From Brachycybe producta (lineage: Eukaryota > Arthropoda > Diplopoda > Playtdesmida > Andrognathidae), in the NCBI GenBank assembly GCA_036925085.1, contig JAUPFP010000006.1, forward strand, positions 1,577,131 through 1,641,130: a stretch of 64,000 nt of DNA. The letters are read 5' to 3'. Position numbers and translations under genes: made by a program. Positions 1-64,000 of this stretch are shown piece by piece (within the stretch, counting starts at the first letter, position 1; each line of letters starts with the position of its first letter). The notes beneath the pieces were generated by a model. It was given only the letters and a program-made list of their open reading frames with translations, did not search any database and was not told the origin of the DNA.

Positions 1-240
1 CATTTTTTTTTTTTTTACACTTTCAAGTTTGGCAAAAAGTTGAAATGAAATCGCTTCCTAACATTTACAGATTAGTTATTTAGTCAAAGGTACTGCTAAA
101 CTCAAACTTTATATCTAAAATTTCACGTAGAAGTTGATCAGTTTAGTTCTAACTTTGACTCAAGCAGTCATTAAGAGAATACGATAATAAGATCCAAATT
201 TGTTAAGGACTTGAACCTTTAGGTCCTAAAGGAACTTTTT

Positions 241-342
241 TTTAGTGGTGAACGAGATGGACTGTAAAAAGTGGTCGAAATTGAACTCTTTGAGTCAACT
301 GTCTCAGTGGTTGGCCACTAAAAATCGCTCGTGGAAGAAAAG
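241..342. mobile_element. Fragment of foldback family L
   Basis: The stretch carries a 'gatggactgtaaaaagtgg' arm and an inverted 'ggccactaaaaatcgctcg' arm. Both match the ends of fuller family L copies at 41,006-41,195 and 56,650-56,990. It is short and degenerate. Confidence 0.5.
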
Positions 343-1282
343 GGTTTCAATATAAAAAAATCATTGTTTCAACAATGTATTCAATAAAACAGGTTTTTTA
401 TGTTGGAACCTTACTCAGAGAGTTCAAGTGTCAAGTTATCTTTAATGTTTTTTCATTGTTGAAGTTAAGAGGGCTCCATAGATGGCGCCTGCAACCCATC
501 CATAGTTGGCCAACTCCACTCGTCTCCAATTAGTTGAAATAAAATAAAACCTCCTTTTAGCTCTAAAAAGCGCGTCCAAAACAACCTTAATTATCAGAGC
601 ACGTGGACAAACTTACCCCTGAGAACATAATATAAGTGAAGCGAGAGCACGTGTAGAGAAATAGCGATGACGCAATTTAAAAGTTTGCCACGTGAAGAAG
701 GTGAATCAAGAGTTGAAGAATGTCAGTACATTTCTATGGAAGGAGGGCTAGTGGCGCCATCTAACGCTACACGGACAAAATAAATGATCTACTTGCATTC
801 TTGAGGAAACTTTCTGAAAATTTGTTTTCAGCTTATTTGCAATTTGGGGGAGGGGGGGTTGTTTTTGTTGGGTGTTTTGAAACCGTTCTGGTCCATTACT
901 TGTTTTCTGGAATAAAGAAGGTGTTTTTTTGAAGTGTGAACGAAACCTTATTATTGGCTTTGAGCCAAGAACACCCCTCCTCCTCCTCCTCCTCCTCCTC
1001 CTATTTCCAAAAGGAAGAAACCCATTTGTTATTATTTTCATTATTATACATAGGTGCCAATGCCCTCTAGTAACATTTTCTTCTCTCTCTCTCTCTCTCT
1101 CTTCCTTTCTGTTTATCGCGCCCATTATTAATTATTATTGTAATTATTATTATAGGTTATTTCGATGGTAACAATTTGACAAAAAAACCCCGCCCCTTTC
1201 CTTTGCTTTTACTTCCGTTGTTTTTTTGTGTCTGTGTGCCCCTTGATGTATTGAAAGTTGGCAATCACTGATAGCATCAAAC

Positions 1283-1481
1283 AAACGCAGTTAGAAATCG
1301 GAACAAACAGAAGTTGACTCCGCCCTTTTTTTATGACGAACGGCAACTTCTTTTGTTGTGTGGTTCGACGTTGAAAAGGGCGGAGCATGTGACGTCAGAC
1401 TACATAACCAATTAGAAGTTGCGTTTGTTATAAAAAAAGGGCGGAGCCAACTTCTGTTTGTCCCGATTTCTAATTGCCTGT
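1283..1481. mobile_element. Foldback MITE, family A, 9-bp TSD (copy 1)
   Basis: A ~200-bp near-perfect palindrome. The ends are related to ACAGGCAATTAGAAATC and its complement, and the interior arms contain 'gactccgccctttttt' and its reverse. It is flanked by gcatcaaac (1,274-1,282) and gcaaaaaac (1,482-1,490), a degraded 9-bp target duplication. The loop holds a perfect CRE octamer TGACGTCA at 1,390-1,397. A 9-bp duplication points to a Mutator-like element; that class assignment is inference because no transposase is present. Confidence 0.8.
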
Positions 1482-1749
1482 GCAAAAAACTACTTCCATA
1501 ATAACAAATGTTACAATAACGTTATGGGGAGAAGCACACATGCTGAAAAAAAAATACCCTCTCAAACTTTTGATATGAAGTTTAATGTAATAATTTTAGT
1601 TTATCACTAACTATAAAATTTACTAGTCATTATGAATATAATAACTTCCATATAACCGAACCAAAAATATATTTTTTGTTTAATCAATTCCTCGTGATTT
1701 AAAATCATTTTCATTGTAGTAACTAGTTAAATATTATATATACATTATA

Positions 1750-2252
1750 TTAAGCCAGGTCTGTGTGTGTGTGTGTGTGTAACATCGGAATTTATATAAA
1801 TTTAAATGAATGAACCGCTTTTTCTCTCAAGGTCAACTATATGTTGCACTCTCCCCATCCAAGAACCCCATGATATTAAATTGGAGAGGGGAAAAGGTTG
1901 GAAAGTGTAGAGAGGGAGGGGAGAGAGAGAGAGAGAGAGAGAAAGAAAGAAACGTGGAGGGGGTGACTGAAATTGAAATGAAAGGAGTAAAAAATGAACA
2001 AACGACGCGCATGCGCACACCAGAGAAAATGAAAAACTCATTTTCTCTTTCAAATATAAAAAAGGGGAGGGGATAATAGTAGCAAAATTAAACTACAGTT
2101 TATCTCAGCCCTTTTATGAACGTCATCAATTTCTAATTGGGTTTGTTACTTGGTCTGACGTCATAAAAGGGCGGAGGAAAAGAAATTCTAATGCTGGGCA
2201 CAATTGCCTGTGAATTTTGCTCCCGTCATTTATGATGGGTTACCCCACTAGT
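1750..2252 (+). mobile_element. Non-autonomous Helitron-like element (copy 1)
   Basis: The right end reads as a Helitron 3' terminus: a short hairpin of type CCCGTCATTTATGAYGGG, then TTACCCCA and CTAG, followed by a T. The left end is near 'attaagccaggtctgtg'. Three more copies (12,293-12,840, 16,400-17,275, 58,419-58,962) run in the opposite direction with the same ends. It carries a perfect palindrome GCGCATGCGC at 2,007-2,016, an NRF1-type site, and a CRE octamer at 2,156-2,163, plus a GA run. There is no coding capacity, so it depends on helicase supplied elsewhere. Confidence 0.65.
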
Positions 2253-3057
2253 TTAAAATAATTGACCTTCTAAATTGACCTGTGTTATTGAATAAAATAT
2301 AATAATTTCGTCTTATAAAAAAGGAATAAAATTTGAAATTATCAGATTTACGAAGATGAATTGAGAGAAGAAGAAAAAAATGACAAAGTCACAAGACGGT
2401 CATAAAAAACAGTCAAAATTGGTCGTTTGAGGGTGTTTTTTTATGATGATGCTGTTTAGGACAGGAAAGGAGGAGAGTTTTAAAGAAAAAAATTTAAGAA
2501 ACTCTTGAATACAATGATGATGATAATAATAATCATTCAAAATGAATATCTATTTTGGCCATTGACCCCCTCCCCCCCTCCCCTTTTCTTAAGTTGAAAA
2601 AGAAAATTTGGAGAAATGATTCAAAACAGGGAAGAGGAGGAGTAGGCCTAAGTTGGGACGGGTCCCAAATATGTGGGTGGGTTTATACTAATAATAATAA
2701 TGGTGTCTGTTTGTGTGTGGGTGGCCAAAAAAAAATTCAAGATTTGTCACCGTTCACAGATTGTCTGGTGTCAAACTTTTTCGTTTTGTTACCAAAAAAA
2801 AACAGTGAAAGGTGAAGGAACTTTTTCGCCATTAATTTCATCCACAACTATTTTTTTTTGTGTGATTTTCTCAATAAATTTATTGAGGAAATGATTTAAT
2901 TCGTGGGCGTTGTTGCTCATTGTCCTATTTTGGTATTCTTCTCGTTACTTTTTTTTTGGTGGGGGGAAAGGGGGGCAGTAGCTGCTACCCACCCCAGCCA
3001 CCTTCACCCATAGCTTTATTCAATGTATGTCTGTTGTCCACCCTCATTATCTGTGTG

Positions 3058-3862
3058 GCCAAGTATGGACTGCAAAAATTGGTCAAACATGGACTGCAAA
3101 AATTGGTCAAACATGGACTGCAAAAAGGGGTCAAACATGGACTGCAAAAAGGGGTCAAAAATGGACTGCAAAAATAGTCAAAACGGACTGCATAAAGTGG
3201 CCATAAATGGACTGCAAAAATAGTCAAAACGGACTGCATAAAGTGGCCAAACATGGACTGCAAAAAGGGGTCAAACATGGACTGCAAAAAGGGGTCAAAA
3301 ATGGACTGCAAAAAAGGGTCAAAAATGGACTGCAAAAAGGGGTCAAAAATGGACTGCAAAAAGGGGTCAAACATGGACTGCAAAAATAGTCAAAACGGAC
3401 TGCATAAAGTGGCCATAAATGGACTGCAAAAATAGTCAAAACGGACTGCATAAAGTGGCCAAACATGGACTGCAAAAAGTGGCCAAACATGGACTGCAAA
3501 AAGTGGCCAAACATGGACTGCAAAAAGTGGCCAAACATGGACTGCAAAAAGTCGCCAAACATGGACTGCAAAAAGTCGCCAAACATGGACTGCAAAAAGT
3601 AGTCAAAAAGGACTGCAAAAAGTCGCCAAACATGGACTGCAAAAAGTAGTCAAAAGGACTGCATAAAGTCGCCAAAAATGGACTGTATACAGTGGTTAAA
3701 AATGGACTGCATAAAGTGGTTAAAAATGGACTGCAAAAAGTCGTAAAAAATGAGATACAGAAATTCATCAAAAATGGACTGCATAAAGTGGCCAAAAATG
3801 GACTGCATAAAGTGGCCAAAAATGGACTGCATAAAGTGGCCAAAAATGGACTGCGAGAAGTG
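3058..3862. repeat. Minisatellite, ~23-24-bp unit ATGGACTGCAAAAAGTGGCC
   Basis: About 33 tandem copies of a unit built around 'atggactgcaaaaagtggcc', with variants such as '-gggtcaaac', '-tagtcaaaac' and 'gcataaagtggcc'. The unit length keeps several frames open on both strands, which makes spurious long ORFs. The unit sequence is the inner part of the terminal arm of foldback family L, whose right arm directly abuts the array, so the array looks like an expansion inside that element. Confidence 0.95.
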
Positions 3863-4018
3863 GTAGGCGTGTTGCCGAAATCGAACACTCGAGTCGATTG
3901 TCAGCGGTTGGGGAAGTAGTCGTTCAAAGTCGACTCGAACGGTCGGTTTCGGCCACACGCTGATTATCTTTTTTCAGTCTATTTCGACCACTAAAAGTCG
4001 TTCGTCTTTGGGCGTTCT
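3863..4018. mobile_element. Right arm of foldback family L next to the minisatellite
   Basis: The sequence contains 'cactcgagtcgattgtcagc', 'cgactcgaacggtcggtttc', 'ggccacacgctga' and 'tttcgaccactaaaagtcg'. These are the same blocks in the same order as in the family L copy at 41,006-41,195. The matching left arm has been replaced by the tandem array. Confidence 0.7.
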
Positions 4019-4105
4019 TAAATGCCAATAGGAATAATAGTAGAAGAGAACTGGCGATTTACAATTTGTCCTGTGCTCACCACTGTTGCTAGTCAATTAT
4101 ATAAG

Positions 4106-4255
4106 AAACTAGAAGTGTAAAACCATATTGTGTTAAAGTAATTTTATGATTATATTTTTCAAAATAAACGTTTTATAGTAATTTTAAAATGTTTTACTGC
4201 ATTTTTATAAATGAAATTTGATCGTTTTCAAACGTTTATTTTGAAAGATATATCC
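4106..4255. mobile_element. Degenerate foldback family H copy
   Basis: It shows 'aagaaactagaagtgtaaaa' and the facing motifs 'aaaataaacgtttta' and 'aacgtttattttgaaagata', the centre of the abundant family H palindrome. The ends are eroded. Confidence 0.45.
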
Positions 4256-4290
4256 GTCATGATGTTACTTCAATATGTTTCCTTAGGGAT

Positions 4291-4440
4291 GAATCACACA
4301 TGCTGAAAAACCACCAGAAGATATAGAAATATAAACTTCATTTGTTTTGTTTTTTTTGTTGCTCTGAAAAACATATGGCGCTTCTCCTAAATGTCTTACA
4401 AAGTAAAATTCATTGAAATTTTATTCGGCATGTGTGATTC
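4291..4440. mobile_element. Foldback MITE, family C (copy 1)
   Basis: A 150-bp element with ends GAATCACACATGC and GCATGTGTGATTC. Other family C copies lie at 11,499-11,859 and 20,365-21,043. No clear target duplication was seen. Confidence 0.7.
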
Positions 4441-5297
4441 TTCCCGCTAACTCTTTCAAGTTGCTCACACTAAAGTATTTCTAAAAACCATTTCTGGTAA
4501 GTTGTAAATTTACTGACAAATTCTTCTTATTTCCTGAAAACAACATAATATATTTCAATTGTTATAAATGGTAACAAAAATGGCAACGAAAAAGTGGGGT
4601 TTGGGATAAAAACTATAAAAAGGGGAAATTGGAGAGTAAATCAGGGCCGAGTTAGTTACATGAAAGGGGGGTAAACGGAGAGAGGGGTGAATAGAAGATT
4701 AAGGGTAAAAATAAATGAAAGGGAGGGGGGTGGGGGACTGAATTGAAGCATAAATAGGGGGGTTCTGCATATTTGTGTCCTAGGAATAATTATTATTCAT
4801 AAATCATCAACCAAGCATTTGGCATTTTGTATCTTATTATGATGAGGGGAAAGGGGGGAGGGGAAGATGGGGGGGGAGATGTTTAAGGGTAGATTTCTTC
4901 GTCTATAAATGTCAATGTACTGAGACGACCCTTCTACTCCTTATTCCTCATCACACACTACTGAAAAACATATATAAAATGAAGAAGAAAAAAATGCTAG
5001 AAAAAAACCAATATCATCATAATAGTTTGAACCAGTGGTAAACATCTTTTGCCGTCATTTATTGCTTCTTCTTGGCTGAGATTTTTTTGTTGTTTGTTGG
5101 GGAAAAAAGGAGGATAAGAAGATGGAGGGAGAGAGGAAGTTGTTATGAAAAATATGCGGAAACTTATTTTTAAGGTTCATAACTTCAAATACAATATGAT
5201 GATGATGATGATGATGATAAAAAATGAGACATTCCCTCACTTTTTACTTATTGTCTAAGTATGGATTTTTATATTATATATATTTATTGGGTATATA

Positions 5298-5894
5298 CAG
5301 GGTGGGCCAAAAAAAGTGAGAACATCGCGTAAAAAGTAATATAATTACATCAAAATTTGTTTAACTGTATCCATAATAGCTTAAATTGTTTACTCATTTA
5401 CTTACCTACCTATTTAGCTATATGATGTCTTCATTTGGACAATTTCCGAGCGCCATTTTTGGTTTTAATATGCCAATTGTTTACATCAGCAGGTTAAATT
5501 TTTTTTTTACCAAGAATGACAAAAATTACCGCGGAGGAAGAGACCGTATTCTGATTAAACATTTGCGAATTGAAAAACAGTGGGGTGCTAGGTGAATGAC
5601 CAATGAGTTTCCAAACAAAGTCTGGAGCATATATTTAGTGTTAGTCGGGTTATCAATAAAATTGACAACGACGGTACAACAGAACGTAAACCCAGAAGTG
5701 GTAGACCAAAATCTGCCAGAGCACTTAACAGAATATTGAGCGGGTGAGAGTGGGCTGATCTGCAGTCAAAATGATGATCCTCACGGTCACAAAAGTCCGC
5801 GGGAAATACAAACAAAATTACATGAAACAATATAATTAAAGTATATTTTTAAATAACTCGTATGCTACAAGATGTTCTCATTTTTTGGCCCACC

Positions 5895-5897
<3 letters not shown>
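5298..5897 (+). mobile_element. Tc1/mariner element with broken transposase N-terminus
   Basis: Inverted ends CAGGGTGGGCCAAAAAAAGT and TTTTTGGCCCACCCTG are flanked by TA on each side, the hallmark of Tc1/mariner. The interior between about 5,517 and 5,730 shows pieces of a mariner-type helix-turn-helix region in different frames, including DRILIKHLRIEKQWGA and, in another frame, a stretch ending GTTERKPRSGRPKSAR. The DDE catalytic domain is absent and several frame changes and stops occur, so it is a deleted, inactive copy. The right TA runs into a long (TA)n tract. Confidence 0.85.

Positions 5898-5950
<53 letters not shown>
5896..5950. repeat. (TA)n microsatellite
   Basis: An uninterrupted alternating TA run starts at the TA target duplication of the mariner element, which may have seeded it. 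Confidence 0.95.
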
Positions 5951-5951
<1 letters not shown>

Positions 5952-6236
5952 GGAATAGGTGTGTGTGTATTGAAAGGGTTAAACATTACTAAATTGGACA
6001 GATTCCAATCTCTTCTTGAAATACTTGAAGCCCACTTTGCAATTTGTCAGATTATTGAACTCGTTAAACAGTGTCATTGTGTTGCACCAAGTAGAGAGGG
6101 GGGGGGAAGGGTACAACATGATATAACGCTTTTATGGCTGTACTTGTGTGAGTGTGAAATCATACATTGCCTATGATTAAGGTGGTTCTTAAAGCTGTAA
6201 ACGCGCCCCTCTCGAACTTAGGATTATTTTCTCTTA

Positions 6237-6552
6237 TATCTAGTACACGCACCTGATCATTTAAATACATTTAAATAATAAACGTGTTCTACGGAGCCCC
6301 GTGAAGGGCAAACAAATAATATGTCGAATTCCATTTATTCAGTTAATTAATCTGAAAATATTGAGTTAATTTACTTAAATATAAAATATATAAACTATTG
6401 ACATTAAAATATTGATTTAGTAAATTTCAATTTAAAATATTAATAATTAAAGTCAATTTTTATTTGGTGTTCATGTGTCCTTAACTGGATTCCGTATAAT
6501 TCACCTAAACACATTTAATTTGAATTTATTTAACTCATTTGTGTTCAAGGTA
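6237..6552. mobile_element. ~315-bp MITE, family D, TTA TSD (copy 1)
   Basis: Imperfect inverted ends TATCTAGTACACGCACCTGA and TCATTTGTGTTCAAGGTA are flanked by TTA. Further copies lie at 20,025, 29,771 and 30,079. A TTA duplication suggests PIF/Harbinger mobilisation (inference). The interior is AT-rich and non-coding. Confidence 0.7.
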
Positions 6553-6583
6553 TTAGATTAGATTAGATTAATCACTTTTTAAG

Positions 6584-6990
6584 AGTAGATGTGGGACGAC
6601 GAATCCTAAATTTTCTCGAATCCGAATCTTAAGAATCTCATATAAGAATCCTATATTATTCATTAAGAAGATACAAATAAATGAAATAATATTAAATATT
6701 AAATTATTAATAATAAAAAACACAAGTGTGGCGGCGGCACTCAGGGTCAGGCCACAAAGTAATATTTGTGATCCGGATAACCACCGAAATTGCAACAGTC
6801 GTCGTTGTTTTTGTTAGTGAACGCTTTTTTTCTATTGGACGTCAATGGAGTTAAAACTAATTTTACCAAAGTTTTTAACAGTTTTTTTAGTTAGAATACG
6901 TAAGATTCGAAAAGACGAAAAAAAGCGCGAAGATTCGTCTTTTCGAATCTCGAATATTTTTCAAGATTCGCGGGATTCCAGGATTCCATT
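6584..6990. mobile_element. hAT-like MITE, family E (copy 1, eroded)
   Basis: About 400 bp matching the copy at 9,418-9,827, with shared internal blocks such as 'aagaagatacaaataaatga', 'gtcaggccacaaagtaatat' and 'gatccggataaccaccga', and ends rich in GAATC/GATTC. The family E assignment as hAT rests on the other copy's 8-bp duplication. Confidence 0.65.
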
Positions 6991-7016
6991 CATAATTACG
7001 AGAAATTCATATGTGT

Positions 7017-7515
7017 TTTAGAAACTAGAAAGGTATGTTAATCACTTCACGTTGGTATCTTTCAAAATACACTTTTTATAAAGTTTATTTTGAAACGTAT
7101 CAGCCTGAAAATAACTCTTAAAAGTGAATGAGCTACCGTTCTAGTTTCTAAAAAAAACACTTTGTAGTTTCTTTTAAATTTTTGTTCTTCTGAAAGATAG
7201 AATAATCAAAGAGTACGGAAATGAGCAATTCACAAATTTTCTTCAACTAGACTAGAAGGGTAGCTGATTTGCTTAATAGTATTTTGCATGTTGATATATA
7301 AAAATTAAAAAAAGAAATGCCTGTTTAATATGCAAATACCATTAAGTGATTGAACTACAGTTCTAGTTTCTAAAACACTTTCAATTTCTTTTTAGTTAAA
7401 CTCCTGAAATTCAGAATTTAGGATATTTATAAATTTATTTGAAACTTTTTTTTTTAAAATTAAATGAAAATATTCTAAATTGATTGAGAACTCCCCTTCT
7501 AGTTTTTTAAACTTA
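7017..7515. mobile_element. Cluster of foldback family H copies
   Basis: Two adjacent family H units: arms 'gttttagaaactagaaaggt' / 'cgttctagtttctaaa', then 'agactagaagggtagctgat' / 'acagttctagtttctaaaac'. The centre holds 'atctttcaaaataca' facing 'tattttgaaacg'. Family H is the most frequent repeat in this window. Confidence 0.65.
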
Positions 7516-7969
7516 CACAATAAACACACGCATACAATTCTGAAAAGTGGGAAATTAAACTGATAGAAAGCCCCTTTTCAGGTCTGATAACCGACGTTCC
7601 GATAATGGAGGTTCTTCTACATTACATGTTTTTGTTTTGAACGCGGCGCGGGTACGACGGCGGCGGCGGCGGTTATCATTGGTTATCGTAAATTATTAAT
7701 TTCGCATTTTATAGATTGTTGCCGTTGCTTTTGTCTCCTTTAATCTAAGGTAAATGGATCGATAAATCGCGGAACTCTCTCGTTTTGATTTTTTGATATT
7801 ATTCCACTCTCTCTCTCTCGGGTCAAATCAAATGTTGGACCACTTTTTATTTTCATTTCATGTATTGTTTTGATTAATTTGTTGATATTTTTGTTTGTAA
7901 ATTCAAAATAGGATTGTTATGAAAAATTTGTTAATCGATTTTGAATGTCGATTGTTTTAAAAATTTAGC

Positions 7970-8330
7970 GAGAGAGACAGGGGGGAAAGAGAGAGAGAGG
8001 TGGGAAGAAAGAAACGAAGAAAGAGAGACGAAGAAAGAGAGAGGAGAGAGAGAGACGAAGAAAGAGAGGAAGAGAGAGAGAGAGAGAGAGACGAAGAGAG
8101 AGAGAGGAAGAGAGAGAGAGAGGGGAGAAGAAAGAGAGAGAGAGGGGGGGGGAAGAGAGAGAGAGAGAGAGAGACGAAGAGAGAGAGAGAGAGAGAGAGA
8201 CGAAGAAAGAGAGAGAGAGACGAAGAAAGAGAGAGAGAGAGAGACGAAGAAAGAGAGGAGAGAGAGAGAGAGAGGAAGAAAGAAAGAGAGAGAGAGGGGA
8301 AGAGAATGAGAGATAGGTAGAGAGAGAGAT
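7970..8330. repeat. GA-rich purine tract
   Basis: About 360 bp of almost pure purine on this strand, built of GA, GAAA, GGAA and GACGAAGA units. All frames stay open on both strands, so ORFs here are artefacts. Such tracts can form triplex (H-DNA). Confidence 0.95.
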
Positions 8331-8972
8331 GATTGTGATCAAGTGAGGTGGAGAAAGGGTTAAGGTGGGGTGGGGGGATGAAGTTGCTTTTTAAAGTGAA
8401 AAATTGTTTATTTTGGACTTGCTCTGATTTTCTTCTAGCAACTTGTACTAGCGTTTCCACATTTGGGAGTGTATCTATCTATCTATCCATCCATCTGTCT
8501 ATTGTTGTATCTTGGGGTGCTTGGTCACATTGTGTACTTTTTTTCTTTCTATCTTTCACTATTTATTTGTTGCTAAGCAACGATTTTTCTCTTTATATAT
8601 TTCATCTTTGAAGGAAGAAAGTTAACAAAACAAAAGAACAATTCGAAAAGCAACAAAATAAAAATATAGAAAGGAAGGAAAAATCTCTTCTTCTTCTTCT
8701 AATAAAAATTAGGTATTAAATTTAACTTCTTGAAAGAGAGATAGTTTTTGATTTTATTTTTATGATATATTTTTATCAGGTGATAACTGTTTACTCGGGG
8801 ATAACAGATGTTTTGTGTTGTTGTTTTGTCCTATTTTATAAGGTATATTACAAGGTCACTGACCCCCATTAACCTCTCCTTGTTACGGAGGAAGTCTATG
8901 AAGGATGGATGGAGAAGAATACAAATTCCGCTCGATAAACTCTCCCCACTCCATCTTTTCTGTGCGTCTCTT

Positions 8973-9009
<37 letters not shown>

Positions 9010-9155
9010 CGGTGTGACGTTTGTGTGAGAAAATGTGTTAGAAATTATGTGAGAAAAAGATATATAAAGTGTGATAAAATGTGTATTTTAGATAGAAAGT
9101 GTGACGGTGAGGGCTGAAATAGTGTATGGATTGTGTGTGACAGGAAGTGTCTTGC

Positions 9156-10000
9156 AGGGTGGATTGATTTAAATCAATGATTTAATTATAATTAAATCAT
9201 TGATTTAAATCAATGATTTAATTATAAATGAATCAGTGATTGAAATTAGTTGATTTTGTGTTCATTAAAATGAACGTAATTTAAATCATTATGTAAATTA
9301 AACACCATAAAAATCAAGTGATTTAAATTACATTTTGAAATTTTTTTATCGGAATTTTTCTTAAAAAATACTGTTTTTTTTTCTTCTTCTTTTTTATGAA
9401 ATTAATTTCTTATAATAATTAGAGGTGGGTCGAATCCAAACTTTTCTCAAATCCGAATTCTAAAAGGTTTTCGAATCCTTCATATAAGAAGCCTATATTT
9501 TTCATTAAGAAGATACAAATAAATGAAATAATATTAAATATTAAATTATTAATAATAAAAAACACAGTGTGGCACTCAGAGTCAGGCCACAAAGTAATAT
9601 TTGTGATCCGGATAACCACCGAAATTGCAACAATCGCCGGATTTTTGATAGTGAACCGCTTCTATTGGACGTCAACGAAGTTAAAACGAATTTTACCAAA
9701 GATTTTAACAGATTTTTTTAAAGGTTAGGATTCGAAAGATTCGAAAAAGACAAAAAAGGGGCGAAGATTCGAGTTTTCGAATCTCGAATCTTTTTCACGA
9801 TTCGCGGATTCGAATGACCCATCCCTAAATAATAATATTCTTGACAGATGACTAAACAGATGGAACAATTTGTCGTGAATGGATATTTAGTTTTTTTTTT
9901 AAAAGAGCAATTTTATAAAATTTTAAATAAATAAAAAATCCGATTTAAATCAAATAAATCTGATTGTTGTTTTTAAAAAAAATCCTGATTTTTATTTACT
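9156..10000. mobile_element. AT-rich GATTTAAATC element carrying a nested MITE
   Basis: It begins CAGGGTGGATTGATTTAAATC with several inverted ATTTAAATCA / TGATTTAAAT copies and ends 'tccgatttaaatcaaataa' / 'cctgatttttatt'. Family E copy 2 is inserted at 9,418-9,827. The ends recall hAT elements known by GATTTAAATC-type termini, but no duplication could be fixed. Confidence 0.5.
9418..9827. mobile_element. hAT-like MITE, family E (copy 2), 8-bp TSD
   Basis: Inverted ends TAGAGGTGGGTCGAATCC and GGATTCGAATGACCCATCC(CTA), with ATAATAAT on both sides (offset by one base on the right). An 8-bp duplication and TAG-type ends fit hAT. The interior is non-coding. Confidence 0.7.
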
Positions 10001-10261
10001 GTGTTTCTGTCCGTGTGTGAGATAGAAAGTGTGTTTGTTTATGCAAAGTAAAAGCTATCCATCTTTATTTTTTCTGCGTGTGTGGTCGAATCCGACACAC
10101 ACTTCGAATAAAAACATTGTCGAAGATGGATCGAAGTCATTTGCGGTCAGTCAGTCGTAGTTTTTTCTTTCTTTCTTCGTAAAATAAGGAACTCTCTCCC
10201 AACCACTGACTTTGACTATTCTTTTTTTTTAAGTCCACCAATGAATTATTATCATATCTAA

Positions 10262-10730
10262 AACAGTGAGAGAAAAAAAGATAGAGAGAGAGAAGGAATA
10301 GAGGAAGGGAGGGAGAGAGAGAAAGGGAAGAGAGAGAGAAAAGAGGGAGGGAGAGAGAGAAGGAAGAGAGGGAGAGAGAAAAGGAAGAGAGGGAGGGAGA
10401 GAGAGAAGGAAGAGAGGGAGAGAGAGAGAGAGAGAAGGAATAGAGAGAGAGAGAGAAGGAAGAGAGGGAGAGAGAGAGAAAAGGAAGAGAGGGAGAGAGA
10501 AAAGAGAGGGAGAGAGAGAAGGACGAGAGGGAGAGAGAGAGAGAAGGAAGAGGGTGAGAAAGAGAAAAGGGAGAGAGAGAAAAGGGAGAGAGGAAGTGAG
10601 GGAGGGAGAGAGAGAGAGAGAGAAGAGGGAGAGAGAAAAGAGAAGGGAGAGAGAAAAGGAAGAGAGGGAGGGAGAGAGAGAAAAGAAATGGAGGGAGAGA
10701 GAGAGAAGGAAGAGAGAGAGAGAGAGAGAA

Positions 10731-10771
<41 letters not shown>
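10262..10771. repeat. GA-rich purine tract
   Basis: About 510 bp of GAGAGA / GGAAGAGAGGGAG units, purine-only over long stretches, ending in a pure (GA)n run. It is the longest of the three GA tracts upstream of SNAP25. Confidence 0.95.
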
Positions 10772-10773
<2 letters not shown>

Positions 10774-11498
10774 GGGATCTATTTTCCTATTTGGATCTCA
10801 TTTTTTTCTCCTTTCTTAGAACTAAGCTTTTACACTTGTAGATTTATTTCAAAATCGATTTGAACGTTTTTTTTAAACCAAAAATAGAGAGAAAGTTATC
10901 ATATTTCATTTTTTTCTATGATGAGAACAGAATCTTAGTTGATCACCTGTTTGGGAGAGAGAGAAAAATCACTGTCATAATAATGAAGGGTATATAACAA
11001 TCATAAAAAAACACCTTATTTAATCGATATTCAATTGAGTATAAATAAAGAAAAAAACAATAACAAGATTAAGTTAGGCGTACACGATCAAAATTCTGGC
11101 TTATCCTATCAATCCTGGCTTGTCAGTTCTAGATTGTTTCTCAAAACCACTGTAGATTTTTGAACGATTTCTGTCTGTTTTTTCTCTGTATTACACAATA
11201 TTTTGTCAACTCTTTGTCTGTGCAGTGTGGACCCAGTTCGTAATTAAAACAATTAACAAAACAGTTGCGTAGTTTTTACGTAAGAAGACAGCTATAGAAA
11301 AACGAAACAAAACCTAAATTTGTTGTGAGTTTGTCTTGAGTTAAGCCTCGTTTTCACGGCGATAGTTCTTTCGTGAGAGTAACTGTCATGAAAGTTCCTA
11401 TAGTTCACTCTCACGATAGCAACTGTCTCAAGTAACTTGATAGTTGAATGTCACATGAAAGTGTGACGTCTACTTCACTGGATATAATTGAGTCAACG

Positions 11499-11859
11499 GA
11501 TCACACATGCTGAAAAACCAAGAGAAAAAGTAGAAATTCAAAAACTAGAATTCAGTTATATTTTATGACAATCAGTTAGAAATCGGGGGGAACTTCAGTT
11601 GGCTCCGCCCTTGTTATGACGACCGGCAACTTCTAATTGGTTTGTTGTGTGGTTCGACGTTAAGAAGAGGCGGAGCATGTGACGGTAGACTACATAACCA
11701 GCCAATTAGAAGTTGCCGGTCGTCATAAAAAGGGCGGAGCCAACTGAAGTTCTTTCTGATTTCTAACTGCCTGTTATTTTATGGTCCTTTCTTTAGCATG
11801 CAAAGATACAAGGCGAGCTTCTGATTTAAAAATGGGTATTTTTTTCAGCGTGTGTGATC
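11499..11859. mobile_element. Foldback MITE, family C (copy 2), interrupted
   Basis: Ends GATCACACATGCTGAAAAA and TTTTTTTCAGCGTGTGTGATC. Its interior is split by a family A element at 11,568-11,774, which is therefore younger. Confidence 0.75.
11568..11774. mobile_element. Foldback MITE, family A (copy 2), perfect 9-bp TSD
   Basis: Palindromic element from ACAATCAGTTAGAAATC to GATTTCTAACTGCCTGT, flanked by perfect TATTTTATG duplications at 11,559-11,567 and 11,775-11,783. It is the clearest proof that family A makes 9-bp duplications. The CRE octamer seen in other copies is mutated here (tgacggta). Confidence 0.9.
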
Positions 11860-12044
11860 TTTAAATCATCTTATTTCTATAGAAGGAAAGAGATGAGAAA
11901 GAAGTTTCATTTTTGGATTTTTTGTTTAGATGCATCAATTTCAAATTGTGATTTTTATTTCTTTGGTTGTTGTTTTGTGTTACCCTGAGAGATTTTTTTC
12001 CCCTTCGAAAAAGGAACTTTTTATGAGGCGCCGTTTGGGTCATA

Positions 12045-12285
12045 ATTAATATACTTTTTATATATATAAAAAATGTTATATATATGTTTTTCAGTTAAAT
12101 CCCAAACATTTCGATTTATCCCAGGTAAAATGTGTATCCCAAAAATTTATATATCCCAAAAAATATTGTTAGGTTAGGTTTTTGGGATATATAAAATATT
12201 TTTTGGGATACACATTTTACCTGGAATAAATCGATATGTTTGGGATTTAATAGAAAAAACATATAATTACACTTTTTATATATAT
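12045..12285. mobile_element. Foldback with ATCCCAAAAAT arms
   Basis: Facing arms 'cattcgatttatcccaggt'-like and 'acctggaataaatcgatatg', with further inverted blocks 'gtgtatcccaaaaatttata' / 'ttttttgggatacacatttt' around a 'gttaggttagg' loop. AT repeats close both sides. The family is not recognised. Confidence 0.6.
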
Positions 12286-12292
12286 ATATATG

Positions 12293-12840
12293 CTAGTGGG
12301 GTAACCCGTCATAAATGACGGGAGCAAAATTCACAGGCAATTGTGCCCAGCATTTGATTTTTTTTTCCTCCACCCTTTTATGACGTCAGACCAAGTAACA
12401 AACCAATATGAAATTGATGACGTTCATAAAAGGGCTGAGCAAAAGAAATTCTAATGCTGGGCACAATTGCCTGTGATAAACTGTAGTTTAATTGTGCTAC
12501 TATTATCCCCTCCCCTTTTTATATTTGAAAGAGAAGTTGTTTTTCATTTTCTCTGGTGTGCGCATGCGCGTCGTTTGTTCCTTTTTTACTTCTTTCATTT
12601 CATTTTCAGTCACCCCCTCTCACTTTTTCCCCCTCCACGTTTCTCTCCCCCTGGACCCCCTCTACACTTTCCAACGTTGTCCCCTCTCCAGTTTAATATC
12701 AATGGGGTTCTTGGATGGGGAGAGTGCAACATATAGTTGACCTTGAGAAAAAAAAGCGGTTCATTTATTCATTAAATTTATATAAATTGTACAGCGTTAA
12801 CCCCCACCACACACACACACATACAGACCTGGCTTAATAT
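12293..12840 (-). mobile_element. Non-autonomous Helitron-like element (copy 2)
   Basis: Reverse orientation of the copy at 1,750: the 3' terminus on this strand reads CTAGTGGGGTAACCCG and then the ATAAATGAC hairpin, and the far end is 'agacctggcttaatat'. It contains an internal ACAGGCAATTG ... CAATTGCCTGT palindrome related to family A, a CRE octamer at 12,381-12,388 and a perfect GCGCATGCGC at 12,560-12,569. Confidence 0.65.
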
Positions 12841-13016
12841 ATATTATGACCCAAACGGTGCCCCATAACTTTTTCTTAGTTTCTTATGATGATGATGATG
12901 ATGATGATGATGATGTGTGTCAATAGTGAGTTGAGCTTTTTAGAATTTTCTGCTTGTGAACATTTATGGTTTACACAGCAGACATGTACTGAACTGACTC
13001 TCTTTATTATGTTGTC

Positions 13017-13171
13017 TATGTGTCGCATCCATTTTGGTGTAATTGTTCATTACACGAAATGTATGTTTTCATTTCGCGAAATGTACATAAAATTGGCCTG
13101 ATGCAAAACGTGAAATTAGACATACATTTCATGTAATGAACAATTACACCAAAATGGATGCGGCGACATGT
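13017..13171. mobile_element. 155-bp foldback element
   Basis: Arms of about 45 bp: 'gtgtcgcatccattttggtg' through 'cgaaatgtatgt' face 'acatacatttcatgtaatga' through 'atggatgcggcgacat'. One copy only; family unknown. Confidence 0.7.
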
Positions 13172-13784
13172 ATAATATAATGTTTACAGGTTGGTTCTTT
13201 CTGTCTCTCTTTTTCTCGCTGTTTTGTGTTTGTGTGTGCGCGCGCGCGCGTGGGAGGATGAAATGCGTGGGCGTCGTACTTTTTCACGTTCACTGGAGCA
13301 CTAGGCAATTGGGAAGGAGGAGGAATATAGAAAGGTGAAGGGAGGAGGAGGAGGAGGAAAGGAGAGAAAAAAAAAAGGCAAACGAAAAGGATAATAGGGA
13401 TATTATAATAGAAAGAAGGCGAGAGAAAAATATGGGGGCGACCTTTTTTTTCCTCCCCAACGGGGGTTTTTTGTTCTTGTTGTTGCACAATGTCATCTTC
13501 CTCCGTTATCTTCATCTGTTGTTGTTTTTCGGATTTTGTTTCAACTTTTTCAAATATCATTGGATGATATGCTGACGATGTCCTTGATAAATGATAACAT
13601 TATTAAACTTGCAAACTGATAAAGATATCGGTACACTGAATATGGGAATGGTATTGGTTGTTTATTTTCTATGAAATATGGTTGTGGTGGTAACCCGTTC
13701 AAGGTTCACATTAAGATGGTTTTTTTTATGAAAATCTTGATTTTTTTTTTTTCCTTCTCTGAGCTCTTAGTGCAAAATTGAAAG

Positions 13785-13960
13785 AAACTAGAAAGTGTTT
13801 TAGAAACTGGAAGGGAAAACACAATCGCTCAAGTTGATATTTTTCAAAATAAACATATATACCAATACAATAAAATATCGTCTGCTTGAAAGTGGGCCAT
13901 TAAAAGCATTTCAAGTTTTTTTCCTAATTTTTTCACCTGAAAGACAGAATTAATCGGAGT
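13785..13960. mobile_element. Foldback family H copy (partial)
   Basis: Starts 'agaaactagaaagtgtttta' / 'gaaactggaagggaaaac', with 'atttttcaaaataaacat' in the centre and 'acctgaaagacagaat' at the right end. The second arm is eroded. Confidence 0.5.
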
Positions 13961-13964
13961 TCGA

Positions 13965-14385
13965 GGACGGCCGGTTTACACCTTAAAACCTGGTTTTACC
14001 ACCGTCTGAAATATTTGAAAATAATTCACACGGAGAGGGATGGCCCCCATGACCAACATAATCACGGGCTGAAAAGCCTCATACACTAACCACTACACCA
14101 GCAGCAACACAAAACACAATTACAAATTTTTTTCACTTTTTAGACCTAAAATTTGCATAATATAAATATGATTATCTTTTAAAACAAGAAAATTAAACAA
14201 AAAACATTTTTTTTGTTGTGATACTCGGCTTTTATATAAAAAAAAAGGTCTAAAAAGTGAAACAAGATGTGATTTTGTCTTGTCTCGTTGGTGTAGTGGT
14301 TAGTGTGTCTGGCCCATGGTCATATGTTGGTTATACGTTGGTCATAGGTTCAAACCCCCGTGCAGTGTGAATTATATTGGTGGAC
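13965..14385. mobile_element. Inverted pair of tRNA-derived SINE heads
   Basis: On the + strand at about 14,284-14,352 a tRNA-like head has an A box (TGGTGTAGTGG) and a B box (GGTTCAAACC). On the - strand at about 14,115-13,970 a second head reads TGGTGTAGTGGTTAGTGTA. They face outward from a shared 'ctttttagacct' / 'aggtctaaaaag' inverted core, so the pair can fold back. The acceptor stem does not close and the anticodon region is not standard, so neither is a working tRNA gene. Both look like degraded SINEs with polymerase III promoter boxes. Confidence 0.65.
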
Positions 14386-14699
14386 AAACATATTAATTAT
14401 GAAGTTAAATTAAAAACGAGTAAGAAATGTAAAGAAAAAGGTGAGATAGTGTGGATTTCATGTGAGAGGGGAGAGGTATATCAATGTCTACTTATAATTT
14501 ATTATATGTAGATTTATGTGTGTTATGTGAACCTCTTTTACTTCCGCCTCTTGTCAAGGCGAGGACGCATGCGCACATGAGACACAAACATGCACTCATT
14601 CTCTCAGGTCGGTGGTCTCTATGGGAACGCGACCAGCCAACTAAACTAGAACTTGATATATTACATATAAAGATATATATATATATATATTTATATATA

Positions 14700-15170
14700 T
14701 ATGGAGAGAGAGAGAGAGAGAGTGAAAATAGAGAAGAAAGGTTTCTTTTTTTTTTCTTCTTCAGAAAGGTAGAGAGTGAGAGATAGAATGATAGAGAGGA
14801 AAGTGGCAGAGTGATAGAGAGTGGGCTAGAGTAAGAGAGAGGTAGAAGGATTGAAAGAGAGGGATGGATAGAGTAAGAGAGAGAGAGAGAGAGACAGAAT
14901 GAGACAGAGAGAAAAAGAGGTAGAGAGAGAGTAAGAGAATGAGAGAGTGTGATACATAGAGAGATAAAGAAGTAGAGAGAGAGAGAGAGAGAGAGAGAGT
15001 GAAAATAGAGAAGAAAGGTTTCTTTTTTTCTTCAGAGTGAGAGATAGAGAGAGGAGAGAAAGTGGTAGTGATGGAGAGAGGGCTAGAGTAAGAGAGAGGT
15101 AGGATAGAAAGAGAGGGATGGATAGAATGAGAGAGAGGGATACGTAGAGAGAGAGAGAGAAAGAGAGAGA
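14700..15170. repeat. GA-rich tract with a ~270-bp internal duplication
   Basis: The block 'gtgaaaatagagaagaaagg' plus 'tttcttttttt...cttcag' and the following GAGAGATAGA segment occurs at about 14,720 and again at about 14,998. The whole is otherwise GA-rich with TAGAGAG units. Confidence 0.85.
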
Positions 15171-16310
15171 TAAATTGTAACATATAAGGCAGTGGCAAAA
15201 GCCCTGAGATAGGCTCATTCTAGTCTCCGGTGTTCTTATAGATGGGATGTGTTGGTTTTTTGTTGTTGTGAGGTCTACTAGTTTTTGTTTGTGACTGAAT
15301 TTACTTTTGAGTTTGTTTGTGAGTTTTTCTAGTCTTCTCTTTGGAGACTATAAGGTCCATTTAGATTCAGACAAACACCTTATTTATATCTTAAAAGAAA
15401 TACGGAAACAGAAGAAGAAGAAATTCTCTGGAGTCAAACTTGAGTGGAGAACAACTTAAGCTGTTTTTTACTATCTGATTTTTTGTTATTGTTTAAGTTG
15501 CACTTTGAGCTATTTTTTTTGTTCCAATTATATATAAAAATATCTTAATTTACAGTATTTTTTATTTTTCTTCCGCAAATGAATTTACTGAGATTTTTTA
15601 TCAATAATTATTTACTTCGTAAAATTCGTTTTTGTTGGAATCCTTCATCAGTTCGTCGTCGTCCTCTCACATCATCATCATCATCATCGAAACTAACAAA
15701 TGACAATTAACTTTTATATTAAGTAATATTTATTTAAAACAAAAAACATCGTTAAAAAAATTGTAAACTTAAGTTAAGGGATTTTATTTTCCAAAAAAAA
15801 AAAAATAAAATAAAATAAAACATAAAAATGGATCTACAAAAACAGGAATTTTATATTGATCATTCTGTTATCAATGTTCATATTAAAAACAGGATTGAAA
15901 ACATCTTAATTGGTGTAAGTTAACATTTAACACATTTAAGTGTGTTTGTTATTTTAATTTTAATTTTGTTTTACGTTTTTTTTTTTTTTTTTTTGTTTGT
16001 TGATGTCATTGAACCCACTTAAGGAGAACGACTTGATCATAAAAAGATCTTCAAATGTTTTTACTAAATTGAGGAGGGGGGGGGCCCACATTTCGTATTT
16101 TTGGCTTATTTTCGTCTCTTTGATTATTATTTTTTTTTTGAGGGTCATGAACAAAAATAACCGAATAGAAACGATTGTCTTTTATAATAGTATTTTCGTT
16201 GGTTTGATTGTCGGTTTACTTTAGTGACTTTTCATGAGATTTTTTTTCTGAGGAAATTGACTCTCTTACTTAAGCTTGTTGTAGCAGATTACATCGGAAC
16301 GGAACTAATC

Positions 16311-16396
16311 GGAATATTTTGATAACAAGCATTTCAATAGAGCTCCGCCGGATCCAAAGCTAATGTATGCGGCTCAATGGGAATGCTTGTTATTAA
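16311..16396. repeat. Short inverted repeat next to Helitron copy 3
   Basis: 'attttgataacaagcattt' faces 'aatgcttgttattaaaat' across a GC-richer loop. It abuts the Helitron end at 16,400. Confidence 0.5.
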
Positions 16397-16556
16397 AATA
16401 CTAGTGGGGTAACCCGTTATAAATGACGGGAGAAAAATTCTAGTTTAATTTGGGTTCTTGGTTCGGGAAAGGGCAACATAAAGTTGACCATGAGAAGAAG
16501 AAAAAACCGGTTCATTTCAATTTAAATAAATTCTGACGTATTTAAACGTTTTTGTC

Positions 16557-17215
16557 TGGTCAGGATAAAAAGATGAACGAATGAATGAACGGGATGAACA
16601 TTGGGGTAACTCTAAAACCCGACACAGAATGCATATAGAATAAGATGAACACTATCATGGATGAACACACATTTTAAAGGGATGAACAGAGAAATAAAAG
16701 GATGAACATTCATTAAAGGGATGAAGATGCTTTAAGGGGGATGAACATGGTTTTAGGGGGGATGAACATGGTTTTAGAGGGGATGAACATGGTTTTAGGG
16801 GGGATGAACATGGTTTTAGGGGGATGAACATGGTTTTAGAGGGGATGAACATGGTTTTAGAGGGGATGAACATGGTTTTAGAGGGGATGAACATGGTTTT
16901 AGAGGGGGTGAACATGGTTTTAGGGGGATGAACATGGTTTTAGGGGGATGAACATGGTTTTAGAGGGGATGAACATGAGTTTAGGTCAGGTTAGGTAACC
17001 GAACCTAACCTAACCCCACAAAACTATGTTCATACCCTCTAAACCCATGTTAATCCCTTTAAAGTATGTTCATCCTTTTATTTCTCTCTGTTCATCCCTT
17101 TAAAATGTGTGTTCATTAATTAAAATATAGTGTTCATCTAATTCTATATGCATATACTGTGTCGGGTTTTAGAGTAACCCCAATGTTCATCCCGTTCATC
17201 TTTTTATCCTGACCC
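16557..17215. mobile_element. Foldback element with minisatellite core, 9-bp TSD
   Basis: Arms start TGGTCAGGATAAAAAGATGA and end TCATCTTTTTATCCTGACC. The inverted arms extend about 170 bp, with matching 'gggtaactctaaaacccgac' / 'gtcgggttttagagtaaccc' and 'gggatgaacagagaaataaa' / 'tttatttctctctgttcatc'. It is flanked by perfect GTTTTTGTC at 16,548-16,556 and 17,216-17,224. The loop is a GATGAACATGG minisatellite. Confidence 0.85.
16735..16975. repeat. Minisatellite, ~21-bp unit GATGAACATGGTTTTAGAGG
   Basis: About 11-12 head-to-tail copies lie at the centre of the foldback element. Single GATGAACA words also recur at irregular spacing in its left arm, which suggests the array grew from arm sequence. 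Confidence 0.95.
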
Positions 17216-17383
17216 GTTTTTGTCCTTGTTTTTTACAGCGTTATACACAGACAAAGCTTAATGTATATAAAAATTCCGATCCGATTTGGTGTGCTACATA
17301 CAAGCTTTAAGGTGTTTTTAAAGTGTAAACGCACCTCGAACGTTGGTTATTCTGTTATTCAAGAGACAAATTTAAACAAAATA

Positions 17384-17670
17384 AAAAAAACTAGAAACGT
17401 TTATAGACACTAGAAGGGTAACTCAATCCACCTAACGGTAATTTTCAAAAAAAGCTGAAAATGATCCAACTTTTTAAGCAGATTGACGATTATTTTTCAT
17501 TTTTATCAATAAAACGTTAATTTTGAAAAGATACCAAATATGAAATTTATAGTATTAAGGAGAGGGATTCAGCAATCACTCAATTTCTAAAACACTTTCT
17601 AGTTTCTGTTAATTTTATTCTTCTTGAAAAACAGGAATAATCAAAGAGTTCGAAAATCAGCTGTTCATAA
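17384..17670. mobile_element. Foldback family H copy
   Basis: Arm 'ctagaaacgtttatagacac' / 'tagaagggtaactcaatcc', then 'tttctaaaacactttctagtttc', then 'aacaggaataatcaaagagttcg'. The centre 'aaaacgttaattttgaaaagat' matches other copies. Confidence 0.65.
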
Positions 17671-18091
17671 GTTGGATTATATGTGGCTCACGGGCCGTTG
17701 TTTGATTATCTTTTTGCTCTTTTTTTTACACAATAGAATAAGAAGTATCTATTGTTTAATTTGCAATTCAAACAATGTCCTTCTTGCTAATGAAATTAAA
17801 GGGTTTTCTATTTTAAGTATGATGATTTTTGTTTCGTTTTTAAGAGGAAATTTGAAGAAAATCCCATCAAATTTCTGAAAATATTAAAAAAAAAAAAAAT
17901 TCCTATTTAATTGAATTCTTGAGTTTACATAATTTTATTTATAATATTATTATTATTGCGTTTGATTGGAATTACTTCTTAGTATTTTTTTTAAGTATGA
18001 AAAGTGATGAAGAAAATTAGAATTTATAATTTTTGTTTTTTCAGCAACATGTTGTTTCATTTATAATTTTGTTGTTTTAATTTCGTTTCAG

Positions 18092-21000
18092 TCACTGGAG
18101 AGTACTCGACGGATGTTGCAATTGTGCGAAGAGGTAAAAAAAATATATATATATATTATAAGGGGAATCTTCCCCTATTATTCTCCCGTTACCCCCCTTT
18201 CTCCCAGTCCTCCTCCTACTTTATATATTACGGCCCCCTTTTCTCCTATTGTTTTTTTTTGTTTAAAAAAAAAGTGTTTTATTTTGAGTTAAAAAGGTTA
18301 CAGTTCAAGAATCGTGTAGGAGAAAATATAATTAATTTTGAAGCAACCGAATACTATTTGCTTTTTATTTTCAGAAAAAGAGAGAGAGAAAAAAAAAGGA
18401 TAGAAAAGAAGAAATTTTGCTTTTACTAAGTTTTGGAAGAAAAAAAATTGGTGGATTGTGTGAATCTGCTTTCAAAAAACAAAGGTTAAACAACACCTCA
18501 GATAATAGGTTTTTTTTTGTGTGTGTGAAATGACGATGAATGACTTTTTTGAGTAATGTTGATAAATATTGAATTCTTATTCATTGTTAACTTAGTAGAG
18601 AATATATAGTATCCCTGAATGAGGGCAATCACTGCAAGCACGCTGGTTTAAAATGTCCCTCGTTGTGTGGCATTAGAAACCAAACGCGACTAAAGTAAGC
18701 GCCAAGCTGAACAAGCACCAAATTAAAGAAATGCCAGGCTAAACAAGCACCAAATTGAAGAGATGTCAAGCTAAACGATCGCCTAATTGAATGAATGCTA
18801 AGCTGGACAAACACGAAATTCAATAAATACTAAGCTAAACAAACGCCAAGCTGAACAAGCGCCAAATTGAAGAAACGCCAAGCTGAACAAGCGCCAAATT
18901 GAAGAAATGCCAAGCTGAATAAGCGTCAAACTGAACAAGCACCAAATTAAACAAATACTAAGCTAAACAAACGCTAAACTGAACAAGCGTCAAATTGAAG
19001 AAATGCCAAGCTGAATAAGCGCCAAATTAAACTAAACAAGTGCCAAATATAAAACTAAACAGCGAAATAGAACGAACAGTTTGGCGTTTGTTCAATTTGG
19101 CGTTGATTTAGTTTAGCGCTTAATAAATTTGCTGTTAGATCGGCGCAACATTAGTTAGTAATAAAATTCATCTTTATGTCAAAAAAGAGGTTACTTTGCT
19201 TATTAGAAATGAGTTTTTGATGAAGTTTTACAAAGCTTGTTAGAAACTAGAAGTGTAAAAGAGTAACGGTAAATAATTTCATGACTCCGACATCTTTCAT
19301 CTTATGTTTAAAAAATAGTCCGATTGCGTTTATTCGGATTTTACTTTAATCGTTTTTCAAACTGCGACTTAGTTAACGAATAAAATTACTTCTTATGTGA
19401 TTATTTTTAAGCTTTTTTTCTGGGGGGGGGGGGGGAGTCTAACTAATTTTGAAGCACCGGTTACAACAAATAGTTATACCGAATTTACCATTTAAAATAT
19501 GAAACTAAAATTGATGAAGTTTTATCAGAATGTTGAAACCCTAGCCAGAATTTTAACGAAATGTCGCCTTTAATTATATATAAATTATCCTTAATTTAGT
19601 CTTAATTTGATTTCAGTCTTCGTTTCTTTTCTTTTTTTCTTCATATTTCTTAATCTCTTTTCTAAAGGATGTCTTTCTATAATTCTTGAATATCAAGAAC
19701 CATGAAGCCAAGATTATTAACAAAAAATTTCATCTAAAAATAGTATTCGATTGCTTCTGTTTCCGGTTTTTTTTTATCTCAGTCGGGAAGAGGGGGGGGG
19801 GGGGGATTGAAGATCGAATGGTTCCATCAGTGTATTTCTTTTGAATAAGGGGTTATATGTGGCTTTTTTTGTTAATCATTATTATAATTAATACCATATT
19901 TATGGTCAGTTATTTTAATATTTAGCAAAACGAATTTAAGGTATTTTATCATCCATAAAAATATATTTGGCACAAATCAAAAGAAATGTAAAGACAATGG
20001 TTAATATATTTAAAAGATGACTTATACCTAGTACACACACCTGATAATTTAAATGCGTTTAAATAATAAACTTGTTCTACAGAGCCCTGTGAAGGACAAC
20101 AAACAATATGTCGAATTCAATTTATTTAGTTAATAATCTGAAAATATTGAGTTAATACTTAAATATAATTATATAAACTATTGACATTAAAATATTGATT
20201 TAGTATTTTTCAATTTAAAATATTAATAATAAAGTCAATTTTTATTTGTGATTCATGTCCTTAACTGGGTTCCGTATAATTCACCTAAACACATTTAATT
20301 TGAATTCATTTAACTCATGTGTGAGTACAAGGTATTAGATAAGTTTGGGGGGTGGTTAGGTCTGGATCACACATGCGGAACAACAAGCAGAAAATAGAAA
20401 TAAAAGTTTCAGCTATGTGAATTTCTATGTTTCTTCGCGTACAACTGTTCTCGCACATGTTAGCAGAAAAGATTTCAAAAGACGTTTTTGAGTTTATAGA
20501 AAAGGGATGAAAGGATAGGAGGGTGAGAAGCCTGGAGAACGAATTTCTATTGGCTGATAAAATGGGATTCTGCGTGACAAGAAGAAAGAATCTCATCTTT
20601 TTTTTCTGCCTACTTTCAGCTAAATGAATAGAATGAAATTATTCAAATTAGATAATTTTTTTTTCTCTCTCTCTCTGCATGTGTGATCTTTGTTTAAGAG
20701 AAGGTTCACACATGTAGACAAGAATCTCACTTAAAAAAAATGGAATTTCTCTAATTTGAATAATTCTAATCTATTTATATGGCTGATATGTAGAAGAAGA
20801 GAAAAAAACCGGTGAAATTGTTTCTTCATGCATAGAATTACATGTTATCTATCAGCCAATAGAATTGCGTCTTTCAGAAGCAGTATCTTTTATGGTTTTT
20901 TTCTATAAACTCAACAATGTTTTGTTGTTGTAATGTGTTGAGAACCTTTTGAATGCGACGGAAAGCAGAAAAAAGAACTGAAACTACATTCTGATTTCGT

Positions 21001-24000
21001 ATTTCTATAATCTCTTGTTTTTTTTTTTTCTCCGTATATGTGACCCATCCTTAAGGGTATAGTACCAAAAAAAAAATGCATATAACACTTTAAAATAGCC
21101 TTTCTAGTCTAGTCTTTTTCAGGATATAATTTGTTTGTCCATTTGAAAAAAAAATCCATTTCATATATCACACAATGCAATTGCACTCACTTGAAAATGA
21201 ATTTTTAATTTTTAAAGAAATGAAAATTTGAAATGTTGCAGATTATTTTCAGTACTTAGTTTTTATTTGTTTGGTTTTTTCTAGTTTATAGTTTTTAAAC
21301 CACTTGTAAAAAAAAAAGCTAAGTAGGATATTTGTTATTATTTATCACATTTAATAGTAGTTGAGCTATTTTTTTGTTTTCTATTATTTATTTTTTGGAT
21401 TGATGTTGTTGTCTTCACCAAAAAAAAATATCATGAAATTTCTTTAAAAAAAAAAAAGGCTTGTATTACTTGTATTTTCACTCTCTCTCTCTCTATCAAT
21501 CTTGTAGTAGAGCGATTATATATATATTTAGCAGACTTATTTGTGTAACCTTTGACACTAGCATTAGCCCAGTAGTATTAGCAGAGAGCATGCGCATTGC
21601 CGCCATCTTATCGTTTTATATAGGAAAGTGATTGAAGATTTGCGTTAGCTATTGATCACCAATGGAATCACCGTAGTTTTCACTTGCCACACTTTCCTAT
21701 ATAAAACGATAAGATGGCAATGCGCATGCGCTCTGCTAATACTAATGGGCTAATGCTAGTCCTTTGACCCCTTCCTACCTATATGAAGGGCTGAGAAACA
21801 TAGTGGAGTATGTCACAGGCAATTAGAAAACGGGATGAACAGAAGTTGGCTCTGCCCCTCTTTTTTATGACGACCGGCAACTTCTAATTGGTTGGTTATG
21901 TAGTCTGACGTCACATGCTCCGCCCTTTTTTAAAACGTCGAACCACACAACAAACCAATTAGAAGTTGCTGGTCGTCATAAAAAGGGGCGGAGCCAACTT
22001 TTGTTTATCCCGTTTTCTAATTCGCCTGTGTGTCAACAAAAAATAAAAAAAAATGGGTTAACAATATTGATTTCAACTTGACAACATGTTGAACTTGTTG
22101 ATAACTAGTGCTCGGATTTTTATGCAAAATGTTTTATCAATCTGTGGCACAAGAGCCAATTGTAAAGTATAAAATCAACAAACAATTGATTTTTTTAAAA
22201 TAAAAAAATGCTTTTTTGAGGCTAGTACTTTCTAGTTGACAACTGATAGTAATCAGACATTTAGCCTCTAACTAGCTTTTTTCATTAAGCATATTATTGT
22301 AGTTGCTCTAATGATGATTGCTTCACAATTGGCACTTGGGTCGGTTTGAGGCTAGTACTTTCTAGTTGACAACTGATAGTAATCAGACATTTAGCCTCTA
22401 ACTAGCTTTTTTCATTAAGCATATTATTGTAGTTGCTCTAATGATGATTATTAGAGCAACTACAGTCACTTGGGTCGGTTTGAGGCTAGTACTTTCTAGT
22501 TGACAACTGATAGTAATCAGACATTTAGCCTCTAACTAGCCTTTTTCATTAAGCATATAATTGTAGTTGCTCTAATGATGATTATTACTTCACAATTGGC
22601 ACTTGGGGTGGTCACAAATTGAGAGAAACACCTGTTTGAAATTGGCATAAAAATCCGAGCATTACTGATAATATAAAACAAGTGCTGTCACCTAGTGAGA
22701 AGAAATACAGTAAAAAAAATGAACTTATACTACTATGATACTAATTAAAGAATGTTAAGTGTGTTGGTCGGGATGTGAAATCAAGGTGTAAGTCAATTTT
22801 TTATTGTTTGAGTTACACCACTATGCTATTCTCTCAACCTTTCTTCTTATTGTTCCTTTTATAATATATTAGCACGTTTTTTAAAATCAACTCGTTTGTG
22901 AGATTAAAAAGGCGGAAATCATTTTAAATTCGGCATTTTTTTTTTCCAAAATGGAACGGAAAAATGTTGTTACGTTTTTTTTTTTGTTGGAAACAATTTA
23001 TGAAAGAATTTCAATTTGCGTTTCATACTAGAAGAGTAAAAGAAGGTGGAAAATATATATTTTATTACGATATATTTAAAAAATAAACTTTTTATAACTA
23101 TTTTGGAATTTTATGAACAGCTAAGAAGAATTATTACAGAAAAAAGTCTTAAAATTGTGACAGTCATACCTTATTATGTCACTTTTTGTACGCTATTATT
23201 TTATGACTGTCATATTAGTCAGCACATTTGTTAAAATTCATATGACAATAATCATTGTCATAATAATATTTTGTAATTTGCTTTTGTTAGTTTTACAAAA
23301 TTATGAGCTAGATGTATAATTTACTATCATATGACAGTCTTATTATTTTTTTCTGTAATATGAGGCTCCGGTTTTTCAAATTCTGATTATTTCGTCTTTT
23401 AGGTAAAAAAGGAAATTAAGTGTTTTAGAAACTAGAAGGGTATCTCAATCACTTATGGTTATTTTCATGTTTGACATCTTTCAAAGTAAACTTTTTCAAG
23501 ACCAAAAATTGAAAAATAACTTCTTGGTTCATTTTCAAATTGGCATAAAGTTTATTTTGAAACATTAATCAACATGAAAAAAATACCCTTCTAAAGACAG
23601 AATAATTAAGAGTTTTAGAGGCATGTTTACACGAAAACCACCACAGGCAGTTAGAAATCGGTGAGAACTTCAGTTGGCTCCAACCTTTTTATGACGAACG
23701 GCAACTTCTAATTGGTTGGTTATATAGTCTGACGTCACATGCTCCGCCCTTTTCAAGGACGAACCACACAACACACCAATTAGAAGTTGCCGTTCGTTAT
23801 AAAAAGGGCGGTGCCAACTGAAGTTCTCTCCTATTTCTAACTGCCTGTAAAACCACCACCTTAACAAGATTAAAAACAAAAATGTCGCGTTTTTTAATCT
23901 CAATTTTTGAAGAAACGCTTCATAAAACGTTTATTTTTTAAAGATATTCACCGTGAAAAGATGTTTTTATACCTTTCACCATTCAAATTTCCAAATAAAT

Positions 24001-27000
24001 CTTTAAATTCGTCTGATAAAATATAAAAAAGCAAGATTTCAAAGGAATTTCAACAAAAAAAATTGTAAAGAAATGATTTCATTGATTTCCTGGAACATGT
24101 TGTTAATAAGAAACGTGCTTTGATATTATTTTTTTTCTCTCGTTTTTCTCTGTTGATTCCTTATTTTGTATAACTTCACCAGTGTGTCTGCTGCTGTCTC
24201 TTCTGTCACAAAAGAAAGAACCCCTTTTTAAAATTCACAAATTCTCGAGAGAATAACAATTTTATTCTTAAATCTTTAAGAATAAAATTTAACAGTGGAA
24301 CATTTAACTTTGAACCCTCTAAATAGGGTTCTAATATAAGAAAAGTGTGTTCGATTTTACTGTATAGAAAGTTTTTTTTTCTTTTTCTCAATATTGGAAC
24401 CCTGTTTAGAGGTTTCAAGTGCGACATTTTCTTTTTGGAACTAATAAATCGTTAGTCACAAAAAATCGGTTAAATCACAAAGGAAATCGGACATATCACA
24501 AAAAAATCGGTTAAATCACAAAGGAAATCGGAGAAATCACAAAAACAAATCGGTGAAATCACAAAAAAAAACGGTTAATCACAAAAAAATCGGTTAATCA
24601 CAAAAAATCGGAGAAATCATAAAAAAAAATCGGATAAATCACAAAAAAATCGGTTAATTCACAAAAAAAATCCTTCTAAAAAAATCACAAAAAAAAATCG
24701 GAGAAATCATAAAAAAAAATTGGATTAATAAAAAAAAATCGGATAAGTCACAAAAAAATAGGAGAAATCACAAAAAAATCGGTTAATTCACCAAAAAAAT
24801 CGGTTAAATCACAAAAAAAATCGGTTAAATCACAAAAAAAAATCGGAGAAATCACAAAAAAAATCGGTTAAATCACAAAAAAAATCGGTTAAATCACAAA
24901 AAAAATCGGTTAAATCACAAAAGAAAATCGGTTAAATCACAAAAAAATCGGAGAAATCACAAAAAAAATCGGAGAAATCACAAAAAAAATCGGTTAATTC
25001 ACAAAAAAATCGGAGAAATCACAAAAAAAATCGGTTAATTCACAAAAAATCACCAAAAAAAAAAAAATCGGAGGTATCACAAAAAAAAATCGGTTAAATC
25101 ACAAAAAATCGGAGAAATCATAAAAAAAAAAATCGGAGAAATCATAAAAAAAAAATAGGAAAAATCATAAAAAAAAATAGGAAAAATCACAAAAAAAATC
25201 GGAGAAATCACAAAAAAAAAATTGGAGAAATAAAAAAAAAATCGGATAACATTACATTTTCGGTTCGGTCCTTTAGAATAATATACAATTTTCTTTTAAC
25301 ACAAAAATGTATTCTAATAACTTCCATTTCGTGTTAAACGGTTTCCGCTGTATTATTTCTCTTTTCTAAAAGTGATAAGACGCACTGTTGAAGTTGTGCT
25401 TTGGTTAAATAGATGTGGCTTTATGGATGCTGTAAATGTATTACACAGCAAATTTCTGACGTCACAATGATGTCAAACGCCCCTTGAATGAACGACCTAC
25501 GACGGCCTTTGCTATTATCTGCTTCACAACAGATGCACCAATCTTCTAATGACGTCACTAATTGTCTAACGTTATTCATATCTGTAAAGACACATCGACA
25601 TAACCATAGCATTATTAGGTGCTTTAGGGAACCGTTTTCGAATCTTCCCTGTGACCACAACATCTTGAATGTAGATTGCGGGAAGATTCTGAACTGTCGT
25701 CCTCTCTAAGGGGTTTGGAATACACAGACAAATATTTTGAAGCACTTTTTGACTGCAAAAATGTTGTCTCAGGTGAATTTGAGCTTTTCTCTATGGAAAG
25801 ACTCGAGGTGTTCAGTTTTGGCGACAACCCGACTTTTATTTTTGCAGTTGAAAAGTGGTGTCTGTGTGCCAATGGCCTAAAGCATCTCTACCACTTTTCC
25901 CGTTTCCTCCTCGTCCTCCTTCATAAATACCCCCAATTCATTCACTAATCCACCCCCCACTCTGCAGAGCAAGGATGCTGGCATACGCACTCTGGTAGCC
26001 CTGGACGAACAGGGAGGTAAGATTTACCCCACAACACAAAAAATGTAATAAAAATATAAGAAACTATTGTTCCCTGTAATTTCCTACGCACACCACTACC
26101 ACTATACGTTTCCAGTCCTGAAAGTACGTTTCCACTGAGACTCCATGAGTCTGTAGCATAATCTTGCCAACAAAATACTTTGTTTAGAATTTTAAAAAAA
26201 AATGTTGCAAAAGGAATTGAAATGTCGCACAAGTAATTAGAATGTTGAAAAAGCATTTGAAATGTTGCAAAACGAATTAAAATGCTGCAAAAAGAATTGA
26301 AATGTTGCAAAAGGTATTCAAATGTTGTACAAGGAGTTAAAACGTTGCAAAAGGTATTGAAATGTTGCACAAGGAGTTAAAACGTTGCGAAAGGTATTCA
26401 AATGTTGCACAAGGAGTTAAAACGTTGCAAAAGGTATTCAAATGTTGCAAAAGATATTAAAACGTTGCAAAAGGTATTGAAATGGTGCACAAGGAGTTAA
26501 AACGTTGCAAAAGGTATTGAAATGTTACACAAGGAGTTAAAACGTTGCGAAAGGTATTCAAATGTTGCACAAGGAGTTAAAACGTTGCGAAAGGTATTGA
26601 AATGTTGCAAAAGATATTGAAATGTTGCAAAAGATATTGAAATGTTGCAAACGGAATTAAAATAATACTTTGCTGATGTTGCAAGCAGCCATTCCAAGCG
26701 GGGAAAAAAGTTATTTCGTCCTAAACAAATGTGCGCATATACTGTAGATAATGGGGTGGAATGGCCCCTCACCAATTGAAGATTTGTTTATGGTTGCAAC
26801 AACATGTTGTAATAAAAACACAAAAATTATATCCACATTTTGATGAAAAATGTTTTAAGACTCATGAGTATAAGTTGGAAACGATGCTTGAGAACTTTAT
26901 TTGGACCTGGAACTTCTTCTCTCTTTTATCATTCCCACTTTTTTTTTACTTGGTGGCCTTTCTTAATATTCTAAATGTTGTACACTGTGCTATATATACT

Positions 27001-30000
27001 GTATATATGTGTGTGTGGTGATTATATCATTGTGCACGACTGACTCTTTTATGTGTTCTTTATATTCATTTATTTGTTGTGGTTGTTTTTAATATTACAC
27101 TAAAAAAATAAGATAGTAATATAACCATAATAAATGTGGTTGGTGCTTTTTTTTGCTGGCTTCCTTGCTTGTGTTGTCATTTTTCGTAAAACAAAAGAGG
27201 TTTTTTTCTTTTCTTGGTTTTTTATTTTTAGAAAAAAAGGTGTCTCTTCTTCTTCAGTAGGAACACATTGAGGTCGTTTGCTTCTGTCATACATTATATA
27301 TATCGGTCATGTTCATAAACGAAATTAGAGAGAAAAAAAAAGTCGCAACAACGTAAATTAGAGCGTTTTTTGGGAAGTAAAATATAAGTGATTAACTTGT
27401 TACTAGCTAACTTTCACTTGGAGGCTTCAAAAGCAACTTTTAAGGCCGGGTCCAGACTATAAAAGACAGGCAATTAGAAACCAGGACAATCAGAAGTTGG
27501 CTCCGCTCTTTTTATGATGAACGCAACTTCTAATTGGTTGGTTATATAGTCTGACGTCACATGCTCCGCCTCCTTTTCAACGTCGAACTATACAACAAAC
27601 TAATTAGAAGTTGCCGGTCGTCAAAAAAAAGGGTGGAGCCAACTTCTGTTTGTCCTGATTTCTAATTGCCTGTGACTAAAAGAGAACAACGAACCGAACA
27701 GTGTAGACGGTTTTCCGAACATTTGTCTATAAGATTCCGATCCACCAGTTGTCGACACATCAAAGAATGTTTGTGTTCGGGCCAGGAGCAGTTTGGATGC
27801 CTCCGCGAACATTTTCCTCGAACTTCCAGTCATTGACGGTTCTGAGAACATGATGCGAACATGTTCTTTGTTCAAGTTTGAACACTCCGGTCGTCATAGT
27901 GAACAGAACAAGGCACACCGAACTGTGTTCTGTTTGTTGTTCTGTTCTAGTCTGGACTCGGGACCCTGAAAGTGTTATTGAAACTAGAGTTGAAACAGTC
28001 ACTTGGATAGTATTTTCATATTGATATCTTTTAATATAACTTTTTATAGATAAAAAAATATTGTCTGTGTAAAGTTTGATTATTTTCAAACTGACATAAA
28101 AAGTTTATTTTGAAAGATAATCAACTTAAGTGTCCCTTAAGTGATTGCTCTACTCTTCTAGTCTAGTTTTTATAATCGCTTTCAAATTTCTCTTTAATTT
28201 TGCTCCTGAAAGACAGAAAAAAAACATAAAAGTGGAATCATAAATAGATTTTCACGTTGATATCTTTCAAAATAAACTTTTAGCAAATGATCGAATTTCA
28301 GTTATTCGGTTATTTTTTGGTCCAACCTGAATGAAGTGTGACTAATCGAAAATTTGAAATTTCCAGTAAATGTTTATTTTGTTAAAGATTTTGAGTAAGA
28401 TTCATTTACTCTTCTAGTTTCTAAAAAAGAATTTTTGAAATGTGTTGTATCTTTAATTTCTTGCGAACCTGACAGAAATAAAAGCACAGAATCAAAATTG
28501 TACTTTTGTGTTCTGAAGAAGAATTTCGGCTTCTTTTCTATATTTCTTGCATGGTTTTTTTTAAAGTAAATAATCACACCAAGAACATTGTAAATAGATG
28601 TGTTTAGGGCACGATCGACGTTTTTGCTGCCATTTTTTTTTTACAGTCAAATGTGTTGTAGTTTTTTTATTTTTCTTATACTTAAAGTTCCAGGCAATTA
28701 GAAATCGGGACGAACTTCAGTTGGCTCCACCCCTTTTTATGACGACCGGCAGTTTCTAATTGGTTGGTTATGTAGTCTGACGTCACATGATCCGCCCCTT
28801 TTCAACGTCGAACCACACACAACACACCAATAAGAAGTTGCCGTTCGTCATAAAAAGGGGCGGAGCCAACTGAAGTTCGTCCCGATTTCTAATTGCCTGT
28901 CTTAAAGAGGGTTTTTTTCTTTTCTTTCTACATATTTTATTGTAGTTGTGCTTTCTAGTTAATTAATCGTCATTCCCATCACTCCATCATCATCATTATT
29001 ATACTTAAAAAAATATTAAATAAAACAACATAAGAAAGTTTTAGATTTCAATTTAATGATTTCGTTTATATTTTCATTCATTTATCCTTTCGGGTTTAGT
29101 TAAATGAGGTTTATTTTTTTTTTTTAAGAATTCAAGCCGCCATTTTTAAGGCTTAAAATTATTTTAATGTTTGTTGTTTTTTCTCTTCTTCTCTCAATTA
29201 TATATTTTCCTATCTTGATGTTGTTATTTTGCTATATTTCTTTCTATACTTAAGTTTAAAAAAAAAAGGTTTCTTTTCCTCTTTTCCTCCAAATATTTTT
29301 TTTTTAATCAAAGTTAAAATAAAATGAGAAGAAAAAAATAGCGCCTATATATGTGTGTATGTATATGTACACTTGTATGTATATTAGAGCAAGGAGGCTG
29401 GGATTCGAACCCTGGTTGCTCTGGATGATCAAGGAGGTAAGGTATAGAACCAACCTCGTCCTCCTCCTCCTCCTCCTCCTCATCCATTTCCTAATAATTT
29501 CCCCCCATCCCCCTCCGCCCCCCCCTTAACCTTGTTCACACTATCCCACGCACACATGAAAAACATAGTTCTCACTAAATACACACCTGTCAGTCAATCA
29601 ATTATAGTTTATCCTTTTAGTTTTTAGATGCTTTTTTTTATTTGGAATTTTAGAGAAAAAAAAAACAAATTCATCTTTGAAGAAGATGGAAAATTAGATG
29701 GGGGTTTAATTTAAAAGGTGGCTCATCAGTAAAGTGGTTCATAGACACAGTTTTAAAGTAACAACAGTAATACCAAGTACACATTTGATAATTTTAAGTG
29801 TATTTAAATAATAAACGTGTTCTACAGCGCCCCCTGTGAAAGGACAAACGAACAATATGTCGAATTCAATTTATTCAGTTAATAATTTGAAAATATTGAG
29901 ATAATACTTAAATATAATATATAAACTATTGACATTAAAATATTGATTTAGTATTTTTCAATTTAAAATATTAATAATAAAGTCAATTTTTGTGTTCATG

Positions 30001-33000
30001 TCCTTAACTGGATTCCGTATAATTCTCCTAAACACATTTAATTTGAATTCATTTAACTCATGTGTGTACAAGGTATTATACCTAGCACACACCTGATAAT
30101 TTAAATGCATTTAAATAATAAACGTGTTCTACAGAGGCCTGTGAAGGGCAAACTAACAATATGTCGAATTCAATTTATTCAGTTAATTAATCTGAAAATA
30201 TTGAGTTAATACTTAAATATAATTTATATATACTATTGATAAAATATTGATTTAGTATTTTTCAATTTAAAATATTATTAATAAAGTTAATTTTTATTTG
30301 GTTTATGTGTCCTTAACTGGATTCCGTATAATTCACCTAAACACATTTAATTTGAATTCATTTAACTCATGTGTGATTACATTGTACACACGTGAGTTAA
30401 ATGAATTCAAATTAAATGTGTTTTTGTGGATTAAATGTTAACGTGGGAGAAAATACACATTTGTTCAAATCGGAATATGTTTTTTGCTATGATGTGAACA
30501 TGAGTAATTGGTTAAAATTGATAGTTAAATATAGTTTAAATTATTGCTGAGCCACCTTAAAAGATTTTTTTTTTCTTTTTGTTTCGTAAATAGTTTTAAT
30601 TTTTCTTTTCTTATTTTGGTTTGCATGAGTTTTGTTTTGTTTTTCTTTTTGTTTTATAATCACGGTTTATAGAGTCAGGATTCTGGGGCACAAACACTCA
30701 TGTTATTGGATAAACAGGGAGGTAAGAATTAACAGAAATTAAACCCATCTCCACCTGATAAAATGATAAATAATTTACAAAAAAATCTTTTTTTTTTTAA
30801 AAAAAAGGGGAAAAATAAAAACGAACCCGTTTTCGCGCGATTTCCATTTTTATTTCTTGCGGTTTTTTTTTTTTCTTATTTAAAAATCGATTATCAAAAT
30901 CTCAAGAAAACATTTTCAAACATTTTCTTATTTTTTTTTTGTCTATTAGTTTTGTAAATTGAGGTTGTTTTACATTTTAAGCTTTTAAATTTTAATCTGT
31001 TTCTATGTAGAACGAAGAAAATATATCATTCTCTCTTTTCCTCTCTTCGCTTTGAAAACTCTTAAGCCGGATTCACACGGATCACTTTTTTTTTTGCCGC
31101 CACATAAAGTGGTCGTTTTTAGCAGACCAATGATTACATAATGTAGTTTTCACATGTGACATATAGTCAATTTTTTGCATCAAGAATTGGCGATGAGTCG
31201 GTTAATTCTTGCTTGCAAGTAGCAATGAATAGTTAAAAGTCCTGCAGCAAGTGACGATGAGTGGGTAAAGTCCTGCAGCAAGAATGAGCGACCACTTTCC
31301 TTTTGTTAGTGATGATTAAGATATATGATACCAGTGGTCCACACTAACTAACAGCAGGCAATTGTTTTTCATTGGTCGTTCGTGTGAAGCAAGCCGCGTC
31401 AACCAAATTGTGATGGCATGACAAATAAGCGCCCCAAAGTGGTTCGTGTGAAACCGGCCTTATTCCCCAACAACTACTTTTTTTTTAATCGGAAAACATA
31501 AAAAAGAAACCTATTACTTACTATGCATGAACAAATAACTTTTTAATTCTTTTCTCTATTTTTCTGAATGTTTTTCTTGCATGTTAGATTATTAAAACTA
31601 AATGTTTTTCCATTATTATTTTTTCTTCTTCTTCTTCTTAATTTTGACAAATGCAAATCGATGTTTTTTTGCCTGATTGTGATGTTGTTATCACTTAGAA
31701 TATTTCTTCCCTCACATAGTTTTCTTTTTATTAAATTTTAAATTTATTTCTGTGAACAACTTGTCCTGGATTCTAAAAAAAAACATTTATTATGAAGTTT
31801 ATTAAAACTGTTTTTTTAAACCAGTTTAAACCCCTTTTTCACATGAACCACTTTTTATTTAGTGGTCGAGTTCGACTGCAAAATGAAAGCGAAGACGACG
31901 ACCGGTGGTTGTGTTCTCGTTGACAATGTATTGCTGTTTAAGTCGTCCGGACTTTTTTTTTTAACAAGAGTGACCACACGCCGACTAAATGCAGTCGGCG
32001 TGTGGTCACAATTGTTGCAGTCGAATTCGAAACCACCAGACATGGTTTTCTGTAAAAGGGCTAAACATGAAATTGCAATTAGAAATGAATTATTTCGTAA
32101 TGGAATCCTGAGCAAGTTGTCCACACATTCATTATTTACAATTGTAACTTAATACAAAAAAAAAATCTGTTTTCGGAAAATACAGAACAACTGGACAGAA
32201 TTGAAGAAGGGATGGATCAGATTAACGCCGACATGAAAGAGGCTGAAAAAAATCTGACGGGAATGGAGAAATGCTGCGGACTTTGTGTTTGTCCGTGCAA
32301 CAAGTAACCCTCTTCCTCCTCCTCCTCCTTCTGCCTTCATGTTGCTCTTTTGAGTTTTAACTTAACGATTTAACTCTTCGTATTTTTTTTTTTAGAGCTC
32401 AGAGCTTTAAAGAGGACGAGAAGACCTGGAAAACAAACGACGACGGTAAAGTGGTTAACAACCAACCGACGCGCATTATGGACGAACGGAATGGTTTAGG
32501 TCCGACCGGTGGTTTCGTTGCAAAGTTAGCGAGTTTGATCATTTATTGTATTTGCAACGATTCTTTGGAATGCTTTACGATGTTTTTTTTTTGTGTGTGT
32601 CTTAGGATAACTAACGATGCTCGAGAGGATGAGATGGAAGAGAATATCGGACAAGTGAGCACAATGATCGGTAATTTGCGTAATATGGCCATAGACATGG
32701 GAAGTGAGATCGAATCACAGAATAGACAAATTGAACGGGTCAATCAAAAGGTTAGTTTGAAACGTGTGAAGAAGAAGAAGCTTTTAATCTTGTGTAAATG
32801 TGTTTTCTCCTTTGATTGTCGTCGTTTCTTTTTTTCTCTCTCTCTCTTGGAATATTTTGTGTCATTCATTTGCATGGCACTCGTTTTTAATTGTTAACTA
32901 ATAATTACGGCCCACAGTTTTTTTTTTTTAAAAAAATAGTGTCAACGTTTCGCAACGTCTTTGCTTTCGTGCTTTAACAAATTGTGTATTTTAACCCTCC

Positions 33001-35250
33001 TTCTTCATTGTGTGAAGTTGCTTCTGTACGACATTTTTTCCGAAGACTGCACCGGCAATAGTGTTCTATTTCGTCGATTTTTCTGTTTTGTTTTCTTAAG
33101 ATTTTTCTTTGCGAAAAGACAGCGTTTTCAGATGTTTTTTGCGCTTTGCAGGTTTTTGTTTCGAAATGCGTTTTTTTTTTCTAGTGGACTTCGGCATAAA
33201 TTTATAACACAGTGGTGAAAAAACCGTTTAAGATTGGTTTATAAACAACTCATTTTTGAAGTCTGTTTATTCTGTTTTTCAGAAGAACAAGATGAAGAGA
33301 AACTAGAAAATGTTTTAGAAACTAGAAGGGTATGCCTCAAACACTTAAGGTTTTCAAAATAAACTTTATAGGCAAAAATTAAAAAATATTGTCTACTTAA
33401 AGTTCGTTCATTTTCAACCTCACATAAAAAGTTTATTTTGAAAGATATCAACGTGAAAATACTCTTAAATGATTGATCTACCTTTCTAGTTTCTAAAACA
33501 CATTCAAGTTTCTTATCATTTTTTTTTGTAAGACAAAATAATCAAAGTTCAGAAAGGGGTTTCGTGGTTTCATTGTTAAATTATATTTTATGGGACTGAA
33601 CCAAAACAGTGGTGCTTTTAGGCCTAAGCGCGTGCCAATGCCCTCCAACTTTTAGGGACCAACGAAATCTCACAGCCGATATAAACGCGCAGCTGGACCG
33701 AAAATAATAGTTCGTGCTATCCAGTTTTTTGCGTTATCTGTTTTTATGTTAAACGGTTGTTTACTGTATTCAGTTTTTTTTAAAGCGATTTGCTGGAAAA
33801 GATCAACAAGCGAAAGTTTATTAAGGCTCGATAATGGCGCCGCGACACTTTACGCAGACCTACCCACAAAAGAATTGATGTCACATAATCAAAATATTTA
33901 AATATGAAGCATTTTTGGTCTAGACTGTTGCGAGTTTTTTTTTCTTCTAGTTTTTAAAGCCTTAGAGATTGATAGATTAGTGAAGCCGGTTTTAAAGTAC
34001 AAGGTGGGCCCATATATCATCTAATTTGGTTTGCCTATAATTTTGAAAATAATTACAAAAAAAAAAAACAATGGAATTTTTTTTTAAACATTTTTATTTT
34101 GTCCTTATATTTTTTTATTATTATTGTCCAAAAAATAATATCAGAGCCGAGTGGCCTCCTTCTCTGGTCGCTGTGCCGATGTTGGGCTTTTTTTATTGCA
34201 TTTTCCATCACTGTCACTTCAACATTTTGTCTGGTAGATTTTCCATTTCTTGGCTAATGTTGTGTTTGAGTTGTTCCAGTGTCCGTGGCTTGTTAGCATA
34301 CACTTTGATGTACAAATGGCCCTGCAGAAAGAGGTCTGGAGCTTTTAAATCGGGTGATCTTGGTGGCCAGTGCATGTTGCCAAAACGTGAGAGAAAATGT
34401 TTTGACTAAAAATAGTCACAATTTCCGCACAATTCATGTGGTGTGTGTGTATTTGTTCATTATGAATTTCGCACTACTGTGCTTGCACAACTGTAAACAA
34501 AATTATGACACATAATGTTTAAATACAAAATGGCGGCATTTTCAAGTAGGGTGATGATGACATTTGGGCCACCCTATTATAAACAAACACCCCATGAATT
34601 CTGGTTATTCTGTTTTTCAGAAGCAAAATTAATAGAGAAACTAGAAATACCGATATTGATACATTAAAAGCCAGAATTATACTGTAGGCGTTGATACACT
34701 TTTAATTTCTAGCAAGCAAACCTTGAATTATTCGAAGTTATTCTTGGAAATTTTAACAGTGTTATTACGTGAAAGAGTAAATTTTAACGGCGCGTCTGTT
34801 ATTTTTTTCGTGCTGCGCTCTTTACATCTGAAAATGCAGTCAATGTTTTCTTTTCATTTCAATTTTACGTTTATGTTGTCAAGTAGTTGGCTTTAGTTTA
34901 TTCGTTTTTTGTGCTTAACTGTTTTGTTTGCTTTTTTTTTCTGTTTGATTTTAGTTTTATTTTTTAATTTATTGTTTTACACAAATTTTATGTTAATATT
35001 GTTTTCTAGGCCACTTCGAATGAGTCTCGTATCAACATTGCCAATGAGAGGACAGCGCGGTTACTCAAAACATAAAATAACGCCCTTTCTAACCCTTTTT
35101 TCTAATTCTAAAAACAAAAAATGAATTTTAAAAGTTGGCACATTGTCACGTTGTTCCTCACACACGCACTCTGATTCTTCTTAGGGCATTTCGAACGAAT
35201 CTCGCATCAGCGCTGCTAACCAGCGAGCGACAAAACTACTCAAAGACTAA
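18092..35250 (+). CDS. SNAP25: SNAP-25, synaptosome-associated t-SNARE (5' exon not in view)
   Basis: A Qb/Qc SNARE that joins syntaxin and VAMP to drive vesicle fusion at the plasma membrane. Exons seen: 18,092-18,133 (ending RRMLQLCEE); one of three 49-nt exons 25,968-26,016, 29,388-29,436, 30,673-30,721; 32,186-32,303; 32,396-32,524; 32,606-32,750; then either 35,010-35,075 or 35,185-35,250, each with its own stop. The exon at 32,186 codes [12 protein letters not shown] and the cysteine-rich palmitoylation loop CCGLCVCPC. 32,396 codes the linker up to GGFVAK; 32,606 codes the second SNARE motif ([14 protein letters not shown] to QIERVNQK). All junctions keep phase with GT-AG signals. The vertebrate protein is 206 residues; the visible part gives about 175, so roughly 24-30 N-terminal residues are missing. 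Identity is certain; isoform use is inferred. Confidence 0.96.
18640..19080. repeat. Minisatellite, ~16/32-bp unit GCCAAGCTGAACAAGC
   Basis: Alternating 16-bp half-units 'gccaagctgaacaagc' and 'gccaaattgaagaaac', about 24 half-units, in the SNAP25 intron. The right flank (19,078-19,120) has the same words inverted ('agtttggcgtttgttcaatt'), so this array too sits in a foldback. Confidence 0.9.
20025..20334. mobile_element. MITE family D (copy 2), TTA TSD
   Basis: TACCTAGTACACACACCTGA to ATGTGTGAGTACAAGGTA, flanked by TTA. The interior matches the other D copies, for example 'aataataaacttgttctaca' and 'ttccgtataattcacctaaa'. Confidence 0.75.
20365..21043. mobile_element. Head-to-head pair of family C foldbacks
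   Basis: Two family C elements in tandem (20,365-20,688 with ends GATCACACATGCGG / GCATGTGTGATC, and 20,704-21,043 with ends GTTCACACATG / CGTATATGTGAC). Their interiors are reverse complements of each other ('gaaattattcaaattaga' against 'tctaatttgaataattc'; 'gagtttatagaaaa' against 'ttctataaactc'), so the whole ~680 bp forms one large imperfect palindrome. Confidence 0.7.
21557..21760. mobile_element. Foldback MITE, family G (copy 1), perfect 8-bp TSD
   Basis: Inverted ends ACTAGCATTAGCCCAGTAGT and ATTAGCCC-type complement ending TAATGCTAGT, arms over 70 bp, flanked by perfect CCTTTGAC at 21,549-21,556 and 21,761-21,768, which fits hAT. Each arm carries AAGATGGC (YY1-like) next to GCGCATGC (NRF1-like); the right arm has a perfect GCGCATGCGC at 21,722-21,731. 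Confidence 0.85.
21815..22029. mobile_element. Foldback MITE, family A (copy 3)
   Basis: ACAGGCAATTAGAAAACGGG to CCCGTTTTCTAATT(c)GCCTGT. The loop has a CRE octamer at 21,906-21,913 followed by catgctccgccc. The target duplication is not clear in this copy. Confidence 0.85.
22111..22664. mobile_element. Foldback MITE, family K (copy 1), expanded
   Basis: Ends TAGTGCTCGGATTTTTATGC and GGCATAAAAATCCGAGCATTA; second pair 'gcacaagagccaattgt' / 'acaattggcacttgggg'. The flanks ttgataac / ctgataat suggest an 8-bp duplication with two changes. The interior holds three tandem ~131-bp units, which makes this copy twice as long as copies 2 and 3. Confidence 0.75.
22219..22600. repeat. Three tandem ~131-bp units inside family K copy 1
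   Basis: Each unit starts 'gaggctagtactttctagtt' and contains 'agtaatcagacatttagcct' and 'gtagttgctctaatgatgat'. Units start near 22,219, 22,349 and 22,481 and are almost identical, so the expansion is recent. Confidence 0.9.
23415..23620. mobile_element. Foldback family H copy
   Basis: 'gttttagaaactagaagggt', 'gacatctttcaaagtaaact', 'aaagtttattttgaaaca' and 'tacccttctaaagacaga' in the usual order. A family A element follows within 25 bp. Confidence 0.65.
23643..23848. mobile_element. Foldback MITE, family A (copy 4), perfect 9-bp TSD
   Basis: ACAGGCAGTTAGAAATCGG to TTCTAACTGCCTGT, flanked by perfect AAAACCACC at 23,634-23,642 and 23,849-23,857. CRE octamer at 23,730-23,737. Confidence 0.9.
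24440..25250. repeat. Minisatellite, ~18-21-bp unit AAATCGGTTAAATCACAAAA
   Basis: About 40 imperfect units alternating 'atcggttaaatcacaaaaaa' and 'atcggagaaatcacaaaaaa', with A-run length varying from unit to unit. It lies about 720 bp upstream of SNAP25 alternative exon A. Confidence 0.95.
25968..26016 (+). CDS. SNAP25: SNAP25 alternative exon A (first SNARE motif)
   Basis: 49 nt coding [16 protein letters not shown] plus one base. Acceptor after a strong pyrimidine tract (ccccccactctgcag); donor gtaaga. It corresponds to vertebrate residues 39-54 and includes the zero-layer glutamine (Gln53 in mammals). This version is closest to the vertebrate sequence. Confidence 0.95.
26200..26655. repeat. 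Minisatellite, ~20-bp unit AATGTTGCAAAAGGTATTGA
   Basis: About 22 units, with a 40-bp higher-order pattern alternating 'aaaacgttgcaaaaggtatt' and 'gaaatgttgcacaaggagtt'. It starts about 185 bp after exon A. Confidence 0.95.
27440..27968. mobile_element. Foldback element split by a family A insertion
   Basis: Outer ends AAGGCCGGGTCCAGACTA and TAGTCTGGACTCGGGACCCT. After removing the insertion the arms continue as 'aagagaacaacgaaccgaac' facing 'gttctgtttgttgttctgtt'. Family not recognised. Confidence 0.6.
27466..27673. mobile_element. Foldback MITE, family A (copy 5), 9-bp TSD
   Basis: ACAGGCAATTAGAAACC to TTTCTAATTGCCTGT; right flank gactaaaag, left flank gactataaaag (same word with a 2-bp insertion). 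CRE octamer at 27,552-27,559. Confidence 0.85.
27970..28450. mobile_element. Foldback family H copies (two, degraded)
   Basis: 'attgaaactagagttgaaac', 'atatcttttaatataacttt', 'aaaagtttattttgaaagat', 'actcttctagtctagttttt', then a second partial unit with 'atctttcaaaataaactttt' and 'tactcttctagtttctaaaa'. Confidence 0.55.
28690..28900. mobile_element. Foldback MITE, family A (copy 6), 9-bp TSD
   Basis: CCAGGCAATTAGAAATCGGG to CCCGATTTCTAATTGCCTGT, flanked by cttaaagtt and cttaaagag. CRE octamer at 28,778-28,785. It sits about 490 bp upstream of SNAP25 exon B. Confidence 0.9.
29388..29436 (+). CDS. SNAP25: SNAP25 alternative exon B (first SNARE motif)
   Basis: 49 nt coding [16 protein letters not shown] plus one base; acceptor tatattag with a weak pyrimidine tract, donor gtaagg. 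It differs from exon A only by D-to-E and E-to-D at the protein level but widely at silent sites, so it is an old, conserved duplicate. Confidence 0.93.
29771..30075. mobile_element. MITE family D (copy 3)
   Basis: TACCAAGTACACATTTGA to TGTGTGTACAAGGTA; the right TTA is shared with the next copy, so copies 3 and 4 are in direct tandem. Confidence 0.75.
30079..30420. mobile_element. MITE family D (copy 4)
   Basis: It starts TACCTAGCACACACCTGA right after the shared TTA. The right end has an extra inverted repeat ('ttaactcatgtgtgatta' facing 'gtacacacgtgagttaaatg'), so the boundary is approximate. Confidence 0.7.
30673..30721 (+). CDS. SNAP25: SNAP25 alternative exon C (first SNARE motif, divergent)
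   Basis: 49 nt coding [16 protein letters not shown] plus one base; acceptor gtttatag, donor gtaaga. It keeps the zero-layer glutamine and the T-L-x-x-L-D spacing but changes K40Q, A42S, I44A, R45Q, V48M, M49L and E52K relative to mammalian numbering, which removes charge on one face and reverses it near the zero layer. Reading frame, size and splice phase match exons A and B exactly. Confidence 0.88.
31062..31463. mobile_element. ~400-bp element with CTTAAGCCGGATTCACACG ends
   Basis: Inverted ends CTTAAGCCGGATTCACACGG and CGTGTGAAACCGGCCTTA, with inner 'ataaagtggtcg' / 'cgaccactttcc'. Ends of this style (GCCGG plus TTCACAC) are common on MITEs; the class was not determined. Confidence 0.6.
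31838..32070. mobile_element. Foldback family L copy (diverged)
   Basis: 'agtggtcgagttcgactgca' faces 'tgcagtcgaattcgaaacca', and 'gtgaccacacgccgactaaa' faces 'gtcggcgtgtggtcacaa'. It ends about 115 bp before the SNAP25 exon at 32,186. Confidence 0.65.
33290..33555. mobile_element. Foldback family H copy
   Basis: 'gttttagaaactagaagggt' to 'cctttctagtttctaaaaca', with 'ttttcaaaataaacttta' facing 'aaaagtttattttgaaagat' in the centre. It lies in the last SNAP25 intron. Confidence 0.75.
34001..34575 (-). mobile_element. Tc1/mariner element with transposase C-terminal remnant
   Basis: Inverted ends AGGTGGGCCCATATATCAT and ATGACATTTGGGCCACCCT. The - strand at about 34,390-34,190 codes [18 protein letters not shown] followed by a segment with [12 protein letters not shown], the typical C-terminal part of a mariner-type DDE transposase after the third catalytic acid. 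Stops and a deletion remove the rest, so it is inactive. It is a different lineage from the element at 5,298. Confidence 0.8.
35010..35075 (+). CDS. SNAP25: SNAP25 alternative last exon alpha
   Basis: 66 nt with acceptor ttttctag, coding [21 protein letters not shown] and a stop. It joins in phase 0 after VNQK and completes the second SNARE motif. Compared with the beta exon, Q becomes E and K becomes R in the last turns of the helix. Confidence 0.92.
   Translation, partial: ATSNESRINIANERTARLLKT
35185..35250 (+). CDS. SNAP25: SNAP25 alternative last exon beta
   Basis: 66 nt with acceptor ttcttag, coding [21 protein letters not shown] and a stop. It is closest to the vertebrate C-terminus (ANQRATKMLGSG). 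It lies 109 bp after the alpha stop, so an alpha transcript would carry beta in its 3' UTR. Confidence 0.92.
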   Translation, partial: GISNESRISAANQRATKLLKD

Positions 35251-38224
35251 AAAGGTCTTCTTTGAAATTATTTCAACACCGTCAACCCTTTCGTCACTTG
35301 TTTTACATGCTGCCGAAAAAAAAAAAGCTTTTGTCTTCTACAGTATCCAAATCTTGTCTTGTCTTTCTCTGTCGACTCAACCTTCTCGGGATTCTTCCTC
35401 GTCTTATTCTCTCTGTGCGTCGATATTTTTCTTCTCTCTCTCTACAACCTGTCGTCTTTTTTCTTTTCTTTTGTCTACCTTGCTGTCTTCGAGTCGGCGG
35501 CATCTTCATCATCTTTTCTTCTGGTTTTTTTTTATCTTTTACTATTTGAATTATATGTGTTGCTGTAAGATACGAATTTAAGGGAGAGAAAGAAAAAAAA
35601 GCATTCCAGTTACTTTTCTTTTTAATCCTTCCAACAACAAAAAAGAAAACTGATGCATGTGATTTTAAAATGTTCGATTTACCTATCATTCCATTCTATT
35701 GAATGTTTTATGTTGAAAAAAAAAATGCTGAGCAAATTCAAGAGCCTTCTTGCCAGCTAACCCTACATTTATATTATTTATCTATCTATCTTTCTGTCTT
35801 ATATTCTCGTATCTTCTCCTCCCACAAAAAAAAAATATAGACTGTGATTTTATCGGCCAGATGGTTAGTTTAGTTGCTTGCATAGTTGCGTAAGCATTTT
35901 CTCGAGGTACGACCGAAACCGTAATCTTTGTTTGTTGTTTTTTAAGTTATTTTGGTTACTTTTTGTCAAGTGGTGGATCTGAGATCGAGAAATGAATTTG
36001 GAGGTTTTTTTTGTATATACATAAAGAGAAGCTGTTTCAAAGGATTTTTTTTTTTAAATTTGATTCAGTTTAACTGTTGTTACACCTGTGAGAAATAATA
36101 ATGTGACGGGAACATTTCTCTCTCTCAGATCAATCAGTTTCTTTGATAAAAACAGTTTAGAAAAGTTTGTTAGATTGAATATGCTTTATAACAGATGAAT
36201 CTTACAGAGAGGAGAGGGATTTTCATAGTCAAAATTATAAGAAGGTGTGGAAAGAGGACCAAAAATATGTATTTTATTTTTTTTAGGTAGATTACGAATG
36301 TTTCGTGTCTACCTTTTAAATTTGCAGTTATTATTGAATTTAATTAGCTATTAGCATTTTTAAAATGTTGTCATTTTTTAAAAGTTAAAAAAACTTGAAT
36401 CATGATTCTTTTTTTTAAAGGGAATTTTCATTAATTTATTCATATTTCATAATTGCACCTTGTTAGATTTAATTTTTGATGGCTATTGTTTTTCTAATTT
36501 ATAGTTTAAATGCTATAAAATGATGTAATTTAAAATAATACTATGTTATTAATTAAGGCCTCCTCCTCCTCCTCCTCTAATTGAAATAGTTAGAATTAAC
36601 AATTTCTGTTCATGCTGGGAAAACGCGGAAAGTTAGGAATGACTAGAAAATTATGATTTTTGATTGTTATATTGGTTATATTATTATTATGGTTCGGATT
36701 TTTATGCAATATCAAGCAAACGTTTATCAATCTGTGACCCAAGAGCCAGTTGTGAAGGAATGATATTATTCTGTTTAGATCAGCCAATATTTATGATTTT
36801 TTTTAAATCAAAATTACTGGTTAGTGGCTATAAGAACTCAAGTTGACAATTGCTAGTAACCAGACATCTAGCCTGTAATCAGCCTTTTTGATTAGAAAAG
36901 TCATTATTGCAGTTGCTCTAATGATGATGAATAATTCACAATTGGCACTTGGGCCACAAATTGAGGAACATTTGCTTGATATTTTGCATAAAAATCCAAG
37001 TCGTAATTATTATTTTATGTTGCAGTTGCATGTTGAGAATATATGGGGCTTTTTTTTTTTTGAAGAAAAAACTTTCGTTTTTCATATTTAATATTATAGA
37101 ATTGGTTCATTTTCTCGCATGCAACTTGGTTCTAGTTGTTACATAATACATCATGCCTTTTTAACATTTAATCGTATCTGAGCGAAATTGAAAATTTCTA
37201 CTTCCTTTTCCTTTTTTCTTTCTTGACTTTTGGTTTTGTTTTTTGTACATAACTCTTAATGATTTTCTTGTCTTGTTAGTTTCTTATTTGGTGAATATAA
37301 TCATCAAGTCCGAAAAGGTCCTTTAACTTGTGGTATTATATACTATACATATATATATATTTATCCAAGCATTAATTAATTAATCAAACTTAGTTTGGTA
37401 ATGATGTAATCATATTTTGCAATAATTTTATTTATTCGCCAGATGGCCTTTAGTTTGCCCTACAAAAATATGAAATATGGATTTCTTGTTTTATAGTTAA
37501 AAATTTCCATAAATTTGTAAGCAAGCAAAAAAAAAGGCAATTAATTAATTTTCTGTCCAAATTGTTCTTTACTATAATACTAATAATAATGTGTCGAAAA
37601 GTTGTTGTGACATTGTCATTCAGGAACCAATTGGAACTGCCCAAGTGTCTGCAGTTGTTACAAGAATGTAATCATGTGATTACTGTGAAAATAATTATTA
37701 CCGAACAGCTGACAAGTTATTTGATCTCTTAATTTGTGCTGCCGTTAATATTTTCTATTTATTAATTTAGCTATTTTATGATTTATTTTTTATTACATTT
37801 GTCTACTGTGATGGACGAAAGCGGTTTCCGATATGTACCTGAATGTAATTAGAAGTAACCAAAGAAATTGAGTTTGAAGAGCTCGTTATCATTTTTTTTT
37901 TTTTAAAATGTATTTCAAATTAAGTTTGTGATAATTCCTTGGTACATATCGTAGTTTTGAAAAAAAAAAAAGGTCCACATGAATGTTGAAGTGCACCCGT
38001 AGTATTAATATAATTTTAACTTATTAATAAAGCTGAAATAAATATACATTTTTTTAATCAGTGGCACTATTTAGAGGCTAAAATTCATGGTGAACTCGAG
38101 ATTAATAATTAGAAGATTGTACACTTGCGTTTTCTGTACCGACCATGAATGTAAGAATTCTAGCCTCTAAACAATCTCTTTGATTAAAAAAAAACGCATA
38201 ATTCTTTTAAACTTAGGCCTATCA
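35251..38224. other. SNAP25 3' UTR and/or intergenic sequence
   Basis: No ORF of a known family was seen. There are short T-rich, CTC and AT microsatellites (for example near 36,560). A possible poly(A) signal AATAAA lies at 38,026-38,031, but nothing ties it to SNAP25. Family K copy 2 is inside. Confidence 0.4.
36694..37002. mobile_element. Foldback MITE, family K (copy 2), 8-bp TSD
   Basis: 'cggatttttatgcaatatca' faces 'atattttgcataaaaatcca'; 'gacccaagagccagttgtga' faces 'ttcacaattggcacttgggc'. It is flanked by ATTATTAT on both sides, which fits hAT (the flank is low complexity, so this is moderate support). Confidence 0.75.
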
Positions 38225-38473
38225 CTAGGGCACATATTTTTATGCAAAATATCAAACAAATGTTTCTCAATCTGTGGCCCAAGAGCCAATTGTTAAGTAA
38301 CAAATCCCGTTTTAGATCAATCAACAATTATAGGTTATTTTTTCAATCAAAAATACTGGCTAGAAGCTAGATAAGATTGCAGTTGTTCTAATGATGATTA
38401 CTTCCACAATTGGAATTTGGGCTACAAATTGAGAAACATTTGTTTAAAATTTTGCATAAAAATCCTAGCCCTA
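38225..38473. mobile_element. Foldback MITE, family K (copy 3)
   Basis: 'ctagggcacatatttttatg' faces 'cataaaaatcctagccctat', with the same inner arms as copy 2. A related 'ttagaggctaaaattcatgg' / 'gaattctagcctctaaa' hairpin lies just before it (38,070-38,190), and another similar hairpin sits in an AQR intron near 47,150-47,215. Confidence 0.7.
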
Positions 38474-40034
38474 TTTATGTTTTTTTATTAAGTTCTAGTA
38501 ATTTTATAATTTACGTTTACTTACGATTTTTTTTTGTATTCTATGCTCGAATAATGCATAATTTATAGTTTCATGAAATATTTAATGTTAAATTATATAC
38601 TTAATATTTCTTAAAGAGGGAGTTTTTTGTTTTATTTTGGACCTAAAAATTCTAAATTTGTCAATTTTTTATATATATACGTAGCCAGAAATTGCAAATA
38701 ATAAAGTGTAGGAAAAATGATTAATTCACTAAACGGAGAACTTTACACAAGAAATCCTCAATAGCAATGTGATATAACAGCTCTCGTAAATTATATTTAA
38801 CACACAAAAAAAAAGTTCCAATTGCTTTTTGACTGCTTGGCACTGACCACAAATACATTTATAACAAGTCTTAATAGATGTAATAACTAATAATGTAAAT
38901 GTTACTATTCAAAAACACTGGCTAAAATACAACACTGAAATATTTTGCCCTTTACTAACTTTTAAAAACTGTTTGCAGAATCTTATTAACCAAATGTAAA
39001 GCATTTTAACCATTAAAATTATCATTGTTATTTAGATGTTCGCATGGTTTATTTTAAATGGAAACTGGTTCCATACCATAATAATTAAAATAAAAGAGTT
39101 CTGGTGAATCTTCCAACAACAAACGGGGATCGTTGTCCCGCCGATGACGACATATTTGTATATTTGGTGGAAGAAACTATTAACAGATTATAGTAACGAA
39201 GGCACCAGGTAATTTAGACTCAATCTACCGTTACAATTTTTACTTATCAGACTTCTTATTTTTAATTGGAAAGTTCAAACTCGTAACATTAAATTTTACT
39301 CTTATTACTTGTCTAGTGTTTCAACGAATAGTTTAATGTCTAATTGCTAATTAGTTTTATGTCCATAAAATACATCAGGAACGATTTCAAGATACCGAGA
39401 TTGGTTTTTTTTTGTTGTTGTCGGTGTGCACATGTTCTGCAAAAGATACGTTTGACAGTTCACTGAATCGATAGGAATTTGTACTTAATTTCTCAGTACC
39501 CGGAAAACATTGGAATAATTATTGGTTTATACCTTGAGTTTTGACAGTGTATTTCACATGCTGCAATTAGACTTTTGTCCCTTTGCCGCAGGGCTTTAAT
39601 AATTTTTCAAATGAAACTGAAAACTTACGAGCATGAAGAATCGTTATCGTATTTGCTTAAGAAAGCAATTTCATTGCTTTTCTTAGTTGTATTCACGCAA
39701 ATTGGTCCAAAAATCACATTCTTATCTTGTATAAACAATGTTAAACTGTGATTGGCTGCAAACTTCTCGTTCAGCCAAATTGAAGATGTGCCATTCAGGA
39801 AGAGGAAAACGTTATTGTAATTAAGCTTAAAGTGTGAACATTTTGCTGCTAACGTTATTTTCTTCGTTGCATGTTCGTCAAGCTAAAATTTTAGAGACCC
39901 CTTTCTATATTTACAAAGAAAATTAATTTATGTTGATTTGGATGAAAATAATGTACAAACACACAGTGACATTTATAATTTATTACAACATCTAAATAAT
40001 ATGCAAAATATACAATTATAATTTATTATATATA
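38474..40034. other. Intergenic sequence with no gene seen
   Basis: AT-rich. One block near 39,550-39,615 ('gcaattagacttttgtcc', 'taataatttttcaaat') recurs in altered form in a FANCM intron near 55,365-55,435, so it is probably another dispersed repeat. Confidence 0.5.
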
Positions 40035-40040
40035 TTTATT
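40035..40040 (-). promoter_or_regulatory. Candidate poly(A) signal of LRRC57
   Basis: AATAAA on the - strand, about 230 nt after the LRRC57 stop. It is the nearest canonical signal on that side; the region is AT-rich, so chance occurrence is possible. Confidence 0.4.
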
Positions 40041-40269
40041 TTATAGAAATAGAAGTGTTAAAAGTTCAGATTGTTGTTGCTGCAAAATCGACGAGAAATG
40101 GTGCTGCACGTCACAATAGAAACAAAATGTGTAAAAAAAGCACTTTTTTTTTGTATTAACAGAAACCTCAGAATAATTTCTTCTTCGTTGCAGTGTAACG
40201 TTCCATGTACTGGAAGAAAACAAAACCAAAAAAGAACGGAAACGATGAACGTTTTAGAGCCGTAACAAG

Positions 40270-41529
<1,260 letters not shown>

Positions 41530-42127
41530 GAAAACAGCTTCACGTCTTCCACTAAATACATCAAGATTTGTTTAAAATACCCGTAATTTCTTCCCTAAAT
41601 TACGGTTTGTAAACAAAAACATACAGAAAATCCTATTCTGCAACAACTGAAAAAATAAAACATCGATATGAATTGTTTGAATCGATATTTCGATATAAAC
41701 AGGTTTTAGTTAACCACATCATTTTATGAAGGTGAACGTCTCTATTTCATTTCTAGTTTATTCTAAATAAACGTAATAAAACGAGAATTGCGATTAGTTA
41801 TTATGAATCGCAGCCCACAATAGAAAATTGCTATCGCATACTATTTTACAAATCAGCAGGTTTTAACTAGTAAACGGGTCAAAACCGTGATAACGTGAGC
41901 GGAAGTGACGCAACTCATACGCGGTCGATATTTATTATCGATTTAATATTGAATTACTAAAGACGTACATCGATATTCAAGGCGCCATCTTCGTTTTGTA
42001 AATTTCCTTGTCGTTTTTGTTGCGTTTTATCGACTTTTGACGACTAAAACGAGTGAAAACGTGAGTTTTTTTTTGACGATTTAGTATTTATATTCAATGC
42101 GAATGAGTGTGTCAGTCATCGTATAGA
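41530..42127. promoter_or_regulatory. Probable bidirectional promoter LRRC57 / AQR
   Basis: 598 bp between the two start codons. An ETS-type CGGAAGTG next to a CRE-like TGACGCAA at 41,900-41,912, and a YY1-type GCGCCATCTT at 41,982-41,991, both typical of TATA-less housekeeping promoters. The YY1 motif lies about 140 bp before the AQR start and may mark the AQR transcription start. A donor-like GTGAGT at 42,061 could open a 5' UTR intron. Confidence 0.6.
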
Positions 42128-45100
42128 ATGGCTACGAACAGGATGAAGTCATTTGCGCCGACAGTTGAACAAATAAACACCGACCAAGTGACTCAGGTCT
42201 AGAGTTTATATATCGTTTTTAATTACGGTGTTTTCAACTCCTTTTATTTTGTCTTTCCTGCTCTATTCAGTTGGCAAACAAGTATTGGGCTCCTCATGGA
42301 ACGGTTCCAAGGCTCCCCTTTGATCCTCAGGTTTGAATATTACTTCCCATTTGAAAAATTGCGAAATTGACCAGCTTTCAACACGTGTTTTTTCTGTTTT
42401 TCTGTTCAATTTCAGGTCGTCGAAGAGATTTATCACACGGAAATCAGTCAAACAAAGTAGAATTTAAACATTCAAGGGCGTATTTTTAATGATTGCTAAC
42501 TGTGATAAAGTTAAAGTTAATGCTTAACTCGATCGCCTTTTGATATTAACTTTTATGCGAAAGTTTATAACTTTCTTTATTGACTATGTTACAGTTAAGA
42601 ATCATTAAGAATATATGCCTCTTATGCAAGTTCGTACTGTTACGAACATTTAAATTTGCTTTTTCGTTTCAGTTTTTCAATACGTAAGATCATGTTATTG
42701 GAATTCAGGTAAAAGTTCGGATCGATCTACTGAAATTGTGAAGTAACTAAGAGTTCGAAAATCAACTGTTCGTAATTGCTTCGTTTTTGTCGTTTCAGTC
42801 AATATATGGAGAACTTCCTTTGGCCTAACTACGATCCAAACAAATCCGTACATTCACTCATCATGTCCGTAGTTATCATGTTAAACGAGAAAGCTCGAGA
42901 AAAAGTTCCGGCTTGGCAGGTATATAACATGAATCCGACTCTCGTTGAATCTTTTTTTTAATGCATTTCTATTGTTTCCATCTGTTTCAGACGTTTAAGA
43001 ATAAACCAGAACATTTTCCGTCATTCTTCCGGCAAGTTCTAAACAAAGCTTTGGACGTTGAAAATGAGTTGACTCTTCAAGAACACATCGCCTTACTTAT
43101 ATTTCTTATCCATTCCTTCAACAGTGTTGTGAGTTTTGTTTTCGCTTTTTGTCGTCTGATTTGTAAAGAATTTTTGAAACAGATAGTTGTTGTAAACAGG
43201 AAGTGGATTTGGTTCGTGAACAAGTGCAGCCTCTTGTCTCTTTTCCGATGTGGATCTGCCTTTTACCTGTAATTGGTTTTGATGAAAGAAAACGGAAGTA
43301 TAAATTATACAAAAGGTTTTTTAAACATCCTGATTTTCTTTGTGTTAGGGTCGTAGAGAACAGGAGTTGAATTCACATCGCAAATTAAGGAAGTTTTGGA
43401 ATGTGATACAGAAGAAGGATACTGCAGCTTCCGAGGAAGCAAAACAGAGGGTGGATTTTGAACGGCGTTTTCTTTTTAACCTCATTCAGAAGTTCTTCAA
43501 GCTTATTGATTCTGTTCCAGCAGTTGGTTTGTTTTAATTGCTCGATTCGCCGTAATGCTCTTTGAACGGTTGTCTTTTTTTTTTTTAGATCCCGTGGATC
43601 CATATCTAGTTCGTTACTGCGAACGTTTTCTCGAATTGCTTATCGATCTCGATGCTCTTTTGCCGACACGTCGTTTTTTCAATACGATTCTCGATGATTC
43701 TCACGTTATCGTTCGTTGTCGCCTTTCGAATCTTCCACGAAGAGATGAGGGCAAATTGTTTTCACAGGTATCCGTCTAGAAACGGAATAGAAACAAATTG
43801 AACCGAACGTGTGAAACCCTTTTACGTGTTATTGTTGTTTCCTTCAGCTTCTAGATATGTTGCAATTTTACGTTGGTTTTGAAATCAACAATCAAAGCGG
43901 TGAGGCATTAAGAGATCACGACATGATGTTGGAACATTACGAGACAATTACGTCACTTCAGGTTAACTTTGTACAATTTTTAGTCTTGGTCCGTCTGAAG
44001 TTTTAACGGCTCATTAATTCTTTAATAGAAAACGGCATTCAAGCACTTTCCGGAGCTGAACAAATTCTCGATGACGAACGTTGCGAGCATCGACACGAGA
44101 GATTCTCTTTTGAAGCAGTTTGCTCTTCTCGAGTTAGTTAACGATGATCAAAATGCTTTTAATTCTATCTTATTCTATTATCTCATAATTTGTTCATCTC
44201 TCATAGCGTCATGAAACTTCACGAACTCTCTGCACACTTGAACCTTCTTCCGAAACACGACGAACAATCATTATCGAAATTTTCTAAAGAATTCTTATTA
44301 GAATTGTTGGCAAGTTTTGTTGAAATGCAACTTATCGACTTTTGTTTTTAATCGTAACGTTTGTTTTTAGATCTTCAAACACGAACGACGGATGTCGCAG
44401 CTCGAGTCGCTGAATGAGATGCCACTTTATCCGACCGAAGAGATGATCTGGGATGAGAATATTGTACCGATGGAGTATTTTTCTGGAGAAGGTAATTCAG
44501 ATGTTTCGTTTTTCTTGATGGTAATTGTTTCTAAATTTAACTTTGTATTCAATTTTTATTTAAAAAATAGGTTGTCTCGCGCTCCCAAAACTCAATCTTC
44601 AGTTTTTGACCCTGTACGATTATTTATTGAGGAATTTTAACCTTTTCCGCCTGGAATCAACATGTTCGTTTATTGTTTTAGTGTATTTTTGTCTCTTTTG
44701 TTATTTTAGTATGTGTTGATTTTTATACATTTATTAGATGAAATTCGTCAAAATATTGAGGATGCTGTTTACCATTCGAAACCATGGTCTCTATTAATGT
44801 CTGTGTGTTCGTTGTTTACTTTTATTAAAGAAAATATTTGTCGGCTTTTGTTTTTGAAGGCAACGTGAAGACGGTGGAGTTTATTTTGGAGGTTGGGCCA
44901 GAATGGCGCAACCGATTGCAAGTTTTAGTGTAGTTGAGGTCGGAAAGCCGAATATCGGAGAACAACATCCATCTAAAGTACGAGCAGACGTTAACCTCAA
45001 TCTGAACTTGAGGCCCGGAATAAAGTCCGAGTGGGAATGTCAGTTATATTTGTAATTTAATGATTGGTGTCTGTGTTTTAGTAATGACTGTTTTGTTTTG

Positions 45101-48100
45101 TGATTTGTAGCTCTTCGGAAACATGACGTGTGTTTTTTGGTAACGGTACGTCCGCAACAGGCAATCGGAACTCCGTTTCGTTTTCACGATCCGTTCATTC
45201 CTCAAGTTGGTCTCACTTATGTGAGAGGTTGCGAGATCGAGGGAATGCTCGATGTGAATGGACGTGTTATCGAGGAAGGTCCCGAACCGAGGCCCAGCCT
45301 TCCCGGTATCAGTCGTACTTTTAGAGTTCTTCTCGATAGCAATCAATATCGGCTTGACATGGACCAAACGGCACAAGGGAAAGAGGTTAGAGTCGAGTTG
45401 ATATCAATTGTTTAAATCTACCTACATAGCCTTAAACTTTTTTAGGATATTTATGAAACGTTCAATATAATGTTGAGAAGAAAACCAAAAGAGAACAACT
45501 TTAAAGCTGTTTTGGAGACGATCCGAGACTTAATGAACACCAACTGCGTGGTTCCGGATTGGCTTCACGACATCGTCATTGGTTATGGTGATCCAGCTGC
45601 TGCACATTACTCTAAGTATGTGATCGTTTGCTCTTTTGCAAGTTTCGTTACGCGATTCCGTGTTTTTTTTATTTAGTATGCCAAATCAGATTGCAACTTT
45701 GGATTTCAATGATACTTTTTTGGATTTCGACCATTTGGTAGCAAGTTTTCCACAGCATAAGATTCAGCACAACGTTGACGACCCCACAAAACTTGTTCCG
45801 CCGTTCAAGTAAGTGTCTTTACACTGTTTTTTGATCTGCATTGAAATGAAACTGATGATTTATTTTAATGAACGTTCTATCATTGTAGGTTGACTTTCAA
45901 GGGAGTTAAAGAAACAAAGAAGCGTGGTCGAGACGAGCACGACTCGGAGCTTTCCAAAGAGGAAGCCGAGAATGTTATCGTTGTTAAACCTCACGTGATT
46001 CCACAACGAGGGCCGTACTCTTATAATCAGCCAAAAAGGTTTCATCTTAAATGTTGTTTCGTTTGCTTTTACTTCTTTTCTAAACTTATTTTTTCATATA
46101 GAAACACTGTTCCTTTCACTCCTACTCAAGTGGAAGCGATCAGATCGGGAATGCAGCCGGGTCTTACTCTTGTAGTTGGTCCTCCTGGTACGGGAAAAAC
46201 CGACGTTGCCGTTCAAATCATTTCCAATCTTTATCACAACTTTCCGGAGCAAAGAACACTTATTGTGACGCATTCAAATCAGGCTCTTAATCAGCTGTTC
46301 ACAAAAATAATGGCTTTAGACGTAGAGGAGAGGCATCTTCTTCGTTTGGGACACGGAGAAGAAGCTCTGGAGACGGAAAAGGACTTCAGTCGGTCGGTTT
46401 ACGAGACTAGAAGTAACTTATACGTTATAAATGTCCATGTTTGTTTGTTTTTGTTTACGATAGATATGGTCGGGTCAATTACGTTCTTGCAAAGCGTCTG
46501 GAACTTCTACAAGAAGTGCAACGTTTACAAGAAAGTTTAGAGGTTCCCGGAGATGTTGCGTATACCTGTGAAACGGCTGGGCATTTCTTTTTATATCAGG
46601 TGCACATTCGAGAGTTAATTCATTGTTTTATAGATTAATAATATATCTCATAACGTTGTTTGGTTTAGGTTTTGTCTCGTTGGGAGCAATTTCTTGGCAA
46701 GGTGAAACCGGGTGTCGGAAAGACGGTTTCAATAGAATCCATTGGTTCTCTTTTTCCGTTCAATAACTTTTTTACGAATGCTGTACAACCAATTTTCAAA
46801 GGACGTTCTTACAAAGAAGATATGGACATTGCAGAGGGTTGCTTCTCTTACATTAAACGCATCTTTACTCAGCTCGAAGTACAAATATTTCGAAACCACT
46901 TTGTAGAACACAGTGTAAATTATTTTTCCGTTTTATTAAAATATAGGAGTTTCGCGCTTTCGAGTTGCTTCGTAGTGGTCTGGATCGGTCTCGTTACCTT
47001 CTTGTACGCGAGGCTAAAATCATTGCAATGACCTGTACGCATGCTGCTCTCAAACGAAAGGAACTCGTAGAACTAGGATTCAAAGTACGAAAATTACAAA
47101 ACTTGAAGACAGTTAAATGACCAAAAAAAACCCTGGTTAAATGCTGGAATTCTCGTTTCAGAGGCTAAATGTCAAACTAGCATCTAAAACTATTGAACTC
47201 GAGCCTCTAACCACGGCCTTCCACTAAAAAAACGCGTTTTTGAAAATGTTCATGTTGATAATCGACATTTTTTTTTTCATTGTAGTATGATAACGTCCTC
47301 ATGGAAGAATCTGCTCAAATTCTGGAAATCGAGACTTTCATTCCTCTCCTTCTACAGGTCACTTGTGTTAAAGAACTTTAGCGTCGGTTTCACGAGTTAA
47401 ACTTTCGTTCGATTTTAGAATCCTGAAGATGGATTCAACAGGCTAAAACGCTGGATTATGATCGGTGATCACAATCAGCTTCCGCCCGTCATCAAGAACA
47501 TGGCCTTTCAGAAATATTCAAACATGGAGCAATCACTTTTTAGACGTTTCGTTCGACTAGGAGTTCCGACTGTCGATCTAGATGCTCAGGGTCGTGCGAG
47601 ACCAAGGTCAATTACAATTTTCTTGTTTGTTGATTTACTGGCTTTTGATATTCATTTGGGGTTTTCTCCATGTTTATAGTATTTGTTCGCTTTATAATTG
47701 GCGTTATCGTAAACTCGGCAATTTGCCGCATGTTTACACGTGGCCGGAATACACGACGACTAATGCCGGCTTTCAATTCGATTATCAGCTTATTAATGTC
47801 GAGGATTTTAACGGCGTTGGAGAATCAGAACCAAATCCTTATTTTTATCAGGTCTAGAAATTTGGCAATTTTACTCGTCATCTACGTTATCTTTGATTCT
47901 TGTTTGTTTTTTGATACACAGAATCTTGCCGAGGCCGAATATGTTGTAGCCATTTTCATGTACATGCGCTTAATCGGTTATCCTGCTGAAAAGATTTCTA
48001 TTCTGACTACCTACAATGGTCAAAAGCACCTTATAAGAGATGTTTTGAATGAAAGGTGTAGCCGCAATCCGTTAGTCGGACTACCGCACAAAGTGACGAC

Positions 48101-49015
48101 GGTGGACAAGTATCAAGGGCAACAGAACGATTACATTTTATTGTCTCTTGTAAGAACAAAGGTTGTCGGTCATATTAGGTGTGCAATAGTATTTTATCGT
48201 TGTTTATAAAGTCTTGATGTAGCGTTTTTGAATAACGTTTGTTTTGAATTGTTAGAGATGTCCGTCGTCTCGTCGTTGCGATGTCTCGAGCTCGATTGGG
48301 GCTTTACATCTTTGCTCGTGTTCGTCTTTTTCAGAACTGCTTTGAATTGACTCCAAGTTTTAACCTGGTTGAACAAGAAATTTTAATGTCAGCTTTTCAG
48401 AATTTATGAGTTTTATTTTTATTTTAGCTGATGCAGCGCCCTTTAAAACTTCATCTTGCTCCTCACGAGTTGTATCCAACAGAACGGAAGGTCGACGAGT
48501 CGTTGTGCGATGAACCTATGATCATCGAAGATATGCCTCAGATTGCAAAATACGTCTACGATTTCTACCAACAGAAAATCACTGTCTTGCAATCCACCTT
48601 AGCTGTAATTATAATTTCGTCTGTTTTCATTCCTTTCTTTATTTTGGTTATTTCATGAGAGATTTTTTGCTTTTTATGTATTTTTCAGGCCGTTAAAAAA
48701 ACTGAGATAGAAGTTGTACCCGAACAGTCAACTATCTCTGAACCCGTAGCTTATAATGACGATGACGATGATGTGGATTCTGACGATGACAGTAACGACG
48801 AGGAATCAAACGAAGCAATTATAGAGGAATCGACAACAAATGACGAAATCCAAACCCTCGTAGAAGAAACCAGCGTTTCTATGGAGGAAACTGAGACGAA
48901 CGTGGGTGAAAGTGAAAATCCAGATGAAGAAAATAACGTCCAGGTGGAAGAACCAGAAAAGTCCAATCAAAATGAAAACTCCGAAGAAGAAATAATTCCC
49001 ATGGAAGATTCGTAA
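42128..49015 (+). CDS. AQR: Aquarius, intron-binding spliceosomal RNA helicase
   Basis: SF1 (Upf1-like) helicase of the intron-binding complex, which contacts the intron upstream of the branch point. 31 exons: 42128-42196, 42271-42330, 42416-42456, 42673-42708, 42799-42919, 42991-43128, 43200-43268, 43349-43522, 43589-43767, 43848-43961, 44029-44132, 44207-44309, 44371-44491, 44571-44663, 44738-44786, 44860-45038, 45111-45385, 45446-45615, 45677-45808, 45889-46038, 46102-46392, 46464-46599, 46669-46878, 46947-47084, 47286-47357, 47419-47606, 47680-47851, 47922-48178, 48256-48367, 48428-48604, 48689-49015. Total about 1,485 residues, the length of human AQR. An N-terminal ARM-like region is followed by Walker A GPPGTGKT (exon 21), motif II as EESAQ (exon 25), [10 protein letters not shown] (exon 26), TTYNGQK and QGQQNDYI (exon 28) and [13 protein letters not shown] (exon 29). 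The tail is acidic. The exon 12 donor is GC. The exon 8/9 junction is one base out of frame with canonical sites. Confidence 0.97.
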
Positions 49016-49045
49016 TGAAACCACTTGATTGCCAATTTTCACGCA

Positions 49046-49051
49046 AATAAA
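49046..49051 (+). promoter_or_regulatory. Poly(A) signal of AQR
   Basis: AATAAA 31 nt after the AQR stop. The convergent gene's signal on the other strand lies only ~80 bp further on, so the two 3' UTRs probably overlap or nearly touch. Confidence 0.75.
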
Positions 49052-49127
49052 TTAAAGACCATTCTCGTTTTTTATACAAAGTTTTAATTCTTGTTCCGTT
49101 TTTTATTCAGATTTTATTGAAAACAAA

Positions 49128-49133
49128 TTTATT
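49128..49133 (-). promoter_or_regulatory. Candidate poly(A) signal of the MSANTD3-like gene
   Basis: AATAAA on the - strand about 28 nt after the stop at 49,161; a second one lies at 49,102-49,107. Confidence 0.6.
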
Positions 49134-49160
49134 TACAAAGATAAAAAAAAAACACGGGAA

Positions 49161-50065
49161 TCATTTGCAGAGTGAAGATGAAGACAAACTCTCGTAATAT
49201 TTCGTCTTCGCCTTTAACATTTCCAATTTTGCAGCATGGATTTCGTTTTTTCTCTCTTCTTCGTTTAAAAGTGATTCCCAGGCTTTCTCGTAGTACAGAC
49301 GCTTTGCTTCAGCACACCGTACAATCGTATCGGACACGTCGATGGACGTCGTCGTTGTATTCTTCGCTTCGTACGAGACACTTCTCGGTAACATTCGATC
49401 GTGGTTCGTCCATTTCTGTTGGGCTTCGGAACTGTTACTCACAGCAACACTTCCTTTACTCTGAAAGAACAGATGAACAGCATTACAAGTTAGAATTGGC
49501 TGAGTTTTAATGGGTAACAGGAATACCGTTAACTCTTCGTTATCATCTTCTCTCGATGCGTCTCCATCGTCTGATAGATCTGAAAAGAAACGAAGCAAAC
49601 AGGTATTTAAAAATAAAAGCGCTTGAGAAATAAGTTAACAGCACCTTGATTCGTTTCTCTTTCGTATAGAGGTGTATCCGAATCATAAGGATTCGTTAAC
49701 GGTTGGATACTTTTGCTTAGAAAGCTCAGAACTTCATCTCCAATGAGACCAGGATTGGAATGGTCTCCATTATTGTTTGATGACGACGTATTATTGACAT
49801 CGTGATATTTCTTCTTGTAGTTTCTCTTGATGTTATCGTAAGCAGTTCTAAGACAGGTCCATTCTCTAGGAACGGTGACAGACCCGTTGAACTCGTGAGC
49901 CACATTCTTCCATGCTTTTTCCTTGTTACGTATAGATGCTGTGTCTGTCTTTTTATTCTCCAAAACGTTCTTGTACTTAATCACAAGGAAACTTAGAAGA
50001 TCTTTCTCTTCTCGCGTGAAGTTTTGTGATCGTTTTCGCTTCTGTTTCACTTCAACGTCCATCAT
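49161..50065 (-). CDS. Myb/SANT-like DNA-binding protein, MSANTD3-like
   Basis: Three exons 49,645-50,065, 49,527-49,579 and 49,460-49,161; 257 residues. Residues ~14-90 form a Myb/SANT-like trihelix domain of the MSANTD3 type (FTREEKDLLSFLVIKYKNVL, KAWKNVAHEFN, TAYDNIKRNYKKK), with a basic start (KQKRKRSQ). The middle is acidic (DLSDDGDASREDDNEE). The C-terminal ~55 residues are a charged coiled coil (EAKRLYYEKAWESLL, LEMLKAKTKYYE), as in human MSANTD3. Two adjacent ATGs exist at 50,065 and 50,062; I took the first. The domain family is thought to be related to Harbinger transposon Myb proteins, but this copy looks like a normal spliced host gene. Expected role: nuclear DNA binding; targets unknown. 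Confidence 0.85.
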
Positions 50066-50134
50066 CGGCTCCTACATTGTCACCTTTTATGGGCGCCGCC
50101 ATCTTTGATGACGTAAATCGTAGAAGAAAAAAGG

Positions 50135-50252
50135 ACGGGCAATTAGAAAACGGGATAAACAGAAGTTGGCTCCCCTTTTTTATGACGAACGCAACTTTTA
50201 ATTGGTTGGTTATGTAGTCTGACGTCACATGCTCCGCCCTTTTCAACGTCAA
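50135..50252. mobile_element. Foldback MITE, family A (copy 7), truncated
   Basis: ACGGGCAATTAGAAAACGGG through CTGACGTCACATGCTCCGCCC to about 'cttttcaacgtc'; the second arm is missing. It starts 70 bp upstream of the MSANTD3-like start codon. Confidence 0.8.
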
Positions 50253-50263
50253 CCAAGTTGAAC

Positions 50264-50305
50264 CAACACAGTGGGCAAATCTCTCTAGGTTTGCCCACTG
50301 TGTTG
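50264..50305. repeat. Perfect 16-bp-stem hairpin
   Basis: CAACACAGTGGGCAAA, a 10-nt loop (tctctctagg) and TTTGCCCACTGTGTTG. It starts where the truncated family A element breaks off. It may be a small foldback or a scar of its lost arm; nothing shows that it is transcribed. Confidence 0.8.
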
Positions 50306-50390
50306 CCCCCTTTGACTTAATTTTGATTACGCAATGCATTATAGGTGGCGCTGTGATTGAAATTCATTGCGAGTGAACGAGTTAAAAAAA

Positions 50391-50614
50391 ACTAGCGTTA
50401 GCCCATTAGTATTAGCAGAGCGCATGCGTATTGTTATCTTATTGTTTTATATAGGAAAGTGATTCCAGATTTGCGTTAGCAGCGCCGTCTATTGATCACC
50501 AATAGAAACTGCCGATGAGACGTTCACTATAGGAAACCTATATAAAATCCTATATATAACGATAAGATGGCAATACGTTTGCGCTCTGCCAATACTAATG
50601 AGCTAACGGTAGTA
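50391..50614. mobile_element. Foldback MITE, family G (copy 2) in the FANCM promoter
   Basis: ACTAGCGTTAGCCCATTAGT faces ACTAATGAGCTAACGGTAGT; arms carry GCGCATGCGT and AAGATGGC. The flanks are not a simple 8-bp duplication: about 29 bp ('aattcattgcgagtgaacga' plus 'gttaaaaa') on the left at 50,361 recurs on the right at 50,616 with two changes. Confidence 0.8.
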
Positions 50615-50730
50615 AATTCATTGCGGGTCAACGAGTTAAAAACGGCGGCAATCATAACGCTGAATTTTCGGAGGGAAACGTGTTTGTCAGTAAACCAGTT
50701 ATGTGCATCGCATTGTTAAGTGTGTAAACC

Positions 50731-53700
50731 ATGAACGGAGATGATCCATTCGGTGAAGATGACGATGAAATGGACGATTTGCTCGTTTCCGTTCTTGAAG
50801 ATACGACGGGCATCTTATCGTCGTCAACTGTAAACATCAGCTGTGGAGGAGGCAGGTCGATAACCGAGCCAGTCCTCGTTGATGGGTTTGACAGAGACTC
50901 GGGACGAACCTGGATCTATCCCACGAATAAACAAGTTCGAGATTATCAGTATAATATCGTGATGAAGTCTTTAGTTGCCAATACTTTGGTCTGTCTTCCG
51001 ACTGGTCTCGGAAAAACTTTCATCGCTGCCGTTGTCATGTATAACTTCTACCGATGGTTTCCAAGAGGGAAGATTATCTTCATGGCTCCTACGAAACCCC
51101 TCGTAGCACAGCAGATTGAAGCCTGTTTTGAGGTTATGGGAATTCCTCAGACGGACATGGCCGAAATGACTGGTATAACTAACGAGCTTTACATAATAAC
51201 CTAATTTTTATCCTCTTTACTATATAGTCTTAGATGGGTCACTACAAAATCCAAGGAACGTATAGTATTCTACTGAAACTGGCTTGGAATCTGCGGGAGA
51301 AATGTAGAAAGTTCTACGAATTGATAGAATTCTGCATGAAACTTGCAGAAATATATAGAAAACTAGAAATTTCTGTAGAATTTAAATGCATATTGTTGAT
51401 GTATGAGTTGAAATATGCATAAACATTGCAGAGTTTTTGGTGTAATTGTTAATAATTCTAGTTGTGAATTTGTAGAAAACTACTGGAAACTGCAGAAGTC
51501 CGTATAAAATTTAAGAAATCTGCTGAAAATGCTAATATTCAAACTGAAAAAAAGAAAACTAGAAAAAAAGATTGAAATTTTCTGAACATTTTATTTTCGA
51601 ACTCTATTCTGTTTTTCATGTTGATATCTTTCAAAATAAACTTTTTTTAGACAAAAATTTAAAAAAAAAATCGTCTGCTTAAAACTGAGTCTTTTTATGC
51701 GAGTTTATCGCATAAAAAGTTTATTTTTAAATAAATCAACATTGAAAATACCTGATTTCAGTACCCTTCTAGTTTACAAAACACATTCAAGTTTTTCATC
51801 TAATTTACATTAGGACGTGTGAGATTTCTAATCAGTGAGTTTTAATTAACAGGTTCCATGACTCCGAAGAACCGTACAGTATCTTGGAACGAGAAAAGGG
51901 TCTTCTTTTTGACTCCGCAAGTGATTTCTAATGACATCAGTCGTGGAATTTGTCCGGTGACGTCGGTCAAGTGTGTCGTCGTCGACGAAGCGCATAAAGC
52001 ACTCGGTAACCATGCTTACGTTCAGGTTGTGCGTGAGCTCCACAATAACGGTGGGATCTTTAGAGTTCTGGCTTTGAGCGCTACTCCAGGTCAAGTTATT
52101 TTTTTTTTTTTAGAAAAATTCAGGAATGTTTCTGTAATATTTTCTATATATGTTTCAGGTAGCGACTCGCAACAGGTACAACAGGTAATTACTAACTTAC
52201 TGATTGCAAACATCGAGGTGAGAACGGATGAATCTATTGATATAGTTCCGTACATTCACCATCGAAAGATCGATAAAGTTGTTGTAGAACTCGACGACGA
52301 ACTGATCGAAATGAGGGCGCGATACCTTGAAGTCATCAACGTTTACATCGAAAGGTTGCATCATTATAAAGTTATTTCGACACGTAACTTAGAAACATTG
52401 TCTAAATACCAACTTCTGAAGGATAGAGACCGGTTTCGGAGCAGACCACCTAGTGACCTGCCTCGTATGCAATGGGGAGCCATCGAAGGCTATTTTGCAG
52501 TGTCGATGAGTCTCTATCACGGTTTGGAACTTCTTCAGTTCTACGGAATGCATTCCTTCTACGTATTTTGGAACGAAACTTTAAACAGTCCAAAGAAAAC
52601 GTTCAAAAGTCGATTCGAACTACAGAGAAATGTGACTTTTTTTCGTATCCTCGACAATCTCGAAAGGAGGTTTAACAGGAAGGTTCTCGATGCTCCGAGT
52701 ACTTCGACCTCAAATCCTTCCACCGTCGTCATCTACAGCCATCCAAAGTATAAGAAACTGGAAGAACTCGTATTGAACCATTTCAAAGCGACTGCGAATG
52801 AAATCGAAGACACTCGAGTCATCATCTTCGCTCAATACAGAGAGTCCGTTAAAGAGATCGAGACTGTTTTGAATCGACATCGGCCAACTTTGAGGCCTTT
52901 GGTGCTTATCGGTCAAAGTAGCGTCCGAGGTGGAACAAAAGGTTTGAATCAGAAACTTCAAGTTGACGTTATGGATAAATTTCGATCTGGAACATCGAAT
53001 ATCTTGGTGGCAACTTGCGTCGGAGAGGAAGGGTTAGATATCGGTGATGTGGACCTCATCATTTGTTTCGATGCGCAACAAAGTCCGGTTCGACTGATAC
53101 AACGTATGGGAAGAACCGGTCGTAAAAGAGATGGTAGAGTTGTCGTTCTTATGACGAAGGGAAAAGAAGAAGGACAATACGCTAGAGGGCAGTTTAACAA
53201 GAGGGCTTTCAATCGAGCCATGACGGGCGCGGGTGCGTCATATCAGATGTTTTTGTTGAATCCTCGAATGATTCCGAAGGATATCGAACCCGTTTGTCAC
53301 AAGATGTTTTTATCTGCAGGTGTTTTCGTTCATAAAGAGAAATCTAATAAGACTTCTGTCGTCGAAACAGCTGGTCGTAAAACTATTAATCCGTATTTGA
53401 ACGATAACCAACTAAAAGAATGGAAGTCAAAATATTACCTTGCTTCGAACGAAACGGTGAGCATAGATTTTAGTCCTCAAATGGTCAGTTTTTTGTCAAA
53501 GACGGAAAAGGAGTCTTCGAAGAAACAGTTGCAATTGTCCAAAGGACCAACTTTATCTTTAACTGAGTGGCTACCGTGGCAGGACACTTTAAATGCAACG
53601 TTTTTGGTCGATCACACGAAACAAACTGAGTTGTTCGTCGATACGATGAAATTTCTAGAGATATCTTCGTGTTGTGTCGAAACTGATGAAGCAACGAAGG

Positions 53701-56700
53701 ATTCAGAATCGAACAATCATCAAACAAAGAAAAGAAAGTTAAAAAATAATGATGGATTTGGTTTAATTAGAAATGAGGAGGTTTTACGGGAGGAGATTCA
53801 AGAACTTCGACCTGATCTGGGTTCCGAAATAGCAAAGGAATCAGAAGATCTTGAGATCGTTTACGATTACAATACATCAGTACAGCAAGAATGTCTTTTG
53901 GAAAAAAAAGAAAAGCAACAAGTCGATTCGGACACTTCGTTTTTTGGCGTTTTTCAGAATGTCAACGATAATGTTTGTGTTCCAGGCGAATTTATTGAGT
54001 GTGTTTCTATACGAACGCCTCCTACTTCACCTCCGATTGCAGCTTCGTGCATAATCGATTATTTAGATGCGATTGAACTTGTAGAATTAAGTGATGATGA
54101 TGATATCATGAATGAGTCGCCAGTCGTTTTGACAAAGGTCTCTGTTTGCAATGAGAAAACAACAGAAATACGAAGTCCTTTCAAAACACCGCATCCAATT
54201 GGAGCCGTAAGGAAAGTGGTTGGAAGAGACAGTCCACTTTCATCAGTGCCAAGCACTTCGAGGGCTTCAATTGACCTATTGAAACCTTGTGACGTTTCCG
54301 TGAAATCCTTTGAAGAATCGCTTTATTCAATGTCACAACTCCTGGGAATGATCGACTATTCTACGATACAAACACCTGGAAATCTTCAAAAATCGTCGAT
54401 TGTATCTCACTCTCACCCTGTAGCTGAAAACCAAAAGGAAGATCCTATAGAAATCGATTCAGACTGGGATTCAAATGATGATTTGTTCGAAAGTTGTGAC
54501 ATCATTCCACCGACGCCTGAGAAACTGAAAGAAGAGATCGGAAGTTTTTCGAGACATTCGGTAGATTTTGTTGGAGAATGTAGCACAAGTACACCGGTAG
54601 CTGCCACCGCCGCCACAGCTGCAAGATTTCGTCTGCTGGCGTCATCTGCATCCGAAGATGAATCTTTGAGAACTAATGCGAGGAATTTTATACGTCAAAA
54701 GCGGCCTCGTCGTCTCGATTTGTCTTCGAGTGACTCGGAGTCAAGTTTTAACTTTGAGGAACAAAAGCAAAAAGTACGTTTGATGTGTTTCTTGGAAGAT
54801 GATGCATTCTTATGCACAAAATCAAGGAGAAATGCTTTTTTGAAGCAACTTTTATGAGAGATTCTTGATTAATTAAAAACTAGAAGAGTAAAGGTATTTT
54901 CATGATGAAATCTTTAAAAATGAACTTTTTTTTATGACAGTTTGAAGTCGACCAATTGAAAAAGGGAAAATTAGTTTTTTTTTTGTTCAAACTGTAATAC
55001 AAATTGTTTATTTTCAAAAATATAATCATGAAAAATTTTATGCATCTTTATTTGCTCTTCTAGTTTTTAAATTATTCTTGAATTTCTTTTGCAATTTTCT
55101 TTAAAATGTTGTTCACCTGAATTTTCTGCAATTTGTAAAAATAAATTGATTTACGAACAGCTGATTTTCTAACTCTCGTTATGTTGACTTTCGGAAGAGC
55201 AAAATGAAGCGAAACTAAAAACTACTTTAGAAACTAGAAGGGTAGCTCAATCACTTAACTGTATTTTCATGTTGCTATCTTTCACAATAAACTTTTTGAA
55301 GATGAAAATTTTAAAAAAATTAGCTGTTTAAAGTTGGATAATTCTCAAACTGACTTATCTATGCTGCACTTGGACTCTTGTCTCTCTGCCATAGGCCTTT
55401 ATGGTTGCTTGCAGAGTAATTTTTCAAATTCAAATCAAATCAAATATAGCCGCTTGGTGATTGAGCTACCCTTCTAGTTTCAAAGACGCTTTAAAAGTTT
55501 CTCGTAATTTTTTTTTTCGAAAGACAGAATAACCAGAGTTAAGAGTTTTAAATCACTTTAAAACAAGTTTAATCATCTCTAGTGTCCCAGAGTTGAAGGT
55601 AGAAAGTTCTTACTCGAGGAAGCCGAAGTGTCTTCGGAGTATGCCGCCAGTTGTGACGAAACGGTCTCTGGAGATTCTTACGAAGGAAGTTTCGTTGACG
55701 ACAGACAAGATACAGATTGTAACCTTTTGTATCTTTCTTCTTTTTTTGTTGTTTATTTCATCAGTTTTTTTTTGTGAATTTAGATGAGACGAATTCCACT
55801 ATGTATCTTCGTTCCGTTAAAAGCCCCAGAGCTAAACCGGGAGCATTCAAATTATTAACTCGTGGTGTCGTGAATGCAGATATTTACTCACAGACGCAAA
55901 TATCTGAGGATTCGGATTATCTTGAGGATAGTTTCTGCGTTGATAACGATTCTGACGAAAAGACACCGCCAAAACGTCAACGAACTGTCACAAACGATGA
56001 CAGTTCGAGCGACGAGACGATGATTGTGTCTCCAGATGTCATGACTCAGTCATCGGCGGCTTCTTCAAAGAATGCGACGGCTTCATCAAAGAATGCGAAT
56101 CCGCTGCCATCACCTGTTACCACTTCTTTAATGACGGACACTTTACAGTCCAAATTACCAGTTGCAGTTTGTTCAAAAGCTGTGGCTCAAATCGCAAAGA
56201 TTATAATCATTGTTGACAGTCGGGAGGTTTCCGGTTGTCAGACAATTATATCCGACTTAAGGCTGAAACACAAAGCCCATGTCACCGTTTCTAGTTTGAG
56301 AAGTTGTGATTATATCGTCAGTAATCGTTTTGCGGTCGAACGCAAGCTCGTGTCCGGTTAGTCGTTCAAACCGAGCATATCACATTGCGACATAACCACG
56401 TTATGACGTATTTTTAGATATTGGGAACGGTGCGCTTCGAAAGAAACTTATCGAGCGTATCGAAGACATGTCCGAGAATTATCTACGTACCTGTCTGATA
56501 GTCGAGAAAGATCGCACAAAACCAAAAGAACAGCCGAGACCGCATTCTATAACGAAATACGTAGCAGGAATGTTGGTACGACTTTCCAGTGTGGTATCTA
56601 GGATTATCTTCACCAAATCGCAAGGTTTTTAGTGTTTCTTCTAATAAAGCGTTCACAAGTGAGCGACTTTTAGTAGTCGAGTTGAACTGCTAAAAGTGGT

Positions 56701-57384
56701 CGAAAACGATGACCAGTTGATGTTGACAATGTATTGCTATAAGCTTTCGGAGCTGTACGCACAAGCAGGTTCTTGCCACTGACAAACTGCAGTCGCCGGA
56801 TGATGGTCGATCCTCACTGATGACGACTGCACTTCTTGTTTTCACGTGGACTACTTGTCAGCCACCTGTCTCATCTCTGCAACAGAGAACAGTAGAACCA
56901 CTGACAGTCGACTCGAGTGGTCAATTTCGCCAAAACGCCGACCACTTTTTTGCAGTCCAACTCATCTGTGAACGCCACTTAATACCGTTTTTCTACTCTT
57001 GTTTCAACCACTTTTTGTTTATCATGAACAGAACATACGGCAGCGATATTATTTGATTTGGCAAACAGCGAAGTTTGTAGCGGCTACGGTATAGAAGCGA
57101 AACACATTGAACAAGAAGACGATCCGATGTTCAATTTCTATCGCAAGTTGTTGGAAAACAATTTCATAGCAGCCGCGAATTTTTCGACTAAGTTTCCATC
57201 TTTGAAAGATTTCTTAAAATGGTATTTTTACCCCATTTTTTTTAAAAAAAAAATGATTATTTGTCTCAATTTAGGTTTTTTTTGTGTGTGTTTTTTCAGT
57301 TCGCCAGAAGAAATTTCTCAATGCGGGTTTCTTCCGGTTTGCAAAGCTGAAAGAATCCACCAAATTGTAAAACAAACTTTCTAA
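50731..57384 (+). CDS. FANCM: FANCM, fork-remodelling DNA translocase with XPF-type nuclease-like domain
   Basis: Anchors the Fanconi core complex to DNA and branch-migrates forks. Exons: 50731-51172, 51853-52089, 52159-54784, 55591-55718, 55784-56356, 56418-56624, 57032-57221, 57300-57384; about 1,495 residues against 2,048 in human, the middle being shorter. Order: acidic N-terminus; SF2 helicase with Walker A LPTGLGKTF, TKPLVAQQIEACF, DEAH in VVVDEAHKAL, LALSATPG; insertion domain; second RecA lobe with CVGEEGLDIGDVDLIICF and QRMGRTGRKR; long disordered acidic middle; YLEDSFCVD; ERCC4 domain with VDSREVSG, CDYIVSN and ERKLVSD; C-terminal helix-hairpin-helix for FAAP24-type pairing. The exon 3 donor at 54,784 (GAT|GTGTTT) was chosen because it keeps frame into exon 4; the nearer GTACGT does not. 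Intron 2 (69 nt) is in frame without stop. Confidence 0.95.
51545..51805. mobile_element. Foldback family H copy in FANCM intron 1
   Basis: 'gaaaactagaaaaaaagatt', 'gatatctttcaaaataaact', 'cataaaaagtttattttta', 'tacccttctagtttacaaaa' in family order. Confidence 0.65.
54872..55560. mobile_element. Two foldback family H copies in FANCM intron 3
   Basis: Copy one 54,872-55,075 ('aaaaactagaagagtaaagg' to 'gctcttctagtttttaaatt'), copy two about 55,225-55,500 ('tttagaaactagaagggtag' to 'acccttctagtttcaaagac'). The second is interrupted near 55,360-55,440 by a block that recurs at about 39,550. Confidence 0.65.
56650..56990. mobile_element. Foldback family L copy in FANCM intron 6
   Basis: 'gcgttcacaagtgagcgact' faces 'actcatctgtgaacgccact'; 'tagtagtcgagttgaactgc' and 'ttttttgcagtccaactcat' form the second arm pair. 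The interior is diverged from other copies. Confidence 0.7.
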
Positions 57385-57417
57385 TAAGAAGCAGGTTTGT
57401 AAGTTGAAAATACAAAT

Positions 57418-57423
57418 TTTATT
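57418..57423 (-). promoter_or_regulatory. Candidate poly(A) signal of KMO
   Basis: AATAAA on the - strand 95 nt after the KMO stop and only 34 nt beyond the FANCM stop on the other strand. No canonical + strand signal for FANCM was seen in this gap. Confidence 0.5.
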
Positions 57424-57517
57424 ATTATGATATTTGCTAAGTTATTACATTTAATTTTGTTATATAACGAAGAAGCGGTAGTTCTAGTCAAACGTCTTGA
57501 GTTATTCAGTTGAATAG

Positions 57518-63333
<5,816 letters not shown>

Positions 63334-64000
63334 TTTTTTTTTACAACCTTAAAAAAATTTAATTTCGAAAATAATAATTGCTATCCAATGGCAAGCATCA
63401 AACGATTGCAATAATTGAAACTTTGACCAAATGTCATTTTATTTATAGGTTTTATTTGGCAATTATACAGTTAATATTAATTTCATATTGTATCATTAGA
63501 TGGCGACATATGATTCGTTTAATGCATAAATAATAATTAATAATAAAACCAGACATACATATAATAGCATAAATTAATTTATTCAATATTTCTATATAAT
63601 TTATTGAATATTTTTTATTTATTTTATTAGCATTTTATCTTTTTTTTTATATATAAAAAAAAATGAGTATCATTGATATGAAAATTTATGGACGTAAAGT
63701 AACATTTGAGGGAAACGTCACAGTTGGATCAATCGCTGAGTTTAGGAATGAGACCGTATACTGCCCTGACATTCTAATCGAAATATGTCTTCCCTAGAAA
63801 CATGGATCATAGACACGAGCTTATCTTATATAATTACATATTTGATGCACGGGGCGTGGTTTTAGAGGCTGTATTTATAATGATACAAAACGTGGGAGGC
63901 GAACTAACATGTCGTTCATAAAAATAGATGGCTATAGACGCCATGTTTGTACACCCAACAGTTTCGCTGATATTGACTTTATAAAAATGACGTCGATGGT
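63334..64000. other. KMO upstream sequence
   Basis: AT-rich to about 63,660, then a less AT-rich stretch. A 45-codon ORF (63,664-63,801, +) matches nothing I know and has no splice context. No clear promoter motif was identified. Confidence 0.4.

What the first reader, a model, noticed from the sequence alone, without database searches (positions are those of the whole stretch)
25968..30721. SNAP25 has three interchangeable 49-nt exons for the heart of the first SNARE helix
Exons A, B and C (25,968, 29,388, 30,673) all code the same 16-residue segment with the same splice phase, and all keep the zero-layer glutamine. Vertebrate SNAP25 also has a mutually exclusive pair, but there the duplicated exon is the next one (from EQLD/ERIEEG through the cysteine loop). 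Here that exon is single and the exon before it is triplicated, so this appears to be an independent invention. Because 49 is not a multiple of three, skipping all, or including two or three, shifts frame; only exactly one exon works. Exon C alters residues on layers just before the zero layer (I44A, R45Q, E52K in mammalian numbering), which should change complex stability or partner choice. I do not recall a published case.
Basis: partly seen in the sequence, partly recalled or inferred. Interest (0 to 1): 0.92.

Follow-up and report, generated by a model that had tools for sequence, protein, structure and literature searches.

The report
Switchable calcium-sensor-docking exon in SNAP25
An arthropod nerve-release gene (SNAP25) carries three swappable versions of the short exon that, in mammals, encodes the helix gripped by the calcium sensor synaptotagmin; similar swaps are annotated in insects, ticks and snails, so this may be an old way to change how tightly release is tied to calcium.

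Summary
Three 49-nt exons (A 25968-26016, B 29388-29436, C 30673-30721) encode SNAP25 residues 39-54, with consensus splice sites and one phase. Including none, two or three stops translation early; only one works. A and B differ by 8 synonymous but 2 amino-acid changes, so both look selected.

The interpretation needs changing. (1) It is not a local invention: annotated isoforms in insects, chelicerates, crustaceans and molluscs carry alternative exon-4 segments, and the closest (unnamed) relative has a C-type segment on ~1-kb contigs, implying spliced RNA. (2) C keeps every core-layer residue. It changes K40, E52 and V48, residues of the synaptotagmin-1 primary interface; K40Q is also one of three interface differences between mammalian SNAP-25 and SNAP-23. 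The synaptotagmin-1 contact residues are intact in this genome.

Best reading: an exon switch that loosens SNAP25 from synaptotagmin-1. Anatomy and isoforms in relatives are shown; release phenotype, mutual exclusion in this species, and a single ancient origin are inferred. Seven open-library paper searches on the splicing (some listings capped) showed no description.

The parts
18092..18133 (+). SNAP25 coding exon 3 ([14 protein letters not shown]), the exon before the alternative cluster
25968..26016 (+). alternative exon 4[17 protein letters not shown] (canonical type: K40, E52)
29388..29436 (+). alternative exon 4[17 protein letters not shown] (canonical type: K40, D52)
30673..30721 (+). 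alternative exon 4[17 protein letters not shown] (interface-altered type: Q40, M48, K52)
   Evidence: C-type segments in relatives
32186..32303 (+). exon 5, 118 nt, found once (EQLDRIEEG...[11 protein letters not shown] cysteine loop; position of the vertebrate 5a/5b exon)
32396..32524 (+). exon 6 (linker)
32606..32750 (+). exon 7 (second SNARE motif, to RVNQK)
35010..35075 (+). last exon, acceptor 1: [25 protein letters not shown]
35185..35250 (+). last exon, acceptor 2: [25 protein letters not shown] (would be 3' UTR when acceptor 1 is used; inferred, no AATAAA seen by eye between them)

Best explanation
This is an arthropod SNAP25 gene with a cluster of three tandem, probably mutually exclusive 49-nt exons for residues 39-54, plus two alternative last-exon acceptors. 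Exon 4 nearly coincides with the helix (rat residues 37-53) through which SNAP-25 docks the C2B domain of synaptotagmin-1. Choosing A or B gives a SNAP25 with the full contact set; choosing C keeps the SNARE core layers but removes or reverses charged contacts (K40Q, E52K) and changes V48, giving a SNAP25 that should still zipper but couple less tightly to synaptotagmin-1. That predicts less synchronous and more spontaneous or asynchronous release, or use in non-synaptic secretion, much as SNAP-23 differs from SNAP-25 in mammals. Mis-splicing (none, two or three exons) shifts the frame and should be removed by nonsense-mediated decay. Shown: anatomy, frame logic, coding constraint between copies, isoforms with alternative segments in other species' records, intact synaptotagmin-1 partner residues. 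Strongly implied: expression of a C-type exon in a close relative. Inferred: mutual exclusion in this species, weaker synaptotagmin binding, the release phenotype.
For: Anatomy and unique frame solution. A/B constraint. The best match, P0001 (91% identical, whole query), has C-type SQEVGTQTLILLDKQG in a 218-aa ORF on 3 contigs of at most 1052 nt; the gene here spans about 37 kb, so P0001 comes from spliced RNA or a processed copy. P0002 (contig 1388 nt) carries the A segment. P0001, P0002 and the window form one clade (99/94) in a tree with exon 4 masked and the ends cut. In 13 species that I picked from the listings, two or three exon-4 versions share species and contig length, e.g. Ornithodoros (2 x 2 with two C-termini), Bacillus rossius (3), Cloeon (3, on that contig one of them only in a fused model), Tachypleus, Pomacea, Physella, Patella. 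Of 107 distinct segments from 256 of 261 listed proteins, sorted by the 14 positions other than 40 and 52: near-canonical ones keep K40 in 12 of 13 and an acid at 52 in 13 of 13; divergent ones in 4 and 20 of 94, both lost in 73 of 94. In the 93 non-canonical ones by my first rule, G43 is kept in 89, T46 in 88, L50 in 92, Q53 in 93. K40, D51, E52, E55, Q56, D166 are listed as SNAP-25 residues of the interface, SNAP-25A and SNAP-23 differ at or near it only by K40Q, L47I, V48T, and peptide P9 is residues 37-53 (PMC8967716, passages). Interface mutants V48F and D166Y raise spontaneous and desynchronise evoked release (PMC10911398, passages). SNAP-23 in place of SNAP-25 gives asynchronous release (PMC4244210, abstract). 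The closest synaptotagmin-1-like gene of this genome keeps R281, V292, L294, E295, Y338, R398, R399.
Against: No RNA from this species, and no junction reads of any species were examined. Named isoforms in other species are mostly automatic annotation; three listed proteins join two exon-4 copies (P0007, P0040, P0058). Some alternative segments keep E52 and change only K40 of the charged contacts (e.g. SQDVGIKTLVMLDEQG, SHEVGMKTLVMLDEQG), so the interface is not altered alike in all. The 94 divergent segments are related by descent, and the queries carried C-like exons, so the lists are enriched for them. V48F and D166Y also had gain-of-function effects not explained by loss of synaptotagmin-1 coupling. 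Net charge of the segment is -1 for A, B and C alike. No docking-selector RNA pairing was recognised.
Confidence: 0.66

Rival explanations
1. Exon C mainly tunes SNARE zippering or SNARE partner choice, not synaptotagmin docking.
For: Seven of 16 residues change, several next to layer residues (44, 45, 49), and interface mutants in mouse also changed association with partner SNAREs (PMC10911398).
Against: All five layer positions are kept in C; among 93 non-canonical segments positions 43, 46, 50 and 53 are kept in 89, 88, 92 and 93, while K40 and an acid at 52 are lost together in 73 of 94 divergent ones.
Confidence: 0.17
2. The extra exons serve mainly to switch SNAP25 output off: double inclusion or skipping makes a decay-bound transcript, and the protein difference is secondary.
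For: None, two or three exons all give a premature stop 341-449 nt upstream of the last junction.
Against: A poison exon need not keep 14 of 16 residues across 8 synonymous changes (A/B), nor Q53 in each of 93 non-canonical segments.
Confidence: 0.08
3. One or more of the exons is a decaying duplicate that is not used.
For: No RNA from this species was available.
Against: All three have intact splice sites and open frames; the copies show coding constraint; a C-type segment is in a full ORF on ~1-kb contigs in the nearest relative.
Confidence: 0.06
4. Question of age: the alternative exons of arthropods and molluscs arose separately (convergent tandem duplication) and are not one ancient pair.
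For: Of 8 arthropod alternative segments, by the closest mollusc segment 4 are nearer to an alternative one, 2 tie and 2 are nearer to a canonical one; by the mean, 6 of 8 are nearer to the canonical ones. Sixteen residues cannot carry a deep tree.
Against: Tachypleus and Mercenaria share the identical alternative segment SQDVGIKTLVMLDEQG, 4 and 6 changes from their own canonical ones, and Lingula shows the same one.
Confidence: 0.45

Closest known systems
Vertebrate SNAP25 exon 5a/5b mutually exclusive pair
   Same: Same gene, tandem duplicated exon in the first half of the protein, one-of-n choice.
   Different: There the duplicated exon is the next one (found once here); here it is exon 4, in three copies, covering the synaptotagmin-docking helix.
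Mammalian SNAP-23 versus SNAP-25 (separate genes)
   Same: K40Q is shared by exon C and SNAP-23, and V48 is changed in both (M in C, T in SNAP-23).
   Different: A gene pair, not an exon choice; SNAP-23 keeps E52 and has L47I (from PMC8967716), exon C has K52 and keeps L47. No second SNAP-23/25-like gene was found in this genome (the same searches also missed this gene's own exon 4, so sensitivity is limited).
Arthropod mutually exclusive exon clusters (Dscam, Mhc and others)
   Same: Tandem homologous exons, same length and phase.
   Different: Three copies only; no RNA docking-selector system recognised here.
Named SNAP25 isoforms (X1-Xn) in public arthropod and mollusc records
   Same: Alternative exon-4 segments and alternative C-termini of the same kind.
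   Different: Mostly automatic annotation; no paper describing the cluster, its age or its function was found in my searches.

Membership tests
SNAP-25 family (t-SNARE, two SNARE motifs with cysteine loop) | SNAP-25 family domain and zero-layer glutamine in the first motif | tested here: met
   PF00835 at 77.2 bits, cut-off 25, on the C isoform; Q53 in A, B and C
Mutually exclusive exon cluster | tandem exons of equal length and phase with homologous sequence | tested here: met
   49/49/49 nt, same phase; A/B 39, A/C 31, B/C 30 of 49 identical bases
Mutually exclusive exon cluster | only one exon gives an open frame | tested here: met
   8 of 8 combinations computed; 3 open, all single
Mutually exclusive exon cluster | transcripts contain one and only one of the exons | not testable with these tools
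   no RNA of this species; relatives' ~1-kb contigs contain one each (P0001, P0002)
Mutually exclusive exon cluster | a mechanism of exclusion (RNA docking-selector, steric limit, U2/U12 mismatch) | tested here: inconclusive
   introns between copies 3.4 and 1.2 kb and GT-AG, so no steric or U12 block seen; of 37 inverted-repeat pairs the 25 shown look like palindromic repeats and T-runs
Vertebrate SNAP25 exon 5 pair | duplication of the exon that carries the cysteine loop | tested here: not met
   that exon is found once
SNAP-23-like functional variant | altered synaptotagmin-1 primary interface (K40Q, L47I, V48T) | tested here: inconclusive
   C has K40Q and V48M, keeps L47, adds E52K

The most novel reading that the evidence does not exclude
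Protostomes inherited one SNAP25 gene with a switchable synaptotagmin-docking helix: a 'coupled' exon and a SNAP-23-like 'uncoupled' exon chosen by splicing. Vertebrates later split the same two roles between SNAP-25 and SNAP-23 genes. In the species of this window the switch has three positions, and a second switch sets the C-terminus. (Odds lowered from 0.33 on recounting: by mean distance, 6 of 8 arthropod alternative segments are nearer to mollusc canonical ones.)
Probability: 0.3. Interest if true: 0.87.

Novelty: new variant of a known kind. Interest (0 to 1): 0.65.

Why it matters
How neurons set the balance between synchronous, asynchronous and spontaneous release is a live question, and the synaptotagmin-SNARE primary interface is at its centre; the disease mutation V48F lies in these same 16 residues (PMC10911398). 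If invertebrates naturally swap this helix by splicing, nature offers a ready-made set of variants, and the idea can be checked in flies, bees or snails with existing RNA data and gene editing. It would also suggest how an animal with a single SNAP-25/23-type gene could obtain a second release mode.

Tried and rejected
Layer-residue explanation of exon C: rejected on numbering (I67 = +4). A reading that this is unique to the species: rejected. A second SNAP-23/24-type gene: only this locus came back with a Drosophila-type query at E up to 1 (3 matches) and a SNAP-23 query at E up to 10 (2 matches); neither search returned this gene's own exon 4, so short exons are missed. RNA docking-selector: 25 of 37 inverted pairs were shown, none recognised as one partner for three exon-side copies; not tested statistically. 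Species: COI was found on contig C442 and translated but not compared with any database; in the SNAP25 tree the window sits with two unnamed sequences, outside a weakly supported group (94/78) of the sampled insects, crustaceans and chelicerates, the long-branch copepod Eurytemora apart. A myriapod is my guess only. The bacterial promoter scan has no bearing on a eukaryotic gene and is not used. Papers: ten searches; some searches asked about the splicing and listed 0 of 0, 15 of 15, 8 of 8, 12 of 25, 6 of 7, 5 of 5 and 10 of 36 papers; no title or abstract start showed an invertebrate SNAP25 exon-4 cluster. Searches asked about function. Term searches inside PMC2581893, PMC3228551, PMC5740500 and PMC8164606 showed none. 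Subscription papers are mostly not held; Hatje and Kollmar 2013 (cited in PMC5740500) was not seen and may list Snap25.
Full report
What is there. The window holds most of one SNAP25 gene on the + strand (Pfam SNAP-25 family, 77.2 bits against a cut-off of 25). Its first coding exon lies about 2 kb upstream of the window, so the coding part spans about 37 kb. Exon 3 is 18092-18133. Then come three 49-nt exons: A 25968-26016, B 29388-29436, C 30673-30721, each with AG before and GTAAG after, in the same phase. Exon 5 (32186-32303), exon 6 (32396-32524) and exon 7 (32606-32750) were found once each. Two acceptors at 35010 and 35185 give different C-termini, [21 protein letters not shown] and [21 protein letters not shown]. 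With any single exon 4 the frame is open for 222 residues; with none it stops at codon 71, with two or three at codon 84. Exon-4 peptides find only these three places in the window above noise.

Is it chance or relic? A and B differ at 10 of 49 bases, 8 of the changes synonymous; pS 0.64, pN 0.06. C differs from A and B with pS 0.64-0.70 and pN 0.28-0.32. With 16 codons these are rough, but they point to constraint on the protein.

It is not alone. The three protein searches list 120 of 2538, 120 of 2567 and 120 of 2497 matches, 261 different proteins in all; one gave an exon-4 segment by my pattern and 5 did not. The queries carried C-like exons, so such segments are enriched. The nearest, P0001 (91% identical), carries SQEVGTQTLILLDKQG, a C-type segment, and a C-terminus like the window's first one; it sits on 3 contigs of at most 1052 nt, so it comes from spliced RNA or a processed copy. 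P0002 carries the A segment exactly. That the versions share a contig is inferred from species name and contig length. Two-exon fusions in Cotesia congregata, Aphis craccivora and Cloeon (P0007, P0040, P0058) show that the annotation is not perfect.

How old? Tachypleus and Mercenaria have the identical alternative segment SQDVGIKTLVMLDEQG, 4 and 6 changes from their own canonical segments, and the brachiopod Lingula shows the same one (P0254). That favours one origin before the protostome phyla split. Against it: of the 8 arthropod alternative segments compared, the closest mollusc segment is an alternative one for 4, a tie for 2 (Ornithodoros, Copidosoma) and a canonical one for 2 (Cloeon's second, Arctopsyche); by the mean, 6 of 8 are nearer to the canonical ones. 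Sixteen residues cannot settle it. The window's A/B pair may be a later local split.

What the exon does. The peptide P9, the unstapled form of the fusion-blocking stapled peptide SP9, is SNAP-25 residues 37-53, [17 protein letters not shown] (PMC8967716, passages); exon 4 encodes 39-54. That paper lists K40, D51, E52, E55, Q56 and D166 as SNAP-25 residues of the primary interface with synaptotagmin-1 and says SNAP-25A and SNAP-23 differ at or near it only by K40Q, L47I and V48T. Exon C has Q40, M48 and K52; A and B keep K40, V48 and an acid at 52. E55 and Q56 (exon 5) and the aspartate of the second motif (counted by me as D166) are shared by all isoforms. The layers are at 39, 43, 46, 50, 53 if I67 is +4 (PMC10911398; spacing recalled), and C keeps them all. 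Over 107 distinct segments, sorted by the 14 other positions, K40 and an acid at 52 are kept in 12 and 13 of 13 near-canonical segments, and in 4 and 20 of 94 divergent ones; 73 of 94 have lost both. The sequences are related and the lists enriched, so these are descriptions, not a test.

The partner. Of the 33 pieces found with a rat synaptotagmin-1 C2B query, I took the contig C93 gene because its three pieces have the highest identity (95, 80, 70%); the piece with the best E-value is another locus at 44%. The C93 gene keeps R281, V292, L294, E295, Y338, R398 and R399, so the docking surface for A and B is there.

Likely working. In mouse neurons, interface mutants V48F and D166Y raise spontaneous and desynchronise evoked release, partly with gain-of-function effects not due to loss of synaptotagmin-1 coupling (PMC10911398, passages), and SNAP-23 in place of SNAP-25 gives asynchronous release and more spontaneous events (PMC4244210, abstract). 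By analogy the C isoform should zipper normally and be less tied to synaptotagmin-1. This step is inference. Net charge of the segment is -1 in A, B and C, and some alternative exons elsewhere keep E52 and lose only K40, so the degree of uncoupling would vary.

What is known. Vertebrate SNAP25 has a mutually exclusive exon 5 pair; its authors state that the duplication was not described in Drosophila and Torpedo (PMC2581893, passages). Seven searches of the open library on the splicing listed no paper on an exon-4 cluster (the listings of 29, 37 and 56 did not show all matches). The isoforms do exist in public annotation. I therefore call it a new variant of a known kind.

Noticed in passing
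window 35010-35250: Two last-exon acceptors 175 nt apart give two SNAP25 C-termini; alternative C-termini also appear among listed isoforms of Ornithodoros, Polistes and Pomacea.
   Followed up: partly
window 27463-27682, 28681-28903; by eye also about 11560-11780: Palindromic repeat elements (arms up to 103 nt, 82-92% complementary) with a shared core about GGCAATTAGAAAT; they look like a short inverted-repeat transposon family in introns.
   Followed up: no
window 26200-26662 and 24456-25249: Tandem arrays of 40-nt and 21/41-nt units inside the SNAP25 introns on either side of exon 4A.
   Followed up: no
window 51858-54857 (+), probably extending over 50731-56361: FANCM-like gene: Helicase_C and FANCM-MHF binding domain in the 999-aa ORF; the wider extent is my reading of neighbouring ORFs.
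   Followed up: partly
window 45890-46540 and 47670-48209 (+): Helicase exons (AAA_11, AAA_12), possibly Aquarius; the Aquarius insert domain matches below its cut-off.
   Followed up: partly
L012 (contig C1, near 12697392): Near full-length copy of mitochondrial COI with one extra TAA on a large contig, beside the C442 copy (L011); probably a nuclear copy.
   Followed up: no
window 49607-50065 (-): ORF with a Myb/SANT-like DNA-binding domain, perhaps from a mobile element.
   Followed up: no
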